A DNA stretch of 64,000 nucleotides from a virus, in IMG/VR virus record IMGVR_UViG_3300027816_004420, positions 62,001 through 126,000 of that record; one strand, 5' to 3'. A program made the translations under genes and the position numbers. Under the pieces are notes generated by a model, which had not been told where the DNA came from, ran no database searches, and saw nothing but the letters and a program-made list of their open reading frames with translations. Shown in pieces: positions 1 through 64,000 of the stretch; the stretch's first letter is position 1, and each line of letters starts with the position of its first letter.

Positions 1-559
1 TACCTACAAAACCTGTAAGTCCTACTCCGAGTATTAATGTAACAAAATCACCTATTGAGGGTGTTCCTGATGATGGCTCGAGTGTAAGTGGGTTTGTATC
101 TAATTCGATGTCTATCGTTGTTTGACCTGTGAGCGTATCTTGTGCAACCCAATAGTTAGAAGTTATTGTATATGCAGATGAAGTTTGTGCCGTCCAACTA
201 CCTTGAGTTCCTCCCGTCATGAAAAATCCTTTTTCACCAGCAGAATTATAAACTTCTTGAAATGTAGAATCCATGTAAGGTATTCCGTATGTGTTACCGA
301 TACCACCCTGAACATAGTAAGGATATTTCACATTTTCTTTGTTGGACTGAGGGGAACCTGTGTCATTTTGAGCATTGAAATCAGGCATCAAAATGTTATT
401 ATTAGTTTGATTATAGTTAGGAACGGCCTGATAATTAACTTCACTATCCCCTATTTGGAAATAAGAAATGTTGAAATTCCCTTGTGATATCTTTCTACGA
501 CCAACGTCAGTTAATCTTGTGTTAATTAGACCCGAAGTATTTTTAATTATATAAGCCAT
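1..559 (-). CDS. Probable virion protein, N-terminal part, cut by window edge
   Basis: An open frame of 186 codons begins at the ATG complementary to 557-559 and runs off the left edge without a stop. The protein starts MAYIIKNTSGLINTRLTD, followed by GRRKISQGNFNISYFQIGD. The rest is Gly/Thr/Asn-rich with no charged catalytic motif, no signal peptide and no membrane segment. I do not recognise the family. The position after a run of fibre-like genes, with only 30 nt separating it from the upstream 949-aa gene, makes a virion protein likely. The start is supported by a TATTTAT box 5 nt upstream and by the absence of any other in-frame ATG before the preceding stop. The C-terminus is not visible, so function stays open. 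Confidence 0.75.
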   Translation of the reverse strand, partial: MAYIIKNTSGLINTRLTDVGRRKISQGNFNISYFQIGDSEVNYQAVPNYNQTNNNILMPDFNAQNDTGSPQSNKENVKYPYYVQGGIGNTYGIPYMDSTFQEVYNSAGEKGFFMTGGTQGSWTAQTSSAYTITSNYWVAQDTLTGQTTIDIELDTNPLTLEPSSGTPSIGDFVTLILGVGLTGFVG

Positions 560-564
560 TACGA

Positions 565-571
565 ATAAATA
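565..571 (-). promoter_or_regulatory. TATTTAT box, putative promoter of the leftmost gene
   Basis: Read on the minus strand this is an A7 tract, 10 nt, then TATTTAT, ending 5 nt before the ATG at 559. The same arrangement precedes other transcription units in the window. Whether it is a -10-like element giving a nearly leaderless mRNA is inferred. Confidence 0.45.
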
Positions 572-589
572 TTTGTCATCCTTTTTTTA

Positions 590-3439
590 TTAATCCTGTG
601 CACATTTACAGCTCGCGTTTGAACATTGTTTTGATGAACAAGAGATAAGAGAATTATCTACGCTGTCAATACAATAAGCAACTATTGTTGGGTCAGGTCC
701 TGGACTTCCTGAAACGTTGTCTATCATATTACCCGAAGAATTTCCACTTGTTATTGTTACGGTTTTATAAAATACCCCATAGTTACTCGTCTCAATCTGA
801 ATCGAAAAACTAGTATCAATTGTCACAATGTTTTGCGTAGTAATTACTATGTCCACTGCGGGTTCACCCAAATTAGTAGTTGGTGTCACAATCAAACTTG
901 TCACAGGATTACAAACAATACTTCCACCATCACTATTATAAACCATCTTGAACACATCACCTGCAACAAGATTAATCGGGTTATACATAACAACACTAAC
1001 ACTTTCATTTATTCCCGCAGAACAGAATCCGTTGAAAATACCCGAGCCAACTTCAACGTCATTCAGCATTGCTTTAACCTCAACATAATAATTGTCGCTT
1101 GTTGGTGTTTGGAAGTTTGCCTGCATGTATTGAACATTATTATTTGGGGATATACCACACGGATATGTGGATAGTCCTGAATCAATTGTAAGAACACCAC
1201 CAGTAGGGCTATATCTGAAATTTTGGAAACAACCCACCTTATTTGGTCCTGAACAAATTAATCCTCCAACTAATTGATTCATGTTGAGATAAATGTTACC
1301 ACTTTGAATAACACCTTGACATGTTACACATTCAGGTGTATCAACCTGACCTTGATAGGTGATTGAGTTGTTATTCACCTGTGTTTTTTCTGTATCACCT
1401 ACCGCTGAACAACAAGTGCATCCTTTGATGACTACATCAGAAACTTGAAAAGAAATTGTCTGTTGTAGATTAGTTGTGCAGTTGGACTGAGCTCCAACTT
1501 GACCATCGGTTATTGTTAATATCGAAGTAGTAGAACCTGAAACAGTGCTAAAATTTGAGAGTTCCAACGAATATTGGTCAGTCTCAGTATCAATTCTTTG
1601 TGTCTCGGGATTACAGTTTGGTCTACTTCCAATAACAGTATCTATGTCTGTGGAGAAAGGTGTCTTTGTTGAACCATTTTGTAGAATAGTAAAGTTGTCT
1701 ACACAAGTTCCTGTTCCTGGTCCATTGAATGTCTTGATAGATGATGTTGTCAAATTGAAATTAACCACAACTCCATTAGGTATAGGCGGAACCGAAGTAA
1801 CATAAAAATATGTTGTTTTCGTTGAAATATTATTTGAAGATACCTCAGTGTTTAATTGTGGTTGTGTTATAATATTAATTTGATATGTTTGTGGACTTCC
1901 CACTGAACTTATTTGAACCGATTGATTAACTATATTATTCGCGGCATCTATAACTCTAATATTGTATGTGTTCGGGCAAAGATTTGTAAAAATATTTGAG
2001 GTTTGATATGATACCCCGTTATTAATCGAATATTGATATGGTGCTAATCCAAATCTCGCACTAACCGTTATTGAACCATCACAGTTCGTTTGGTTGTTGC
2101 AAGACGCATCTTGTTTTGTTGTTGTCACTTGAAGTGGTATTATTGTAGGACAAGAACCTAAAGTTACATTTATAGTATAAGTTTGTGTTCCACCAAGTAA
2201 ACTCCAACCACCTAAAGGTGGTAATGAAGTGGTTGAGGACGCAAAAATACCTCCCCCCACAGGGTTTATTGGTGTTATCAAATCTGAACCAACAAGTTCC
2301 CATCTTGTTCCTTTCCACACAATGTTCTGTGAATTACTACTTGTCCATCTTGGTTTACCATTAGACGTTCCATTTTGACTGAACGTTGTTGGTCCTACAA
2401 CGTTAGAATTGTTGTATGCCAAGAAACAAATGTTGGCGTAAACTGGTGGAGGTGTTGTGGATGGCGTTACAGTTGGGGATGGAGTTGGACTTGCTGTCGG
2501 TAAAAGTATGGAGCAAACTGTGTTTGCAGTATAGTCACCGTAATAATCAACAACGGTAACAGGATAATAACCAGGTCCTATGTTAGTTAAAGTTCTTGTT
2601 CTTTGACCATTTGCCCAATAAATTGAATACGGACTTGTTCCTCCTGTGATGTTCAAAGTGAGAATCCCATCATATGATTCTGAGTTTGAAGGCATTTTGA
2701 GAAGATTACAATTCACACCCAAATCGAAAAGGGTAAACGGTTCACAATTGTTTTTCGGACGATAAACTGGTGTTGGGTTAGGTGTTGGTGTTTGACTTGG
2801 TGTTACATTTGGTGTCAGACTTGGCGTTTGAGTAGGGGTCGGTGTAGTTGTGAGAGTAGTTGTTGGTGAGGCTGTTTGTGTTGGTGTTGGGGTCAGGCAC
2901 GCTGTGGTTGCAGGCTCGTTCAATAAAACTACACCACTATAAACTTGAGTATAATCTAACGAAACAAGGACTTCAAAACTTTCACCTTTTTGGAAATTAC
3001 CACAACAATCTGTATACCAAAATATTCCAGTTGTATAAGCACTTCCACACACTATTGGGGTGGATGATGGGGTCTGCGTTGGTGTAGGGGTATTAGTGGG
3101 AGTTTTGGTAGGGGTCGGTGTTTGGGTTGGAGTTTTAGTTTGCGTAATAGTTTGTGTTGGTGTTGGTGGTGGGGTTTGAGATTGGGTTGGCGGGGGGGTT
3201 TGAGTCGGTGTTTGTGTAGGGGTTTGGCTCGAAGAAGGAATAGGGGGCGTGGGACAAGCACCGAGAACTGTGAGTATTATGAACTCACCTGGAGCTTGAC
3301 CTGGCACAGTATAGGAACAAACAGTTATTGTGCCGCTCGGTGGAATTGTAGGAATAGGATTCAATTCACAGTCAAACCCTATAGGAGTTGCAGGTAAAAT
3401 TGCGGACCCATTTGTTATTTGATAGTTAATACAAGCCAT
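590..3439 (-). CDS. Thr/Pro-linker fibre protein with SprB-like repeats
   Basis: A 949-aa secreted-adhesin-like architecture without a signal peptide, as expected for a virion fibre. A short N-terminal module (about 1-68) leads into a long Thr/Pro/Gln hinge (about 69-130). A Cys-rich module (CGSAYTTGIFWYTDCCG) and a second Thr/Pro hinge follow. Next come SprB-type repeats of the form C-x-DG-x-ITGG-x-PY-x-W-x-NG (for example ILTLNITGGTSPYSIYWANG). The C-terminal half is beta-rich and Cys-rich and ends CSNASCKCAQD. SprB repeats are known from the gliding-motility adhesin of Flavobacterium. The gene lies in a run of similarly built genes. The likely role is in distal tail fibres or host attachment; this is inferred from architecture, not from a recognised phage family. 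Confidence 0.7.
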   Translation of the reverse strand: MACINYQITNGSAILPATPIGFDCELNPIPTIPPSGTITVCSYTVPGQAPGEFIILTVLGACPTPPIPSSSQTPTQTPTQTPPPTQSQTPPPTPTQTITQTKTPTQTPTPTKTPTNTPTPTQTPSSTPIVCGSAYTTGIFWYTDCCGNFQKGESFEVLVSLDYTQVYSGVVLLNEPATTACLTPTPTQTASPTTTLTTTPTPTQTPSLTPNVTPSQTPTPNPTPVYRPKNNCEPFTLFDLGVNCNLLKMPSNSESYDGILTLNITGGTSPYSIYWANGQRTRTLTNIGPGYYPVTVVDYYGDYTANTVCSILLPTASPTPSPTVTPSTTPPPVYANICFLAYNNSNVVGPTTFSQNGTSNGKPRWTSSNSQNIVWKGTRWELVGSDLITPINPVGGGIFASSTTSLPPLGGWSLLGGTQTYTINVTLGSCPTIIPLQVTTTKQDASCNNQTNCDGSITVSARFGLAPYQYSINNGVSYQTSNIFTNLCPNTYNIRVIDAANNIVNQSVQISSVGSPQTYQINIITQPQLNTEVSSNNISTKTTYFYVTSVPPIPNGVVVNFNLTTSSIKTFNGPGTGTCVDNFTILQNGSTKTPFSTDIDTVIGSRPNCNPETQRIDTETDQYSLELSNFSTVSGSTTSILTITDGQVGAQSNCTTNLQQTISFQVSDVVIKGCTCCSAVGDTEKTQVNNNSITYQGQVDTPECVTCQGVIQSGNIYLNMNQLVGGLICSGPNKVGCFQNFRYSPTGGVLTIDSGLSTYPCGISPNNNVQYMQANFQTPTSDNYYVEVKAMLNDVEVGSGIFNGFCSAGINESVSVVMYNPINLVAGDVFKMVYNSDGGSIVCNPVTSLIVTPTTNLGEPAVDIVITTQNIVTIDTSFSIQIETSNYGVFYKTVTITSGNSSGNMIDNVSGSPGPDPTIVAYCIDSVDNSLISCSSKQCSNASCKCAQD

Positions 3440-3444
3440 TAATT

Positions 3445-3470
3445 TATAATTATCTTTTCCATTTTTTTAT
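3445..3470 (-). promoter_or_regulatory. Possible variant promoter (A-tract plus TATAAAT) before the 949-aa gene
   Basis: On the minus strand the 31-nt gap reads A7, then 13 nt, then TATAAAT, ending 3 nt before the ATG. The layout matches the other boxes but the core is TATAAAT rather than TATTTAT, so the call is weak. Confidence 0.25.
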
Positions 3471-4508
3471 TTATGAACATCCACCACAATCTACGCTATC
3501 AGTGCAAATAGTTACACTACTACAAGGTTGAATTGATGTAACCCCACCTGAAAAATCACCCGACCCAGCTCGGATGCACCTTTCGACTTTTGAACCTGCA
3601 GAAAGTGGTTCACCAACTACTGAACCATCACATAAAGTATATTGTATTGTTGAACCCACAACATCTTGATTTTCAAAGTAATAACACAAACATGGACAAA
3701 CATAAGTTCCACAAGAGCTTATATCATCGAAATTAGTTATTGCCACTACAACACCATTTAAGATTTCCATAACATAAAGTGGTGGTGACGATATATCAGG
3801 ATTTGCTGGATACGTAGATGGTCCGTATACATATTTTCCTGTAAGAGTTGTGTTTACAAAAAATATTCCAAAAAGATTATAATATAATTGACTGCCAGGT
3901 CCTAAAGTAGTTGAAGAATTGTAATAATACCCTGCGTTTCCATCTACCTCAACTAATGGGTCGAAAGCTTCTATAAAATCACATTTCACTTCTTCTTTTG
4001 TTTTTGATGTCCAATTTATTTCTGACCCACATATAGTTGCCCCATATGATAAAAGAAACTCAACAAATGAAGGTGTAACCGTTGGCGTTTGTGAAGGGGT
4101 TTCTGTTTGGGTAGGAGTTTGAGGAGGTGTTTCAGATTGGGTAGGAGTTTGGGTTTGGGATGGAGTTTGAGTTTGTGTTGGTGTCGATGGAACACAAAGT
4201 GAAAAAGATACTATTTTACCTTGGGAATCAATTACCACTTGATATAATGTTCCTCCGAAAGAAATGATATATGTGTTCCCACCCCCATTCAAAGGGTTAT
4301 ATAATACCCCGTTTAGAAGTGTTTGGTAAATTGTGGCACCTACAACAGGGACTAAATTTGCCTCTGAAATGTATGTATAATAACCTGTTAGATTGAGTGG
4401 TGATGAACAACTATCAGCTGTCGGGTGAAAAACAACAAGAGGTGTTGCGGTTGGTGTTGATGATATAGTTGCTGTATTCGAGGTAGTGGGTGAATTTGTT
4501 GGTGTCAT
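3471..4508 (-). CDS. Thr/Pro-linker fibre protein, likely C-terminal part of a split gene
   Basis: 345 aa beginning MTPTNSPTTSNTATISSTP, that is, directly inside a Thr/Pro hinge with no folded N-terminal module. That is unlike all neighbours. A module (VVFHPTADSCSSP onward), a second TPTQTPS hinge (about 108-140) and a Cys-rich C-terminal module ending CTDSVDCGGCS follow. The ATG overlaps the stop of the upstream 101-aa gene (ATGA). The same frame stays open further upstream and reads LSPTQTPSM, which continues the repeat. It is therefore probably the downstream piece of one protein broken by a 1-nt shift, although coupled re-initiation at the ATGA would also produce it. Role: fibre or adhesin component, inferred. 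Confidence 0.6.
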   Translation of the reverse strand: MTPTNSPTTSNTATISSTPTATPLVVFHPTADSCSSPLNLTGYYTYISEANLVPVVGATIYQTLLNGVLYNPLNGGGNTYIISFGGTLYQVVIDSQGKIVSFSLCVPSTPTQTQTPSQTQTPTQSETPPQTPTQTETPSQTPTVTPSFVEFLLSYGATICGSEINWTSKTKEEVKCDFIEAFDPLVEVDGNAGYYYNSSTTLGPGSQLYYNLFGIFFVNTTLTGKYVYGPSTYPANPDISSPPLYVMEILNGVVVAITNFDDISSCGTYVCPCLCYYFENQDVVGSTIQYTLCDGSVVGEPLSAGSKVERCIRAGSGDFSGGVTSIQPCSSVTICTDSVDCGGCS

Positions 4509-4810
4509 GGATGGCGTTTGGGTTGGTGAAAGGTAGGTGAATACGACGGGGTTGGTGTCATGGTTGGGGTTTTAGTGACATTTGGTGTTGGTGTGGGAGT
4601 TATATCTATAGGAATCTCATCAATACAACCTTGGGTATCTTCAATTTTAATAACAATTGTTGATTCACTATATGGTGATGGGACATAGAATGAGAATGGA
4701 AATGTTGCAACCGACGCAACAAATTGACAGTCGCCACCACCCGAGTTACAATAATATATGTCAACTGGTGTATTTGCAGTTACAGATTGGATAGTTACAA
4801 ATTGACTCAT
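4505..4810 (-). CDS. PFDIY-module protein with Thr/Pro tail, likely N-terminal part of a split gene
   Basis: 101 aa starting MSQFVTIQSVTANTPVDIYY. I chose the start at 4810 because it overlaps the stop of the preceding gene (ATGA); a longer start would run 10 codons into that gene. Residues 1-75 form a small module with the pattern PxDIYxC...C.F...P..F.xPxPY...xxIxDxxGC. It is shared with the 72-aa and 108-aa proteins and with the N-terminus of the 495-aa protein. A Thr/Pro hinge follows (TPTPTPNVTKTPTMTPTPS), which then degenerates abruptly to SPTFHQPKRHP and stops. That out-of-character tail is what a frameshift in the hinge would give. The reading frame of the next gene continues the repeat without a break. 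Confidence 0.6.
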   Translation of the reverse strand: MSQFVTIQSVTANTPVDIYYCNSGGGDCQFVASVATFPFSFYVPSPYSESTIVIKIEDTQGCIDEIPIDITPTPTPNVTKTPTMTPTPSYSPTFHQPKRHP

Positions 4811-5025
4811 GCTACATAAGTTACTCCTGAGATTATGCAATTCTGCGAATCAATTACTTTCAACATGTAAGCCAGTCCAGTATCATATGGTTGTGGTATA
4901 TCAAAATCATATGGAAGAGTTGTTATAGTATTAATATAAAAGCAACCACTACCGTTTGGTTGACAGATATAAATGTCAAATGGTGATTGTCCTGTTATAC
5001 CATTTATTGTAACTTGAACTGCCAT
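4807..5025 (-). CDS. Small PFDIY-module protein (72 aa)
   Basis: 72 aa: MAVQVTINGITGQSPFDIYI, then CQPNGSGCFYINTI, PYDFDIPQPYD and VIDSQNC. It consists of a single stand-alone module with two internal Cys and one near the C-terminus. The same pattern recurs at the start of the 101-aa protein, in the 108-aa protein and at the start of the 495-aa protein, so these are paralogues. It starts 1 nt after the stop of the 1433-aa gene and overlaps the next gene by ATGA, so it is translated in a chain with them. The family is unknown to me. A small decoration or connector piece of the fibre complex is a guess. Confidence 0.65.
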   Translation of the reverse strand: MAVQVTINGITGQSPFDIYICQPNGSGCFYINTITTLPYDFDIPQPYDTGLAYMLKVIDSQNCIISGVTYVA

Positions 5026-5026
5026 C

Positions 5027-8000
5027 TTATGTTGTTCGTTTTATAAAAATTTTATACAAAGTTCCTGTCACTGATGGGAAAACAATTGTGTAACATCCTA
5101 CAAGAGGTTTGTAATTGAATGGTGGATTTGTAAGTTGAACTGAATTCAACACGAAACCGCCATACTTGTTACATTCAACAACTTTTGTTGTTTGTGAGTT
5201 ACCTGAAAGGAGATACCAAGTTCCACTGACATCAACAAACCCACATTGTGCACCGTAACGAATGTATTGTCCGAATTCATTACCAATATCAAACGGAAGG
5301 GTGGTTAGGTTAATTTCATCAGGTGTGCTAGATAAGACGAAGTTCATATTATAAGTTCCGTCTCCATTATTTTCCAAACTTACATTCAAATAAACCTCAA
5401 CTTCATCAACACTACTCAAACACGTATCACAACTCAAATAGGTTTTATCAGGTGCTGAAGCAAAGTAATCTCCATCGAATCTTTGTGAGGTTGCAATTTT
5501 GATAGGTGCAAAATAATTACAATCAAATTCACCCTCATAGGTCCAACAATTTCCATCAGCATCTTTAAATTGTCTTCCAACTGTAGTCTGTATTGGTGAT
5601 TGTTGTGTTTGAATCATATATGTTCTGACTGTATTTGGACTAATTGGAATACAACTTGAATAAACATATACCAAACAAGGGGTTTCACTTGGCGTTGGGG
5701 TCATCGTTGAAGTAGGACTATAAGACGGTGTTTGTGATGGAGTCTGAGTTTGGGTTGGCGTTGATGAATAACTTGGCCTTGGTGTTGCTGTTGGTGTAAG
5801 ACCAGGAGTTGTTGTCTGTGTTGGAGTTGGCGTGAATGTAGGAGTCGAGGACGAAGTTTGTGTCGGCGTAATTGTCATCGTTGGTGTTGATGTAGGTGTT
5901 GATGTTATCGTCGTTGAAGGTGATGGTGAAGGGACTGTTGAACATTTCGAACAATCGTTTCCAAAAATATCAATTATCGAGTCTACGTTCGTGTTAGATG
6001 ATAAGTTTGAATCATCCCTCAAATACTTCAAGCAAAGAATTGTTTCATTAATAACCGCCGAGAATACCATCTCAGTTTGGATTGGAATTTCCTCAAACAC
6101 AAGTGGGTCAGAAGTGTAGAAATAATTTTCAGTTCCACATTGATTCAATACCTTAACCGAAACACAACTGAATGTTTCTTCAAATATATTGAAGGTAACT
6201 TGTCCATCCGCAGGAACTGTTCTTGTCAGTGTTATCGTTGGTGTGTTTGAAGGGGTTGGGGTTGAATCAGGAACATAATTAATCTCAAAGTCGACACTTT
6301 TCCCAAGACATATCAATCCTGTTGGTGATGGAGTTGGCGTTACACCTATGGAAGTGAAAATGAAATTCACATCGTCACAAGGAACTGACGGACTTGGTGT
6401 TGGGACTGGTTCCCAATCACAGTCAAAGTATGCATTGAAATCGAAGGTGTCACAATTTATTGGCGTTGGAGTTGGAGTTGGACAAACTCCTGGTTCAAAA
6501 GAACCGAAAGATATATCAGGACACGCAGAGTAACATGGAGACGAGCCCTTCAATAAACAAGTCCCACCGAGAGAGGTGCTCAGACACCAATAACTCTCAG
6601 TAACTGATGTAAAATAATAAATGTAACCCAAGCTGACGCTTCCACCAGAATAGGAGATTCTACCATTATAAGTTGCACCTGAAACGTAAAGTCCATTGTA
6701 ATTCAACAAAGAAGGTAGGGTTGTAGTAAAGCAAAATTCACCCGAATCACAAGCCGCTGGTGTCGAAGATACTGTCGGAGTGTTTGTTGGTGTTGAATAC
6801 GGGGTTGGCGTTGGTGTGTTCAATAGACAAGCTCTACAACTACCCCAATCAGGTGCACCCAAATCAGGTCCACCAGGACCTGAAAACTCTTCGAATCTAT
6901 AACATCTATTGTTATATTCATAAACCGCTCCTTGATAAGCGGTATCTTCATCAACATTGGCATAAAATATTTCTTCAGTGGAACAGTCAATCAATAATGC
7001 AGCAACACTCGCAACTCTTGGACAAAGTGTAGAACCGCAACCTGTTACATTTGTAAATGTAACCGATGTTCCATCATATATTGGACCACTTCCCGAATCA
7101 ACAACTGTCGCACATCCTTCATATTCTGTAGAACCTGTGATAAGATAGACATCGTCAACCACAACTGCAACTGGTAAATCCTCAAATCTGAATAAAGTCC
7201 CTGAAACACAATCACGGAACCCTATTAGGTTTTGTGTCGGTGTTTGAGTGTTAGTTGGGGTATTAGATGGCGTTTGAGTTGGGTCTGGAGTTACAGAAGG
7301 TGTCTGTGTCGGAGTTTCGGTTTGAGTTTGGGTTGGTGTTACATCAGGGGTTGGTGATAGAGTCTGTGAAGGCGTCTGAGTTGGAGTTTCTGAAGGTGTT
7401 TGTGTAGGAGTCTCAGTTGCTGTAGGGGATGAACCAATAGTTGATGTAGGGGTCTGAGTTGGGGTTTCGGATGGTGTTTGTGTAGGAGTTTCTGAAGGCG
7501 TTTGAGTAATAGTCTCAGTTGGTGTTTGTGTGGGAGTTTCGGTTATTGTAGGAGTCTGAGTTGGGGTTTCAGAAGGTGTTTGAGTAGGGGTTTCAGATGG
7601 TGTTTGTGTAGGTGTTTCTGTTGCTGTAGGTGACGAACCTATAGTTGCGGTTGTTGTTGGTGTAGGCGTTTCGGTTGGAGTTTCAGTTGGAGTTTCAGTT
7701 GTTGTCGGTGTAGGTGTTGGAGTACCACAACAATCTACAAATGTATCCGTAGCATAAGACGATACTGGAAAGTAAGCGACATTGTTTTTATAATAATAAG
7801 TCGACTGAACGTAATTTGCACAAAATGAATCGTCGAAAGTTCCTGCGTCAGCAAAACTTGCCGTGGTCAGTATATTATAACAATTGTAATAGTCTACGAA
7901 TATAGTGTTGTTTAGTGACGAAGGTGTATTACCCGTGGCATCATCCAAGTCAGGTTGTGCAATTGTAACATCAAAATATGTACAATTACAAGGAGTTGAA

Positions 8001-9328
8001 GGGGTTGGAGTTTGTGTTTGAGTTGGCGTAGGAGAAGGGACTACACCACAATCTCCATCAACCACACAAGTTCCTCCCAAAGATGTCCAAGTATATAAAG
8101 GCTCAGGTCCTCCTGCACAGGTAGTTCCCGATGAAACAAGTTTTAATCCTTGTGTTCCACCCGATATACAAATATATCTACTTGATGTCACATCAACTTG
8201 AACACATTCCTCATTTCCATTACACGCGTAGTATCTGATTGAAATATCTACAATATCATTGTTAGTGATTTCCCAACATTCGCAATCACCAGGTGGTGTT
8301 AGGGTAGGTGTTGGGGTAGGTGTTGTAGTTGGCGTCTCAGTAAGAGTTGGTGTCGGTGTTTGTGATGGGCTTACAAAACAAGGACCAACAACGGTCAAAA
8401 TTGCAGATGGACCGCTTATAACGGTTCCAGCCAGTGCACAAAAAACATCAGTATTACCGTTGGTTATTGTGGCGTTTTGGGGTACAGAATCACAATCAGT
8501 GTAAGAATAAGGTTCTGAAATAGGCCCTGAAAAACCTAAATATAATGAATATTGAACACAACCTGTCTGTGGTGTTGGGGTAGGTGTTTGTGTTTGTGTT
8601 TGCGAGATTGCTGGAGCTGGAGGGTCTGGGTCCGTTGGAGTAGGGGTTGGAGTTTCTGTTGGCGTTTCTGTTACAGTTGGAGTTGGTGTAGGGGTAGGAG
8701 TTTCGGTCGGAGTTTCTGTTGGAGTTGAAGAAACTACAGGCCCTACTGAACAAAGTTCTTGATTGTTTAGAATCCCATTACTTCCACTTATTTCCCAAGA
8801 ATAGATTCCGTTAGAATAATATCCGTCAGGCGCAAATGTTGTAAGACCTGAGTCAGAATATAAAGTACTACCACTCCAAAGTCCTTCTACTGATGAGGTG
8901 TAATAACCTGTACCACCTGTAGATGCAAAATCAGAACAAGCAGACGGACCACTTATGACTGAGTATGAAACCAAAAAGGTGTTTGCACCTAATGGACCAC
9001 AAAAATTGTCGTATATTGATATTCCTATTTCAGTAATCCCGTCGTAAATTACGTTGGGAAAAGATTGAGTTGCCGAGCCGCCAGCACCCGCATCAAAATT
9101 TTGTTTTCTACCAGTACTATCTGTAACCTCGATACAACCATTCAACAACCCATTACTCCAATATACAGTAAGAGTGTACTCACCAACTTGTGTAGTGGTG
9201 AATGCACAAGTACTCGAACTTGGCGTACAAGGACATCCCACATCACAAGTTGCTGTAACACCGTTAAAGTCAATTTGACTTATAGTAATTGTGGGTGGTG
9301 ACTGATTATAAACAAATATGTTAGACAT
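5027..9328 (-). CDS. Giant modular Thr/Pro-linker fibre protein (1433 aa)
   Basis: A chain of small Cys-containing beta-rich modules separated by at least eight Thr/Pro/Gln/Glu hinges of TPTQTPSETPTQ type. The longest hinge lies at about 7235-7730 on the plus-strand coordinates. One module carries [20 protein letters not shown], nearly identical to a module in the 495-aa protein, so modules have been shuffled between genes. Inside the long hinge an IGSSPTATETPTQ segment occurs twice with different codons, an old duplication. The C-terminus (about 1290-1433) is a hinge-free domain. There is no signal peptide or membrane segment. Role: probably an extended, flexible host-contact fibre. The dense Thr/Ser would suit O-glycosylation by the adjacent plus-strand enzymes (inference). 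Confidence 0.7.
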   Translation of the reverse strand: MSNIFVYNQSPPTITISQIDFNGVTATCDVGCPCTPSSSTCAFTTTQVGEYTLTVYWSNGLLNGCIEVTDSTGRKQNFDAGAGGSATQSFPNVIYDGITEIGISIYDNFCGPLGANTFLVSYSVISGPSACSDFASTGGTGYYTSSVEGLWSGSTLYSDSGLTTFAPDGYYSNGIYSWEISGSNGILNNQELCSVGPVVSSTPTETPTETPTPTPTPTVTETPTETPTPTPTDPDPPAPAISQTQTQTPTPTPQTGCVQYSLYLGFSGPISEPYSYTDCDSVPQNATITNGNTDVFCALAGTVISGPSAILTVVGPCFVSPSQTPTPTLTETPTTTPTPTPTLTPPGDCECWEITNNDIVDISIRYYACNGNEECVQVDVTSSRYICISGGTQGLKLVSSGTTCAGGPEPLYTWTSLGGTCVVDGDCGVVPSPTPTQTQTPTPSTPCNCTYFDVTIAQPDLDDATGNTPSSLNNTIFVDYYNCYNILTTASFADAGTFDDSFCANYVQSTYYYKNNVAYFPVSSYATDTFVDCCGTPTPTPTTTETPTETPTETPTPTTTATIGSSPTATETPTQTPSETPTQTPSETPTQTPTITETPTQTPTETITQTPSETPTQTPSETPTQTPTSTIGSSPTATETPTQTPSETPTQTPSQTLSPTPDVTPTQTQTETPTQTPSVTPDPTQTPSNTPTNTQTPTQNLIGFRDCVSGTLFRFEDLPVAVVVDDVYLITGSTEYEGCATVVDSGSGPIYDGTSVTFTNVTGCGSTLCPRVASVAALLIDCSTEEIFYANVDEDTAYQGAVYEYNNRCYRFEEFSGPGGPDLGAPDWGSCRACLLNTPTPTPYSTPTNTPTVSSTPAACDSGEFCFTTTLPSLLNYNGLYVSGATYNGRISYSGGSVSLGYIYYFTSVTESYWCLSTSLGGTCLLKGSSPCYSACPDISFGSFEPGVCPTPTPTPINCDTFDFNAYFDCDWEPVPTPSPSVPCDDVNFIFTSIGVTPTPSPTGLICLGKSVDFEINYVPDSTPTPSNTPTITLTRTVPADGQVTFNIFEETFSCVSVKVLNQCGTENYFYTSDPLVFEEIPIQTEMVFSAVINETILCLKYLRDDSNLSSNTNVDSIIDIFGNDCSKCSTVPSPSPSTTITSTPTSTPTMTITPTQTSSSTPTFTPTPTQTTTPGLTPTATPRPSYSSTPTQTQTPSQTPSYSPTSTMTPTPSETPCLVYVYSSCIPISPNTVRTYMIQTQQSPIQTTVGRQFKDADGNCWTYEGEFDCNYFAPIKIATSQRFDGDYFASAPDKTYLSCDTCLSSVDEVEVYLNVSLENNGDGTYNMNFVLSSTPDEINLTTLPFDIGNEFGQYIRYGAQCGFVDVSGTWYLLSGNSQTTKVVECNKYGGFVLNSVQLTNPPFNYKPLVGCYTIVFPSVTGTLYKIFIKRTT

Positions 9329-9346
9329 GAATTACTTACTTACCTT

Positions 9347-9353
9347 ATAAATA
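9347..9353 (-). promoter_or_regulatory. TATTTAT box, putative promoter of the 1433-aa fibre gene
   Basis: On the minus strand: A7, 12 nt, TATTTATA, 18 nt, ATG. It shares the 109-bp divergent gap 9329-9437 with an oppositely directed box for the plus-strand island. Confidence 0.45.
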
Positions 9354-9424
9354 ACTTGAACTTTATTTTTTTCACATTCAAAATATAGTTTGACTAAAAA
9401 CAATATAAAGGCACGCTCAGCCTA

Positions 9425-9431
9425 TATTTAT
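9425..9431 (+). promoter_or_regulatory. TATTTAT box, putative promoter of the glycosylation island
   Basis: Plus-strand CCTATATTTATG lies 6 nt before the ATG at 9438. It is the only plus-strand copy upstream of a gene and has the same sense orientation relative to its gene as the minus-strand boxes. That consistency is the main reason to regard the motif as a directional signal. Confidence 0.4.
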
Positions 9432-9437
9432 GATTAT

Positions 9438-9620
9438 ATGAAACTTCTTAAAACGATAAAGAAGATTATTCAAGAGGCTGAAGAACAGTATAATACTGCA
9501 AGTGAGACTAACACACCACTTGAAGAATTAGATAGACTCGAAAAACACTATCAAGACTCTCTGAAATTGTTACGCTTATACAATTCCAAACAGGAAAAAC
9601 TAAAATCCAAGAAAAAATAA
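9438..9620 (+). CDS. Small charged coiled-coil protein (60 aa)
   Basis: 60 aa, MKLLKTIKKIIQEAEEQYNT onward, almost entirely predicted helix with heptad-like Leu/Ile spacing and a lysine-rich C-terminus (KLKSKKK). I chose the ATG at 9438 rather than the one at 9390 because the TATTTAT box lies between them, 6 nt before 9438. It is the first gene of the plus-strand unit, 52 nt ahead of the GT9 gene. I do not recognise the family. It could be a regulatory or adaptor peptide; nothing in the sequence settles this. Confidence 0.5.
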   Translation: MKLLKTIKKIIQEAEEQYNTASETNTPLEELDRLEKHYQDSLKLLRLYNSKQEKLKSKKK

Positions 9621-9672
9621 TTACATCTTAAGTCAATAGATTTTCTTAAAGTTCTTTCTTATATTTCATCAC

Positions 9673-10611
9673 ATGAAAGAACCTCTATTAGACTTACATC
9701 TGAGTCATGGATTAGGTGACACTATTTGTGCAACACCTTCTTTAAGGAAACTATATTTTGCTTATGGAAAAAAAATATCAGTATTAACTGACCATCCACT
9801 AATATTCAAACATAACAAATATGTTGATAAAATCTTTGATACCAAGAACACAAATAGAGATGATTTAGAATCTCAATACGAATTACTCGTAAGTTTTGCA
9901 CCAAATTTAGAAAACCGATACGGTTTAGGATTACGTCATAATGTTATGGACATAAGACAATTCCATGCGGCGGGGTTGGGTTTCCAATTATTACCCGAGG
10001 AATGTGATATGGATTACGTTCCTGATGAGTGGGAGCCAATTGATGGTTTACCTGAAAAGTTTGTTTTGATACATCCCGTAACCTCTTGGGCTTCGAGAAC
10101 TTGGCCCGCAGAGAAATGGCAGTTATTAACACGAATGTTAAACGATTACGGTATTCCTGTTGTTTCGATGGGGAAGGCATCGAGTGAGGTAGGTTTTCAC
10201 ATGGTAGACAAACCTGTTTTCGATTTCCCTATCAAACTTGGTTTGAATTTAATGAATAAAGCAAATGTCCCCCAAACTTGGTGGTTAATGCAAAAAAGTA
10301 TTTGCACGGTCACCATGGACTCAGGTATGTTACACTTAGCAGGAACCACAGATGCAAACATCATTCAATTAGGTAGTTCTGTTCATTGGAAGTTAAGAGC
10401 CCCTTTTCGAAACGGTTCTCAAGAATATAAATTTCATTATATTGATGGGGATTGTAAGATAGCATGTGCATCTGACATGAGATATGGTGTCAAAGAATGG
10501 GGTTCAATAAGAGGAATCCCACCTTTAGTTGGATGTTTAGAAGGAAAATCCGAATTTGTTTGTCATCCTAGCGTTCTACAAATTTTCAATAAAATATTAA
10601 CCCTATTATGA
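9673..10611 (+). CDS. GT9-type (heptosyltransferase-like) glycosyltransferase
   Basis: 312 aa with the two-Rossmann GT-B layout of the GT9/ADP-heptose transferase family. The N-terminal LSHGLGDTICATPSLRKL is the GLGD loop. FVLIHPVTSWASRTWPAEKW (about 137-156) opens the nucleotide-sugar domain, and TMDSGMLHLAGTTDANIIQL matches the family DSG-x-HLA motif. The C-terminus has a four-Cys cluster, C-x3-C-x22-C-x8-C, recalling the Cys cluster of the fusion protein encoded next. It is probably cytoplasmic and transfers a heptose or other sugar; donor and acceptor are unknown. It overlaps the next gene by ATGA. Its placement with methyltransferases and a protein O-heptosyltransferase between fibre genes suggests modification of virion proteins rather than host LPS (inference). 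Confidence 0.8.
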   Translation: MKEPLLDLHLSHGLGDTICATPSLRKLYFAYGKKISVLTDHPLIFKHNKYVDKIFDTKNTNRDDLESQYELLVSFAPNLENRYGLGLRHNVMDIRQFHAAGLGFQLLPEECDMDYVPDEWEPIDGLPEKFVLIHPVTSWASRTWPAEKWQLLTRMLNDYGIPVVSMGKASSEVGFHMVDKPVFDFPIKLGLNLMNKANVPQTWWLMQKSICTVTMDSGMLHLAGTTDANIIQLGSSVHWKLRAPFRNGSQEYKFHYIDGDCKIACASDMRYGVKEWGSIRGIPPLVGCLEGKSEFVCHPSVLQIFNKILTLL

Positions 10612-13600
10612 GTATAAGATACAACTTTATAGAGGTCGGAACATCAGACTTCATGACTCTAATTCAATCTGCTGATGACCAAACTGTCGGACTCAGTATC
10701 GAACCCATTTCAGAATATCTCGATAGATTACCTAATAAACCCAAAGTTCAAAAAGTCAATGCGGCTCTTTCTGATACAGACGATACTATTGAAATATATC
10801 ATATAGAATCTAAAGATTTAGAAAAATACAATCTTCCCTATTGGATTAGAGGATGTAACTCTGTTAATGGTCCTCATGAATTTACAAAGAAAAAAATTGG
10901 TGATGAAACATATAACAAGTTGGTAAAAATTGATAAAGTCCCAACTATATCTTGGAAAACTTTAATAGAAAAATACAATATAGGTTCAATTGATTATTTA
11001 AAAATTGACACTGAAGGTCATGAACATATAATTTTAAAAGGGTATCTCGAACAATGTAGACTGAATCATAATCTTTTCGCATCTAAAATTGAATTCGAAT
11101 ACAATGAAACATCAAATAAAATTGAATTAGATAAAATTATAAATCAATTATCAAATTATAATGTAACTTATTTGGAGGAAGACGTTATATTGAACATCAA
11201 AACAGAGTCTGAATTTGACAAATCTTATGTCTTATATTCAACCGAAAATTACTTTGATATTGTAACTGAATGTGCAAAATCAATAAGACAATTTAGTAAA
11301 CTACCAATATTGGTTTATTTAATAAATTCAAACAGAACTGTTGAAGTAGAAAATACCAAGACTTTAAATTGGTCTATAGATATCGAACCTACTTCAAATA
11401 ACATGTATATTAAGGAAAGGGACAACTTTTACATAGATAGAAAAAATCCAATAATTTATAAAATTTTATCTCAAAGACCTCTGATTATCAAAGATGCTTT
11501 AGAAAAATATTCAAATATTGTTTGTTATGTTGACAGCGATTCAATCGCAACCCCTAACGTTGATACTATATTTTCATATTATGATGAAAATTCATCTCAC
11601 CCATATTTTGTTGAAGGGATATACGATTTTTTGAAATACGATGGTAGAGGTGGAGGAGGAGGATTCGGAGGTGGAATGGAAACAACTTTGGAACACGATA
11701 CCTGTGTCTTGTTTGGTGTTGACCAATCGGTCAGAAAAAACTATAGACAAACAGGATATTTCGTTTCAGGTCAAAATACCATCGAGTTTTTGGAGGAATG
11801 GTATTGGATGTGCTCACACCCAAAAGTCCTGAAAAATGTTAGTCATTATGCTCCGTATAATGAGGAGACTATTTGTAACGTTCTATTATGGAAATACAAT
11901 ATAGATAAGGGTCTTCCCTATGTCTATGTCAATGGGAGATTAGAAACGGTTGAGAAAATGTATACCCAAGTAGAATATAAAGGAAAGGGTATCAGAAACC
12001 ACATCGGTGAATGGTTAAGAGTTCCTGAAGAAAAAAATCATCTCCTGTTTTTTCATGGTGAAAAAAATCCAAACATGATGAGAGAGATGGTAGATGAAAT
12101 CAAAAAATATAACAAGGAAAAACTTAGAATTTTATACTTAGCACCTCACCTTTCAACTGGTGGTATGCCAGCTTACTTATTGAAAAGAATCGAAACCCTA
12201 CAAGAATATTACCCTGAGGTAGAATTATATGTTGTTGAGTATTGTCTTTACTCAACTTGGTATGTGGTTCAAAAAGAAAAAATAAAACAAATTATACCCG
12301 ATAACAGATATTGGACATTAAACACTTTGGGAAATCATAATGATGAAAATTCTCTGAAGTTAATTCAAATTATAAAAGATAATTCAATTGATATTGTTCA
12401 TGTTGACGAAATACTTGAGGGGTTTGATAGTTTCAATCGAGTATCAATAAATGTCTTAAATGCACTTTTTGATAACAACAGAACTTGGAAAATTGTCGAG
12501 ACCTGTCATAATATTCATTTTAATCCTGAGAATAGACATTTTCATCCCGACGCTTACGCCTTCTGTTCTCCCCATCATCCGAAGGTTCAATTCAAAAATG
12601 AAAATTCTTATTATGAATTTTTTGAATACCCTATTGACCGAAAATTTGTTACCGAAGAACAAAAAGAACACGCAAGGTTAAAACTTGGTTTAGACCTTAA
12701 TAAAACCCATGTGATAAACGTTGGACTTTGGACTCAAGGAAAAAATCAAGGAGAGGGCATCGAAATCGCAAGATATCTACAAGGTGAAGATATAGAGTTT
12801 CATTTCATAGGAAATCAAGCATCAAATTTCGAAAGTTATTGGAAACCTCTGATGATGAATTTACCATCAAATGTAAAAATTTGGGGTGAAAGGAGTGATG
12901 TGGATTTGTTTATGAAAGCATCAGACATATTTTTATTTAACTCCACAATTGAATGTAATCCCCTTGTTCTTAGGGAAGCCGCTTCTTATGGTTTAAAAAT
13001 TCTTTCTAGAAATCTTACACAATATTATGATATGTTTACACCATACATCACACCAATTGATGATGATTGTGAGAAAACGTCAAACATAATTCGTGAGTTA
13101 AAATACAATGGAATCTCAAGAGACTATGAAGTTAGTCATGACCAATCTCAGAACTTTGCTTTATCTCATAAAAAGTTTTATGAGAAGTTAAAAACTATGG
13201 ATATAAAGATTCAAAAATCATCAAAGAATAATATACAAATTACTCAATATTTTATAAGACAACCTTTTTTAGAAATTAAAGGGGATTCAAGTTCTAAGTT
13301 TTTGGTTCAATTCATTGATGATAAAGGGGTAATTCATTATGAAAATAAAATAGATTCCAACTGTTGGGTAAAACTTAACAGACAATATTTTACAAATTGG
13401 AGAACTAAGGTTTACGAAGAAGAAACACTAATATATGACTCGAAATTAGATTTGAAAGACAAAAGAGTGTTTATAAATTTTGATAGTAAATCTTTAGGTG
13501 ACAACATTGCTTGGGTGCCTTATGTTTTGGAGTTTCAAAAGAAACATAATTGTAAAATTATTCTTTCCACATTTTGGAATAAGTTATTCAAAGAAGTTTA

Positions 13601-14297
13601 CCCTGAGATAGAATTCATAGAACCAGGGAATGTTGTAAAAGACATTCATGCACAATACTCCATTGGTTGGTTTTATAATGAAAATATGGAACCAGTAATC
13701 CCGAATACAATTCCTCTCCAAAAAGCAGCAACAAACATCTTAGGTTTGGAATTTGAAGAAATAAAACCACGAATTAATTTTAACGTTTATCGAAGACCTT
13801 TTGATGAAAAATATATAAGTATCGCAACCAATTCCACCTCAGGTTTAAAATTTTGGAAAAAAGAATATTGGCAAGAACTAATTGATTACTTAGTAGATTT
13901 AGGTTTCAAAGTAATAAACGTATCAAAAGAAAAAAATGAGTTCAGAAATGTTACACAAATTTCAGATAGTTCAATTGGTAATACCATGAATGTAATACAT
14001 CATAGTGAATTTTTCATAGGTTTATCAAGTGGACTTTCTTGGTTGTCTTGGGCAATGGGTAAACACGTTGTGATGATTAGTAATTTTACTGAACCCGACC
14101 ACGAATTTACCACAAACTGCACCCGAATTATAAACAAATCAGTCTGTAATGGATGTTGGAATAACCCCAACTTCAAGTTCGATAAAGGTGATTGGGATTG
14201 GTGTCCAATTCACAAAGGAACACCAAGACAATTTGAGTGTCACACTTCAATAACACCAAGTATGGTAATAAATCAAATTCAAAATTTATTGAAATGA
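10608..14297 (+). CDS. Four-domain fusion: FkbM methyltransferase, DxD glycosyltransferase, GT4 glycosyltransferase, TibC/AAH-like protein O-heptosyltransferase
   Basis: 1229 aa. Residues 1-200 are an FkbM-type SAM methyltransferase (FIEVGTSDF at 7-15, hallmark DTEGHE at 134-139). Residues 203-500 resemble a GT-A glycosyltransferase with VDSDS at 308-312 as the metal/donor site; a glycine-rich loop, GRGGGGGFGGG, occupies 346-356. Residues 506-850 are a GT4-type GT-B domain (LAPHLSTGGMPAYL, and the E-x7-E region IECNPLVLREAASYG). Residues 865-1229 match autotransporter O-heptosyltransferases (TibC, AAH): a YFIRQPFLEI beta domain, then FDSKSLGDNIAWVPY, then Cys 1180, 1183, 1199 and 1211 (C-x2-C-x15-C-x11-C), as in the family's iron finger. 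Those enzymes add heptose to Ser residues of adhesin repeats. Start and stop overlap both neighbours by ATGA. Substrate in this phage is inferred to be its Ser/Thr-rich fibres. Confidence 0.8.
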   Translation: MSIRYNFIEVGTSDFMTLIQSADDQTVGLSIEPISEYLDRLPNKPKVQKVNAALSDTDDTIEIYHIESKDLEKYNLPYWIRGCNSVNGPHEFTKKKIGDETYNKLVKIDKVPTISWKTLIEKYNIGSIDYLKIDTEGHEHIILKGYLEQCRLNHNLFASKIEFEYNETSNKIELDKIINQLSNYNVTYLEEDVILNIKTESEFDKSYVLYSTENYFDIVTECAKSIRQFSKLPILVYLINSNRTVEVENTKTLNWSIDIEPTSNNMYIKERDNFYIDRKNPIIYKILSQRPLIIKDALEKYSNIVCYVDSDSIATPNVDTIFSYYDENSSHPYFVEGIYDFLKYDGRGGGGGFGGGMETTLEHDTCVLFGVDQSVRKNYRQTGYFVSGQNTIEFLEEWYWMCSHPKVLKNVSHYAPYNEETICNVLLWKYNIDKGLPYVYVNGRLETVEKMYTQVEYKGKGIRNHIGEWLRVPEEKNHLLFFHGEKNPNMMREMVDEIKKYNKEKLRILYLAPHLSTGGMPAYLLKRIETLQEYYPEVELYVVEYCLYSTWYVVQKEKIKQIIPDNRYWTLNTLGNHNDENSLKLIQIIKDNSIDIVHVDEILEGFDSFNRVSINVLNALFDNNRTWKIVETCHNIHFNPENRHFHPDAYAFCSPHHPKVQFKNENSYYEFFEYPIDRKFVTEEQKEHARLKLGLDLNKTHVINVGLWTQGKNQGEGIEIARYLQGEDIEFHFIGNQASNFESYWKPLMMNLPSNVKIWGERSDVDLFMKASDIFLFNSTIECNPLVLREAASYGLKILSRNLTQYYDMFTPYITPIDDDCEKTSNIIRELKYNGISRDYEVSHDQSQNFALSHKKFYEKLKTMDIKIQKSSKNNIQITQYFIRQPFLEIKGDSSSKFLVQFIDDKGVIHYENKIDSNCWVKLNRQYFTNWRTKVYEEETLIYDSKLDLKDKRVFINFDSKSLGDNIAWVPYVLEFQKKHNCKIILSTFWNKLFKEVYPEIEFIEPGNVVKDIHAQYSIGWFYNENMEPVIPNTIPLQKAATNILGLEFEEIKPRINFNVYRRPFDEKYISIATNSTSGLKFWKKEYWQELIDYLVDLGFKVINVSKEKNEFRNVTQISDSSIGNTMNVIHHSEFFIGLSSGLSWLSWAMGKHVVMISNFTEPDHEFTTNCTRIINKSVCNGCWNNPNFKFDKGDWDWCPIHKGTPRQFECHTSITPSMVINQIQNLLK

Positions 14298-14968
14298 GTA
14301 TAGAAAATTTTATATGGGAACCTAAATGTTACGATGGTTTTAGAGAAACTGTGGAACAAGAAATATTTGTTGACAGGATTTACGAAAGATTTTTTGAGGT
14401 TGAAGAGGGCGATATTGTTTTCGATATTGGGGCTAGTTTAGGTCCTTTCACATATTCAATATTATCAAAGAATCCTTCTCACGTATTTGCTTTTGAGCCT
14501 AGTTTTGAAGAATTCAAAACTTTGTTATTAAATACAAGACACGGAAATGTAACCGCAATAAATAAAGGTATTTCGAGTTCAATAGGTGAATTTAATTTCA
14601 CTGATGTTTTTGATTTGACTGGTGGTTATAAACTATATTCAACAACATTCTCAAAGGTAATTGAGGATTATAATATTAAAAAAATTGACTTTCTTAAAAC
14701 TGATTGTGAATCAGGCGAATATGATATATTCACAATTGAAAATTTGTTTTGGATAAAAAATAATGTCAGAAAAATTGTTGGTGAGTGGCACCTTGGCCAG
14801 CCTTGGATGAAAGAAAAATTCAGAATTTTTAGAGATGTGTATTTGAGGGTTTTTCCTAACTTTAAAGTAATTTCTTTTGATGGAATTGATATAACTTGGC
14901 AAATATGGAATGATAATTTTATCCCTTATTATAACGAAGTAATGATTTATATTGACAATAGTAAATAA
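14294..14968 (+). CDS. FkbM-family SAM-dependent methyltransferase
   Basis: 224 aa beginning MSIENFIWEPKCYDGF. I chose the ATG at 14294 because it overlaps the stop of the fusion gene (ATGA) exactly as that gene does with its predecessor; an earlier in-frame ATG at 14237 lies inside the fusion gene. SAM-binding motif I is VFDIGASLGPFTYSIL, motif II is VFAFEPSFEEF, and KIDFLKTDCESGEYDI corresponds to the FkbM D-x-E-G-x-E signature with Asp-Cys-Glu-Ser-Gly-Glu. FkbM enzymes O-methylate sugar hydroxyls, so a likely role is capping of glycans built by the upstream enzymes. It is the last gene of the island, 1 nt before a bidirectional terminator. Confidence 0.8.
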   Translation: MSIENFIWEPKCYDGFRETVEQEIFVDRIYERFFEVEEGDIVFDIGASLGPFTYSILSKNPSHVFAFEPSFEEFKTLLLNTRHGNVTAINKGISSSIGEFNFTDVFDLTGGYKLYSTTFSKVIEDYNIKKIDFLKTDCESGEYDIFTIENLFWIKNNVRKIVGEWHLGQPWMKEKFRIFRDVYLRVFPNFKVISFDGIDITWQIWNDNFIPYYNEVMIYIDNSK

Positions 14969-14969
14969 A

Positions 14970-15001
14970 AAAAACGCACCCATTTTATTGAGTGCGTTTT
15001 T
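14970..15001. terminator. Bidirectional intrinsic terminator between convergent genes
   Basis: A 10-bp perfect stem (AAAAACGCAC with GTGCGTTTTT) and 12-nt loop lie between the plus-strand methyltransferase (stop at 14968) and the minus-strand collagen-like gene (stop at 15017). The A and T runs of the stem give a U-tract in either direction, so it can serve both convergent units. Confidence 0.85.
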
Positions 15002-15016
15002 GTATTTTTTTATTCC

Positions 15017-18000
15017 TTATACTATTGGACGATACTCGAGTAATACTTTTTCTACGTCTTTTCTCTCAGCATTTATCATAAAGAACGCGTCGATATGAGA
15101 ACTTTGAGAGTCTATGAAGACTTTATTATCTTCAATTTTGACAACAAAGTGTGTATTAGAAACACCAATTGGTGTTAATGATACCGAAATCGATTCCTCT
15201 TTTACTAATCCTATCCAATAATGAGGTAATTCTATTACGTTTCCTTGAACTCTACCTCTGAAATAAACACCATGTTCAGGACCCTCCAACACACCATATC
15301 TTAATCTCCAACCTTCTTTTGTAGGGTGAGGAATATCGAATGATTTAGAAGCCGCTGTTAATGCTCCTGTTATATTAGTGTCACCAGTCACTTTGAGTGT
15401 TGAACCATCAAACTGAAGGTTTTGTTCACCATTGATTGTTCCTGCGGTTCCTGTCGCAGTAAGGACATAGTCATTAACGTTGTTGTTGATTGTCCCGAGT
15501 CCAGAAGAACCTGATGTTCCACTTGTGCCAGAGGAACCTGATGTTCCACTAGTTCCCGAAGAACCTGATGTTCCGCTAGTTCCCGAAGAACCTGATGTTC
15601 CACTAGTTCCCGAGGAACCTGATGTTCCACTAGTTCCCGAAGAACCTGATGTTCCGCTAGTTCCCGAAGAACCTGATGTTCCACTAGTTCCCGAAGAACC
15701 TGATGTTCCGCTAGTTCCCGAAGAACCTGATGTTCCACTAGTTCCCGAAGAACCTGATGAGCCTGATGTTCCACTTGTTCCAGATGAACCTGATGTTCCG
15801 CTCGAACCTGACGTTCCACTTGTTCCAGAAGAACCTGATGTTCCGCTAGTTCCAGATGAACCTGAACTTCCAGATGAACCTGATGTTCCAGATGTTCCAT
15901 TTGTTCCAGAAGTTCCTGACGAACCACTTGAACCAGATGAGCCAGATGTTCCACTTGTTCCAGATGAGCCAGATGTTCCACTTGTTCCAGATGAACCTGA
16001 ACTTCCAGATGAACCTGATGTTCCGCTTGTTCCAGATGTTCCATTAGTTCCAGAAGTTCCTGACGAACCACTTGAACCAGATGAGCCAGATGTTCCACTT
16101 GTCCCTGATGAACCTGATGTTCCACTTGTTCCTGATGAACCACTTGAACCTGATGAACCTGATGTTCCAGATGTTCCATTTGTTCCAGATGTTCCGCTTG
16201 AGCCTGAACTTCCCGAAGAACCTGATGTTCCGCTTGTTCCAGAAGAGCCCGATGTTCCACTTGTTCCTGATGAACCACTCGAACCTGAAGAACCTGATGT
16301 TCCGCTTGTTCCTGATGTTCCGTCAGTTCCACTTGAACCTGAACTACCTGAAGAACCCGAAGTTCCGCTTGTCCCTGAACTACCTGAAGAACCTGAAGTT
16401 CCGCTAGTTCCACTCGAACCTGAACTTCCCGAAGAACCTGAAGTTCCGCTAGTTCCAGATGTTCCGTTTGTTCCAGATGTTCCGCTTGAACCTGAACTTC
16501 CACTTGAACCAGATGTTCCACTTGTTCCCGATGAACCCGATGTTCCAGACGTTCCAGAAGAACCTGAGCTTCCTGAAGAACCTGAAGTTCCGCTAGTTCC
16601 AGATGTTCCGTTTGTTCCACTTGTTCCAGAAGAGCCTGAGGAACCACTTGAGCCTGAGGTTCCAGATGAACCTGATGTTCCGCTTGTTCCAGAAGAGCCA
16701 GATGAACCACTTGAACCAGATGTTCCACTTGTTCCAGATGTTCCGTTCGTTCCAGATGTTCCTGATGAACCACTTGAACCGCTTGAACCAGATGTTCCAC
16801 TAGTACCAGAGGAGCCTGATGTTCCACTTGTGCCCGATGAACCTGAACTACCAGAAGAACCTGATGTTCCGCTAGTTCCAGATGTACCATTTGTGCCAGA
16901 TGTTCCGCTCGAACCTGAGCTACCCGAAGAACCTGATGTCCCTGAAGAACCTGAAGTTCCACTTGTTCCCGATGAACCAGATGAGCCACTAGAGCCAGAT
17001 GTTCCGCTTGTTCCCGATGTTCCGTTTGTTCCAGAAGTCCCAGATGAACCACTTGAACCTGAAGAACCTGAAGTTCCGCTCGTTCCCGAAGAACCTGAAG
17101 AACCTGATGTTCCGCTAGTTCCAGATGAACCACTTGAACCTGAAGAACCTGAAGTTCCGCTAGTTCCAGAAGTTCCATTTGTTCCAGATGTTCCTGAAGA
17201 ACCTGAACTTCCACTCGAACCAGATGTTCCTGATGTTCCAGATGAACCAGATGTTCCACTTGTGCCTGATGAACCTGAGCTACCCGAAGAACCTGAAGTT
17301 CCACTTGTTCCTGATGTCCCAGAAGTTCCATTTGTTCCAGAGGTTCCTGATGAACCTGAGCTACCACTTGAACCTGATGTCCCTGAAGAGCCAGATGTTC
17401 CGCTTGTTCCTGATGAACCACTTGAACCTGACGAACCTGATGTTCCACTTGTTCCCGATGTTCCGTTTGTTCCTGAGGTCCCTGATGAACCGCTTGAACC
17501 AGATGAGCCTGATGTTCCACTTGTTCCAGAAGAACCTGATGTTCCACTTGTTCCAGAAGAACCTGAAGAACCGCTTGAACCTGATGTCCCTGAAGAGCCA
17601 GATGTTCCACTTGTTCCGGAAGAACCTGAAGAACCACTCGAGCCTGAAGTTCCGGAAGAACCTGATGTTCCAGAAGAACCTGAAGTTCCAGATGAACCTG
17701 AAGTTCCAGATGAACCGTTTCCACCTGTTGCACCATCCAAATTGGTTGTCCAACTATTGAATGTTCCTGTTCCGTTTATTTCCAACACATATAATGTCAA
17801 TGCTCCTGTCGAAGAATCATAACTTACAACATCTCCATGGAAGTGATTTGCTAATGAATTAGAAACAATAAGATGTTGTGCAATTGTATATGATAAACCA
17901 GTGCTTGTTGTTAAAGAAGTATTAGCACTTAACGTTAGTGTTGATAAATCAATTGATGTTGTTGAAGTTCCACTGTATTGTGCACTAATTCCTGATGTTC

Positions 18001-21000
18001 CAGATGTTCCGTTCGTTCCAGATGTTCCTGATGAGCCACTCGAACCAGATGAACCCGATGTTCCGCTAGTTCCTGATGAACCAGATGTTCCGCTAGTTCC
18101 AGATGAACCTGAACTTCCTGATGAACCTGAAGTTCCACTCGTCCCAGATGTTCCATCTGTTCCAGATGTTCCTGAAGAACCACTCGAACCTGATGAACCT
18201 GAAGTTCCACTTGTTCCTGAACTACCTGAAGAACCTGAAGTTCCACTTGTCCCTGAAGAACCAGATGAACCACTTGAACCTGAAGTCCCACTAGTTCCTG
18301 ATGTTCCATTTGTTCCAGATGTCCCACTCGAGCCTGAACTTCCGCTTGAACCCGATGTTCCTGAAGAGCCAGATGTTCCGCTAGTCCCAGATGAACCTGA
18401 ACTTCCCGAAGAACCTGATGTTCCACTTGTTCCAGATGTCCCATCTGTTCCAGATGTTCCTGATGAACCTGAGCTACCCGAAGAACCAGATGTTCCTGAT
18501 GAACCAGATGTTCCACTTGTCCCTGATGAACCAGATGAACCGCTCGAACCTGAAGTTCCGCTTGTTCCTGATGTTCCATCAGTTCCACTTATTCCTGAAG
18601 AACCACTTGTTCCCGAACTTCCTGATGAACCATCAAGGCCATTTAATAAAATCCAACCACTAAGTGAAGATGGTTCATTTGTATTATTATTTATAGTTGA
18701 TTGGTATGAAAATAAACCATCTATAACCATATCGCCATCCATATAAGTTGTTCCCGATACATAAGCTCCTTTGAATGGAGATGTTCCTGATGAACCTGAA
18801 GTTCCAGATGAGCCACTTGTTCCTGATGTTCCGTTTACTCCACTTAATCCACTAGAACCACTCGAGCCTGATGTCCCATCAGTCCCTGAAGAACCACTTG
18901 AACCTGATGTTCCGTCTATTCCACTAGTTCCAGAAGAACCTGATGTTCCACTTGAGCCTGAAGAACCTGAGCTACCAGATGAACCTGATGTTCCACTTGT
19001 GCCTGAAGAACCTGAGCTACCAGATGAACCTGATGTTCCACTTGTTCCTGAACTACCATCTGTTCCACTTGAGCCTGAAGAACCTGAGCTACCAGATGAA
19101 CCTGATGTTCCACTAGTTCCTGATGAACCACTTGAACCTGAGGTTCCGCTAGTTCCCGAAGTGCCGTCTGTCCCACTTGAGCCAGATGAACCTGAAGTTC
19201 CACTAGTTCCCGAAGTGCCGTCTGTCCCACTTGTTCCAGAAGAACCTGATGTTCCACTTGTGCCTGAAGAACCACTTGAACCTGATGTCCCACTTGTTCC
19301 TGAAGTGCCGTCTATTCCGCTAGTTCCTGAACTACCGTCTGTTCCACTTGAGCCTGAAGAACCTGAGCTACCAGATGAACCTGATGTTCCACTAGTTCCT
19401 GAAGAACCATCTGTTCCACTGGAACCAGATGAACCTGATGTTCCACTAGTTCCTGAAGAACCATCTGTTCCACTAGAACCAGATGAACCTGATGTTCCAC
19501 TTGTGCCTGAAGAACCTGAGCTACCAGATGAACCCGATGTTCCACTAGTTCCTGAAGTTCCGTCCATTCCGCTAGTTCCTGAAGAACCACTTGAACCTGA
19601 TGTTCCGCTAGTTCCCGAAGTGCCGTCTGTCCCACTTGAGCCAGATGAACCTGAAGTTCCACTAGTTCCCGAAGTGCCGTCTGTCCCACTTGTTCCAGAA
19701 GAACCTGATGTTCCACTTGTGCCTGAAGAACCACTTGAACCTGATGTCCCACTTGTTCCTGAAGTGCCGTCTATTCCGCTAGTTCCTGAACTACCGTCTG
19801 TTCCACTTGAGCCTGAAGAACCTGAGCTACCAGATGAACCTGATGTTCCACTAGTTCCTGAAGAACCATCTGTTCCACTGGAACCAGATGAACCTGATGT
19901 TCCACTAGTTCCTGAAGAACCATCTGTTCCACTAGAACCAGATGAACCTGATGTTCCACTTGTGCCTGAAGAACCTGAGCTACCAGATGAACCCGATGTT
20001 CCACTAGTTCCTGAAGTTCCGTCCATTCCGCTAGTTCCTGAAGAACCACTTGAACCTGATGTTCCGCTAGTTCCTGAAGTTCCATCAATACCACTAGTTC
20101 CTGAAGTTCCATCAATACCACTAGTTCCTGAAGAACCTGATGTTCCATCGATACCACTTGTTCCAGAAGTTCCATCTAATCCGCTTGTTCCTGAAGTTCC
20201 ATCAATACCACTAGTTCCTGAAGTTCCATCGATACCACTTGTTCCTGATGAACCTGATGTTCCATCGATACCACTTGTTCCTGATGAACCTGATGTTCCA
20301 CTTGTTCCCGACGAACCACTTGAGCCTGAAGTTCCACTAATTCCTGAAGTTCCAGATGTTCCGTCTATTCCGCTAGTCCCAGATGTTCCGTCTATTCCGC
20401 TAGTCCCAGATGTTCCGTCTATTCCGCTAGTTCCTGATGTTCCATCTGTTCCACTGGAACCAGATGAACCTGATGTTCCACTAGTTCCTGAAGAACCATC
20501 TGTTCCACTAGAACCAGATGAACCTGAAGAACCTGATGTCCCATCAATTCCACTTGTTCCTGATGTCCCATCAATTCCACTAGTCCCTGATGTTCCGTCT
20601 AAACCGCTTGTTCCAGAAGAACCAGATGTTCCATCTAATCCACTTGTTCCTGATGTCCCATCAATTCCACTAGTTCCTGAGGTTCCATCAATTCCACTAG
20701 TTCCTGAGGTTCCATCTATGCCACTTGAACCAGACGTTCCGTCTACTCCACTTGTTCCTGAAGTGCCATCTATTCCAGATGTTCCACTCGAACCAGAAGT
20801 TCCGGATGTTCCGTCTAATCCGCTTGTTCCTGAAGTTCCATCAATTCCACTAGTTCCTGATGTTCCGTCTATTCCGCTAGTTCCAGAAGAGCCTGATGTT
20901 CCGTCTAAACCACTTGTTCCTGAAGTGCCATCTACCCCAGATGTTCCACTCGAACCAGAAGTTCCGTTGATACCACTTGAGCCAGAAGTCCCGTCGATTC

Positions 21001-21193
21001 CTGATGAACCACTTGAACCAGATGTTCCACTAGTCCCTGATGTTCCTCCTGTTATACTTTCCGTCAAGGCTGAAAACGTAATTTGCCCCGAAGTTCCTGA
21101 TGTGCCTCCAGTATAGTCTGTAACTATATATAACCTATCGTCTGGGGCTGCCGATAGGACTATAGGTAAATCCGTTATTCTTGTTGTTGCCAT
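15017..21193 (-). CDS. Giant collagen-like (Gly-X-Y) fibre protein without proline in the repeats, 2058 aa
   Basis: An N-terminal module (MATTRITDLPIVLSAAPDDR, 1-40) leads into Gly-X-Y triplets, mostly GTS and GSS with interspersed GID, GLD, GTD and GTN. The triplets fill about 40-800, 855-1067 and 1159-1900. Two folded modules interrupt them: one at about 801-854 (SPFKGAYVSGTTYMDGDM) and one at about 1068-1158. The C-terminal 155 aa are a non-repetitive head with KSFDIPHPTKEGWRLRYG and LEGPEHGVYFRGRV, a type of domain I associate with C-termini of marine phage fibres. Phage collagen-like repeats form trimeric rods. Here X and Y lack Pro, and about two of three residues are Ser or Thr, a dense potential O-glycosylation surface. 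The start is supported by a TATTTAT box 5 nt upstream. Confidence 0.8.
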   Translation of the reverse strand: MATTRITDLPIVLSAAPDDRLYIVTDYTGGTSGTSGQITFSALTESITGGTSGTSGTSGSSGSSGIDGTSGSSGINGTSGSSGTSGVDGTSGTSGLDGTSGSSGTSGIDGTSGTSGIDGTSGTSGLDGTSGTSGSSGTSGIDGTSGTSGVDGTSGSSGIDGTSGTSGIDGTSGTSGIDGTSGTSGLDGTSGSSGTSGLDGTSGTSGIDGTSGTSGIDGTSGSSGSSGSSGTDGSSGTSGTSGSSGSSGTDGTSGTSGIDGTSGTSGIDGTSGTSGIDGTSGTSGISGTSGSSGSSGTSGTSGSSGTSGIDGTSGSSGTSGIDGTSGTSGIDGTSGTSGLDGTSGTSGIDGTSGSSGTSGIDGTSGTSGIDGTSGTSGTSGSSGSSGTSGMDGTSGTSGTSGSSGSSGSSGTSGTSGSSGSSGTDGSSGTSGTSGSSGSSGTDGSSGTSGTSGSSGSSGSSGSSGTDGSSGTSGIDGTSGTSGTSGSSGSSGTSGTSGSSGTSGTDGTSGTSGTSGSSGSSGTDGTSGTSGTSGSSGSSGTSGMDGTSGTSGTSGSSGSSGSSGTSGTSGSSGSSGTDGSSGTSGTSGSSGSSGTDGSSGTSGTSGSSGSSGSSGSSGTDGSSGTSGIDGTSGTSGTSGSSGSSGTSGTSGSSGTSGTDGTSGTSGTSGSSGSSGTDGTSGTSGTSGSSGSSGTSGTSGSSGSSGSSGSSGTDGSSGTSGTSGSSGSSGSSGTSGTSGSSGSSGSSGSSGTSGSSGTSGIDGTSGSSGSSGTDGTSGSSGSSGLSGVNGTSGTSGSSGTSGSSGTSPFKGAYVSGTTYMDGDMVIDGLFSYQSTINNNTNEPSSLSGWILLNGLDGSSGSSGTSGSSGISGTDGTSGTSGTSGSSGSSGSSGTSGTSGSSGTSGSSGSSGSSGTSGTDGTSGTSGTSGSSGSSGSSGTSGTSGSSGTSGSSGSSGSSGTSGTNGTSGTSGTSGSSGSSGSSGTSGTSGSSGSSGTSGTSGSSGSSGSSGTSGTDGTSGTSGTSGSSGSSGSSGTSGTSGSSGTSGTSGSSGSSGSSGTSGTNGTSGTSGISAQYSGTSTTSIDLSTLTLSANTSLTTSTGLSYTIAQHLIVSNSLANHFHGDVVSYDSSTGALTLYVLEINGTGTFNSWTTNLDGATGGNGSSGTSGSSGTSGSSGTSGSSGTSGSSGSSGSSGTSGTSGSSGTSGSSGSSGSSGTSGTSGSSGTSGTSGSSGSSGSSGTSGTNGTSGTSGTSGSSGSSGSSGTSGTSGSSGTSGSSGSSGSSGTSGTNGTSGTSGTSGTSGSSGSSGSSGTSGTSGSSGTSGTSGSSGSSGSSGTSGTNGTSGTSGTSGSSGSSGSSGTSGTSGSSGSSGTSGTSGSSGSSGSSGTSGTNGTSGTSGTSGSSGSSGSSGTSGTSGSSGTSGSSGSSGSSGTSGTNGTSGTSGTSGSSGSSGSSGTSGTSGSSGTSGTSGSSGSSGSSGTSGTNGTSGTSGTSGSSGSSGSSGTSGTSGSSGTSGSSGSSGSSGTSGTNGTSGTSGTSGSSGSSGSSGTSGTSGSSGTSGTSGSSGSSGSSGTSGTNGTSGTSGTSGSSGSSGSSGTSGTSGSSGSSGTSGTSGSSGSSGSSGTDGTSGTSGTSGSSGSSGSSGTSGTSGSSGTSGTSGSSGSSGSSGTSGTNGTSGTSGSSGSSGSSGTSGTSGSSGTSGTSGSSGSSGSSGTSGTNGTSGTSGTSGSSGSSGSSGTSGTSGSSGTSGTSGSSGSSGSSGTSGTNGTSGTSGSSGSSGSSGTSGTSGSSGTSGTSGSSGTSGSSGTSGTSGSSGSSGTSGTSGSSGTSGTSGSSGTSGTSGSSGTSGTSGSSGTSGTSGSSGTSGTSGSSGTSGTSGSSGTSGTSGSSGTSGTSGSSGLGTINNNVNDYVLTATGTAGTINGEQNLQFDGSTLKVTGDTNITGALTAASKSFDIPHPTKEGWRLRYGVLEGPEHGVYFRGRVQGNVIELPHYWIGLVKEESISVSLTPIGVSNTHFVVKIEDNKVFIDSQSSHIDAFFMINAERKDVEKVLLEYRPIV
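15530..15760 (-). repeat. 27-bp tandem repeats encoding GTSGTSGSS
   Basis: Eight to nine near-perfect copies of a 27-bp unit (nine residues, three Gly-X-Y triplets) lie just before the C-terminal head of the collagen-like gene. Copies differ mainly by an alternating A/G in the CC(A/G)CTAG position of the plus strand and one GAAGAA to GAGGAA change. Confidence 0.85.
19151..20068 (-). repeat. Perfect 459-bp tandem duplication inside the collagen-like gene
   Basis: 19151-19609 and 19610-20068 are identical at every position compared by eye. The unit is 153 codons, exactly 51 Gly-X-Y triplets, so the frame and triplet register are kept. Silent differences are common between other copies of similar protein sequence in this gene, so zero differences over 459 bp indicates a very recent event. 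Confidence 0.9.
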
Positions 21194-21198
21194 AGCTT

Positions 21199-21205
21199 AT
21201 AAATA
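21199..21205 (-). promoter_or_regulatory. TATTTAT box, putative promoter of the collagen-like gene
   Basis: Minus strand: A6, 13 nt, TATTTATA, 5 nt to the ATG at 21193. It lies in the 38-bp gap between two fibre genes. Confidence 0.45.
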
Positions 21206-21231
21206 TTTTCTATTAATCTTTTTTATTTGGT

Positions 21232-22719
21232 TTAACATGGTTGCCATAGTCCTCCGACAACAAATCCATCACTATCTATTTGCCAATATCCTGTGAGAGA
21301 GTCGGTGCTGTTGGTATACCAATAATTATTCCCGTTGAAAGGCGTATTGAATGAACTGTCTGCAAAGAATCTCGTTGCACTATACCAATCATTCGATGGA
21401 CTGTAAATTGTTTGACCCAACGTTTGTGGGTCTATACATATTGGTTGTGTTGTTTCCCCTGATGAAACTAAGAATGATGTAATTTCTTGTTGAGCACCAA
21501 TTGGGTCACCATTTTGAGCAATTAATTCTTGACCATCTTGAGTTATAATTAAAATCTCAAATACGGATGGAGTTGCTGTTGGTGAAGGAGTAAACGAAGG
21601 GGTTGGTGTATTAGTTTCTGTTGGAGTTGGTGTGTTAGTTTCTGTTGGAGTTGGTGTGTTAGTTTCTGTTGGAGTAGGAGTCGGAGATATCAAACATCCG
21701 TTAGGGTCCGAACTTGTGATTAGACCTGCTCCGCCTGTAACTCTATACCAAGCAACACCGTTGGAATAGTATCCGTCAGGTGCTGGTGTTGTAAGAGCCG
21801 AATCAGTATATAAAGTTTCCCCAATGTTAGGTCCAGGTCCATCTCCAGGTCCACTGTAGAAGTTAGTTGGTGATGAGTAAAAATTACCACACGATGTTAA
21901 TGAGCTAGATAAATCATAACCTAATGAATATTCCCAATATGCTCTTGAAGCTGTAGGTGTTGTTGTCGGTGTTGCGGTTGGAGTTTCAGTTTGCGTAGGT
22001 GTTTGTGTTGGAGTCTCAGTATTTGTTGGGGTTGGAGTCTCTGTAGGCGTCTCGCTTGGTGTTACAGATGGTGTTGGTGTGTTAGTTTCAGTTGGAGTTT
22101 GAGTTGGTGTCTCACCAGGTGTTGCGGTAGGTGATTCTGTAGGTGTTTGTGATGGGGTTTCGGTTGGAGTTCCCGTCTGTGTTGGTGTAGGAGTTTCAGA
22201 AGTAGAAGGGGTCGGTGTAGGAGTTGTTGTTGGTGTCTCCGTTTGTGTTGGGGTCGGCGATTCTGTTGCAGTTGGTGTTTGACCAGGGCTTGCAGTTATA
22301 CTTGGAGTTGGTGTTTGTGTCTGAGTTTCAGTTGGAGTTTGTGTTGGAGTCTCTGAAGTTGTTGGAGTCTGTGTTGTTGTTGGTGTTTCTGTAGGTGTAG
22401 AATTAGGGGTTCCTGTATTTGTTGGTGTAGGTGTAAACGTAGGTGTTACAGTAGGAGTAGGTGTAGGTGTAGGGGTAACGCATTCAAATGTAATAACAAC
22501 TCCGTTGAACATTTCGGTTCTTGTCTGTGCAGAGGCATAAAGAGTTGCGGCTGAAAGGTAGGTCGAAGTCCCATAATAGATATCGAATGGACCTAAGGCA
22601 TTAGAATTCTGAGATAATCTTACAATGTAAGTGACACATCCCGTAACCGAGACCTGTTGCGTAACTACTGTATTACAACCTTCAGCAGTATTGACACAAA
22701 AAATATTATAAAGGGACAT
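21232..22719 (-). CDS. Thr/Pro-linker fibre protein with PFDIY and APDGYYSNG modules (495 aa)
   Basis: Residues 1-82 are a PFDIY-type module ([30 protein letters not shown]). Residues 83-255 are a Thr/Pro/Glu/Gln hinge. Residues 256-345 carry [20 protein letters not shown], nearly identical to a module in the 1433-aa fibre. A second hinge then contains three tandem 24-bp copies encoding TPTPTETN (about 21604-21680). The C-terminal module holds [20 protein letters not shown], a diverged version of the same APDGYYSNG module. There is no signal peptide. It probably belongs to the same fibre or adhesin complex as its neighbours. The ATG at 22719 follows a TATTTAT box by 14 nt. Confidence 0.7.
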
Positions 22720-22733
22720 CCGCGGTTTTTTTA

Positions 22734-22740
22734 ATAAATA
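22734..22740 (-). promoter_or_regulatory. TATTTAT box, putative promoter of the 495-aa gene
   Basis: TATTTAT on the minus strand, 14 nt before the ATG at 22719, in a 72-bp gap. An A7 tract here lies downstream of the box rather than upstream, so the match to the fuller pattern is partial. Confidence 0.35.
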
Positions 22741-22791
22741 CCACGATTATCTATTTGAATATCTCGAAACGAAAAATTATTAAATACTTTA

Positions 22792-23118
22792 TCATGTACA
22801 AATAATATTGAATCCACATACAGCATTTTGAATGTCTATATTTACAACACAACTCTCGAGCTCAACTGTAATATTGAAAGTACAACCAAATGTACAATCT
22901 AGTATTTTTACTGACTCACATCCATTTGCATCAACCAAACGTAACATGATTTCAGGTGCGGTCTGAAATATTGTAGGAATAGTTGTATTGTAATAAACAG
23001 TTGGTGGAACTCCACTAATTGTACCAAGTAAAAACTGATTATTTCCGTATATGTCGGATATAAAAGCTTGTATTGGAAAAGTGCCCCCTGTGATTTCTGT
23101 TATTCTTACCTGAACCAT
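22792..23118 (-). CDS. Small PFDIY-module-like protein (108 aa)
   Basis: 108 aa starting MVQVRITEITGGTFPIQAFI. I chose 23118 because that ATG overlaps the stop of the SprB-repeat gene (TAATG); a start 4 codons earlier lies inside it. The pattern PIQAFISDIYG, FLLGTISGVPP, then LRLVDANGC mirrors the 72-aa and 101-aa paralogues, followed by a Cys-rich tail (six Cys in the last 45 residues). It is translationally coupled to the SprB-repeat gene. The function is unknown; a fibre-associated small virion protein is the likeliest role. Confidence 0.65.
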   Translation of the reverse strand: MVQVRITEITGGTFPIQAFISDIYGNNQFLLGTISGVPPTVYYNTTIPTIFQTAPEIMLRLVDANGCESVKILDCTFGCTFNITVELESCVVNIDIQNAVCGFNIICT

Positions 23119-25256
23119 TATGTTAAACAAATTATATCATAAACAATCGACAACTCCACAACAATTTCTTGACCATTCAATGAATTGTTTGCCGGGTTAG
23201 TTGCAATTGTTATTTGGTTGTTTATTTGGTCTATTGTTACAGTCAAAATTCCTGGTATGGAAAGTAGTAGACTCTTTATAGTATCATACCATAAATTATC
23301 ACCCGGCGGATTGTTCAGAGTCGTTGCTGTGAAGAAAGTGCTTGATGCACTCAACCCCGCTGGGTTGACATTGACTTTAGCTGTGAATATTGCAGAAATC
23401 AAATCACAGTTTGTATTGTCTTGCGTCAAATCAGCGTAACCCTCGTTTAACATTTGTAGTAAACCGAGTTTAGTTGGGGAATCTATGTTAAAGATTTCTT
23501 CTCCCATAACATAACACTGATAAGATGTATAGTTGGTGTCACAGGTAATTGTTGTTGAGCGTGAAAGTGAACATCCATTTGCATCAACAATAGAAAGACT
23601 GTATGTTCCTCCTGTCAAATTGTAAACTTCAATTTGTTGAGGGTTAGATGGGACGTTATTTGACCAATTGAATTGGAATGGTGGTGTGCCCGAAGTGATG
23701 AATGCGGTAATTTGACCATCGTTTCCTGAGCCACAATTAATACTATATAAACTAAAATCTAAGTTGTCTCCTTTTGGGATGAAAATTGTTTGAGTTTGTT
23801 GACATCCCGTTGAGTCAGTAACAGTAACAACATGGTTTCCAAAAGTTAAGTTATTAAATGTTACCGCTGTTAAATTTGTATCAACAACATTCAATATTCC
23901 ATCAACTGAATAATCCAATGGTAGAGTATATCCTGGTGATGTAGTAATTCTTACACTTCCGTTGTTTTGATTACACGTTGTTCCTGTGATTTCTGTTGAA
24001 AGTGTGAATTTATTAATTGCCAATATTATCACTTCTTGACTAAATTGGCATCCTGTAGAATCCTCAACAAATACTGAGTAAGTGTCCGCAGATAAATTCT
24101 CAAAGGTTTGAATTTGTTGTTGTCCTACAATAATTTTTTGGTTTCCTCCGTCGCCAACCAAGGTGTAGGTAAAGGGACCTTGTCCTCCTATAACTGTGAC
24201 AGTTATCAATCCATCATTACTTGAACAATAAGAATTAGTTCCAACAACACTTACAGAACTCATCCCGTTTGGTGTTAGTAAAGTAGTCCCCGTGAATATT
24301 TGACACAGTCCAGCATCTGTGACTGAGAAATTGTAATCACCAGCAGATAATCCTGATATCGTAAAATCTTGAGCATATGATATGAGAACTTGGCCTGTTG
24401 ACGCGGAGTAATAATATGGTTGACTTCCACCTGTTATTGTGAGAGTAATTGAGCCATCGCTTTGGAAACAACTTGGATTGGTTTCTGTTGTGAAAAACGC
24501 ACCCATTTGGTCGACGTTGACGACAGCAGCATCTTTTATGTTTACACAACCAAAACCATCTTTAACTTCAACCGAATATAATCCTTCAGTCAATCCTGTT
24601 GCAGTTGCACCTGTCTGACCATTAGACCACAAATAAGTAAAAGGTCCTTGTCCCGTTAGTCCCGTGACCATTATCTTACCAATCGGGGTTCCTCCACAAC
24701 TCGAATTAGGTATGGAATATAAACCGTAGTTGGTGAGAAGAGATTGTTCAACGATAAAACTTTGGCTAAAACCTGAGCATCCACCTAAATCACTAACGGC
24801 CAAGTAATATGTTCCGGCCGAAAGATTTTCAAAAATTACGGTTGGGTTGCTTGAAAGGAAAGTTTGAACAAGTGTTCCGTCACCTGAGAAGACAGAATAA
24901 TTTGCAGAAGAATAAATCGTATTAGAGGAACCAGTAACAGAACCATTGTTTTCAGCACAAGTGGTGTTCTGAACACCGAGAACACTACAACACACTCCAC
25001 TCGAAATAGGTATGTTAACATTAATTTCTTGATTTGTTGGTAAAGTGCTATCATTCACAGTCATTAGGACGACTGAACTAAATAATCCTGATTTGGTTAC
25101 TGGCGCATTTTCAGCTAATGTAACCGTCGGATAATAAGGGTCAACAAATTGGACGGTATATGGTTCTATACCACCTGAGAAAGAGATTTGGAATGCACCG
25201 CTTCCGTTATTTTGACAATCCCCTGTTACTAATAATGTATAATCAAATAATGCCAT
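23118..25256 (-). CDS. SprB-repeat adhesin-like virion protein (712 aa)
   Basis: At least five tandem repeats of about 85 aa with the SprB signature: a Cys, then NGS-x-TITGG-x-PY-x-WSNG-x-T, then an L-x-G-x-Y-x-V-x-V-x-D-x-GC ending. Examples are GQGPFTYLWSNGQTG, ITGGSQPYYYSASTGQ and TSGTPPFQFNWSNN. A non-repeat C-terminal domain follows (about 575-712). SprB repeats are characteristic of Bacteroidota surface adhesins, including the mobile gliding adhesin of Flavobacterium johnsoniae. Here they are encoded between baseplate genes and Thr/Pro fibres, without the signal peptide or type IX secretion C-terminal domain a cellular adhesin would have. I infer a tail fibre or receptor-binding role. 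The gene starts 5 nt after the 992-aa baseplate-region gene. Confidence 0.75.
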   Translation of the reverse strand: MALFDYTLLVTGDCQNNGSGAFQISFSGGIEPYTVQFVDPYYPTVTLAENAPVTKSGLFSSVVLMTVNDSTLPTNQEINVNIPISSGVCCSVLGVQNTTCAENNGSVTGSSNTIYSSANYSVFSGDGTLVQTFLSSNPTVIFENLSAGTYYLAVSDLGGCSGFSQSFIVEQSLLTNYGLYSIPNSSCGGTPIGKIMVTGLTGQGPFTYLWSNGQTGATATGLTEGLYSVEVKDGFGCVNIKDAAVVNVDQMGAFFTTETNPSCFQSDGSITLTITGGSQPYYYSASTGQVLISYAQDFTISGLSAGDYNFSVTDAGLCQIFTGTTLLTPNGMSSVSVVGTNSYCSSNDGLITVTVIGGQGPFTYTLVGDGGNQKIIVGQQQIQTFENLSADTYSVFVEDSTGCQFSQEVIILAINKFTLSTEITGTTCNQNNGSVRITTSPGYTLPLDYSVDGILNVVDTNLTAVTFNNLTFGNHVVTVTDSTGCQQTQTIFIPKGDNLDFSLYSINCGSGNDGQITAFITSGTPPFQFNWSNNVPSNPQQIEVYNLTGGTYSLSIVDANGCSLSRSTTITCDTNYTSYQCYVMGEEIFNIDSPTKLGLLQMLNEGYADLTQDNTNCDLISAIFTAKVNVNPAGLSASSTFFTATTLNNPPGDNLWYDTIKSLLLSIPGILTVTIDQINNQITIATNPANNSLNGQEIVVELSIVYDIICLT

Positions 25257-25261
25257 TCAAT

Positions 25262-28240
25262 TTAACAATTTATGCTTATGTTAATACATACGTTTAGTTT
25301 GACTGTTTCATTCATGTTTCTTGGTGTGCATGTCGAATTAGTTATTGATAAATTATTTCCATTTAGGAAATATGTAAACCCATAATCGTAGACTGCTGGT
25401 AGATATTGAATCAAAGCATTTCTCCAATTTGAATTTGTTGGAACATCCGTGAATCCATACCCTGTGTAGAAAGGTTGTTGTATAATTTTTTGTCCCGCAA
25501 TTTCCAAATCAACATACCAATTTGTTTCAACTGAACTTTGAACACAATCGTTTAAGGTTAATACTTGTGCTTCGAGCATTATGTTTAGTCTATTTGCTAA
25601 AATCGATTGGAAGTTTGATACATTTGTATCACCATTTAACCAAGGATATATGTTGAAGTCAACATATTCTGTTTGACATGTGTAATCAAAAATGTTTGTT
25701 ATTATAAAACAAGGCTCAACTGGCACAGGAATTATTTCACAACCTCTTTGTCTTCTATAAACGTATTTTTGTCTGTGTAGTATTGAGTTTTCGAGTCTTG
25801 AACCTGTATTCCATATTGTGGTTGCAGGTATCATTTGCTCTACTAACTTCATCCACCACGGACCCAATCCGTTGATGTAGTCGATTAGTTTTTGATACGT
25901 ATATTTGTTGTTTGGTATACCCACTGTTTGTTCTGATTGGATATACTTCCACCAAACCGATTGAAGAGTTGGATATCCTCCTGTTTTACCATCAGTGATA
26001 TATTGTCTGTTTCTAGTATTAATCATATTCTCCCAAAAAGTTTGGTAGAATTCGAAGAATGTTTTCTTTTTTGGTTCGGGTTTGATAAAAGTTGAGTCGA
26101 CTCCACCTGGAACTGGATATCCAATTGTCAGACCTGATTCAGGAATCGGGTAGTCGTATTTTCTTGAAGAAACCCAAACGTCGTAAACAAGTCCTTGTGA
26201 AGCATTCAAAAACAAATCTATGTTTTTAACATTCAATACGAGTTTTTCATTGTCCGCATAATAATAAGCGTTGAAATTAGCATCCCTTGAAACTCTTATC
26301 TTGTCATCCTCTTCAAGCCACGACTTATTATTGTCAACAACTTTTTTAAGTTTGAATCCCTCGGTCATATAAGGAAAATCTCTGAACCTATCGAGATATT
26401 TTTGACCATATGTAAATGGTTGTAGTTGAGTTTGAATATCGTAGTTCTGACCTGTATAGATTTGTCCTGTAATTTGAACCTCATCTGGACTTCTATGTTG
26501 TGGTGTGCTTTCATACCAACCAGCACCCAATTGGAAGAAATAAGATTCCGTATTTACGGGAGCCTTAGGAAATCCTTGAGCGTCTATTGGATAATCATCT
26601 AGATTTATCTGAACATCTTGATAGGTGTCAACAGTTGTGAAGGCTGTAAAGGTTTTTCCTTTTATTTTATATGTAGAACCTGGTAGATAAGCCGGTGTGT
26701 TTTGAACATAAGTTCCACCTGTTATGGCCGCATATTGTGTGTCGAACTGTTCCATGTTGATTTTTTGGTCAGCCAAATAGATGTGCTCGTTGAATTCTAT
26801 TAACGACTCGGGTGCACCAATCAATCTCATCATAAACTCAACACTTCGTCTCGTTCCTTTTGATTTGAAAAGGTATGCTGAGTTGAGAATCAAATTCCTA
26901 TAAAATGCGTAGTTGATTTCAGTTGGTGTAAGGGCTCTCGCATAACCTGGATATGAAGGTGTTTGTGTATTTCCAAAAATCGAATCTAAAAAGTCCGTAT
27001 CAGTAATAGGTGAAAAATTTGAACTCCATCCCAAGGTTTGAGATAGGTTAACTAACAATTGAGATGGGATGTCATTACCAACATTATAATTTACAGAGTT
27101 CATAAACGCTAAAGCGTCGATGAAGTTTTTGACTTGGTCAAAACTTCTTCCGTAAATTTGAAAAATCTTTTCGGCTTTCCTTCCTAATGTATCAAATTCT
27201 TTCAATGAATCTGAAACAAAAAATCTTGAAATTAAATTTGTTTTATATGAATCAAGATTTACCGCAATTGTTTCCAATTGTGTCAAATACTCTTCGAATA
27301 AGAAAGAACGAATATCTAAATTCCATGGACCGTCCTTAGGCCATGTTACAGATTGGTTGTTTGTATAAAACTGACCCCCTTCCGTTTGCTGTGGTATTTG
27401 GAACACAGCTGTGTATTCAGGTCTAACCAATCTATTCATCAGAAACTTTTCAACCTCATCCAAACTCTCAGCAAAAATTCTGTCAACTATGAAATCATTC
27501 GGTCTTATTTGATACTCTTGAATACTTGTTGTTGCGGTTTGTCCAAAAGGTGCACCGGAAACAGTGAATTTGATTATACCACTTGATAATGTTTGAGAGG
27601 GTGTAAATGAAATAACTTTGAAAATATCATCATTGATTGATACGCAGTAATCTAAGTAAGTATTGTAGAGATTCCTATAAGGTGACACACCAATTTCTCT
27701 CATGTTTAGGTTTGTGGCCGCACTTACAGAATAATCAACGTCAAATGGGTTTTTGATTCTATTAACACTTACTTCAAAACTTGTTTCATCATAAATCGGG
27801 TCATACGCGACATTCTGTGCTGTAAATCCAGTTAGGAAATCATCGTTCAAAAATTGAATATCTAAAGAAGCAGGAAATACACTTATAATATGAGTAATTG
27901 ATACTTGAAATCTTTTTGATAGTGAACCATATAATGTGAAATTTGTAACCTGAGACAAATCATAGTTCGGGTAAACCCTGAATTGAGTCGCTTGAATTCT
28001 TCTACTCTCAGCAAGTGTATCAACATCAAGATAATCCAAATCTATAGGCTCCGAAAAAGCACCAACATTAAATCTACGATTCACTTTCTCCACAATAGAA
28101 GTTGTGAATTCGAAGTTACCTTGCGTGAGACCGCCCCCTTCAACTGTCTGCAATCCTACAATATTGTCAGAGAAGGTAGCCGCCCCACTTCCTGGTCTTG
28201 GCGGATAGAAAAATTTAGTTGTTCTTCTTGATGTCGCCAT
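25262..28240 (-). CDS. Large baseplate/tail structural protein (992 aa)
   Basis: 992 aa with no membrane segments and few Cys before the C-terminus. N-terminal region: MATSRRTTKFFYPPRPGSG, then long beta-rich stretches. Helical segments at about 325-395 (LFEEYLTQLETIAVNLDSYK, KAEKIFQIYGRSFDQVKNFI) and the region around LLVNLSQTLGW resemble tail-end proteins of contractile phages in style. I cannot name a family with confidence. It begins at a TAATG overlap with the 302-aa gene, in a chain that starts with gp25 and gp6. This position corresponds to the wedge/periphery genes downstream of gene 6 in T4. A role joining fibres to the baseplate is inferred from the fibre genes that follow. Confidence 0.65.
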   Translation of the reverse strand: MATSRRTTKFFYPPRPGSGAATFSDNIVGLQTVEGGGLTQGNFEFTTSIVEKVNRRFNVGAFSEPIDLDYLDVDTLAESRRIQATQFRVYPNYDLSQVTNFTLYGSLSKRFQVSITHIISVFPASLDIQFLNDDFLTGFTAQNVAYDPIYDETSFEVSVNRIKNPFDVDYSVSAATNLNMREIGVSPYRNLYNTYLDYCVSINDDIFKVISFTPSQTLSSGIIKFTVSGAPFGQTATTSIQEYQIRPNDFIVDRIFAESLDEVEKFLMNRLVRPEYTAVFQIPQQTEGGQFYTNNQSVTWPKDGPWNLDIRSFLFEEYLTQLETIAVNLDSYKTNLISRFFVSDSLKEFDTLGRKAEKIFQIYGRSFDQVKNFIDALAFMNSVNYNVGNDIPSQLLVNLSQTLGWSSNFSPITDTDFLDSIFGNTQTPSYPGYARALTPTEINYAFYRNLILNSAYLFKSKGTRRSVEFMMRLIGAPESLIEFNEHIYLADQKINMEQFDTQYAAITGGTYVQNTPAYLPGSTYKIKGKTFTAFTTVDTYQDVQINLDDYPIDAQGFPKAPVNTESYFFQLGAGWYESTPQHRSPDEVQITGQIYTGQNYDIQTQLQPFTYGQKYLDRFRDFPYMTEGFKLKKVVDNNKSWLEEDDKIRVSRDANFNAYYYADNEKLVLNVKNIDLFLNASQGLVYDVWVSSRKYDYPIPESGLTIGYPVPGGVDSTFIKPEPKKKTFFEFYQTFWENMINTRNRQYITDGKTGGYPTLQSVWWKYIQSEQTVGIPNNKYTYQKLIDYINGLGPWWMKLVEQMIPATTIWNTGSRLENSILHRQKYVYRRQRGCEIIPVPVEPCFIITNIFDYTCQTEYVDFNIYPWLNGDTNVSNFQSILANRLNIMLEAQVLTLNDCVQSSVETNWYVDLEIAGQKIIQQPFYTGYGFTDVPTNSNWRNALIQYLPAVYDYGFTYFLNGNNLSITNSTCTPRNMNETVKLNVCINISINC

Positions 28241-29148
28241 TAACTAGTAATTGATGTAAAATTCTTACTGAAATCAATATTATCACCTCTGTTCTGTCTA
28301 ACCTCATATAATAATGCATTGAATTGGTCTCTAATTTCATACAAGTTATACTGTCTGTAAATGTTATTTTGACTATCATAGATGGTGTAGATTCCATCGT
28401 CGATAGATTTGGTTTGATTACCATAAAGTGCAATTGCAAGAGATGATATATCGTATTCGACCATTTCAATTTCAACAGTTACAGGATTGAAAAAGGTGTT
28501 TGTTATTATTATTCCTTGGTCAGGTTGTCCAATATACGGTGTTGCATTTGGTCTGTTTGTTGGTGATGAAGATGGTGATACCGTCAGGAATAACAAGTTA
28601 GAATTGTTATCAACGTATCTATATCTGATTGACTTTTGAGATGTATTAACCTCATTTGCAACCACCGCCTCACAGTAGAAACAAGAAGTTACAACTCTGA
28701 AGAAGTTTGGAATCTTCGAACCATCAGGATTAAGATATTCGATTCTGAATCCCACCAACCCTTGTGGAACAAATTTGTTAAGGAATTGTGGGTCAACGTT
28801 GTTTAAGTCAATCACAAGTCCTTTGACATTAGGTAATGCACTTAAAACACCACAATCTGTGATTATTGTTCTTATCTGAGCTGGTCTCAAATATAGAGTA
28901 TAGATTCCCAAAGCATTGAACTGATTTGCAGGAAGAGTTAGATTATATAATCCTCCTATTACTTCAACCCCTGAGTTTCCTCCTGTTTCAGTGTTTTCGA
29001 AATATGGTCTCAATATTGTTTGAGCATCGAGTTTACTTAAAACGAAGTTATCTGTGGCGTCTCTTGTCGGGGTATAATTCATTATGATTTCAACATCTTC
29101 TGGTGAAACATCTGAAGGTCTTATCGTGCCATATGAGCCAATTGCCAT
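28240..29148 (-). CDS. Baseplate-region structural protein (302 aa)
   Basis: 302 aa, MAIGSYGTIRPSDVSPEDVE onward. The central part (about 85-135) is a compact alpha/beta segment (YLRPAQIRTIITDCGVLSAL), followed by a beta segment with a Cys pair FYCEAV. I do not recognise the family. The start has a TATTTAT box 16 nt upstream, so a new transcript may begin here. The stop overlaps the ATG of the 992-aa gene (TAATG). Context points to a small baseplate or tail-end component. Confidence 0.6.
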   Translation of the reverse strand: MAIGSYGTIRPSDVSPEDVEIIMNYTPTRDATDNFVLSKLDAQTILRPYFENTETGGNSGVEVIGGLYNLTLPANQFNALGIYTLYLRPAQIRTIITDCGVLSALPNVKGLVIDLNNVDPQFLNKFVPQGLVGFRIEYLNPDGSKIPNFFRVVTSCFYCEAVVANEVNTSQKSIRYRYVDNNSNLLFLTVSPSSSPTNRPNATPYIGQPDQGIIITNTFFNPVTVEIEMVEYDISSLAIALYGNQTKSIDDGIYTIYDSQNNIYRQYNLYEIRDQFNALLYEVRQNRGDNIDFSKNFTSITS

Positions 29149-29164
29149 ATAAAATTATTTTTCT

Positions 29165-29171
29165 ATAAATA
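29165..29171 (-). promoter_or_regulatory. TATTTAT box, putative promoter of the 302-aa gene
   Basis: Minus strand: A6 (within the last codons of the upstream gene), 11 nt, CTATTTATAGAAAAATAATT, then the ATG. The 20-nt core is almost identical to the box before the 1673-aa gene at 62152. Confidence 0.5.
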
Positions 29172-29173
29172 GT

Positions 29174-30280
29174 TTATGTATCTTTTTTAATGACATTAAA
29201 AAAACCATAACCATAGTTTATCATGTCACCCAAGTTGTCCACCTCACCAAGTCTTTGGACCCTTTCGTAAGCACTGTTCTTCCCTCTCTCAACAAATACG
29301 TTTGTTTGAATCTGAGGTTGGTCCATTACTTTAAGCAAAGTTTCATTTTTTGTTATCGGCACCGCGGTTATGTTATATTCGGTTAAACCAGATGATGGTT
29401 GATAGAAAATTGTAGTTCCATCTCCATAGTCAATATAGTTGGTGTCTTGGATAGTGTAAGCAGTAAAACCATTTCCAACATTAGTAATTGAACCCCACAG
29501 CACCCCATTATTTATGATTGGTAAATTGATTCTTTGATTAATTGTTAAATTACCGTAAGGTTTCAATTCTGTGATTCTAGACCTACTTACCCCTGACACC
29601 GTAAACGGAATTGTTATATATTTCGAACTCACTTGGTCTTGAACATTGTTTTCTGCATCACCTGAAAATATATAATCATATGAAACAGGGGTTCCAATCC
29701 AATTACCAAATGATGGTGCAAAGAAACATTCACCTTGTGGATTGAATATTGTTACTTTACTGTAAGGAACTGAAATTGTTTTAGTGACAGTTGTTACACC
29801 CCAAGGGTTGATTTGTTCCAACGTGATTTTGTAATCTTTTGTAGTTCCAACTGGCGGAGTGGGATATGTATGGTTTATTGAATTGGGTGCATAATTTGTA
29901 ATTGATTGTTTTGGTGAATTATCACCCCAATCGACTCTGTAGGCAGAGAGCTGCAAGAAATTTTGGAATTGGTCCGAAGTATTATAAACATAATATGTCA
30001 TTGGACTTCCAGTAGTTGCTGAGAACAAAAAATTCGCCACAACATCTTTCTGTAATACCGCTCCGTCAAAAGGACTATAATAGCCACAATCAACCGCACT
30101 TTGTCTAAGTAATATCGGAACCGACACCTCCTTCAATAACGAGGACCCACCAGGTCCTGAACTCACAACCTTGGTCATTGCAGAATATACACCGACTGAA
30201 GTATTATTGTAATTTACAACAGCAATATCCCCTTTTACGGTCTCAGGTGAAATAATAACCTTATAGTAATCTTGACTCAT
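29174..30280 (-). CDS. Virion protein with PKD-like beta domain (368 aa)
   Basis: 368 aa. Around residues 95-160 it has a PKD-like pattern: VDWGDNSPKQSITNYAPN, then INHTYPTPPVGTTKDYKITL and VTKTISVPYS, that is, the WGDG...H-x-Y...V-x-L order of PKD domains. A second DYGDGTTIFYQPS at about 290 suggests another such fold. PKD domains are common protein-protein or carbohydrate-contact folds in surface and phage structural proteins. It overlaps the upstream 310-aa gene by ATGA. Role in the baseplate periphery is inferred from position. Confidence 0.6.
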   Translation of the reverse strand: MSQDYYKVIISPETVKGDIAVVNYNNTSVGVYSAMTKVVSSGPGGSSLLKEVSVPILLRQSAVDCGYYSPFDGAVLQKDVVANFLFSATTGSPMTYYVYNTSDQFQNFLQLSAYRVDWGDNSPKQSITNYAPNSINHTYPTPPVGTTKDYKITLEQINPWGVTTVTKTISVPYSKVTIFNPQGECFFAPSFGNWIGTPVSYDYIFSGDAENNVQDQVSSKYITIPFTVSGVSRSRITELKPYGNLTINQRINLPIINNGVLWGSITNVGNGFTAYTIQDTNYIDYGDGTTIFYQPSSGLTEYNITAVPITKNETLLKVMDQPQIQTNVFVERGKNSAYERVQRLGEVDNLGDMINYGYGFFNVIKKDT

Positions 30281-31209
30281 GGATTTATATATTCAAACCA
30301 TTTTATGGGTATACTTGTTCCCAATCTTTGTCCAGCAGTATTATACACCTGATATGTTTGTGTTGGATAATCTATTTGAACTGTGTAATAAAAATATTGT
30401 GTGTTGTCGAATGTATTTCTTTCTCCTACCGACATACATGACTGTGGTCCCAAGGTTCTATCAACATTAAATGGAGTTGGCCATTGTTGTTGACAAGGAG
30501 GAGTCGAACTTTGAGGGTCCCATCCTCTACCTGTCATCATTTTGGTAAATTGACCAGTTCCTGCGTTATAAAACTTGGCTGACATATAGAATGTTGATAT
30601 GTTCAAAAATTCTCTTTTCTTTAACCAGTAGATAAAGAAACCCTCTTTGTCTCCGATGAAATCCAAAATAAACTTTGGTTTCTTTACTGAGACTGTGGCT
30701 CTTTGCATTCGAGTGTCCATCTTCAGACCTTGTTGGGTTGGTATGATGATTGTTAGGTAGTTTGTTTGTCTTTTTTCATCAGGAGTGTCATAAAGGTCCA
30801 ACTTAAAAAACGAGTTCGTAAATGAGTTATTATAGTAGTATAAGTCTTGAGGTGTAAATCCTTCTCCTAAGTAGTTAATCTGCCAATTATTCAAATCATT
30901 AATCGAACCACCTGAATAAAAATAAAATTCATAATTACATACAGTAGAGTCTGAACCTCCAACTATATTTGATTGAGTTACTTGGCCCGTCGTTGGATTG
31001 ATAAAGATTGAGGGGCTGTTATGTGGGGCGTGACTAAATCTTGTTACCTCAAAGTCTCTACCATCACCAATAACCTCTTTAACTATTTGAGTTTCATATT
31101 CATCAATAGAGTCATCCAAACCCAAATAATCCCAAGTCATCTGAATCGGAATATTAATTTGTTTGGATATTCCCCCCTCTCTTAAAATTTGAAATTTATT
31201 CACATCCAT
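30277..31209 (-). CDS. Baseplate-region structural protein (310 aa)
   Basis: 310 aa, MDVNKFQILREGGISKQINI onward; beta-rich and aromatic-rich (FYFYSGGS, DLYYYNNSF, FFIYWLKKREF). No known motif is recognised. It overlaps its upstream neighbour by 14 nt and its downstream neighbour by ATGA, so it is part of a tightly packed structural operon (gp25, gp6 and following genes). Probably a virion protein of the tail end. Confidence 0.55.
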   Translation of the reverse strand: MDVNKFQILREGGISKQINIPIQMTWDYLGLDDSIDEYETQIVKEVIGDGRDFEVTRFSHAPHNSPSIFINPTTGQVTQSNIVGGSDSTVCNYEFYFYSGGSINDLNNWQINYLGEGFTPQDLYYYNNSFTNSFFKLDLYDTPDEKRQTNYLTIIIPTQQGLKMDTRMQRATVSVKKPKFILDFIGDKEGFFIYWLKKREFLNISTFYMSAKFYNAGTGQFTKMMTGRGWDPQSSTPPCQQQWPTPFNVDRTLGPQSCMSVGERNTFDNTQYFYYTVQIDYPTQTYQVYNTAGQRLGTSIPIKWFEYINP

Positions 31210-32890
31210 CTATCAAAGGTTTAATTGGTTCATCTACACCTAAAATAGATTCATTGTAATCTATTCCCTCAGGTATTAATCTAAATACGGCAGATACAAA
31301 AGGGTAATGCGCCGTGTTAAAGAAAGGATAATCCACACCCCTGTTTGAACTATCTTTGAATCCATATGTGTATAGGTCTCTCCATCTGAATTCTCTGTCT
31401 TGGGTAGAATAAAAAGCCCAGCTTGGTATATTCTCAATCGCGTCGACATTTCCTGTTTCGATGTAATCTGAAAATATTCTTATGGTCATAGGGATATGTG
31501 GCTCATAGTAAAAACCAGGTGAGTTCGTATTACTGTTATTTGTTGTTTGAAACACACTTTGATTGTATTTTATTTTTTGATAGTATTTTGATATGACCCT
31601 TTCGATTTGTTCATAATCATTCCACTCACAAAAATCACCATCAATAACATCTGCTCTTTTCAAGTCTAAATTATAAGTGAATGTCTTTGTTACACCACTT
31701 GTCAAAGTATATGCTGATGTTTGAATAGATGAGTTTGACTGTGTGTTATTCAAATCCCACCACGGATTAATATTTTTTGAAAGATTGAATTCCCATCCCT
31801 GTTTTATTCCGACACCATTATTAGGCTGATTGAAATAACCTGAATAACCTTTATTTATCACAGTTAGATTAATCTCGTTTAACGGTCTACCGTTGTTATC
31901 TTTTAGGGAAGCGAAATCCAAATCGTATGCGGACGTGAACGAATAAGCGTTACTACTTGTCTTCTGAGAAACCCTCGTGACTTTATTGGGAGTAATCGAA
32001 CTGTATTCAAATTTTCTTTCTTCACCAAAAACATTTTTTTCAAAACCAGCTTTTGTTACAATGATATCGTCCAAATTTGTCACAACCTTTAGTTTTTTGA
32101 TGTAGTATTTCGATTTAGTCTCATTAAGATTATCTGGATTGATAACTCTTTTAAAAGTTCCTCTAGTTCCGTTGTTGAAAGTAGAGCCAGTGTATCCAAC
32201 ATTTAAAACATTGAAGATATAAGGGTCAGATTCAACTAATCCGTTACCTAAAGAATATACTTGGAAAATCTTTTCATTCCTATATGTGAGTGATAGTTCG
32301 ACATATTCATTAGGTAAAACTCCATGAGGAGCAATACATCTAAAACTTATTATGTTGTCACCATTTTGTTGTGAGTTAAATATTTCAAATGGAATTCCGT
32401 CTCCTGCAACCCAATTGATTGGTGTGTTATTAGAATAATATGTTAATTGTTTATTATATTGGTTTTCGTAAGGATATGTTAGATAATATGTCCAATTGTA
32501 GGTATAAGCACTTTTAGATTTATATGGAAAATGTTGGTCTTTAACATCGGGTCTGTAGAAATCAAACTCATAAAACTGAGGGAATCCTTTCCAAATTGTG
32601 CTGACCGTTGAAACCTCAGGGTTTACATAAAACAGATTATTTCTAAATGGAATGTATTCAGTTGTTCCTGTATAAGTGTTGGAATACAAATAACTAAGTT
32701 TGAATGTCGGTCTGAAGACTGTAGATTCCTGTCTCTCATCGTCATAAACCTGAGCTAAACTTATTGTTTGACTTCTATCATATTCAGTAATTTCTTGTTG
32801 TTTTTCTTGTAAGGTCAAGGTGATTTCCTGGTCAACAAAAGGAGCACTTTGGAAAGTCAGACTACTCGGTATAATTTTATAGTTATTCAT
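31196..32890 (-). CDS. Baseplate-region structural protein (564 aa)
   Basis: 564 aa from MNNYKIIPSSLTFQSAPFVD. I chose the ATG at 32890 because it overlaps the stop of the 1684-aa gene by 8 nt; the longer frame would extend 16 codons into it. The protein is beta-rich and Tyr/Asn-rich, without membrane segments or a catalytic motif. It is second after gp6, the position of gene 8 in T4, but I see no sequence motif that proves a gp8 relationship and T4 gp8 is smaller (334 aa). Likely a baseplate wedge or periphery component. Confidence 0.55.
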   Translation of the reverse strand: MNNYKIIPSSLTFQSAPFVDQEITLTLQEKQQEITEYDRSQTISLAQVYDDERQESTVFRPTFKLSYLYSNTYTGTTEYIPFRNNLFYVNPEVSTVSTIWKGFPQFYEFDFYRPDVKDQHFPYKSKSAYTYNWTYYLTYPYENQYNKQLTYYSNNTPINWVAGDGIPFEIFNSQQNGDNIISFRCIAPHGVLPNEYVELSLTYRNEKIFQVYSLGNGLVESDPYIFNVLNVGYTGSTFNNGTRGTFKRVINPDNLNETKSKYYIKKLKVVTNLDDIIVTKAGFEKNVFGEERKFEYSSITPNKVTRVSQKTSSNAYSFTSAYDLDFASLKDNNGRPLNEINLTVINKGYSGYFNQPNNGVGIKQGWEFNLSKNINPWWDLNNTQSNSSIQTSAYTLTSGVTKTFTYNLDLKRADVIDGDFCEWNDYEQIERVISKYYQKIKYNQSVFQTTNNSNTNSPGFYYEPHIPMTIRIFSDYIETGNVDAIENIPSWAFYSTQDREFRWRDLYTYGFKDSSNRGVDYPFFNTAHYPFVSAVFRLIPEGIDYNESILGVDEPIKPLIDGCE

Positions 32891-35800
32891 CTGCACTATA
32901 TTTTGTCTTAAATTTATCCAAAGCAGACGCACCTGCAACTAATCCAAAGTAAAACTGGTTTGGAGCACCAATCATAAAATTGTTTGTCCAAGTTCCAGCC
33001 GTTGCAGAATATTGTTGGTTTTGGTTAACAGCAAAAATATAACCTCTTTGATATATGTCACTTACGTTGTTGTATGAACCACTGAAATAAGATGGTGCAT
33101 TCGTAAATCTTCTACTCAAAGATTGATATTCGTAAGAGATAATACCATCTGATATGTTCGTTTTCCAATTATTTTTTTCAGTTCCAAAAATTGAATTACC
33201 GCCTTCTAAACCCCACTGATAAAAAGGAACTCTTTGTGATTTAATACCGAAAGGATATGTCAGTGCATTTGCGTTAGATGCTGGTCTGAAGTTAATAACC
33301 CCTGGTGAAATATAGTCTTTTATCTGTAAATCTGCAGTTGAGGATGAGAAGAATATTCCCATAACATTATTACCTGCGGTTTGTAAAACTACAACAGCAT
33401 TGTTCGGGTCATTTGCATCAAAAGGATAAAATTCTGTGCTGAAAGGAACTATTCCAATTTCACTATTAATTGACATCATTTGAACCAAGTCGGCATCCAC
33501 CCTATTCTTAGGTTGAATAATTCCAACTGTCGATGACCTCGTGAATAAACTATTGATTGAGTTATCTCTCAATCCCAACATTTGTTGTAAGAAAGTCGCA
33601 CTCGTGATTCTAGAAAGAACAAATAGGTTTACAATATCTGATGTGTCGGAGTAACTTGTAGGATTCAGATTTGACATCACATAAGCCTTTGCGGATGCCT
33701 CCATTATAATTTCTTGGTAAAACGAATCCTTCATACCCAAATTTATGATTGTTGTTGGAAATAAAAGATTTCTCGAATTAATTGAATATTGTGGCCCTAA
33801 TGTATTTGCGGGGGAACCTATAAATCTCGAAGATGTTGAACCACTTAAAAATGGACTACTTCTAAAATAAAAATTGTTTGTATCACTATCAAAATAAGTT
33901 AACCTTGAAGGATACTTTGGTGCCAAAGGTTTATTGTTCAAATCAAAAAATACATCTATTTGGATTGGGAACATAAATAAAGAACCGTTTATCCAATTAT
34001 TCGTAAATGATTGAGACAAAACCCCTCTACACAAACCATAGTTAAATCGGAATCTATATGCCCACTCATTAAAATTTCTAATATCTTTTCCAATATCCAA
34101 AAGTGGTCTTCGTAAGAACTGGTAACATCCGCTTACTACTGCATCAGTTTCAGTGCATCCTGTATTCACTTTAAATGTCGTTCCATTTCCCTCGTAACAT
34201 TTGAGTGAAACTATTTGTGAACAAAGATTTAATGTATCTATAACGTTGGTGTAACTGTATTGTCCTACAATATCTGCGGTTGTTATGTCCGCACCTGTGC
34301 TGTAAGCATCCACTGAAATTGCACCTTCACCATACGCAGAGATTTGATAAATTGCAAAACCAATGTTTTGTTGTAACAAAGCGGGATTCAATGTCCAAGT
34401 TCCACCATCCAAGTTATCTGAAGAGGGTAATCTGTCGGTTCTCATCACATTTAGAGTGTTAGTGGAAATATTCATTGGATTACCTGTAAATGATGGTAAG
34501 AACACATTTGTGTAATAGGTTATTTCTACATCTTTGGGTCTCCTTCCAGATTCTTGAACATAAAAGAAAGCTGCACCAGAAATATCTTCAGCTGTATTAT
34601 ATTTTCCAACACGTTGTGAAGGTGTTGTTACAATAGATGAGTATGCACCATTATATGGGCTAGAAACGACTCCGTTTGAAAAATCTAATGAACCAGATGG
34701 ATTAGTTGTTCTATCCAAACTACTATAATATCCCACGTTGAAAGTTGTGAATGCTGACCACTGTTTTCCTATTTCAGTCGTGTTATTTATACCACCCCTG
34801 AAGAAATGAGATGGGTAAAATATTTCAGATTGACCATTTTGTGTGAATGGTTGAACGCTCATTATATTGGAATTAAGTTTCTGGATTGGAATATTAAGTC
34901 TTGTTTCTGCGGTCAAGGTTAATGCATCAGGGTCATTGAAACCAAAAAGAACTCCTAAACCGTATTTGTTCACGTAGGTTGGTGAATACGGGTCAACACC
35001 TCTTTGTAAGATTGTGATATACTGATTTCCATAATCTTGGAAAATTTGTGAATAAGGAATTTCGTTGGTGTAATATCCGTTGAGCCAACCAGTGTTGATA
35101 CAAATACCAAGAATTTTAATGTGTTTCTGATTATTTCCAATAATAACCGTCCCTGAATTTACAATTTGCGGTAAAGATTCATCTGGAGCTCCACCAAATA
35201 AGTTTATCGCTTGATTTATTGTTAGTGCAGTAATTACTTGATAATATTCGATATCCGCCGGATATGTATACCCCGTTATCTCGGAACCTCTATTTAATTG
35301 GTAGGTTGTTGTGAGGTTACTATAAGGGTTGTTAGGGTCACAATATCCCACATTATATGTTGATGGACCAGGATTAAGAGCCTGTCCATAAATACCACTT
35401 GTTTGTGGTGTATTTCCTGTGAAATTAAAGTTAACGTCGGTTGTATCTAAGGGGTTAACAAAACTTAACAATGTGCCAGTTTCAAGTTTGTCTGACAAAA
35501 AGATTGTAAGTGTATTATCCAAGTGATTAACCAAATTATTTGGTGAATTAAATGTAACTTTGATACGATTAACACCATCAAAATATTTTTTTCTCGTGTT
35601 AAAAATATTAACTCTTTCACCTAAGGGGAGATAATTTGAGTAAGCGAAAAAATCAACAGGACAACCATCTATAAAAATACTACCATCATCCCCTGAATCC
35701 ATAACCTTGTATGAGTTTCTACTGAATGGGTCACCGTCATTTCCACCCGCAGCACTTGCGAATGCAAGTGCCACCGCATCTCTACTATCCTCATCGAACG

Positions 35801-37937
35801 ACTGAACATAAGGGCTTGCTAATAATTTTTCATAATATTGAATTGAATCTGAGAATCTTGAGAGTAATCCACTTTGACTTGATGTTAATGATTGGTCTTG
35901 AGATATATCTTTTGGTTTACACTCGCAACCTTGGCAGTCTGGATATGTTAATACCGGTAGGGATATAACTTTTATTTTCTGACCTCGGAAAATTTGGTAT
36001 ATTTTATTTATAGCAAAAATAGATAATCCATATTTTATTGAAATTGCTAAGTTTTTCCCTGCAATTGCTAAAGTATCTTTTGCTTCTGTAGTTTTTTGAC
36101 CTGCCAAAAATTTTAAAGCAGCACCAGCAATAGATGCAACTCCAGTTCCAACCAAGTTTGCACCAGCCGCAGTTAACTTACCAGCTTCAATATAAAGTTT
36201 AATACCTTTAATAACACCTTTTCCGAAAAGGTATAAATGATATCCAACTAAAGCCGCAAATAAACCAATAAGGATATTTTTCAAACCCAACAAAAGATTT
36301 AAAAAGAAGACTATAAAATGGAGTGCAATTAAAAGTGGGATTGAAACAATCTGAAGGAGTTGAAGTAAAAGTGAGACAATAAAAAATAAAAAGTCAAAGT
36401 TTTTGAACCCTTCGTTTACCGGAAATTTATTCACTGTGTCAGAACATGAATCATCATCAATTTCTTTGATTCCTATAAACCTTCCTCTACCCCCATCTTT
36501 ATATTGGTCTATCAAACCTGAAACTGTATAAACTCTATTATATTCGAATTGATAAAATGTGTCTTCACAGTTTATCATCTCATTAAGTTTTGTTGTTGCG
36601 TCCTGAACAGAAAACCCGTTAGTATAACCTGACCAATCTAGCCCAAAATAATAAGAACTTTTTAGTTGATTTCTTTGTTGTAAAGGAGGGTTAACATTAG
36701 GATTGTTTGGGTCAACCGCAGTGCTACTCCAACCATACTCTCTAACGTTTGGAACTAAAAAATACGGTCTTTTGACAGATTCACTTAGACTATTTGATTG
36801 TTGCCATTTAATTTTAAATCTATATTTTCCCTTAGTGGGAATTCCAATCGTTGGGTCGTTTGATAGAATTTTTTCACCAAACTCGTTTGTGACTAAATAA
36901 TCCAAATTCATTGGGAGTTCTACCAACCATACCCCATTTTCGTCTATTAAATTTCCACTTTGTTCCAATCTGTATTCTTCAAGAATTGGATTGCCGCTCA
37001 AGTCAGTATTAATTGTTTGTCTTACTGCAAGTATTTGACCAGGTCCTGCAACAAGTGAACATAGGTTACCGAAATTATCTCTCGGTTTACCACCCCTTAT
37101 TGTTATAGAACCTAATTTCAAATCGGGTCTTAACCTAAACTTGTCAGGTGTGGAATAAACCGAACCCATGAAAACAGAAGTAGGCTGTATGTCAATGTTT
37201 GCATCATCCCTCAAATCAAAATCAAGTCGGTTGATTGCTATTTGACAAACATCAGGGTCACCCCATAAAGGACTAACTTCAATTGTTCTATTCAAATTTA
37301 CAATTTGAGGAAGAGAATTCAAATCAGTTGAGCTTCTAAATCTATTTCCCGCCACTTGTGATTCCGTTGCCCTTCCAATTCTAATTAAATCTTGTGGTGT
37401 CAATGAGAATTCACCCATGTCCGACAAATCAACGTCCATCACAAATTGTTGATTACCAACCGGAACTCCCATTATCATGTAGTCCCCACTTTCGTTTGTT
37501 TTTGCGGTAAATTTGTAATACCTATCGTATAACTCAACAACCGTAGACGCGGTCAATGCATCAAGCCTACTTGGTAAAGTTCCTGTAGGATTGTGTCCGC
37601 TATGTGACCTTTCGTAAGGTAGGAGATTGTATCGATATCCATCTTCATTTTTGTCTTCAGGAGACTTATAAGGATATATACTTGAAATGATAGGGTTCGA
37701 TTGGTCTACCTCAGTGATAGGAACAAAAACCGAGACCCTTGCGTTGGGTAATCCAAATCCGTTATTAGCAGTAACTCTTCCTACAACCACACCGTAATCA
37801 GCACAAGCTCTTATATAAACATCCGTTTGTTGTATTGTCAAAGACAGAATTTCTAAAAATTCAAAGTCTTGGTCGAGTTGAACATTAATTGTTTTGTTTA
37901 CACCTAATTCGGTTCTTATTCTATAGGATTGACCCAT
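32883..37937 (-). CDS. Giant baseplate-region protein with hydrophobic segment (1684 aa)
   Basis: 1684 aa from MGQSYRIRTELGVNKTINVQ. The ATG at 37937 is preferred over a TTG one codon upstream. Residues about 45-165 resemble a carboxypeptidase-regulatory-like beta fold (GVVVGRVTANNGFGLPNARV, then TNESGDYMIMGVPVGNQQFV). Residues about 511-575 are strongly hydrophobic, with enough length for two or three transmembrane helices (FLFFIVSLLLQLLQIVSIPL and following). An Ala/Gly helix region and a CQGCECKP Cys cluster (about 665) follow. It directly follows gp6, the gene 7 position in T4. Membrane-type helices in a virion protein are unusual and may be a membrane-contact or pore element (inference). 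Confidence 0.65.
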   Translation of the reverse strand: MGQSYRIRTELGVNKTINVQLDQDFEFLEILSLTIQQTDVYIRACADYGVVVGRVTANNGFGLPNARVSVFVPITEVDQSNPIISSIYPYKSPEDKNEDGYRYNLLPYERSHSGHNPTGTLPSRLDALTASTVVELYDRYYKFTAKTNESGDYMIMGVPVGNQQFVMDVDLSDMGEFSLTPQDLIRIGRATESQVAGNRFRSSTDLNSLPQIVNLNRTIEVSPLWGDPDVCQIAINRLDFDLRDDANIDIQPTSVFMGSVYSTPDKFRLRPDLKLGSITIRGGKPRDNFGNLCSLVAGPGQILAVRQTINTDLSGNPILEEYRLEQSGNLIDENGVWLVELPMNLDYLVTNEFGEKILSNDPTIGIPTKGKYRFKIKWQQSNSLSESVKRPYFLVPNVREYGWSSTAVDPNNPNVNPPLQQRNQLKSSYYFGLDWSGYTNGFSVQDATTKLNEMINCEDTFYQFEYNRVYTVSGLIDQYKDGGRGRFIGIKEIDDDSCSDTVNKFPVNEGFKNFDFLFFIVSLLLQLLQIVSIPLLIALHFIVFFLNLLLGLKNILIGLFAALVGYHLYLFGKGVIKGIKLYIEAGKLTAAGANLVGTGVASIAGAALKFLAGQKTTEAKDTLAIAGKNLAISIKYGLSIFAINKIYQIFRGQKIKVISLPVLTYPDCQGCECKPKDISQDQSLTSSQSGLLSRFSDSIQYYEKLLASPYVQSFDEDSRDAVALAFASAAGGNDGDPFSRNSYKVMDSGDDGSIFIDGCPVDFFAYSNYLPLGERVNIFNTRKKYFDGVNRIKVTFNSPNNLVNHLDNTLTIFLSDKLETGTLLSFVNPLDTTDVNFNFTGNTPQTSGIYGQALNPGPSTYNVGYCDPNNPYSNLTTTYQLNRGSEITGYTYPADIEYYQVITALTINQAINLFGGAPDESLPQIVNSGTVIIGNNQKHIKILGICINTGWLNGYYTNEIPYSQIFQDYGNQYITILQRGVDPYSPTYVNKYGLGVLFGFNDPDALTLTAETRLNIPIQKLNSNIMSVQPFTQNGQSEIFYPSHFFRGGINNTTEIGKQWSAFTTFNVGYYSSLDRTTNPSGSLDFSNGVVSSPYNGAYSSIVTTPSQRVGKYNTAEDISGAAFFYVQESGRRPKDVEITYYTNVFLPSFTGNPMNISTNTLNVMRTDRLPSSDNLDGGTWTLNPALLQQNIGFAIYQISAYGEGAISVDAYSTGADITTADIVGQYSYTNVIDTLNLCSQIVSLKCYEGNGTTFKVNTGCTETDAVVSGCYQFLRRPLLDIGKDIRNFNEWAYRFRFNYGLCRGVLSQSFTNNWINGSLFMFPIQIDVFFDLNNKPLAPKYPSRLTYFDSDTNNFYFRSSPFLSGSTSSRFIGSPANTLGPQYSINSRNLLFPTTIINLGMKDSFYQEIIMEASAKAYVMSNLNPTSYSDTSDIVNLFVLSRITSATFLQQMLGLRDNSINSLFTRSSTVGIIQPKNRVDADLVQMMSINSEIGIVPFSTEFYPFDANDPNNAVVVLQTAGNNVMGIFFSSSTADLQIKDYISPGVINFRPASNANALTYPFGIKSQRVPFYQWGLEGGNSIFGTEKNNWKTNISDGIISYEYQSLSRRFTNAPSYFSGSYNNVSDIYQRGYIFAVNQNQQYSATAGTWTNNFMIGAPNQFYFGLVAGASALDKFKTKYSADE

Positions 37938-37951
37938 CAACTAGTTTTTCA

Positions 37952-37958
37952 ATAAATA
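37952..37958 (-). promoter_or_regulatory. TATTTAT box, putative promoter of the 1684-aa gene
   Basis: Minus strand AAACTATTTATTGAAAAAC, 14 nt before the ATG, in a 94-bp gap after gp6. A small hairpin (CACTTA/TAAGTG, 37994-38009) lies just upstream but has no U-tract, so I do not call it a terminator. Confidence 0.45.
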
Positions 37959-38031
37959 GTTTAACTGTAATTTTCAAAGACGAAATCACACACCACTTAA
38001 AAATAAGTGAATTGATTACGAAATAAACTAA

Positions 38032-39870
38032 TTAAGAAAAGGTTACAGATTGGAAATTCTTAACTAAGATTTTGATATCTTTTGTTGGGTATCTAACTTG
38101 GTAAACCTGTGAGGGTTGTGCAAAGATTGTATTGTCTACAGGTTGTATCTGTTTTGTTTCTGGGTCTGAATATTCCATTGACGTTTCGGCTGAAGAATAT
38201 TGACCACCTACTTTATTAAAAACTTTTACGTCAGCAACTGTCAGAACTCCGTTTTGGTTTTGAACAATACTTTCGAGTTCAGATAAATTTACATTCTGAC
38301 CCATTTCTCTTCCGAGTGGGTCCATGTATGCAGAGATTCTATCCACTACAGCGGTAATAACTTGTCCTGAATTTTGTGCGGAGTCGAGAACAATTGAAAT
38401 TTCAAAAGAAAGGTCAATTACTTCTGCAGTCAAAATCGAAATATAGTCGTTCATCATTCTGTAATTAGAAAGATAAGTTGCAACATTTTGTCTCAACGTG
38501 TTTGAGACAATACTTGTTAGTTTTCCTGAGGTGTCATATGATAATAATTGGATGAGAATCTTATTATCATTTTCGGTAATTGAAACTTTGGCAGGTGCAC
38601 CATATTGTGATGGCATTGTTCTTATCAATGATTCATAATCTTGAACCGTAACAGCTCTTTTTTGTGCCGAAAAGTTGAATGAAACATAGTTTCTAACCTC
38701 TTCTACTGTTGGAACTCCAGCACCTCCAACAGCTGCTGTTACGTTATTACATCTCAATGAGTTAACCACTGACGAATTAGTCGATTCTGATGGTCCGTTA
38801 ACATAAAACGAAACCGTTCCGATTTGATTGATTACATTTGTTCCCAAGTTTGTTGCCAATCCACCACCGATTCTATATTGAATAAACAGTGTCGAATTAG
38901 GGACTAAAGCCGCACCCAAAGACATATTATTAGAGTATCTTTGTATTTCAGCAGTCAAACCTAAAGTTGTAAATTCATCTAATGCATCTTGTGCGGTATT
39001 TGTTCCGCCTCCGAAAGTTAATTTTTTGAATCCTTCGGCTGTGTATTCTGAAATAAACCTATTCTGAGTTTGAATATATCTTCCTACTTTTATACCAGGC
39101 TGGTCTGAAACTTTGGTCGGGTCTTCAACAAAGATTCTGTCTTCGGCCAATGAGTCAACTTCATACCACCTATTCTGTGCCCCCAAGAATTCAGCAACTG
39201 AAGGGATGTTAGTATATTCAGTTCCATTTTTCAACAATACACTTGTGATACCTAGAACATTTTTTTCAGGTAGGAATAACTCTAAGAATGGTCTTACATC
39301 ATTCGGGGTAATAACCCTTTTGAAAACCTTTGTAATACCATTTACGACAAGTTCTCTCTTGGTAATTGTATAATTTATCAAGACATTGTTTGCGTTGAAA
39401 TTTGGTATCTTCAATCTGTTTGGAAAACCTTGAGAGTTGTATGGTGATGCAAAATCAATATCATTAATATTTTCAAAAACAATCCCACCACCGGTAAACT
39501 GTGAACCTCTCGTTAAAACTCCGAGGTATCTTTCATCTTCTTTGTCTCCAAAGGCTGGAACGGTAATTGAAAAGTCAACAAGTGCAACTGAAGGTCTTTG
39601 ACCAGGAACCTTTAATCCATAAGTTCTTGCTATGTTATAAACAGATGACCTTTGTTGTGCGTATTGTAATACTGTTTCTTGAATACTTCTATCGATATTG
39701 TAATGTAAATTGTCGGCAATCGCGGCATTCATGTCTAAGAACACTGAAAAAACAGATGCATCATTAAAGTCCTGAATTAATTCAGGGTAGAATGTTCTGA
39801 CGTAATTAAGAAGCTCGGTTCTTATTGCTTGATAATCTCTTGTAGTATATGATATTTTTCTGTTCGCCAT
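38032..39870 (-). CDS. 6: Baseplate wedge protein gp6-like (baseplate J family)
   Basis: 612 aa. The N-terminus reads ISYTTRDYQAIRTELLNYVR, then FNDASVFSVFLDMNAAIADNL and NIDRSIQETVLQYAQQRSSV. This is the typical start of T4 gp6/baseplate J-like proteins, and the central VTVQDYESLIRTMPSQYGAPAKV matches the family's conserved helix. T4 gp6 is 660 aa, so the length fits. In T4, gp6 dimers form the ring of wedges around the hub and move on contraction. It follows gp25 by 5 nt, the same neighbour relation as in many contractile phages. Confidence in the family is high. Confidence 0.9.
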   Translation of the reverse strand: MANRKISYTTRDYQAIRTELLNYVRTFYPELIQDFNDASVFSVFLDMNAAIADNLHYNIDRSIQETVLQYAQQRSSVYNIARTYGLKVPGQRPSVALVDFSITVPAFGDKEDERYLGVLTRGSQFTGGGIVFENINDIDFASPYNSQGFPNRLKIPNFNANNVLINYTITKRELVVNGITKVFKRVITPNDVRPFLELFLPEKNVLGITSVLLKNGTEYTNIPSVAEFLGAQNRWYEVDSLAEDRIFVEDPTKVSDQPGIKVGRYIQTQNRFISEYTAEGFKKLTFGGGTNTAQDALDEFTTLGLTAEIQRYSNNMSLGAALVPNSTLFIQYRIGGGLATNLGTNVINQIGTVSFYVNGPSESTNSSVVNSLRCNNVTAAVGGAGVPTVEEVRNYVSFNFSAQKRAVTVQDYESLIRTMPSQYGAPAKVSITENDNKILIQLLSYDTSGKLTSIVSNTLRQNVATYLSNYRMMNDYISILTAEVIDLSFEISIVLDSAQNSGQVITAVVDRISAYMDPLGREMGQNVNLSELESIVQNQNGVLTVADVKVFNKVGGQYSSAETSMEYSDPETKQIQPVDNTIFAQPSQVYQVRYPTKDIKILVKNFQSVTFS

Positions 39871-39875
39871 CTATT

Positions 39876-40346
39876 TTAAATATTGACAATTATAAAATCA
39901 CTTTGACCAAACGCATTCCTTTCGGTTGAATAGTCAATTCTTAATTTTGCGGTATATTCAGAAGTCCCTTTACCCGGGAAACGATATATTGATATATCAC
40001 CAGGACCTGCGATGTTTGGAGTATTGGCTGAATCGATTTCCTCTTGGATATCAGCAGGTTCTATTGTTATATTATTCAAAAGTAACTCTGGCATAAATTG
40101 GGAAACCGCATCTCTGATATCTGATTCGATTGCTGCAAATGTCAACCCATCGAAAGGTTCAAATATAAATTCATAAAGTCTCGTTCCGAATTCTGGTAGA
40201 AAATATCTCGAACCCTTTCTTGTAAGAATTAAATGTAGAAGGTCAGCTTTGATTTCCTGAGCCTCAAATTCAGTAAGTGCTAAGTAGTCTCCTTTCCTCG
40301 AATCCCTAAAGGGGAAATTTATACCATATGTAATTCCATCTGCCAT
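39876..40346 (-). CDS. 25: Baseplate wedge protein gp25-like
   Basis: 156 aa. EFEAQEIKADLLHLILTRKG, then RYFLPEFGTRLYEFIFEPFD and ESDIRDAVSQFMPELLLNNI are the conserved segments of the GpW/gp25 family, including the PEFGT(R/D)L core. T4 gp25 is 132 aa. It forms the wedge core with gp6 and gp53 and contacts the sheath in contractile systems. The ATG follows a TATTTAT box by 5 nt, so structural transcription may restart here after the nucleotide-metabolism genes. Confidence 0.92.
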   Translation of the reverse strand: MADGITYGINFPFRDSRKGDYLALTEFEAQEIKADLLHLILTRKGSRYFLPEFGTRLYEFIFEPFDGLTFAAIESDIRDAVSQFMPELLLNNITIEPADIQEEIDSANTPNIAGPGDISIYRFPGKGTSEYTAKLRIDYSTERNAFGQSDFIIVNI

Positions 40347-40351
40347 ATTGT

Positions 40352-40358
40352 ATAAATA
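40352..40358 (-). promoter_or_regulatory. TATTTAT box, putative promoter of the gp25-gp6 unit
   Basis: Minus strand: A7, 11 nt, TATTTATA, 5 nt to the ATG at 40346. It lies in the 20-bp gap between the DUF5522 gene and gp25, at a functional boundary between replication and baseplate genes. Confidence 0.5.
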
Positions 40359-40366
40359 TAGTTGGA

Positions 40367-40555
40367 TTATTTTTTTAATATAGTATTTCCTCTTTCAGCT
40401 CTCGGTTCGAATGGACAATGTCTACAATTATTTCCACAACAATATCCTCTGTTAGTGTGATAATTCTCTGTGAACACTATTCTACCGTTCTCTTCGTAGA
40501 AATAAGAAGGGTCAAGTTTTTTAGGCTCGACCCTTTTATCTTCATTATTTTTCAT
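40367..40555 (-). CDS. DUF5522-type small Cys-rich protein (62 aa)
   Basis: 62 aa, basic N-terminus, then LDPSYFYEENGRIVFTENYH and RGYCCGNNCRHCPFEP. The FTE-x-YH-x-RGYCC-x2-C-x-HCP(F/Y) pattern is the DUF5522 signature seen in many Bacteroidota chromosomes. The four Cys and His suggest metal binding. The biochemical role is unknown. It begins 3 nt after the stop of the ribonucleotide reductase gene, so the two are probably co-translated. It could be a cobalamin/metal or redox helper, but that is a guess. It is a good marker for acquisition from a Bacteroidota host. Confidence 0.8.
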   Translation of the reverse strand: MKNNEDKRVEPKKLDPSYFYEENGRIVFTENYHTNRGYCCGNNCRHCPFEPRAERGNTILKK

Positions 40556-40558
40556 AGG

Positions 40559-42421
40559 TTATACCAATGTAATCTCACAAGCTCCTCCAGCACATGCTAG
40601 TTCTCCACTTAAATCAGTATCATCATCATTTTCAACAATTTTTGACAAATCAACATCTTTTAGCGTTTGTAATAGCTCTTCGTATTTTTCTTTTGTGCAA
40701 TCTTCAAAAGGTGCTTGAATATATGTTCCACCATTGTAAGGTAAAACTGAAAGTCCATTATAATGTTCCTTATTTTCCCACATCCATTCACCAACTGCCG
40801 GCCATTCATGTTCACGAATAGAAACTGTTGCAGATACGTTATGTGCATTTGAACCATTTCTATGACCTGGTTTAATCCATTCTTGTTGAACCTTTTTAAC
40901 TCTTTCTAAGAGTTGAATGGGTGATTCATTTCTTAAGATAGACCCTTCAGGTGCCTTTTGTGGTATACTAATAACTGCAGTGTCATGTGGTCTGAAATAT
41001 TCATCTTCAACAAGTTCAGGATGATTATTCTTTAGGTGTGTGTATATTGCTTCGTTTTTACCAACTCTAACTCTTCTGATATAGTAATCGTTATGCCATG
41101 CGTGAATACCTGATGAAGTTCCAAGTGTTAGTGAGGTAGTTCCTGCCGGTTTTACTGTTGTGGTTCTAGCCGACTTATTAATACCAATTAGGGATGTTAC
41201 TCTTTCATTTTCTTCTTTTACCACTTTAGCCGCTGATTTCATGTTGAGACCCATAACCGCTCCTGAGCCAATTCCTGTCATTGAGATACCAATAAGGGCA
41301 TCTTTTTCTGTAGTTCTTTGCCAAATTGGTCTTAGATAATGGAAATCAGTATATCCTGCCTGAAGAGTGCCAATGAAAGAAGCAGCCTTAACTCTATCTT
41401 CGTAATCTTCTTGAGATACGACATTTGAAACGTTCACTTCAGTCAAGTTACAGAATTGGAAAGGACGAAGTGCAATTTCACAACATGGGTTAGTTCCCCA
41501 ATCTTTGTCATTACTTAAGTAGATACCAGGTTCGCCAGCACCACTTGCTTCGATTCTTTTCCAAAGGTCCATAAAATAGTCCTTTGTAATTTTGTGTCTC
41601 ATCAATACTGCTGAGTTATTAGCTCTTCCTCTTTGTGGATTTTGTTCCCACCAAGCACCACTTTTACAACCAATCATATCTTCATCAGTTGCTGAGAATA
41701 AACAAATCAAAGCCGCTCTTCTGATACCACCAGCTAACACTGCGTCCGCAATGTGACATACCATGTCATGAACTTCGATTGGAGTTAATTTTTCTCCATC
41801 TTCTTTCGCTTCTAAAATACCTTCTAATTTGATTAGACATTCTTTCAGTGGTTGAGGACCAGGAGCCTTACCACCCGATGTTACAAGTCTAGCACCTTTT
41901 GGTCTGATATCACTATAATCAAACTCGATATGAGAACCACCAAAGAAGTATGACTTGACTAATACTTTAACAGCATCAGCCCATCCCTCGATAGAGTCTG
42001 CAACTAACCATCTTCTACCTCTCTCTTTATTTGGTTTTCTAACCTCAGGTAACAACTCAACATGGTGTTTTTGAACTGAGTATCCAACACCTGTTCCACC
42101 TAAGAGTAAGAACATGATTTCAGAAAATACTCTCCAATCATCAATCGGTGCAAATGCACAGTTGTAAATTCTGTTTGGAGAAATTTCAATGGGTTTACCT
42201 GCAAATTGCATTGACCTCATTGAAGGAAGAACTTGTTTTCTATAAACGTATTTATAGTTCTCTCTGATTTCTTCTTCTAGTTTGGGATACTTTTTGATAT
42301 GCATCTCCATGTTTCTTGTGACTAATTCTTGCCACGTTTCTCTTCTCTTAAGTTCGGGAATATACTTAGCATACTTCATGTATACTGTAATCTCCGATAA
42401 AATCCTGTTCGAAATGTCCAT
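40559..42421 (-). CDS. nrdJ: Class II (B12-dependent) monomeric ribonucleoside triphosphate reductase
   Basis: 620 aa. All five cysteines of the Lactobacillus leichmannii-type RTPR can be placed: C88 and C324 (CNLTEVN) as the active-site redox pair, C313 in NPCCEIAL as the thiyl-radical Cys with N311 and E315, and C610/C615 (C-x4-C, near the C-terminal end) as the shuttle pair. The spacings 313-324 and 610-615 equal those known in that family. FLLLGGTGVGYSVQKHHVEL and PAGTTSLTLGTSSGIH are further conserved blocks. The enzyme makes dNTPs without oxygen or a second subunit but needs adenosylcobalamin, so the host must supply B12. It is shorter than RTPR (739 aa). It lies between helicase and baseplate genes. 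Confidence 0.93.
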   Translation of the reverse strand: MDISNRILSEITVYMKYAKYIPELKRRETWQELVTRNMEMHIKKYPKLEEEIRENYKYVYRKQVLPSMRSMQFAGKPIEISPNRIYNCAFAPIDDWRVFSEIMFLLLGGTGVGYSVQKHHVELLPEVRKPNKERGRRWLVADSIEGWADAVKVLVKSYFFGGSHIEFDYSDIRPKGARLVTSGGKAPGPQPLKECLIKLEGILEAKEDGEKLTPIEVHDMVCHIADAVLAGGIRRAALICLFSATDEDMIGCKSGAWWEQNPQRGRANNSAVLMRHKITKDYFMDLWKRIEASGAGEPGIYLSNDKDWGTNPCCEIALRPFQFCNLTEVNVSNVVSQEDYEDRVKAASFIGTLQAGYTDFHYLRPIWQRTTEKDALIGISMTGIGSGAVMGLNMKSAAKVVKEENERVTSLIGINKSARTTTVKPAGTTSLTLGTSSGIHAWHNDYYIRRVRVGKNEAIYTHLKNNHPELVEDEYFRPHDTAVISIPQKAPEGSILRNESPIQLLERVKKVQQEWIKPGHRNGSNAHNVSATVSIREHEWPAVGEWMWENKEHYNGLSVLPYNGGTYIQAPFEDCTKEKYEELLQTLKDVDLSKIVENDDDTDLSGELACAGGACEITLV

Positions 42422-42474
42422 TTTTTGTAGTTTTTGTTGTGTAAGTTTTTATCAAAAAATCGTCGATTTTTATG

Positions 42475-42481
42475 ATAAATA
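42475..42481 (-). promoter_or_regulatory. TATTTAT box in the nrdJ leader
   Basis: CATATTTATC on the minus strand, 53 nt before the nrdJ ATG, the longest distance of any box. It sits directly after a hairpin (GGTCG/CGACC, about 42484-42502) that has no U-tract. A second perfect palindrome (AAAAATCG/CGATTTTT, about 42455-42471) lies inside the presumed leader. Confidence 0.35.
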
Positions 42482-42555
42482 TGCGGTCGAACACTTTCCG
42501 ACCACAAAATTAATTAAAAAAAAATAAGTTTTTTTGTTATAAAGTAGATATTTAA

Positions 42556-43935
42556 TTATGGATTTTTTTGTTGCTCTCTTTCTTTTCTTTTCTCGAGAAG
42601 CTCCTTAACTCTATCTCTTTTTCTTTCTTCTTGTTGTTCTTCAAAACCTAAGAAGGTTACAGATGATTCCGTATCTATTTCAAGTAATTCGTTGTTGAAT
42701 TTACAGTTTTCGAATACAACACCATCTTTACCTAAACGAGACTTAGTAATTGCAATAGTTGCTAAGTTCATTTCTTTTTGTTGTAGTGTTTTTGCCACGG
42801 TTATGATGACGTGACCGACTTGGGCTTTCTTAATTGAACCTCCCATTTGGTCAGTAGTAACAACCTCAGATGAGATTGAACTTCTATTACCTTGGGTTGC
42901 TGTCCAACCAGCTATGTCAAGTTCATGACACATGGCTTCGAATGCTCTCATAATTGAACCTTCGGCTTTCCATTCGTCTTTAGCACTTGATTCTGGTAGA
43001 ACACAATCAATATAGTCCATTACTATCATATCAATCCTTGTTCCATCCGCTATCATTTTTCTGACCTGATTCTTTATTTGATTCATGGTCATTGTATCTG
43101 AAGCTAATTTCTTAAGAACTAATTTGTTTTGCATCGTTTCCTTAATCTCAGTAATTTTTTCCATAACTTTTTCTTTATGGAAAACCAAGTTATCGGGTTC
43201 TATGCCAGTCCAAATGGTAAAATGTTTTCTTTGGATAATTTTTGGGTTGTCCTCAAAAAATATTTGAAGAACGTTATATCCCATATTGAAAGCTGTATTA
43301 GAAATTTTTGTGAGGACGGTTGTCTTACCAACACCTGTTGGTGCCAAGATAACACCAATCTCACCTTTCGCTAAACCACCTTTGAGTAGTTTGTCAATTC
43401 CTGCAATACCCATTGGAATTGGGTGTCTATAATCTTCAACAAGAACATTTTCCAAATCGTTGAATACGTCTGATTGTCCTTTCTCGATTTCACCAACTTG
43501 AAGAGCCTCTCTAACAAGACCTTCGACTTTATCGTAGGATTCGAAATCACCCTCAGTGATTATCTTTTGTGCCTTGTCCATTGCTTTCTGTAACTCTTGT
43601 TGTTTACAGAATTTCAATGCCTTCTCTTGAACGAACTGAGTTCCTTCTAATGGTGCATCTTTTACTTGATTGAGAGTATCTAAAACAATTTTAGCTACAA
43701 GTTCTTGACTAACCTCGGACTTTATAATTTGTTCTAAAGTTTCGAAGTTTGGTGTTGATTCATATTTTACATAATACTCTTTAATCATTTGAATAATGAT
43801 TTTAAAGTATTTGTTATCGAAATATGAACTCTCAATAACATCCAAGATTGAACTTGAAAAGTCCTTATCAAGGATTATTTGATTTATTAATTGTATCTGA
43901 AATGTATTACCTAAGTAGTCAAAATTCTTATTCAT
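42556..43935 (-). CDS. 41: Replicative DNA helicase, gp41/DnaB-like
   Basis: 459 aa. An N-terminal helical domain (1-150) precedes a RecA-type motor. Walker A is APTGVGKTT at 198-206, Walker B is IDMIVMDYIDCV at 301-312, and GNRSSISSEVVTTDQMGGS matches the DnaB-family motif around the arginine finger/DNA loop. T4 gp41 is 475 aa. It unwinds the fork 5'-3' as a hexamer and loads primase. No separate primase is seen in the window. It is encoded with ssb, uvsX and exonuclease. The C-terminal end is highly charged (QQEERKRDRVKELLEKRKER). Confidence 0.88.
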   Translation of the reverse strand: MNKNFDYLGNTFQIQLINQIILDKDFSSSILDVIESSYFDNKYFKIIIQMIKEYYVKYESTPNFETLEQIIKSEVSQELVAKIVLDTLNQVKDAPLEGTQFVQEKALKFCKQQELQKAMDKAQKIITEGDFESYDKVEGLVREALQVGEIEKGQSDVFNDLENVLVEDYRHPIPMGIAGIDKLLKGGLAKGEIGVILAPTGVGKTTVLTKISNTAFNMGYNVLQIFFEDNPKIIQRKHFTIWTGIEPDNLVFHKEKVMEKITEIKETMQNKLVLKKLASDTMTMNQIKNQVRKMIADGTRIDMIVMDYIDCVLPESSAKDEWKAEGSIMRAFEAMCHELDIAGWTATQGNRSSISSEVVTTDQMGGSIKKAQVGHVIITVAKTLQQKEMNLATIAITKSRLGKDGVVFENCKFNNELLEIDTESSVTFLGFEEQQEERKRDRVKELLEKRKEREQQKNP

Positions 43936-43974
43936 AAACTCTCTGTGATTCCCCCCTTATAATTTAAATAGTCC

Positions 43975-44424
43975 TTAGATAAGGTCAAATTCCAAATACT
44001 CGTGAGTTAATTTTTTTGCTGAAAAAATGTCAGTTAATTCTCTAAGTAATTCTTTCAAGAATGGTCTTACGTCAACTGTATAACGAACTTTTGGTGGATA
44101 AAGTTTTCCATCAATTCTTCTATGACAAATTGTCGTGTCGCCCAACTTGACATAAAGGTTGAAAAATTCAGGACCTTCTGTGAACGATGTTTCCATAATT
44201 GCTGGATTATCATTGATGGCGTCCTTGTTATCCATCATGTAAATCACAGTCTTCATTTTTAGATAATAATGGAGTTCCTCACTGAATGCCTTCATGAATC
44301 CATAAAGTTCCATAGAGTTCTTAGCTTTCGGGTTGTAACCACGAACATTAAAAAACCTCTGAACAACAATGTTTTCATTGAGGGTCAATAGAAATTCCAT
44401 TTTTGTGCTGTCTTGCTCTTTCAT
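43975..44424 (-). CDS. Unknown protein in replication block (149 aa)
   Basis: 149 aa, MKEQDSTKMEFLLTLNENIV onward; mixed alpha/beta, acidic C-terminus (YLEFDLI), no recognised motif. An internal Met at residue 9 is an alternative start. It lies 39 nt before the gp41-like helicase and 27 nt after the 2OG oxygenase gene, all in one direction. Position suggests a replication or recombination accessory factor (T4 has small mediator and loader proteins in comparable places), but no sequence evidence supports a specific one. Confidence 0.6.
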   Translation of the reverse strand: MKEQDSTKMEFLLTLNENIVVQRFFNVRGYNPKAKNSMELYGFMKAFSEELHYYLKMKTVIYMMDNKDAINDNPAIMETSFTEGPEFFNLYVKLGDTTICHRRIDGKLYPPKVRYTVDVRPFLKELLRELTDIFSAKKLTHEYLEFDLI

Positions 44425-44451
44425 GTTTGTTTAATTTTTGTTTGTATTTGC

Positions 44452-45192
44452 TTAAAATTTAAATAAGTTATCTGTTTCATTTATACCCAATTCTTCTTCT
44501 TTGTAGAAGATAACTGTGTGTTTGTTTTTTACTTCTTCATCGGTGAAGTAATAAAGTGCTAATGAATATCTTGACACATCATCAGGTGTTTTTAATGGTA
44601 GTGGATGCCCATGAGGTGCATCTTCAATAGAAAAAATAACCGCTCTATTGAATATTGGTTCTATCTCTATTTCTTTTTTCCAAGGGTCTCCACCCCATAA
44701 CTCTAAATTACCTCCCCATTCTTTCAACCAAGTTTCATTTAAATAAAGTAATAGATTTAAGTTACGTTTCCATTTTTTACCAGGGTGTTGGTTATAATCA
44801 ATGTGAATAGATAACTTACCCCCTTTATTTATTTTATGTATTCCCCCTCCCAACATTATAGGGTCTCTATATAATTTCTCAAACCCTGTTAAATTTTCTA
44901 AAAATTTAATAAATGGTTCTGAATTCATATACTCTGTAATCATATTGGTAATAGGAAGGTAGTTTTTAAACTCTTCCATATCGGTAGAATGTGTTGGGTA
45001 ATATAATTTGTTTTTCTCAAACTCTTCAACCCATTCTTCTTCATTAGAAAACCATTTCTTGTGTTTTTTAATTTCTTCTAAACAACTTTTTAGTAAGAAG
45101 TCTGGTAAAAAATTATCAATCACAATGTATGGAAAAGGTTTCGCAGTTTGATACTGAATTTTCAGTTTATCTGATAAAGTGTAGTCTATCAT
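44452..45192 (-). CDS. 2-oxoglutarate/Fe(II)-dependent dioxygenase (prolyl-4-hydroxylase-like)
   Basis: 246 aa. The double-stranded beta helix motifs are visible: KLSIHIDYN with H130 and D132, the distal His in APHGHPLPL (H194 or H196), and R208 in SRYSLALYYF that would bind 2-oxoglutarate. NLNLLLYLNETWLKEWGGNL is the conserved core strand region. The N-terminal PFPYIVIDNFLP is typical of this superfamily. Such enzymes hydroxylate proteins, nucleic-acid bases or small molecules and are frequent in marine phages; the substrate here is unknown. It overlaps the exonuclease gene by ATGA, which hints at a DNA- or replication-linked role, but action on virion proteins is also possible. Confidence 0.85.
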   Translation of the reverse strand: MIDYTLSDKLKIQYQTAKPFPYIVIDNFLPDFLLKSCLEEIKKHKKWFSNEEEWVEEFEKNKLYYPTHSTDMEEFKNYLPITNMITEYMNSEPFIKFLENLTGFEKLYRDPIMLGGGIHKINKGGKLSIHIDYNQHPGKKWKRNLNLLLYLNETWLKEWGGNLELWGGDPWKKEIEIEPIFNRAVIFSIEDAPHGHPLPLKTPDDVSRYSLALYYFTDEEVKNKHTVIFYKEEELGINETDNLFKF

Positions 45193-46181
45193 TTCTTTCG
45201 TTTTTCTTTTCTTATTAATTTTAAAAAAGGTTTGAGGAAATTAACCCATGCCTCATCATTTGTGGGGAGATATTTGAAGAGTCCGTCCTCCATCATCAAT
45301 CTCATTAAGTTTTTATATCCCCTATCTGTTGGGTCTATGGTGTCTGTGTAGATTTGTTCTACTAAGGTTTTACCTTCGTCGGTTATTAGGGGTGTATTCA
45401 AATCAACAATTTGTTTATTTATTCTGTAGAACTGTTCTCCAAGTATACCGCTTTTTGTCTTTCCTGTCAAAATATTAGATAAACTTTTAATAGGTTTTTT
45501 TTGCGGGATATTTCGTGCATAATCCAATATTTCTTCGATAGTGCATTGTTTTTCAAGCATAATCGGAAAAAGTTTTACTAAAGTTTTTTCACCCAGGCCT
45601 TCGATACCATCTATATTATCTGACTTATCACCTGTCATGATTTTTGTCAAAGTAACGTTGTAATGTGGAATATCCACTTTATTGATTGTTACCTTATCCC
45701 CGTTCTTTAGATAACCTTTACCTACGGGTGAATAGATGGTCACCCTTGGGTTAATTAACTGTGTTAAGTCTTTGTCTGCCGAGAATATGATAATCTCTTC
45801 ATCGGTCGCTATTTGAGTATAATAGGATATTAGGTCGTCAGCTTCATTGTTAATCATTTCGACTTGTCGCACATAGACCTCCTCCAAATACATCTTTACT
45901 CTTGCCTTTTGTTGCAAGTAAGATTCGTATTTGTATTCATTCATGTCTTGACGACGATTACCCTTGTATTGTGGGTATAAAGATTTTCTGATTGATGAGT
46001 TAGAATCACCGTCCCAAAATACAATCACTTTATCGTGATTATGCATCTCTAAAAATCTCCTGATTGTGTTGATGAAGTGATATACTCCACCTATATGAGA
46101 ACCGTCACTATAAAGGTCTCTGACCCCGTGAAATCCAATTTTGAATAGGTTGTCCCCATCCACCAACAATGTCTTCGTCAC
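45189..46181 (-). CDS. 5'-3' exonuclease / flap endonuclease (T4 RNase H-like)
   Basis: 330 aa. PIN-like nuclease fold with acidic residues LLVDGDN (D8, D10), FWDGDSNSSIRKSLYPQYKG (arch/helix region), NNEADDLISYY and IFSADKDLTQL. These are followed by the helix-three-turn-helix MTGDKSDNIDGIEGLGEKTL that holds DNA. The family removes RNA primers and flaps at Okazaki fragments; T4 RNase H is 305 aa. I take the GTG at 46181 as start because an in-frame stop lies four codons upstream and no ATG precedes the first conserved Asp. It lies 23 nt after uvsX and overlaps the dioxygenase gene. Confidence 0.87.
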   Translation of the reverse strand: MTKTLLVDGDNLFKIGFHGVRDLYSDGSHIGGVYHFINTIRRFLEMHNHDKVIVFWDGDSNSSIRKSLYPQYKGNRRQDMNEYKYESYLQQKARVKMYLEEVYVRQVEMINNEADDLISYYTQIATDEEIIIFSADKDLTQLINPRVTIYSPVGKGYLKNGDKVTINKVDIPHYNVTLTKIMTGDKSDNIDGIEGLGEKTLVKLFPIMLEKQCTIEEILDYARNIPQKKPIKSLSNILTGKTKSGILGEQFYRINKQIVDLNTPLITDEGKTLVEQIYTDTIDPTDRGYKNLMRLMMEDGLFKYLPTNDEAWVNFLKPFLKLIRKEKRKK

Positions 46182-46204
46182 ATATTCAATTTAATGGTGA
46201 ACAA

Positions 46205-47206
46205 TCAATCTTCTTTTTCTTCTGTGAGTGTAAAATCCCCTTCAGCACCGATAATATCTTTCCAATAGTCGGCGTATTCTTTTTTGTAGGCCTCGATAGA
46301 CGCTTTTTCTTCGGTTGAATCTTTACCAGCCAAGAACCCGTGAGGAGTAACAATAATCTTTCCGTCATCAAAACCCAATCCGTTGATGTGATTTTTCATA
46401 ACTGAGATTTTACTTCTTACTGCAAATTTCACTGAGCGTTTGTCTTTGGTAGCAGTAATCTTGGTAGTTCCAGCACCTTTTTGATTTCCGAAAAGGAAAA
46501 CTAATGATGAGTTTAACCAAACTGATTCTCCACCTTTAGCCTTAATCTTTGGTTGACCAAAAGGATTGTCGGGTAGTTCTACCCATGGTTGGTTGATAAT
46601 AATAAGTGTATTTTCGTATTCGGTGTCTGCCTTTCTAGAGCCTGAGATTCTTTGGTTGATACCCATACCAATTTTATCTGATAACACAGATGCGTTGTGT
46701 TGTTTACCACCTTTACCTTCGTATGTCATTTTACAAGGAACAGAACCAACTGAATCCCATATAAAACATAAACTGTAATTCAATTCCCCTTTTTCTTGTG
46801 CATCAAGGAGTTGATTGATGTAGTCTGTGATTTGTTCAATGTAACTGAAATTGTTATTGAATAAGAAAAATCCATCCCAATCAAGTTCGCCTGTTTCTTT
46901 ATCAACAACTTCTTCGCATTGGAAACCCATAAGTTTGGCGTGGTCAAAACTCCATTTCTGTTCTGTGATTATGAATACAGGAAGTATTTCTTTCTTCTGA
47001 GCATCTACCGCAGCTTTGATGGCTGCAGTTGTTTTACCTGTATCTGAGTGCCCGAGGAACATGTTGATATGTCCAACTGCGGGACCTGGAAGTCCAACTG
47101 CATCCAAAAAGTCAGAACCTAAGTCCAAAAATCTTTGTGGTTTATATCTTGCTGAAGTTGAGAACTTCTTTTTTAAATTACCGAAATCGTTTTTCTTAAT
47201 AGCCAT
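46205..47206 (-). CDS. uvsX: UvsX/RecA-like recombinase
   Basis: 333 aa. Walker A is GHSDTGKT at 52-59; Walker B is LCFIWDSVGSVP around 146-157 with D151. ENTLIIINQPWVELPDNPFG and KIKAKGGESVWLNSSLVFLF correspond to the RecA/UvsX L2-side region. It lacks the extended C-terminal domain of bacterial RecA and is near T4 UvsX length (391 aa, somewhat shorter). It forms filaments on ssDNA for recombination-dependent replication and repair. It follows ssb, separated by a terminator-like hairpin, which would let ssb be made in excess. No UvsY or UvsW is recognised in the window. Confidence 0.88.
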   Translation of the reverse strand: MAIKKNDFGNLKKKFSTSARYKPQRFLDLGSDFLDAVGLPGPAVGHINMFLGHSDTGKTTAAIKAAVDAQKKEILPVFIITEQKWSFDHAKLMGFQCEEVVDKETGELDWDGFFLFNNNFSYIEQITDYINQLLDAQEKGELNYSLCFIWDSVGSVPCKMTYEGKGGKQHNASVLSDKIGMGINQRISGSRKADTEYENTLIIINQPWVELPDNPFGQPKIKAKGGESVWLNSSLVFLFGNQKGAGTTKITATKDKRSVKFAVRSKISVMKNHINGLGFDDGKIIVTPHGFLAGKDSTEEKASIEAYKKEYADYWKDIIGAEGDFTLTEEKED

Positions 47207-47224
47207 ATTGTGTTACATAAAAAT

Positions 47225-47247
47225 AAGGGCGGCTCAACACCGCCCTT
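47225..47247 (-). terminator. Hairpin terminator/attenuator between ssb and uvsX
   Basis: On the minus strand, 9 nt after the ssb stop: stem AAGGGCGG with CCGCCCTT, 7-nt loop, then ATTTTTATG. The U-tract is short, so partial read-through into uvsX is likely. No separate promoter for uvsX is seen. Confidence 0.7.
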
Positions 47248-47256
47248 GTTATAAAA

Positions 47257-48114
47257 TTAGAATGGTAAATCTTCGTCTACTTCAGAATCTGCTTGTGGGT
47301 CTTGAACCTTTTTGGTAGTTGGTTTTGATGAACCACCGAGTGTTTCCTCAGAAACTGTGCTGTCACCATAAACATATCCACCTTTTTCAGTATCCCACTT
47401 TGGAGTTTCACCTCTTGCGATTGCCTCAAGGTACTCAACAGGTTTCTTACTGTATACATCAGTCCAACTTAACTCATCGTTAATCCACTCTTTAGCTTGG
47501 TCCTTGTCTGTATGAACAGGAGCCGGGTCATCATACATAATCGCAGATACGGTTGTGTATTCTTTACCCTTAGGTGTTTTGGATTTAGCAAGTTCGATGA
47601 TAAGGTCACGACCATTCTCAGGGTCAGTAACATCACCTTTGTTTCTCCAAATTGGAATGATTTTATCTAAGATACCTTCGTTCTTGTAGTTGTGTTTGAA
47701 TCTCCAAAACTTTGGTCCATCAGCTTCGTTATCTCTGTCGATAACTTTTACGATGTAAAACTTACGAGATTTGTATTGCTTAGCAAGTTCCTTGTCAGAT
47801 TCCTTACCTGTGCTCATCAATTCTTCATAAACTTCGTTAAGTGGAGAACGCTCATTGTCGTTTTTTCCTGGGTCATAGAACTTTTGCCATTGACCTCCTA
47901 CTTGGATTTCGTGATACCAAGCCTCTTTGAATGGTGAGGAACCATCTTGTGTAGGGAGAATTCTAATTCTTCTCTGACCTGATTTCTCTTTATCACCAAG
48001 GATTAAAGCGAAATACTTTTTCATTCTTTCGTCTTGCGACATTTTGGATTGGGCCCCGCCCCCGATTTGATTTTTTTCATACTGCGCCAATACGGCATCT
48101 AATACATTTGTCAT
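47257..48114 (-). CDS. 32: Single-stranded DNA-binding protein, gp32-like
   Basis: 285 aa. KKYFALILGDKEKSGQRRIR starts an OB-type core. RKFYIVKVIDRDNEADGPKF, then WRFKHNYKNEGILDKIIPIW is the gp32-family pattern (internal strand, G-x-V/F-x-FK). The tail is acidic and ends SEVDEDLPF, similar to the DDDIPF tip of bacterial SSB that recruits partner proteins. There is no Cys anywhere, so the zinc site of T4 gp32 (301 aa) is absent. It is the first gene of the replication block, behind a strong consensus promoter and before a hairpin, an arrangement suited to high expression. Confidence 0.88.
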   Translation of the reverse strand: MTNVLDAVLAQYEKNQIGGGAQSKMSQDERMKKYFALILGDKEKSGQRRIRILPTQDGSSPFKEAWYHEIQVGGQWQKFYDPGKNDNERSPLNEVYEELMSTGKESDKELAKQYKSRKFYIVKVIDRDNEADGPKFWRFKHNYKNEGILDKIIPIWRNKGDVTDPENGRDLIIELAKSKTPKGKEYTTVSAIMYDDPAPVHTDKDQAKEWINDELSWTDVYSKKPVEYLEAIARGETPKWDTEKGGYVYGDSTVSEETLGGSSKPTTKKVQDPQADSEVDEDLPF

Positions 48115-48139
48115 TTTGAATTGTTTTTATTGTTTATTA

Positions 48140-48168
48140 ATTATAATTGGGAAATCCCTATATGTCAA
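48140..48168 (-). promoter_or_regulatory. Perfect sigma70-type promoter before ssb
   Basis: Minus strand: TTGACA (48168-48163), 17-nt spacer, TATAAT (48145-48140). Predicted transcription start is near 48133, giving a leader of about 19 nt. The spacer contains GGGATTTCCC, an imperfect palindrome that could bind a regulator. The upstream terminator ends just before it. Confidence 0.8.
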
Positions 48169-48173
48169 ATTAA

Positions 48174-48195
48174 AAAGGGACCTTTCAGTCCCTTT
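48174..48195 (-). terminator. Intrinsic terminator after the 227-aa gene
   Basis: Minus strand: AAAGGGAC, 6-nt loop, GTCCCTTT followed by TTAA, starting 3 nt after the stop codon at 48199. It separates the structural unit from the ssb promoter. Confidence 0.82.
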
Positions 48196-48198
48196 ATT

Positions 48199-48882
48199 TT
48201 ATCTGTTAAATTCGTTTTCGTAACTATCTACATCACCAGGTTGGAATGAGTTTTTGATATCATTCACGTTGATGTTTTTAACATCATCCGTTGTTAACAC
48301 ATAATCATGTTTACCTGTTTTTTCCATCTCTTCTTTTTTATCCTCAAAAAAGTCTGTAAGTTTTTGATTGAATGGATATGAATCATATGTTCTTAGTTCT
48401 AACTTTTCTTGTGGAGTTTTCTCTCTATACTTTTCAATCTTCATCTCCAAAGAGTTAAGTTTAGACATAAGTCCATCCATTTCCTTGAGCTTGGATTCGA
48501 GGTTATTTAATTGACCAAATAAATTATTAAAATACTCATCTTGTTTCTTTTCGATGTTTTTTTGACTATCCACTAAATCAGTAACTTCTACCTCTTCAGT
48601 TCCATCACCTTCACCCTCTTCTGATTTTCCCTCATCGTCAATTTTCTCTACGTCAGGGTCATTCTCTACATCAATAGGTTGAGGTGCTGTGTCTGTAGCT
48701 GGTTCCTCACCAGCTGGTGGTGGGGGAACCGCTCCGGCTTCGGGTGCTGCTGGCGGAGGAGGAATTGCACCTGGGTCTTCAGGTAATGGTAGTTCTGCTT
48801 GTTCTACAATGTATTTGTTAATTTGTCTGTAGCGTTCAATCTCGCTAATAATTTTTCTATCTAAACTCATAGTTTTAACCAT
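48199..48882 (-). CDS. Acidic Pro-rich coiled-coil protein (227 aa), unknown
   Basis: 227 aa. Residues 1-30 are helical. Residues 31-70 are Pro/Ala-rich (PPPPAAPEAGAVPPPPAGEE), 70-100 strongly acidic, and 103-165 a heptad coiled coil (NNLFGQLNNLESKLKEMDGL). A mixed C-terminal domain ends ENEFNR. The ATG at 48882 overlaps the end of the upstream gene; MSLDRK at residue 5 is an equally possible start. The architecture of acidic linker plus coiled coil would fit a scaffold, core or chaperone-type protein, but no family is recognised. Confidence 0.6.
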   Translation of the reverse strand: MVKTMSLDRKIISEIERYRQINKYIVEQAELPLPEDPGAIPPPPAAPEAGAVPPPPAGEEPATDTAPQPIDVENDPDVEKIDDEGKSEEGEGDGTEEVEVTDLVDSQKNIEKKQDEYFNNLFGQLNNLESKLKEMDGLMSKLNSLEMKIEKYREKTPQEKLELRTYDSYPFNQKLTDFFEDKKEEMEKTGKHDYVLTTDDVKNINVNDIKNSFQPGDVDSYENEFNR

Positions 48883-49099
48883 TTAGTAATTGCTTTATAC
48901 CTCTTGAAGTTTCAACCCTTACTTTTCTGTTTGCAGTTTGCATGTGTCCGGCTCTTTCGATTAGACCATCTCTTTCTCTAACTACGTAACAGTCTCCTGT
49001 TTCTAAGTCGCAAACTTGTTTAGTTCCATCACCCAAATCTTCTTCAGAAAATTTAACCGATTTTCCTAAATAATTGTCCAATGTTGATTTTAAACTCAT
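48875..49099 (-). CDS. Small unknown protein (74 aa)
   Basis: 74 aa, MSLKSTLDNYLGKSVKFSEE, then KQVCDLETGDCYVVRERDGL. A short beta hairpin with Cys-x6-Cys and a basic C-terminus are visible; the family is unknown. It is preceded by a TATTTAT box 13 nt upstream and overlaps the next gene by 8 nt, so the two form a short unit closed by the terminator at 48174-48195. Confidence 0.6.
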   Translation of the reverse strand: MSLKSTLDNYLGKSVKFSEEDLGDGTKQVCDLETGDCYVVRERDGLIERAGHMQTANRKVRVETSRGIKQLLNG

Positions 49100-49112
49100 A
49101 AAATTCTTTATT

Positions 49113-49119
49113 ATAAATA
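49113..49119 (-). promoter_or_regulatory. TATTTAT box, putative promoter of the 74-aa/227-aa unit
   Basis: Minus strand ATATATTTATAATAAAG, 13 nt before the ATG at 49099, in the 30-bp gap after the 2562-aa gene. No A-tract lies directly upstream. Confidence 0.4.
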
Positions 49120-49129
49120 TATTGTTATG

Positions 49130-52100
49130 TTATAAAGTGAAAGGAGGACTTGTTGCTCCGGCATTTATAGGAACAGGGTCTGATGTGTTCGGGAAGATGT
49201 GTGTATAACTGCTCGATTTATATCTTACGGAAGCTTGGAATCTACCTTTTGCACTTGTCTCAACCAAATTAGTATATTTTGTGCCAGGATTATTTGTTAT
49301 TACAATGGACTGAATTTCTATCTCAGGTATTAAAACTAACTCAAATTCACCTTTCTGAATCAAGTTCGGACAACTGAATTGTAAAGTAACATAACCTCCC
49401 GTAGGTTTTTTAATATTGTAGATGTCGGGTCCCGAAAAATTAGGTAGTTCACCACTGTTAGTATTACTCACTATAACTAATGAGCCTGGCGGTGTTTGGG
49501 TCGATGGGGTTGCAGGTGGAACATAAATTAAAAAATTGTAATTTTGTCGGACTGTTTCCTGTGTTGACGTATTATTAGCTAATATCTTAATTTGTGTTGT
49601 TATTTCTATTTCGTCGCCCTCATAGTCCTCAAGTTCACCCTGAAACTCAGCACTTATTAATGCCGCTCTCGAACAGGTGAATGTTTGTTTATCTTGAGAA
49701 ACGAAACCAACAAGTCTAGTGTTTTGTCTACTTTCAACAGTTCTTGTGATTGAATTATTTGGACCCTTCTTTATTGTATATAATGTGTAGGACATTACGG
49801 GTTGGTCATCCATCTCCCACGTTCCACTATTAGGAGATATTTTAACAACTAACAACTCATCACCACCAATTGTGTTTTTGGTTTGAGTTATAATCTCAAG
49901 AGGATTTGGTCCAGTCTGTTGTGGATTAGTAATAACACCTGATGCAGCCGCAGTAACATTACTTGCGTTGTTTACATATGAACCTGGAGATGAAGCCGCT
50001 GATGGTGAAATTGATGGGTCAAAATTGAAAGTAGAAACTGTTGTAAATGTTCCATAGAAAGTATCGACTTTAATGTTTCCTGTTGATACTGTAGTTCCCA
50101 CTTCGGGGACAACTACTCTAATAGTTTGAGGATTGACTATGGTTATATTTCTCGGTTCAACTTGAACACCGTTTATGAATACGGCTATTGTTGAATCCAA
50201 GCAGTTACCTTTGATTTGAACTATTGTTCCTGAGTTACCAATCGTTGGCGCAAATGTTGTTATGATTGGAGGTGGGCATGTTTGTCCAGGATTAGGTGGT
50301 GGAGGTGTAGGGACTGTTGTATCTTTTTGAATCTCTTTTGCTTCCTTATCATTCTTTTCTGCTAATTCTTTTGGTATTATTCCAAGTTGAACCGCAGAAA
50401 CATAGGCTTCTTGCATTGTTCCAATCACCGTTGAAAATTCTGACTCGGCATTCAACTCGTAGTAGTTCTCAGCAACACTCTCTTTCGGCCAATAACACAC
50501 GTAATATTTTGTTAATTTCAATTGTCTAATTCTTTCCAAATTGTTTTCCAATCTAGACCTCATAAAACCAATATATTCCTTGAGACTATTGAATGCAGCA
50601 ATTGGTAATGAATTTGACGAACCTGAGGATGTCACGTTAACACAACAATATTTTTTATTGAAATATAAATTTGTTGTTTGAATTGGTTGGAAATTTTTAT
50701 CGAGTGATAATAATGAAAAGTTGTGATTATATCCAACAAACTTTCCCGCATCTGTGTTCGAGCTTTTGACAAAACTATTCACATATGAAATCGCATATAT
50801 GTAGAATCTCAATAATGTGTTGTCTGAACCAGGAATTTCTCTTTCCAATGCCTCCTTGAACTTCTGAGGTGTGAGTTCTGTTACGGTTCCAGATTGAACC
50901 TCATATCCTTGATATGTTATCACGTCAACTTTTGATGTGCAACTATTTTGAGCATCCAATGTATTATTTGAAACCTGAACTACTTCGTCTGTTTTCTGTT
51001 GTTGTGTATTAGCAATAGGTTTAGGAACGTCTTTCTTAATTTTCAAAATTGCCTCCAATCTTGTTAATAAGTTTTGATTAATACTTTGTAGGAAAGAATC
51101 AATTGCAGGTAAATCATAAATTCCTTGTCTGATACCAGTAAAGGTTGTTTGGAAATTTCCAGGCTGTATAGAGTGGTTGATACTATCAATCAGATAAGGT
51201 CCGTTAAACATTGGGACATGTCTCAAATTGAAATACATTGTTGGTTGAATAATAGCATTTCCTAAACAAACCACAGAACATTTATAACTTCTTTGTTTAT
51301 AAAGATTATAGAGTGACACGTTTTGTGTTGCGACATTTCTACCTGTGGATTGGTTTACAATATTCAATTGAGTGTTAATTGATTCCGAGGTTGCCACTCC
51401 TGACGCTTGCTCGACTTGGAATGAATAGAATATGTTTTGATTTCTATTTCCGATATCGACATTAAAACCAACGCACTTATTTGATGTCGCCCAGTCTTTT
51501 TTTCCCTCCTGATTCTCAATCAAAGGATTTTCAGACGCCCTTCTCATTTCAAATCCATCATCACGAAATCTGAAATTTCCTTTTGGTAAATCCAAATATT
51601 GTGATGGTTTTCCAACATATGTGCAAACCATTTTAGGTGATGAATTTCTATAATCAACATTCAAGAAAGTTCCCCACATGTTATTTGCAAATTCCAAAGA
51701 ACCCTCAGGTTGAGGTATTGTTGTTCCGTCCACATCTTGAATATTATAGAAGTTTACATAAGCCGGAAGGTTCATTACTGTAAAGTTATTCTTAATTAGA
51801 ATACCACTTATCAAAGTGAAGATACTCATGGCATTATTCAGAGAGTTTCTTCCAATCATATTTTTCAACTCGAAGATATCTAAGAGAACGGTCTGTCCAA
51901 TGTTTCTTGAAGCCCTATCCAAGAATAAAATGTCTTCGAATAGAGTTTTTGTTTTGTAATCACCACCAGCAATCCATTTATCATTTAAGGCTTTGAACAC
52001 TTCCCAGTTCTCGACTTTACTTTGTTGTCCCGTAAAAACACTATTTATCGTTCCTTGAGGTATTTGACTTTGATTTGGTAATGCCTTGTTAAGCTTAGCC

Positions 52101-55100
52101 AATAGGTCATTCAAGAAATTACTTTGTAATAATTCCTCAGAATTTAGTAAATCCTGTAGAGCGTTCTTGAACTGAGCGACGGTAGAATTTGGATTACTCA
52201 ACTTATAAGTTGCATACATCTTTATTATAGGACTCAGTATTGTAACGTTGGGTAAGGTAAATTCGATGTTGTTATCTATGAAGAAATCAGTTATGTAAGA
52301 ACCATTCGAAGAATACTCAACACTCGGTATGGATGAGAATCCAACTTCAAGTTCCAAAGCTAACCAAGCATCAACATTTTGTGTCTTTGAAAGAGTCAAT
52401 GTTGTTGACCCGCCTATACTCGGTAAAGAACCTTGAACATATGGTTGAAATTGTATAGGGTCAGTAACCTCAGGTTGTCCACCATGTGAAAGGTAGGAAT
52501 CCAAAGTTCTTCTCTTGTAATTTGAAGGATTTCCATATTTAAAAAGAACATCATATTCCATGAAGGCTCTGAGTGTGTTCTGAGAATTTGAATATTGTAA
52601 ATTTATAACTTCGTTGAAATACTCTGTTTCATTTGTTGCCGGAAGTTGTGGAATCACGGTAATCAAACTTTTGAATAAGGATTGGAAGTTTCTAAAATTA
52701 ATATCACCTGATACTGAGGTTTCACCAATACCAAGATTTGTTGGTGCTGTATCTGCATCAGTAATTGGCTTACAGAAGTTTAAAAACTCTTGTTCAAAAC
52801 TATCTAATATTTTTTTATCGAAAACCGAAAAAATCTCTTCAATGTTCGAATACTCATTAGAATCTAATAATATGAATGGTGATTGTTCGTCAGTGTTAGG
52901 TAAAATTCTATTAACGTATTGTTCTGGAGTTGGTTTGACAACCGCTGAACCGTCAAAATACCCATAGTTAGGAGCCGACCACATTGTTCTTACAGAACCG
53001 TTGTAAACCGCACTATTATTATTTAAATTAACAACTGTACTTGATTGATTATTTGTATTTACAATACACTCGTCTGATGTTTGGTTAACGGAAGAACCGA
53101 AGGATGGAACAACAAAATAAATTGTTTGTTTCGTCACACTATCAGTTCCACAATTTTCCTCAGTAGATGAAATCCCACCAGGGATTAGAACGGACCAAGT
53201 TGTAAGTCTCAGAACTTTATCTTCCTGTTGGGTTTGTATATTCGATTGAACGTAGTTGTAGACTTTCATACCACCTTTAATGGTGTTCTGAATTTCGGCA
53301 TTTGTATAGTCTTTATATACATCATAACCTATACAAAACTTATAAAAATCATTTATCACTTTAGGGTAAAATCCAACCTGTAGATTCACATTAGTTGTAT
53401 CTGTTTTTTCCAAAGCAATTTCTCTATCAGCAGTTCCATATTTGAATGAATAAGTTTGACTTGGAGAGTTCTGTATTGGCGAAAAGTTTTGAACTTGATT
53501 AAAATTTGTCCACGCTGTTTGTAATATATCTGTATTCGATTGCTTGTAGACTTTGTATCTATGCCATATCGAACCAAATTTCAAAATCCAAGCATAGGGT
53601 AGTTTGTGAATTGCACCAAATTTTTTGAAACATGATGCAATATAATCTAAATCAGTTTGGGCACCATTGGCTTGTGTTTTATATTTTTCTCTCAAGGAAG
53701 CTAAAGGTAAAGAATTTATAAAAAGATAACCTGCTTGAACGTATGGATACGCTAAGCTCGCTCTTTGGTTCTGAACCCCATTCTGTATTGCATTAACAAA
53801 ATATGGTGTGTTCAACATTGACGTAGTTGTCAATCTCGGAAACTCGTTTTCTAACGGGACATCTTCAGAAAAAGTTGGTGGGGTGTGAATATAGTAACCC
53901 TCGGTCGCCATGAAGTCAATCGGGGTTCTCGTTTGATAAAAAGAACTCAAACTAACATCATTGTCAGCCAAATCAGTAACTGTTGAATTAGGGTTGTCAT
54001 TTTTTAGATATGAAAAATTTGTAACTGGTCTTTTTTCATTGACGTTATAAATGTTGTTGAAATTTGATATTATTTTTCTAGCGTCAAAAATTGTAAGAAC
54101 TCGGTTGGTGTTATATACTTCATCCAAAGTTGACCCATCTCCGTTCGATAAATTTTTTATATTCCACTGAGGGTCCGTGAAAGGGATAGTATCTGTCACA
54201 TTTGGTATGTTCGTTGAATTTGTTACCAAACTTTCCAATGCTAAAGACTGTGCTGTGGATTGAGGTAGCTTACCCTGTTCATCTAAATTCAGAATTGCAA
54301 ATGAATTTTCAGTCAAATTTCTCAAGTATGGTGTTACATAAAAATCCCTAATAAAATCTTGCCATGCTCTTCCAGTCCCTTGGTTTGATATGTTCTCCAA
54401 AAATGACAAATAATTACTTGAGTTAATTGCGTAATTCTTCAACTTCATTGTTATGTATGGAGAATTTAATCCTAAACTTTTAACAATATTGTTAACTTCT
54501 GTTTCTGTATTTAACTTAATTAACTCATCTATTTGATTTTGATTAGCCCTAATGTAATTAGAGTATCTCGATGTTACCAATTGTCTTTCATAGATTTCAT
54601 AGAAGAACTTAATCTCTTCTTTATTAGTGTATGCAACCCCAACTGTTGGAAATTCAATTGCGTTAATGTTAATAAGATTTGTTTCTATTTGGTTGTCTAA
54701 AGGTGGCGGCGCTAATGGGGGATTAAATTTCATGGTGAGACCTCTCATATATTCTTCCACAAATTGCACCTCTGGCCATTTAGAATAGTCCCAACCTCCC
54801 GTTAACTCAACAACAGTCGGGTCTGCAATATATTTGAGTTGGAATCTACCTTTTTTATCCTCCGGTGTTTCAACAAAAAACTGTGGCCATGGGTAAACAG
54901 GTATTTCAGCGTATTTTAAACCTGTTGAACTTTCAATCGCTTGTCTTGTTATTTTAATTTCATCAACGGTATCTGAACCAGGTGCTGACGATGGATTTTC
55001 TAGAATCGCCTTTTTTCTGACATCATCATATTTTAAAGCCCAAGCCGAAGTGTGAACATCGTCTAAAAGTCTTATGAATGCCTCTGCTGATGCCATAAGA

Positions 55101-56818
55101 ACTGCGATAATATTTCTAACTGTTGGTTTGAAGCCAATACCGTTTGTTCCACTCTCAATTTTTTCTAAGAGTTTCTTCGTAATTGAGTCTTCAAACTCTG
55201 AAAGTTTTTTATTTGCTTGGGTTTCAAGAAGTGCAATTATTTTGTCAAATCTGTTTTTACCCTCAAAAACAAAAAAAGGAGGTCTTACATCTTCTAATGT
55301 TGTTTGACCGTTTACATTTTTTGTTTCATATATTGGTGTTGTTAAGTTTTTTAGCTGGTCTTTCAATTGATTAATCTGCGTAGGATTCGGTTTCAAAATA
55401 CCCGTTTGGATTTTTGTTGTTTCCTCCCAATTAATCTGACTTTCTGTAGGTGCTGGTTTGATACTAATTGTAGAATATACAATCGGGTTAGTAATTTTAG
55501 ATGGTCCGTCATCCCCTAAAGTTGGATTTTTTGAAAGTTGTAAATTATATTCTGTAATAATTTTCTGTAACTGTGATTCGGCCTCTAACTTAGCTTTCAA
55601 ATCAATTTCTTTGAAGAAATACGCTCTCTCACCTGTTTTTAGAATAACTGGGTTAGGGTTCAAGTATCTATTGAACCATGACGTTTGACCTCCCCTTACA
55701 CCTTCAAAATAGTTTCTGAGTGAAGTTTTATAGTTTCGAATGTTAGTCAAAGGCGCAACTTCAACAGGGTTAAACTGACTAGCAACGTTTTGTTCAAATA
55801 ACTCAAGAGCGTTTACAAATTGTGGGAATGAATACTCAGGGAAGTCAGGAGGTATCAAACCCTTGGATTTATATTCACTATAAACTTCTCGTATTTTTTG
55901 ATACCCTCTCTCTGCAGTTATTTGGACAGTATTCTCATTTTGTCTTCCGTCTGTGGCGGTAAGAAGTTTAGTTTGGGTTGCAGCATTTGTTTCCTGTGAT
56001 TTCAGATTAGATTGTGGACCAACAGGGTTTGTTGTTACATTGAATTGTTGAGAATACATGTGCGGTGTCGCAATAAGATGTCCTACCGCAATCTCATTTA
56101 ATATATTAAACTTATATCCTTTGAAATCTAAATCAATTTGATAATTCCCACTAAACGTGTTGAACCTGGCATTAAAGGTTTCCAAATTCAATTGATATCT
56201 TATTGCTTGACCATAAAAACCTTTGAGTGTTAGATAAAATGGTGGATATGGTAAGTTAAAGAAAGCCGCATAGGGTGAGTTATTACCCAACTGAAATAAG
56301 GCTCTTCCTTGAATATCCTCCAAAGAAATTCTCACACTTGGTATGAAGGACATGTTTGTGTCGATAGTGATTTGTGTAATCCCCAACAAACCGTTATCCA
56401 ACACATCAGATAAATCATTTGGTCTATCGACTATATAAGCCTTAGTCCCATCTTTAGGAACAACAGTTCCCGTATACATTTGATTGACCCCTTTAAACTT
56501 TGTTGTGTTGTCTCCAGTAATCTCATCATAATAACCTGTTCCTAAGAATGAATCTTTTGTCGGTTTTAAAAAATTCATTTTCGCTATTGAAACAATTCTT
56601 ACTCTATCTTCGGGTGATGCCCCCACAGCAAGTTTTGTTCTTGGTAACACTTCGGCTTCCAAGTTAGCATACATAACTAAATTTTCGTGGTCGACTAATC
56701 TTTCTCTTATCTTTCCGAAAGCATCAATTGTTTTGTTTGGGTCGACTACGATAATGTTGTTATAATCAAACTCGACAAGGATATTCCCACTGTTGTCCGC
56801 TTGTACATTACCTGCCAT
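49130..56818 (-). CDS. Giant baseplate hub-like protein with IPT/TIG domain (2562 aa)
   Basis: The N-terminal 250 aa contain LPYPPFYLTLKGFYGQAIRY and GNYQIDLDFKGYKFNIL, a pattern I associate with baseplate/tail-tip proteins. At about 1868-1903, PMFNGPYLIDSINHSIQPGN, FQTTFTGIRQGIYDLP resembles the late-control-D/gp27-type hub motif (G-x-Y-x-I-x-x-V-x-H...F-x-T-x-x-x-x-x-R). At about 2180-2265 an IPT/TIG domain is visible (PIITTFAPTIGNSGTIVQIK, VFINGVQV, IRVVVP). Beta-rich C-terminal domains follow. T4 gp27 is only 391 aa, so this would be a greatly enlarged hub or a fusion. It overlaps the gp53-like gene by 11 nt, which supports a baseplate role. Exact homology is uncertain. Confidence 0.65.
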   Translation of the reverse strand: MAGNVQADNSGNILVEFDYNNIIVVDPNKTIDAFGKIRERLVDHENLVMYANLEAEVLPRTKLAVGASPEDRVRIVSIAKMNFLKPTKDSFLGTGYYDEITGDNTTKFKGVNQMYTGTVVPKDGTKAYIVDRPNDLSDVLDNGLLGITQITIDTNMSFIPSVRISLEDIQGRALFQLGNNSPYAAFFNLPYPPFYLTLKGFYGQAIRYQLNLETFNARFNTFSGNYQIDLDFKGYKFNILNEIAVGHLIATPHMYSQQFNVTTNPVGPQSNLKSQETNAATQTKLLTATDGRQNENTVQITAERGYQKIREVYSEYKSKGLIPPDFPEYSFPQFVNALELFEQNVASQFNPVEVAPLTNIRNYKTSLRNYFEGVRGGQTSWFNRYLNPNPVILKTGERAYFFKEIDLKAKLEAESQLQKIITEYNLQLSKNPTLGDDGPSKITNPIVYSTISIKPAPTESQINWEETTKIQTGILKPNPTQINQLKDQLKNLTTPIYETKNVNGQTTLEDVRPPFFVFEGKNRFDKIIALLETQANKKLSEFEDSITKKLLEKIESGTNGIGFKPTVRNIIAVLMASAEAFIRLLDDVHTSAWALKYDDVRKKAILENPSSAPGSDTVDEIKITRQAIESSTGLKYAEIPVYPWPQFFVETPEDKKGRFQLKYIADPTVVELTGGWDYSKWPEVQFVEEYMRGLTMKFNPPLAPPPLDNQIETNLININAIEFPTVGVAYTNKEEIKFFYEIYERQLVTSRYSNYIRANQNQIDELIKLNTETEVNNIVKSLGLNSPYITMKLKNYAINSSNYLSFLENISNQGTGRAWQDFIRDFYVTPYLRNLTENSFAILNLDEQGKLPQSTAQSLALESLVTNSTNIPNVTDTIPFTDPQWNIKNLSNGDGSTLDEVYNTNRVLTIFDARKIISNFNNIYNVNEKRPVTNFSYLKNDNPNSTVTDLADNDVSLSSFYQTRTPIDFMATEGYYIHTPPTFSEDVPLENEFPRLTTTSMLNTPYFVNAIQNGVQNQRASLAYPYVQAGYLFINSLPLASLREKYKTQANGAQTDLDYIASCFKKFGAIHKLPYAWILKFGSIWHRYKVYKQSNTDILQTAWTNFNQVQNFSPIQNSPSQTYSFKYGTADREIALEKTDTTNVNLQVGFYPKVINDFYKFCIGYDVYKDYTNAEIQNTIKGGMKVYNYVQSNIQTQQEDKVLRLTTWSVLIPGGISSTEENCGTDSVTKQTIYFVVPSFGSSVNQTSDECIVNTNNQSSTVVNLNNNSAVYNGSVRTMWSAPNYGYFDGSAVVKPTPEQYVNRILPNTDEQSPFILLDSNEYSNIEEIFSVFDKKILDSFEQEFLNFCKPITDADTAPTNLGIGETSVSGDINFRNFQSLFKSLITVIPQLPATNETEYFNEVINLQYSNSQNTLRAFMEYDVLFKYGNPSNYKRRTLDSYLSHGGQPEVTDPIQFQPYVQGSLPSIGGSTTLTLSKTQNVDAWLALELEVGFSSIPSVEYSSNGSYITDFFIDNNIEFTLPNVTILSPIIKMYATYKLSNPNSTVAQFKNALQDLLNSEELLQSNFLNDLLAKLNKALPNQSQIPQGTINSVFTGQQSKVENWEVFKALNDKWIAGGDYKTKTLFEDILFLDRASRNIGQTVLLDIFELKNMIGRNSLNNAMSIFTLISGILIKNNFTVMNLPAYVNFYNIQDVDGTTIPQPEGSLEFANNMWGTFLNVDYRNSSPKMVCTYVGKPSQYLDLPKGNFRFRDDGFEMRRASENPLIENQEGKKDWATSNKCVGFNVDIGNRNQNIFYSFQVEQASGVATSESINTQLNIVNQSTGRNVATQNVSLYNLYKQRSYKCSVVCLGNAIIQPTMYFNLRHVPMFNGPYLIDSINHSIQPGNFQTTFTGIRQGIYDLPAIDSFLQSINQNLLTRLEAILKIKKDVPKPIANTQQQKTDEVVQVSNNTLDAQNSCTSKVDVITYQGYEVQSGTVTELTPQKFKEALEREIPGSDNTLLRFYIYAISYVNSFVKSSNTDAGKFVGYNHNFSLLSLDKNFQPIQTTNLYFNKKYCCVNVTSSGSSNSLPIAAFNSLKEYIGFMRSRLENNLERIRQLKLTKYYVCYWPKESVAENYYELNAESEFSTVIGTMQEAYVSAVQLGIIPKELAEKNDKEAKEIQKDTTVPTPPPPNPGQTCPPPIITTFAPTIGNSGTIVQIKGNCLDSTIAVFINGVQVEPRNITIVNPQTIRVVVPEVGTTVSTGNIKVDTFYGTFTTVSTFNFDPSISPSAASSPGSYVNNASNVTAAASGVITNPQQTGPNPLEIITQTKNTIGGDELLVVKISPNSGTWEMDDQPVMSYTLYTIKKGPNNSITRTVESRQNTRLVGFVSQDKQTFTCSRAALISAEFQGELEDYEGDEIEITTQIKILANNTSTQETVRQNYNFLIYVPPATPSTQTPPGSLVIVSNTNSGELPNFSGPDIYNIKKPTGGYVTLQFSCPNLIQKGEFELVLIPEIEIQSIVITNNPGTKYTNLVETSAKGRFQASVRYKSSSYTHIFPNTSDPVPINAGATSPPFTL

Positions 56819-57131
56819 AATAAAAGAATTGGTTGTCTATTGCCGCTTTATAATCTTGTAATGATGGTATCAATGGAAATGGAATACTCAAAATTGCACC
56901 ATCGAAAATATTATTTTCTAAACCCCCAAACTGAGGGTTGGCTTGTAATATCAACCAACCAAAAAATGGTGAGTTGTAATATTCTTGTGAGACTCTATCT
57001 AACCTACTTCTACCAACTTTATAAATGTAAGCCTTATCGGTTGGTTTTGAAGGCAATTGAACATAAGGGACAACTGTTTGTTCTCCATTAATGATAAATT
57101 GACTATATCTATTCCAATATGGATACGCCAT
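56808..57131 (-). CDS. 53: Baseplate wedge protein gp53-like (LysM-like)
   Basis: 107 aa. YIYKVGRSRLDRVSQEYYNS, then PFFGWLILQANPQFGGLENN and FDGAILSIPFP follow the LysM-like pattern of T4 gp53 (Y-x-V-x-x-x-x-R-x-D-x-I-S-x-x-x-Y-x-x-x-x-x-W-x-I-x-x-x-N). T4 gp53 is longer (196 aa); this corresponds to the LysM-like core. In T4 it clamps the wedge to the hub together with gp6 and gp25. The ATG overlaps the stop of the 1673-aa gene by one base (TAATG), and its own end overlaps the hub-like gene. Confidence 0.8.
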   Translation of the reverse strand: MAYPYWNRYSQFIINGEQTVVPYVQLPSKPTDKAYIYKVGRSRLDRVSQEYYNSPFFGWLILQANPQFGGLENNIFDGAILSIPFPLIPSLQDYKAAIDNQFFYYGR

Positions 57132-60100
57132 TAGTTAAGTTTTGCTTTAGATATTAATGCCCCTGAAATGTCATCATTCCAAGTGGCTTGGTCGTTCGAG
57201 CTGTTTGTTTGTGCAGCCAAACTTTTAATCCAAGATTTTTCAAGGTCGAACAAACTTGGGTCAGGAAACACGTTTTCCGTTGAAAATCCAAGGATTCTAT
57301 TCTTTTTGGGGAATGGTGTATAGATTAAGAAATCTTTCAACTCATTCTTAGCCACACTATCCAAGAATCCTTTAGTTATGTTATTTTCCTCAATATATAA
57401 AGGTTTGGATTTTACAATCCAAAAGTCGTCAAAAATCTTACTAACGTCGGCTGTTGAATCTCCTATGAGTGCAGTGTTATTAATAACGTCTCCGATAATT
57501 GATTGTTTGAATGTTTGATATTTCTTGTCATCCAAAATGTCATCAGAGAATATCATATATTGTCTTTTGAAATTACCGTTTGTGAACTCATCCTTTTTTG
57601 AAAAAGGTTCAAACACTACGTCGGTTGAAGGTGCTCCGTCTGCAATTCCATTCTCAGTTTTATAAACCATAACACCATCATAAGTTAAATTGTCTTGAGA
57701 ATAAACAAAAGAATTTGTCGCCCAAATAATATCATTAAATTCTGAAATATTATCTCTCACTTTTTGTAAATCAATCACCAACTCATCCAAGGTATCAGTT
57801 GCAGAAGTGGATGAAACATCTACTTCAGATAATCCTGATATTTCATAAACCGTCACATCACCTTTCGCTGATTGGAATCCATCGAAAGCAAAACCAGTCG
57901 TATAATCATAAGTAATTATGTTGGCTCTTGACCAACTTTGAATATATTGTGTCTCCAGTGTAACCAACTCTTGTGTTATTTGGGTTACGGCATTTTGGAA
58001 AACACCCCTCTTGTTTTTAATAACATTTGAATAGTTTGTCTTAATTGCATTTATTACTCTTGGAGTCAGATTTTTTGTGGTATCTGAAATGAAGTTGATA
58101 AATTGGTCATCATCATTTGTAATGTCTTCCTCCAAATTAGCAAATATCTGATTGAATCTGTTCTCAACATTATTTGGTTTTCCAAAAATGTATATTGATA
58201 CTGGTGCGGTATCCACAGATGTTCCTCCGTATGTATAATTTCTCTCAGCCATCCATTGTTGCCTTACCGCGTTATTATACTGAGATGTGATTGTAATTTG
58301 TTTGTTAACAACATTTTGAAAATAAGTTTGAGTTTGATTGACAAAATTTACCATGAAATCAGAATATGAAATAGTTCCGTTTTCACCAAAAGGTTGATTC
58401 GTTCTGTTTAGAATACTACCGATTGTTTGGTTATTATTTTGTCCATTATTTGGTGCCGCTTGATTAGCTGCAGGTGGTTTTGGTGGAACCGCCATTGCCA
58501 GAAACTCGTCATCTAAGACTTTCAAGAAATCCTCTTGTGCTGTAACATCGGCTCTGTCATCATATATCTCAGTATTCGCATAATAATTGAATGTCAAAGC
58601 GTTTTGTAATCTATCAACAGATTCTTTTAGACCGCTACCCCCAACGAACTTGAAATTCAAACTAACATTTGCAATCATTGGTTGAACCCCTATACCCTCA
58701 GGATTTATGTCCAACTCCTCATATTGTAATGATAAACTCTCAGGTATGATTTTGGTATTATAAAAATCACCAATTCTCAAAACTAAAACTGGAGGTGCTC
58801 CAAATGTTGTGTTTACAGCATTGTTGTATTGTAACACAGGTGAACCATTGACTTCTTTGATTGTAGGAATTGTGTCACCAGGTCTCATACACTGTTGTAA
58901 GAATGTTAACCTCGAGTTTAATCCCTCTGGTGTCATTGAGTGGAATGCCGGTGTGAAGAACTTTAGTTTGTCTTTTAGGTTGTCAAAAACCATAGGTGTT
59001 TCTGCCTTTATTGTCTCAAAGTAATCACACTCAGATAGAAGGGACCTAATAACCCTTTTAGTAATGTTATCTCTTCTTCTCCATTCTCTTGAAATCTCCT
59101 CTGTCTCAGTTGTTGTTACAACTGTATTAGACACTAATACATCGGTATATTGAGGTGTGGGAACTGGTTCAGGGGTGTTGTCGGTGGTATTATCTATGAT
59201 ATTATAGATATAAGCCCTCCTACAGGCCATTGCTCCTGGTGTGAAAACATCTTTAGCTTGAACTTGTATATCTCCACCCACAACGCTACTATCGGTGTCA
59301 GTGCAATTATATGAGTTTCCCAAATTTTTAACAGATAAATCATATGGTTCAGGTCCTTCAAACTTTCTTGGTTGAGAAATGAAAGATTCTCCAAACCCTT
59401 TACCAGCTTGAACTAATAATCTCCCTTCACTAACGTATTGGGACAATTTAGGGTTTTTATTGAAAAATAATTGAGCAGACTCAATTCTTCTTTTTGATAA
59501 CTCTACGTTATAACTTTGTGTTTGTGGTGCGGAACAACTTGAGTCAATTACGATTGTAATAGACCCTTTAGTTTGTTTTAATTTTGCAACTAAATCATCA
59601 ATTAGTTTTTGAGCAACTTTAAAGTTAGTATCTACAACAACATCGAAAAAACTTTTTGTATCTGCACTTGTGTCATACTTTGCACGTTGACCATCATATA
59701 TCAGTTTCTGCTGGTCATATCCTGTAACGTCCCCTTTTTTTGGATAATCATTTGCGAAATACAAACCAACATCTTTATATTTTAATAGTTCACTTTCAGT
59801 GGGTCCAGGTTGACTGATGTCTTGACCTTGTCCACCATCAACCCCTGTTTGAATCTCAAGTTTAGACCATTCAATTTGTTCTCTTGTCAACTTCTTTGAG
59901 GTAATAGCTTCTTGTAATTGATACAAGTCATTCGGATTGATTGTGTAATACTTCTTAGCTAATTCATATAAATCGTATTTCCTACATCCCGCAAAGAATG
60001 AATCTATAATACTATTAACTCTTGTTCTATTGGTTTCATTTGCAAGAACCTTGTTGACTATAACATTCAAAACTGAAGGATGGTCAACAACTATCTTCCA

Positions 60101-62152
60101 AGCCAAAGTCCCACCTCTACTTGTTGACTTATATGTATATATTGGCTCTGGTCTACCAAGGAACTCACTAGTGTTCCATGACGCAGATACGTTTTCATTA
60201 AAGGTAAGTCCATAAGGTGGGAACCACATAACCCTTCCTCCATTAGGTCCTCTCTCACAAACAGGTAAATCAGAGACTGATGCTCCTGGTGTAGAAGAGG
60301 TTCTCCAAGCAAGATTTTCCAATGAGAACATGTATTTTTTTGCAAATGCGGTATTTGTAGTTCCTATTAAATTTGTAGAACTTTGACCACCTTCTTGTTT
60401 GTTTGGAGCAATGTTCAAATTATATGTGTTATCTAAAACTGAATCTACAAATCTTCTTCCATTAATTGTTATACCATCTACCTTTTGTAAATCATTATAT
60501 TGAAGATATGGAGTATCCTTAGCAAAAACTCTACAATATTCTGTTCCAACTTCCTGTCCTACAGCCCCTTCGTATCTATAAACTCTAGAACCCTTTGTCA
60601 TTTCTTTATATCCGTCGTTGAAAACTTTGGATACTTGGTCTATGGCATTACCTACGTGTTGTAATCTTTTTCCTCCTTGTGGTTGACTGTCTATTAATCT
60701 TTGAGTGTCATCAAGAATTGAACCCTCTCTAAATCTTCTTTCAGTTGATTCTGTTGAGTTATAGGATGATGGTCTGAAATCTTCATCTTCTCTTGTCACC
60801 TCCCCACCAAGACCCACTCTCTTACCAGCATTTCCCTTGTATTTCGGTGAAACCCAAGTAAACCCACCTTCGATACCACCACCGTCACTATACGTTGGTC
60901 CATTAGCACCTAATTTTACATCTTGACTAGGTCCTTCATAAAGTTGAGCTAACTCAGTTGGTCCAAAAACAGGAGATTGTTGGACTACCCCAAACTCATT
61001 TACGGGTAATGCACCCGCAGGAGAAAAGACTTGTGATGGTTCTGATGTTCTTGAACCAACATAATAGTTACTATTGTCTGATAAACCACCAACAATTGCA
61101 CCAGCGGCTCTGTCCAAGAAAGTTCTTTCGTAGTTCGGTTTGAATTTGTTAAAATCGATGTTGGCGAAAAGTCTAGACTTTTGTCCTCCACCTGTGTTAT
61201 TAAGGAAGAGTTGAGAACCTGATTGAGGGGCACCTAAAAGTCTATTGAAAAAGTTTCCAACAGCACTTCTTCTAAATGCATTCTGTAGTTGTTGTATTGT
61301 TGTTGGCTGTCCTGAATTTATTGATGGGTCCCAATAAGAACCTGGGATTGGGGATACAGGTAATATACTTCCAGCAAGTCTGAGCGCAAAATCTGTTGCG
61401 GCTAATATTGGGTTACTTGGGGTTGTAATAGTCCAGTTTGGTTCCAACAATGGAACTCTTCCTGTTATTAAATTCAAAACATCGTTCCCGCTGTCAACAT
61501 TGAATAGATTTACTCTACCTAATGTATTTTGTCTTATTTGTGCAGCAATTCTTTCCTCAAAAGATTTCCTCAAGGTTTGAGCTCCCAACTTGGCAATGAA
61601 GGAATCTTGACTCAATAACCCATTACTACCCAGTGGGTCTTTGGTTAATAGAATAGTAACAGGTCCATATAATGAAGGGACGAATGTTGTCGGGTAGGGT
61701 TGATTATTATATAATCTTGTTCCACCTATAACAAAATTAGGTTCAGTAATATATTCCCCACTGTCTAACAGAGCTTCAGAACCATTTGAATATGCGTTAA
61801 CCGTTTTCCATCTCAACGATTCAGGTTCGGCCTGACCAAGTAATCTTGCATCTTGTTGACCTGGTCCATATTCTCCTTGATTTGACTTCGTATTAAGTAA
61901 TCCTGTCGGGTCTGGTGCTTGTTTATATCCACCGTCTGACCCCCATTGGTTGAGAGGGTAGAGTCTGTTAGCAAAACTAGGTTCATCAATAAGTTGGTCT
62001 GGACTGTCTTGAACAGAAGAATCGCTTTGGATATATTCCGTGTCTATCGGTTGTGACGGTCTATTAGGAGCCTTAGCATATGGTGTAAGGTTCCTTGTGA
62101 GTAACTTTTTTCTGAATCCTGAGGAAGATGAAAATTCTAATAAACTCGCCAT
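57131..62152 (-). CDS. Baseplate protein with OmpA-like domain (1673 aa)
   Basis: 1673 aa from MASLLEFSSSSGFRKKLLTR; ATG preferred over a TTG one codon upstream. Residues about 654-700 (NTSEFLGRPEPIYTYKSTSR, GGTLAWKIVVDHPSVL) show the G-R-x-x-P-x-Y-x-Y-x-x-x-x-R pattern I associate with tail-tip proteins of contractile phages. Residues about 796-984 look like an OmpA/MotB-type peptidoglycan-binding fold: LYFANDYPKKG, then SITIVIDSSCSAP, YNVELSKRRIESAQLFF, LVQAGKGFGES and CRRAYIYNII. The C-terminal 600 aa are helical and Gln/Asn-rich. It lies between the tape-measure-like protein and gp53. Contact with peptidoglycan during infection is inferred from the OmpA-like segment. Confidence 0.7.
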   Translation of the reverse strand: MASLLEFSSSSGFRKKLLTRNLTPYAKAPNRPSQPIDTEYIQSDSSVQDSPDQLIDEPSFANRLYPLNQWGSDGGYKQAPDPTGLLNTKSNQGEYGPGQQDARLLGQAEPESLRWKTVNAYSNGSEALLDSGEYITEPNFVIGGTRLYNNQPYPTTFVPSLYGPVTILLTKDPLGSNGLLSQDSFIAKLGAQTLRKSFEERIAAQIRQNTLGRVNLFNVDSGNDVLNLITGRVPLLEPNWTITTPSNPILAATDFALRLAGSILPVSPIPGSYWDPSINSGQPTTIQQLQNAFRRSAVGNFFNRLLGAPQSGSQLFLNNTGGGQKSRLFANIDFNKFKPNYERTFLDRAAGAIVGGLSDNSNYYVGSRTSEPSQVFSPAGALPVNEFGVVQQSPVFGPTELAQLYEGPSQDVKLGANGPTYSDGGGIEGGFTWVSPKYKGNAGKRVGLGGEVTREDEDFRPSSYNSTESTERRFREGSILDDTQRLIDSQPQGGKRLQHVGNAIDQVSKVFNDGYKEMTKGSRVYRYEGAVGQEVGTEYCRVFAKDTPYLQYNDLQKVDGITINGRRFVDSVLDNTYNLNIAPNKQEGGQSSTNLIGTTNTAFAKKYMFSLENLAWRTSSTPGASVSDLPVCERGPNGGRVMWFPPYGLTFNENVSASWNTSEFLGRPEPIYTYKSTSRGGTLAWKIVVDHPSVLNVIVNKVLANETNRTRVNSIIDSFFAGCRKYDLYELAKKYYTINPNDLYQLQEAITSKKLTREQIEWSKLEIQTGVDGGQGQDISQPGPTESELLKYKDVGLYFANDYPKKGDVTGYDQQKLIYDGQRAKYDTSADTKSFFDVVVDTNFKVAQKLIDDLVAKLKQTKGSITIVIDSSCSAPQTQSYNVELSKRRIESAQLFFNKNPKLSQYVSEGRLLVQAGKGFGESFISQPRKFEGPEPYDLSVKNLGNSYNCTDTDSSVVGGDIQVQAKDVFTPGAMACRRAYIYNIIDNTTDNTPEPVPTPQYTDVLVSNTVVTTTETEEISREWRRRDNITKRVIRSLLSECDYFETIKAETPMVFDNLKDKLKFFTPAFHSMTPEGLNSRLTFLQQCMRPGDTIPTIKEVNGSPVLQYNNAVNTTFGAPPVLVLRIGDFYNTKIIPESLSLQYEELDINPEGIGVQPMIANVSLNFKFVGGSGLKESVDRLQNALTFNYYANTEIYDDRADVTAQEDFLKVLDDEFLAMAVPPKPPAANQAAPNNGQNNNQTIGSILNRTNQPFGENGTISYSDFMVNFVNQTQTYFQNVVNKQITITSQYNNAVRQQWMAERNYTYGGTSVDTAPVSIYIFGKPNNVENRFNQIFANLEEDITNDDDQFINFISDTTKNLTPRVINAIKTNYSNVIKNKRGVFQNAVTQITQELVTLETQYIQSWSRANIITYDYTTGFAFDGFQSAKGDVTVYEISGLSEVDVSSTSATDTLDELVIDLQKVRDNISEFNDIIWATNSFVYSQDNLTYDGVMVYKTENGIADGAPSTDVVFEPFSKKDEFTNGNFKRQYMIFSDDILDDKKYQTFKQSIIGDVINNTALIGDSTADVSKIFDDFWIVKSKPLYIEENNITKGFLDSVAKNELKDFLIYTPFPKKNRILGFSTENVFPDPSLFDLEKSWIKSLAAQTNSSNDQATWNDDISGALISKAKLN

Positions 62153-62164
62153 CAATTATTTTTC

Positions 62165-62171
62165 TATAAAT
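62165..62171 (-). promoter_or_regulatory. TATTTAT box, putative promoter of the 1673-aa gene
   Basis: Minus strand: A6, 12 nt, CTATTTATAGAAAAATAATT, then ATG; the core is 12 nt from the ATG. It is the closest match to the box at 29165-29171. Confidence 0.5.
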
Positions 62172-62188
62172 AGGTTATATAGTATTTT

Positions 62189-64000
62189 TTATTTGGCTTT
62201 GGCTATACCAGATGCTGTTGAAGGATTCTTTTGGCTAACCTGAACCATATAATTTTGGACCCCAATTTCTCTAAATTTATCACTTAAAATTTTAACTATC
62301 TCTTGTTTTTGCGTTTCGTTTAAGGTTTGGTTTCCTTGGATGTTCAAATCAACTTTCAATACACCAAACTCCACTTTTGAATTTACCTGTGTCCCATAAG
62401 GAATCTTACCTTCTTTGGCTAAAGATTCTGCTTTTTTCGAAGCGTCATTCAAAATTTCAGCTTGTTTACTTGCCTTTGTGTTAGTTGTTTCTTGACCAAG
62501 AACTTTACCGAGCACCCACGAACCAGCAGCTTCAACTTTATTATCTGTATTGAGTTTGTTTTTTGATTTTTCTAAAGCACTTTTTATTGCTTTATTCAAA
62601 TCATTTTTTATATCATCAAGTTCAGTTCCAAAACTTGCCATGTATTTTTGGATAACCGACAACTTATTTGTGTTTGGGTCTGCTAATTCATCAACAATAC
62701 TTCCCATACCCGACATGAATTTTTGAACCTTTTCTCTAACTTCTTTTGTTCCACCTATATCCGAAAGTTCACCACCAATTGTAGAGATAACATTTCTTGC
62801 ACCCTCAAATCCTCTTAAGACAGGAGAAGCAGAGGCAAGTCCACCAACCAACTTATTTCTTATTGCAGATACGTCAGCCTCAATTGACTCCGTATAATTC
62901 ATTTGACTTCTAACCAAATCCTCTAAAGTTTTTGGTCCTTTTTTTTGTTCCTGTATCAATTTGTCAAATTCTGTTTGAGTAACTTGTGAAAGTTCTTTTG
63001 TAATATACTCACCAGACTTTTCATCTTTGATTTTTACTTCATAGGTCCCCTCACTCGTCATTGTGGCTATGTTAGCTAAGTATTGTTTGTCCTCTTCACT
63101 TGCAATAGAAAGACCTGCAGCACTTACCGCAGATAATCTCCTGTCCAATTCTAAAGCAGCTAAAGACATTTCTCTAAGTTCTTTAGCACTCATTTGAGTT
63201 TGATTTGCAATCTCATTAATTGTCAGAACTCCCTGTGGATTGATTTTGAATGTTTTAGTTTCCTCATCGAAATAAGAAAACTGTTTTGTCATTTGGGCTA
63301 AACTATCTTGTAAACCTGATGGGTCGTTGATGGATTGATTCATCAGTTGAAAAGGGTCAACTAAGTTTCCTACGGAAACACCTAATCTTTGGAATGCTGA
63401 TGCTACTTGAATTGCACCCTCAGGGCTCAGAACCTTTTCCGCCAATTGAAAAGTTTGGTTCATGTCAAACCTTAACATTGAGGCTTGTGCTGCCATTTTT
63501 GTTAAACCTTTCACACCACCCTCAAACTGATAACGGTTGAGTTGGTCCATGTTTGCAGTCATGTCTTTGACAACCTCAGCAGCGTTTCCTCCTATACTTT
63601 GAACATACTGTATTGATGACTCTAAATTCTTTCCAATGTCTTTCACAGACATACCAACATTCATGAAACTGTTGGTAAGACTCTCTGCACTCAGGTCTAG
63701 AATTTTATTTGCAGCATATAACTTTTCGATTTGTTCTTGTGTTGCCAACACATTCCTGTTTGCCGCTTTGGCAACTCCTTCGATTGCACTACTAACATCT
63801 TGAACTGAACCTCCAAGTCTAAGAACGTCAGGAACTGAATCCGCAACTGCCTGCTGAAGTTCAACTACTCTTTGTCTTCCTTGGGTGAATACCTTATTGA
63901 TATCGGTTGAGGCCTGACTCAATCTTGTGACCGCTGAAGCAAAGTCTTCTACACCAATATCTAAAAGCGATTTTATCCTTGCGGCAAATCCTTCTGGTGT
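62189..64000 (-). CDS. Tape-measure-like tail protein, C-terminal part, cut by window edge
   Basis: At least 603 codons; the frame is open to the right edge (TPEGFAARIKSLLDIGVEDF at the visible N-terminal end), so no start is in the window. It is largely helical, with repeated Ala/Leu/Gln patterns such as VQDVSSAIEGVAKAANRNVL, SIQYVQSIGGNAAEVVKDMT and LTKMAAQASMLRFDMNQTFQ. These are typical of tape-measure proteins that fill the tail tube and set its length. The C-terminal 100 aa form a small alpha/beta domain (VLKVDLNIQGNQTLNETQKQ). It is followed by baseplate genes, the usual order. A TTG near 63922 is not a credible start. Confidence 0.65.
   Translation of the reverse strand, partial: TPEGFAARIKSLLDIGVEDFASAVTRLSQASTDINKVFTQGRQRVVELQQAVADSVPDVLRLGGSVQDVSSAIEGVAKAANRNVLATQEQIEKLYAANKILDLSAESLTNSFMNVGMSVKDIGKNLESSIQYVQSIGGNAAEVVKDMTANMDQLNRYQFEGGVKGLTKMAAQASMLRFDMNQTFQLAEKVLSPEGAIQVASAFQRLGVSVGNLVDPFQLMNQSINDPSGLQDSLAQMTKQFSYFDEETKTFKINPQGVLTINEIANQTQMSAKELREMSLAALELDRRLSAVSAAGLSIASEEDKQYLANIATMTSEGTYEVKIKDEKSGEYITKELSQVTQTEFDKLIQEQKKGPKTLEDLVRSQMNYTESIEADVSAIRNKLVGGLASASPVLRGFEGARNVISTIGGELSDIGGTKEVREKVQKFMSGMGSIVDELADPNTNKLSVIQKYMASFGTELDDIKNDLNKAIKSALEKSKNKLNTDNKVEAAGSWVLGKVLGQETTNTKASKQAEILNDASKKAESLAKEGKIPYGTQVNSKVEFGVLKVDLNIQGNQTLNETQKQEIVKILSDKFREIGVQNYMVQVSQKNPSTASGIAKAK

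Follow-up and report, generated by a model that had tools for sequence, protein, structure and literature searches.

Our analysis of a 64,000-nucleotide window (positions 62,001 to 126,000 of IMG/VR virus record IMGVR_UViG_3300027816_004420), which comes from a T4-like, freshwater-type phage, indicates that an island of plus-strand glycosyltransferase and methyltransferase genes is probably devoted to O-glycosylating the phage's own collagen-like fibre. The central island gene encodes a fusion protein ending in a domain of the TibC/AAH family of protein O-glycosyltransferases. Because the pairing of TibC-family genes with genes for Gly-Thr-Ser/Gly-Ser-Ser (GTS/GSS) repeat proteins recurs in dozens of diverse phages and also in bacteria, it appears probable that the phage sugar-coats its own fibre.

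Gene-like ORFs on the plus strand of the window were found only at the island (9438-9620, 9673-10611, 10608-14297, and an FkbM ORF extending to 14968), and the other long plus-strand ORFs beside the FkbM ORF are antisense readings of fibre repeats. This ORF list, together with Pfam and NCBIfam matches to GT9, FkbM (twice) and TibC, bears out the original prediction that the only plus-strand genes are a GT9-type transferase, a TibC-type fusion, and FkbM methyltransferases. The first island gene (9438..9620, +) encodes a 60-aa Lys/Glu-rich protein, whose homologues also head the island in loci L013 (57% identical) and L014 (70%), showing that this short ORF is a conserved gene. The GT9 (heptosyltransferase-like) glycosyltransferase of 312 aa (9673..10611, +) was recognized by PF01075 (5.2e-12), and its top NCBIfam match, heptsyl_trn_I at 32 bits, lies under the family cut-off. 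The second FkbM methyltransferase (224 aa; 14294..14968, +; PF05050, 9.2e-7; TIGR01444, 50.7 bits against a cut-off of 37.7) most likely starts at the ATG at 14294, in an ATGA overlap with the fusion stop, and not at the GTG at 14237. A PHROGs search of the island transferases returned nothing useful beyond FkbM. Between the convergent genes, inspection of the sequence revealed a hairpin with A and T runs on either side (14968..15003), which is likely to be a bidirectional terminator.

The fusion protein (1229 aa; 10608-14297, +) has the domain order FkbM, GT-A-like, GT4 and TibC. Its TibC/AAH-like domain had been anticipated from the sequence, and the GT-A-like and GT4 domains had been missed. 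Residues 1-195 (11192 being the last position of 10608..11192, +) form an FkbM-type methyltransferase domain (PF05050, 4.3e-13). Residues 196-512 (11193..12143, +) were assigned to a GT-A-like glycosyltransferase domain on the basis of an AlphaFold model (pLDDT 85 over 690 aa) and an invariant D-x-D motif (YVDSDS) kept in 31 alignment rows; no curated family covers this domain, Pfam gave just weak GT8 matches, and a search of its profile against the PDB found no relative. The GT4 (GT-B) domain at residues 513-862 (12144..13193, +) was identified by PF00534 (2.3e-8) and by Foldseek, with matches of its model to PimB', BshA and HepE at E values of 1e-12 to 1e-13. The TibC/AAH-family domain occupies residues ~876-1229 (13233..14294, +). 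Eight IMG/VR contigs (L005-L012) carry the 1229-aa ORF in identical form, which rules out an assembly join. A fold search of a viral library returned other viral transferases, the nearest of them in Virus NIOZ-UU157 (985 aa, 48% identity). Fusions of this kind recur with exchanged modules.

The identity of the TibC domain, set beforehand as a point on which the prediction could fail, was matched by profile, sequence and model. The domain scored 293.6 bits against NCBIfam TIGR04414 (BAHT; cut-off 200), and a PDB sequence search aligned fusion residues 915-1224 with Escherichia coli TibC at E=1e-52. Its AlphaFold model (pLDDT 89) covers nearly the whole TibC fold, comprising the N-terminal beta-barrel and the GT-B catalytic domain, with TM scores of 0.84-0.85 to 4RAP/4RB4 over ~371 columns. 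Equivalents of the catalytic residues Asp110, Thr226, Lys230 and Trp305 are all present in the window protein; among the viral alignment rows, Asp110, Lys230 and Trp305 are found in 83/83 and Thr226 in 82/83. All four iron-finger cysteines (Cys339, 342, 358 and 370) are likewise present, and they are invariant among the viral rows except for one gapped row end. One residue departs from this pattern: Arg286 reads the adenine of ADP-heptose in TibC, where its mutation to Ala abolishes or almost abolishes activity, but Thr takes its place in the window protein and in 74/83 viral rows.

All of the seven genes with the highest Ser+Thr content in the window (23-54%) lie beside the island, at 590-9328 on one side and at 15017-25256 on the other, a ranking that confirms the predicted setting of the island between the Ser/Thr-richest genes. 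The proposed acceptor is a collagen-like fibre protein of 2058 aa (15017..21193, -), recognized by its triplet count. Its GTS/GSS repeat region (15494..21046, -) was delimited by repeat analysis. The C-terminal non-repeat domain (15020..15493, -; phrog_17490, 2.8e-40; tblastn) also occurs in cyanophage proteins and in a 'tail fiber-like protein' of a Flavobacterium phage. The fibre contains 574 Gly-X-Y triplets, in which X is Thr or Ser in 93% and Y is Ser in 88%, and its long uninterrupted runs comprise 252, 73 and 249 triplets. Pro is absent from the triplets, which makes the stability of a triple helix uncertain without modification. On the other flank of the island lies a TPTQT-rich virion-type protein of 1433 aa (5027..9328, -), a possible but inconsistent partner.

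At 50 of 60 distinct viral TibC loci (clusters), a GTS/GSS ORF was found in the examined flank, with a median distance of 813 bp and 49/50 within 5 kb; six of the ten clusters lacking such an ORF have less than 3.2 kb of 3' flank. At the viral TibC loci, the transferase genes are linked in this way to the structural gene that they would modify. The GTS ORF is downstream and convergent in 40 of the 50 clusters, on the 5' side in six, and downstream on the same strand in four, and this variation in gene order indicates that the pair is not one inherited block. GTS repeats were also detected at the DNA level in 27/28 long TibC contigs and in 4/21 control contigs (Fisher p=1e-8); the controls were RNR-chosen, shorter and incomplete and came from a different phage sample, and GTS repeats tend to break assemblies. 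In the reverse direction, TibC was present in 20/38 contigs picked solely for GTS and in 0/17 GTS-negative controls. A TibC fusion and GTS repeats also occur together in the cultured Microcystis phage Mel-JY01. Thus, on the question raised by the original prediction of whether relatives keep the island while lacking a Ser/Thr-rich fibre, the GTS fibre is almost always retained with the TibC fusion. Exceptions include a divergent stand-alone TibC in LR756504 (636 kb), with no GTS repeat, and L055, L014 and the bacterium of L330, with no GTS partner within the sequence examined.

Both TibC and GTS genes lie in the variable fibre region of phages, so phage linkage alone could reflect co-location. 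The link also exists in bacteria, away from any tail-fibre context. Among gammaproteobacteria, 11/12 genomes have a stand-alone TibC homologue near a small secreted or lipobox (lipoprotein-like) GTS/GSS protein, mostly at a distance of 8-180 bp and at most 1.5 kb, and in seven genomes (2-5 Mb) the TibC-adjacent site is the only place where GTS occurs. Methylobacter luteus and Methylomicrobium sp. RS1 are among the bacteria with a TibC homologue adjacent to a GTS protein. None of the papers searched described the pairing of TibC with GTS repeats.

Several other functions were considered for the island. GT9, GT4 and FkbM genes are common in LPS loci, and rfaE-type genes are present in some related phages, both of which would suit transferases that remodel host LPS or capsule (for receptor masking or superinfection exclusion), with the fibre genes as neighbours through a shared host-recognition module. 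This is also the usual reading of fibre-adjacent phage transferases: in pelagimyophages, transferases similarly set among the tail-fibre genes of T4-like phages were interpreted as modifying the LPS O-chain (PMC7029224), and no TibC or heptosyltransferase term was found in that paper. However, the core domain here is the protein-Ser transferase TibC and not an LPS GT9, and its pairing with GTS occurs in several phage gene orders and in bacteria without a fibre module, so we regard LPS remodelling as unlikely. Less likely still is that the sugar goes to some other protein of the virion or the host (TPT fibres, SprB-like or capsid proteins) in place of the GTS fibre. TPT genes do flank the island here, in L359 and in L013, and their Thr/Pro-rich stretches look mucin-like, but they also occur beside a different transferase cluster elsewhere in the same genome, and TibC modifies Ser, not Thr (PMC4358343). 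As most TibC loci have GTS without TPT genes, TPT fibres were dropped as the main partner. The proposal that the phage glycosylates its own fibres is supported for the GTS/GSS fibre, and TPT genes are not a consistent partner.

The substitution of Arg286 raises the question of whether the TibC domain has decayed or been re-purposed and is no longer a TibC-type enzyme. We consider this improbable: the ORF is intact, and relatives of 44-70% identity retain the remaining catalytic and metal-binding residues, which argues that selection maintains activity, possibly with a different donor. Modification of phage DNA with hypermodified bases for restriction evasion, which some phage transferases are known to serve and which has been cited for aquatic phages, has the slightest chance of all: TibC acts on protein, FkbM enzymes typically act on glycans or natural products, none of the island genes matched a DNA-modifying family in Pfam, PHROGs or NCBIfam, and the genetic link is to the fibre.

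Under the preferred reading, glycosylation of the collagen-like fibre, the TibC domain would work in the cytoplasm of the infected cell, placing the first sugar, probably heptose, on Ser residues of the (Gly-Thr/Ser-Ser)n fibre soon after its synthesis. This sugar would then be extended by the GT4 and GT-A domains of the fusion together with the separate GT9, and the FkbM domains would O-methylate the glycan, so that one polypeptide could perform attachment, extension and capping before the glycosylated fibre is assembled into the virion. Stiffness or protease resistance as the benefit of such a coat would be guesses. We also suggest, tentatively and as the less probable case, a widespread and so far unrecognised glyco-collagen system in which TibC-family enzymes (multi-enzyme fusions in aquatic phages, stand-alone forms in bacteria) are specialised on Pro-free Gly-Thr/Ser-Ser repeats, and dense Ser-linked sugar replaces proline/hydroxyproline to give a rigid triple-helical fibre. 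With 574 triplets and a collagen rise of 0.286 nm per residue, such a fibre could be as much as roughly half a micrometre long.

Compared with TibC/AAH (BAHT, TIGR04414; 4RAP, 4RB4), the phage protein shares the fold with its beta-barrel and iron finger, the catalytic Asp, Lys and Trp, and the position of its gene, which adjoins one for a long, repetitive surface protein rich in Ser. It differs in its fusion to FkbM, GT-A and GT4 domains and in Thr at position 286, and its partner is a collagen-like GTS fibre, whereas that of TibC/AAH is an autotransporter. The spore protein BclA has a GPT-rich repeat, unlike the phage GTS triplets without Pro. BclA of Bacillus spores is a glycosylated bacterial collagen-like protein (PMC8968730); it resembles the proposed phage fibre in carrying sugar on collagen-like surface filaments and differs in its transferases and in belonging to a spore. 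Virion glycosylation in mycobacteriophages, according to Freeman et al. 2023 (cited in PMC12619734), affects capsid and tail-tube subunits at their C-termini. Both systems would have in common that a phage encodes the glycosylation of its own virion proteins; the predicted components here are an enzyme of the TibC family and a fibre of collagen-like sequence. If this is true, an enzyme family hitherto known from the autotransporter adhesins of bacteria serves many aquatic phages in modifying their own long fibres, and phage transferases beside fibre genes that are now filed as LPS-modifying need re-reading. It would also suggest a possible function for GTS/GSS repeat proteins, which are abundant in phage metagenomes and occur in some bacteria, and offer single-protein multi-step glycosylating enzymes that are testable in laboratory E. 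coli.

With regard to the sugar donor, ADP-heptose is likely for the phage TibC domain. The replacement of Arg286 by Thr means that the donor may differ, and heptose is accordingly not certain as the sugar. The rfaE adenylyltransferase, the sole heptose-donor gene looked for, had no match in the phage's own genome or contig, and we assume that the host supplies the heptose donor. Hld-type matches in L078/L359 score under the NCBIfam cut-offs; homologues of the HldE kinase, the HldE adenylyltransferase and HldD in the same region of one related phage count in favour of the preferred reading.

Almost all genes of the window (bases 62001-126000 of a 149,631-bp IMG/VR phage record that also encodes a T4-type baseplate, RNR, DnaB, exonuclease, UvsX and SSB) lie on the minus strand. 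The plus-strand exception is an island at 9438-14968 comprising a 60-aa ORF and the genes for a GT9 protein, for a 1229-aa fusion protein (10608-14297) and for an FkbM protein, the last with an ATG that overlaps the stop codon of the fusion. Ahead of a convergent collagen-like fibre gene (15017-21193, minus strand), the island closes with a hairpin flanked by runs of A and T, and the seven window genes richest in Ser+Thr all flank the island, on both sides. SprB repeats (PF13573), the gliding-adhesin repeat of Bacteroidota, were found in the protein at 590-3439 and suggest a Bacteroidota host.

Pfam and NCBIfam searches placed an FkbM domain at fusion residues 21-183, a GT4 domain at 687-810 and a C-terminal GT9-clan domain corresponding to TibC proper, which scored 293.6 bits against TIGR04414 (cut-off 200); in sequence searches the fusion matched E. 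coli TibC at E=1e-52. The predicted model of residues 855-1229, beta-barrel included, reached TM 0.84-0.85 when superposed on crystal structures of TibC, and LPS heptosyltransferases followed far behind. Residues 196-512 were confidently modelled as a GT-A-like domain with an invariant DxD, for which no curated family was matched. The fusion ORF occurs in identical copies in eight contigs. Since the GT4-TibC core mostly remains fused in relatives while GT-A, FkbM, other methyltransferase or GT25 modules are gained, lost or reordered, the fusion is, judged by its sequence, a modular glycan-building protein. Two viral records (G031 and G043) have three TibC-type matches apiece, some of them stand-alone (~400 aa).

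The active site was compared with the published TibC structure (PMC4358343). In the alignment, the fusion retains the equivalents of Asp110, Thr226, Lys230 and Trp305 and the four iron-finger Cys, and has Ser, as in AAH, at the position of Pro300, which determines heptose stereoselectivity in TibC. Arg286 of TibC touches adenine, and its Ala mutant is dead or nearly so (PMC4358343); this position is Thr in 74 of the 83 viral rows. For this reason, we assign the C-terminus to the TibC-family protein O-glycosyltransferases and propose ADP-heptose as the most likely donor. Heptose is favoured by the gene content of a related phage with similar TPT fibre genes (L078/L359), which encodes homologues with HldE kinase (124 bits), HldE adenylyltransferase (84.6 bits) and HldD (193.7 bits) as their best-matching families, each score lying under the NCBIfam cut-off. 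TIGR02199 was matched in 5 of 50 TibC phage records, once above the cut-off. The phage's own contig gave no rfaE adenylyltransferase match.

The convergent fibre gene encodes 574 Gly-X-Y triplets, with Thr/Ser at X in 93%, Ser at Y in 88% and proline in none, and its C-terminal domain recurs in cyanophage proteins and in a 'putative tail fiber-like protein' of a Flavobacterium phage. Viral contigs and three public phages, searched with the TibC domain alone, yielded 60 clusters at 90% identity. A GTS/GSS ORF was present in the available flank of 50, at a median distance of 813 bp and in 49 cases no more than 5 kb away, being downstream and convergent in 40, on the 5' side in six and downstream on the same strand in four; six of the remaining ten clusters have <3.2 kb of 3' flank. 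Strict GTS DNA repeats were detected in 27 of 28 long TibC contigs, and the 28th (L078) contains GTSGSSG in translation. Among 21 contigs chosen by the window's RNR, four carried GTS and one TibC, the latter also GTS-positive; conversely, TibC was found in 20 of 38 contigs chosen by the GTS DNA pattern alone. Fisher tests of the association gave p=1e-8 (27/28 versus 4/21) and 1e-4. The control is an imperfect one: its contigs are incomplete and differ in length and lineage, and assemblies break at GTS repeats. As IMG/VR viral contigs often stop within these repeats, presence/absence surveys of GTS fibres are biased.

A scan of GTDB genomes identified 40 TibC-family loci. In 11 of the 12 proteobacterial genomes inspected, nearly all gammaproteobacteria, a stand-alone TibC homologue adjoins a small secreted or lipobox GTS/GSS protein, mostly at 8-180 bp, and in seven of these genomes the repeat pattern is absent elsewhere. 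Such pairing is hard to account for by co-location within a tail module and provides the strongest argument that GTS repeats are the substrate. In the tree, a Bacillota/Paraburkholderia TibC clade without GTS partners stands apart from the GTS-paired bacteria. Because viral and bacterial rows interleave, not every pairing is an independent case, and some of the contigs classed as cellular may belong to phages.

TibC works intracellularly before export, and phage fibres are likewise made in the cytoplasm. From family knowledge, the TibC domain would attach the sugar, GT4, GT-A and GT9 would then extend it, and FkbM O-methylation would follow. Because a proline-free Gly-X-Y chain is expected to form a weak triple helix, the sugar might stabilise that helix. 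TibC acts on Ser, not Thr (PMC4358343). Virion glycosylation is already known in mycobacteriophages (Freeman et al. 2023, as cited in PMC12619734), and TibC/AAH enzymes are known from autotransporters; fibre-region transferases of aquatic phages were previously interpreted as LPS modifiers (PMC7029224) or DNA modifiers. A literature search, mostly without subscription journals, found no description of TibC fusions in phages or of TibC paired with collagen-like GTS repeats.

APS kinase-like, sulfotransferase-like, carbamoyltransferase and acetyltransferase genes at other TibC loci suggest that the glycans are further decorated. One such locus (L014) has a NodU-type carbamoyltransferase (10053-11765) and, by inspection, a sulfotransferase-like ORF (6766-7446) near the TibC fusion. 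Inspection of the phage's own contig (G000) also revealed two ORFs at 17074-17899 (L085), one APS-kinase-like and the other adenylyltransferase-like, which resemble an adjacent pair beside the TibC fusions of two other loci (L019 and L025), with a possible role in sulfation or nucleotide-sugar metabolism. At the far end of this contig (142952-147509 and 147580-149631; L089 and L090), a second transferase-like cluster, recognised by inspection and including a GT25-like ORF, lies beside another TPT-rich protein. In Microcystis phage Mel-JY01 (PP395634.1 1-3052; L002), whose record begins within a GTS repeat, the plus strand encodes the collagen-like GTS gene; the annotation gives a minus-strand CDS antisense to it (739-2298) and, of the GTS gene itself, just the C-terminal part (2519-3052). 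The 735-kb phage genome LR756501.1, in which a TibC gene is also present, has an extreme repeat load, with 1456 GTS DNA pattern matches on one strand (near 103558 onward, minus strand).
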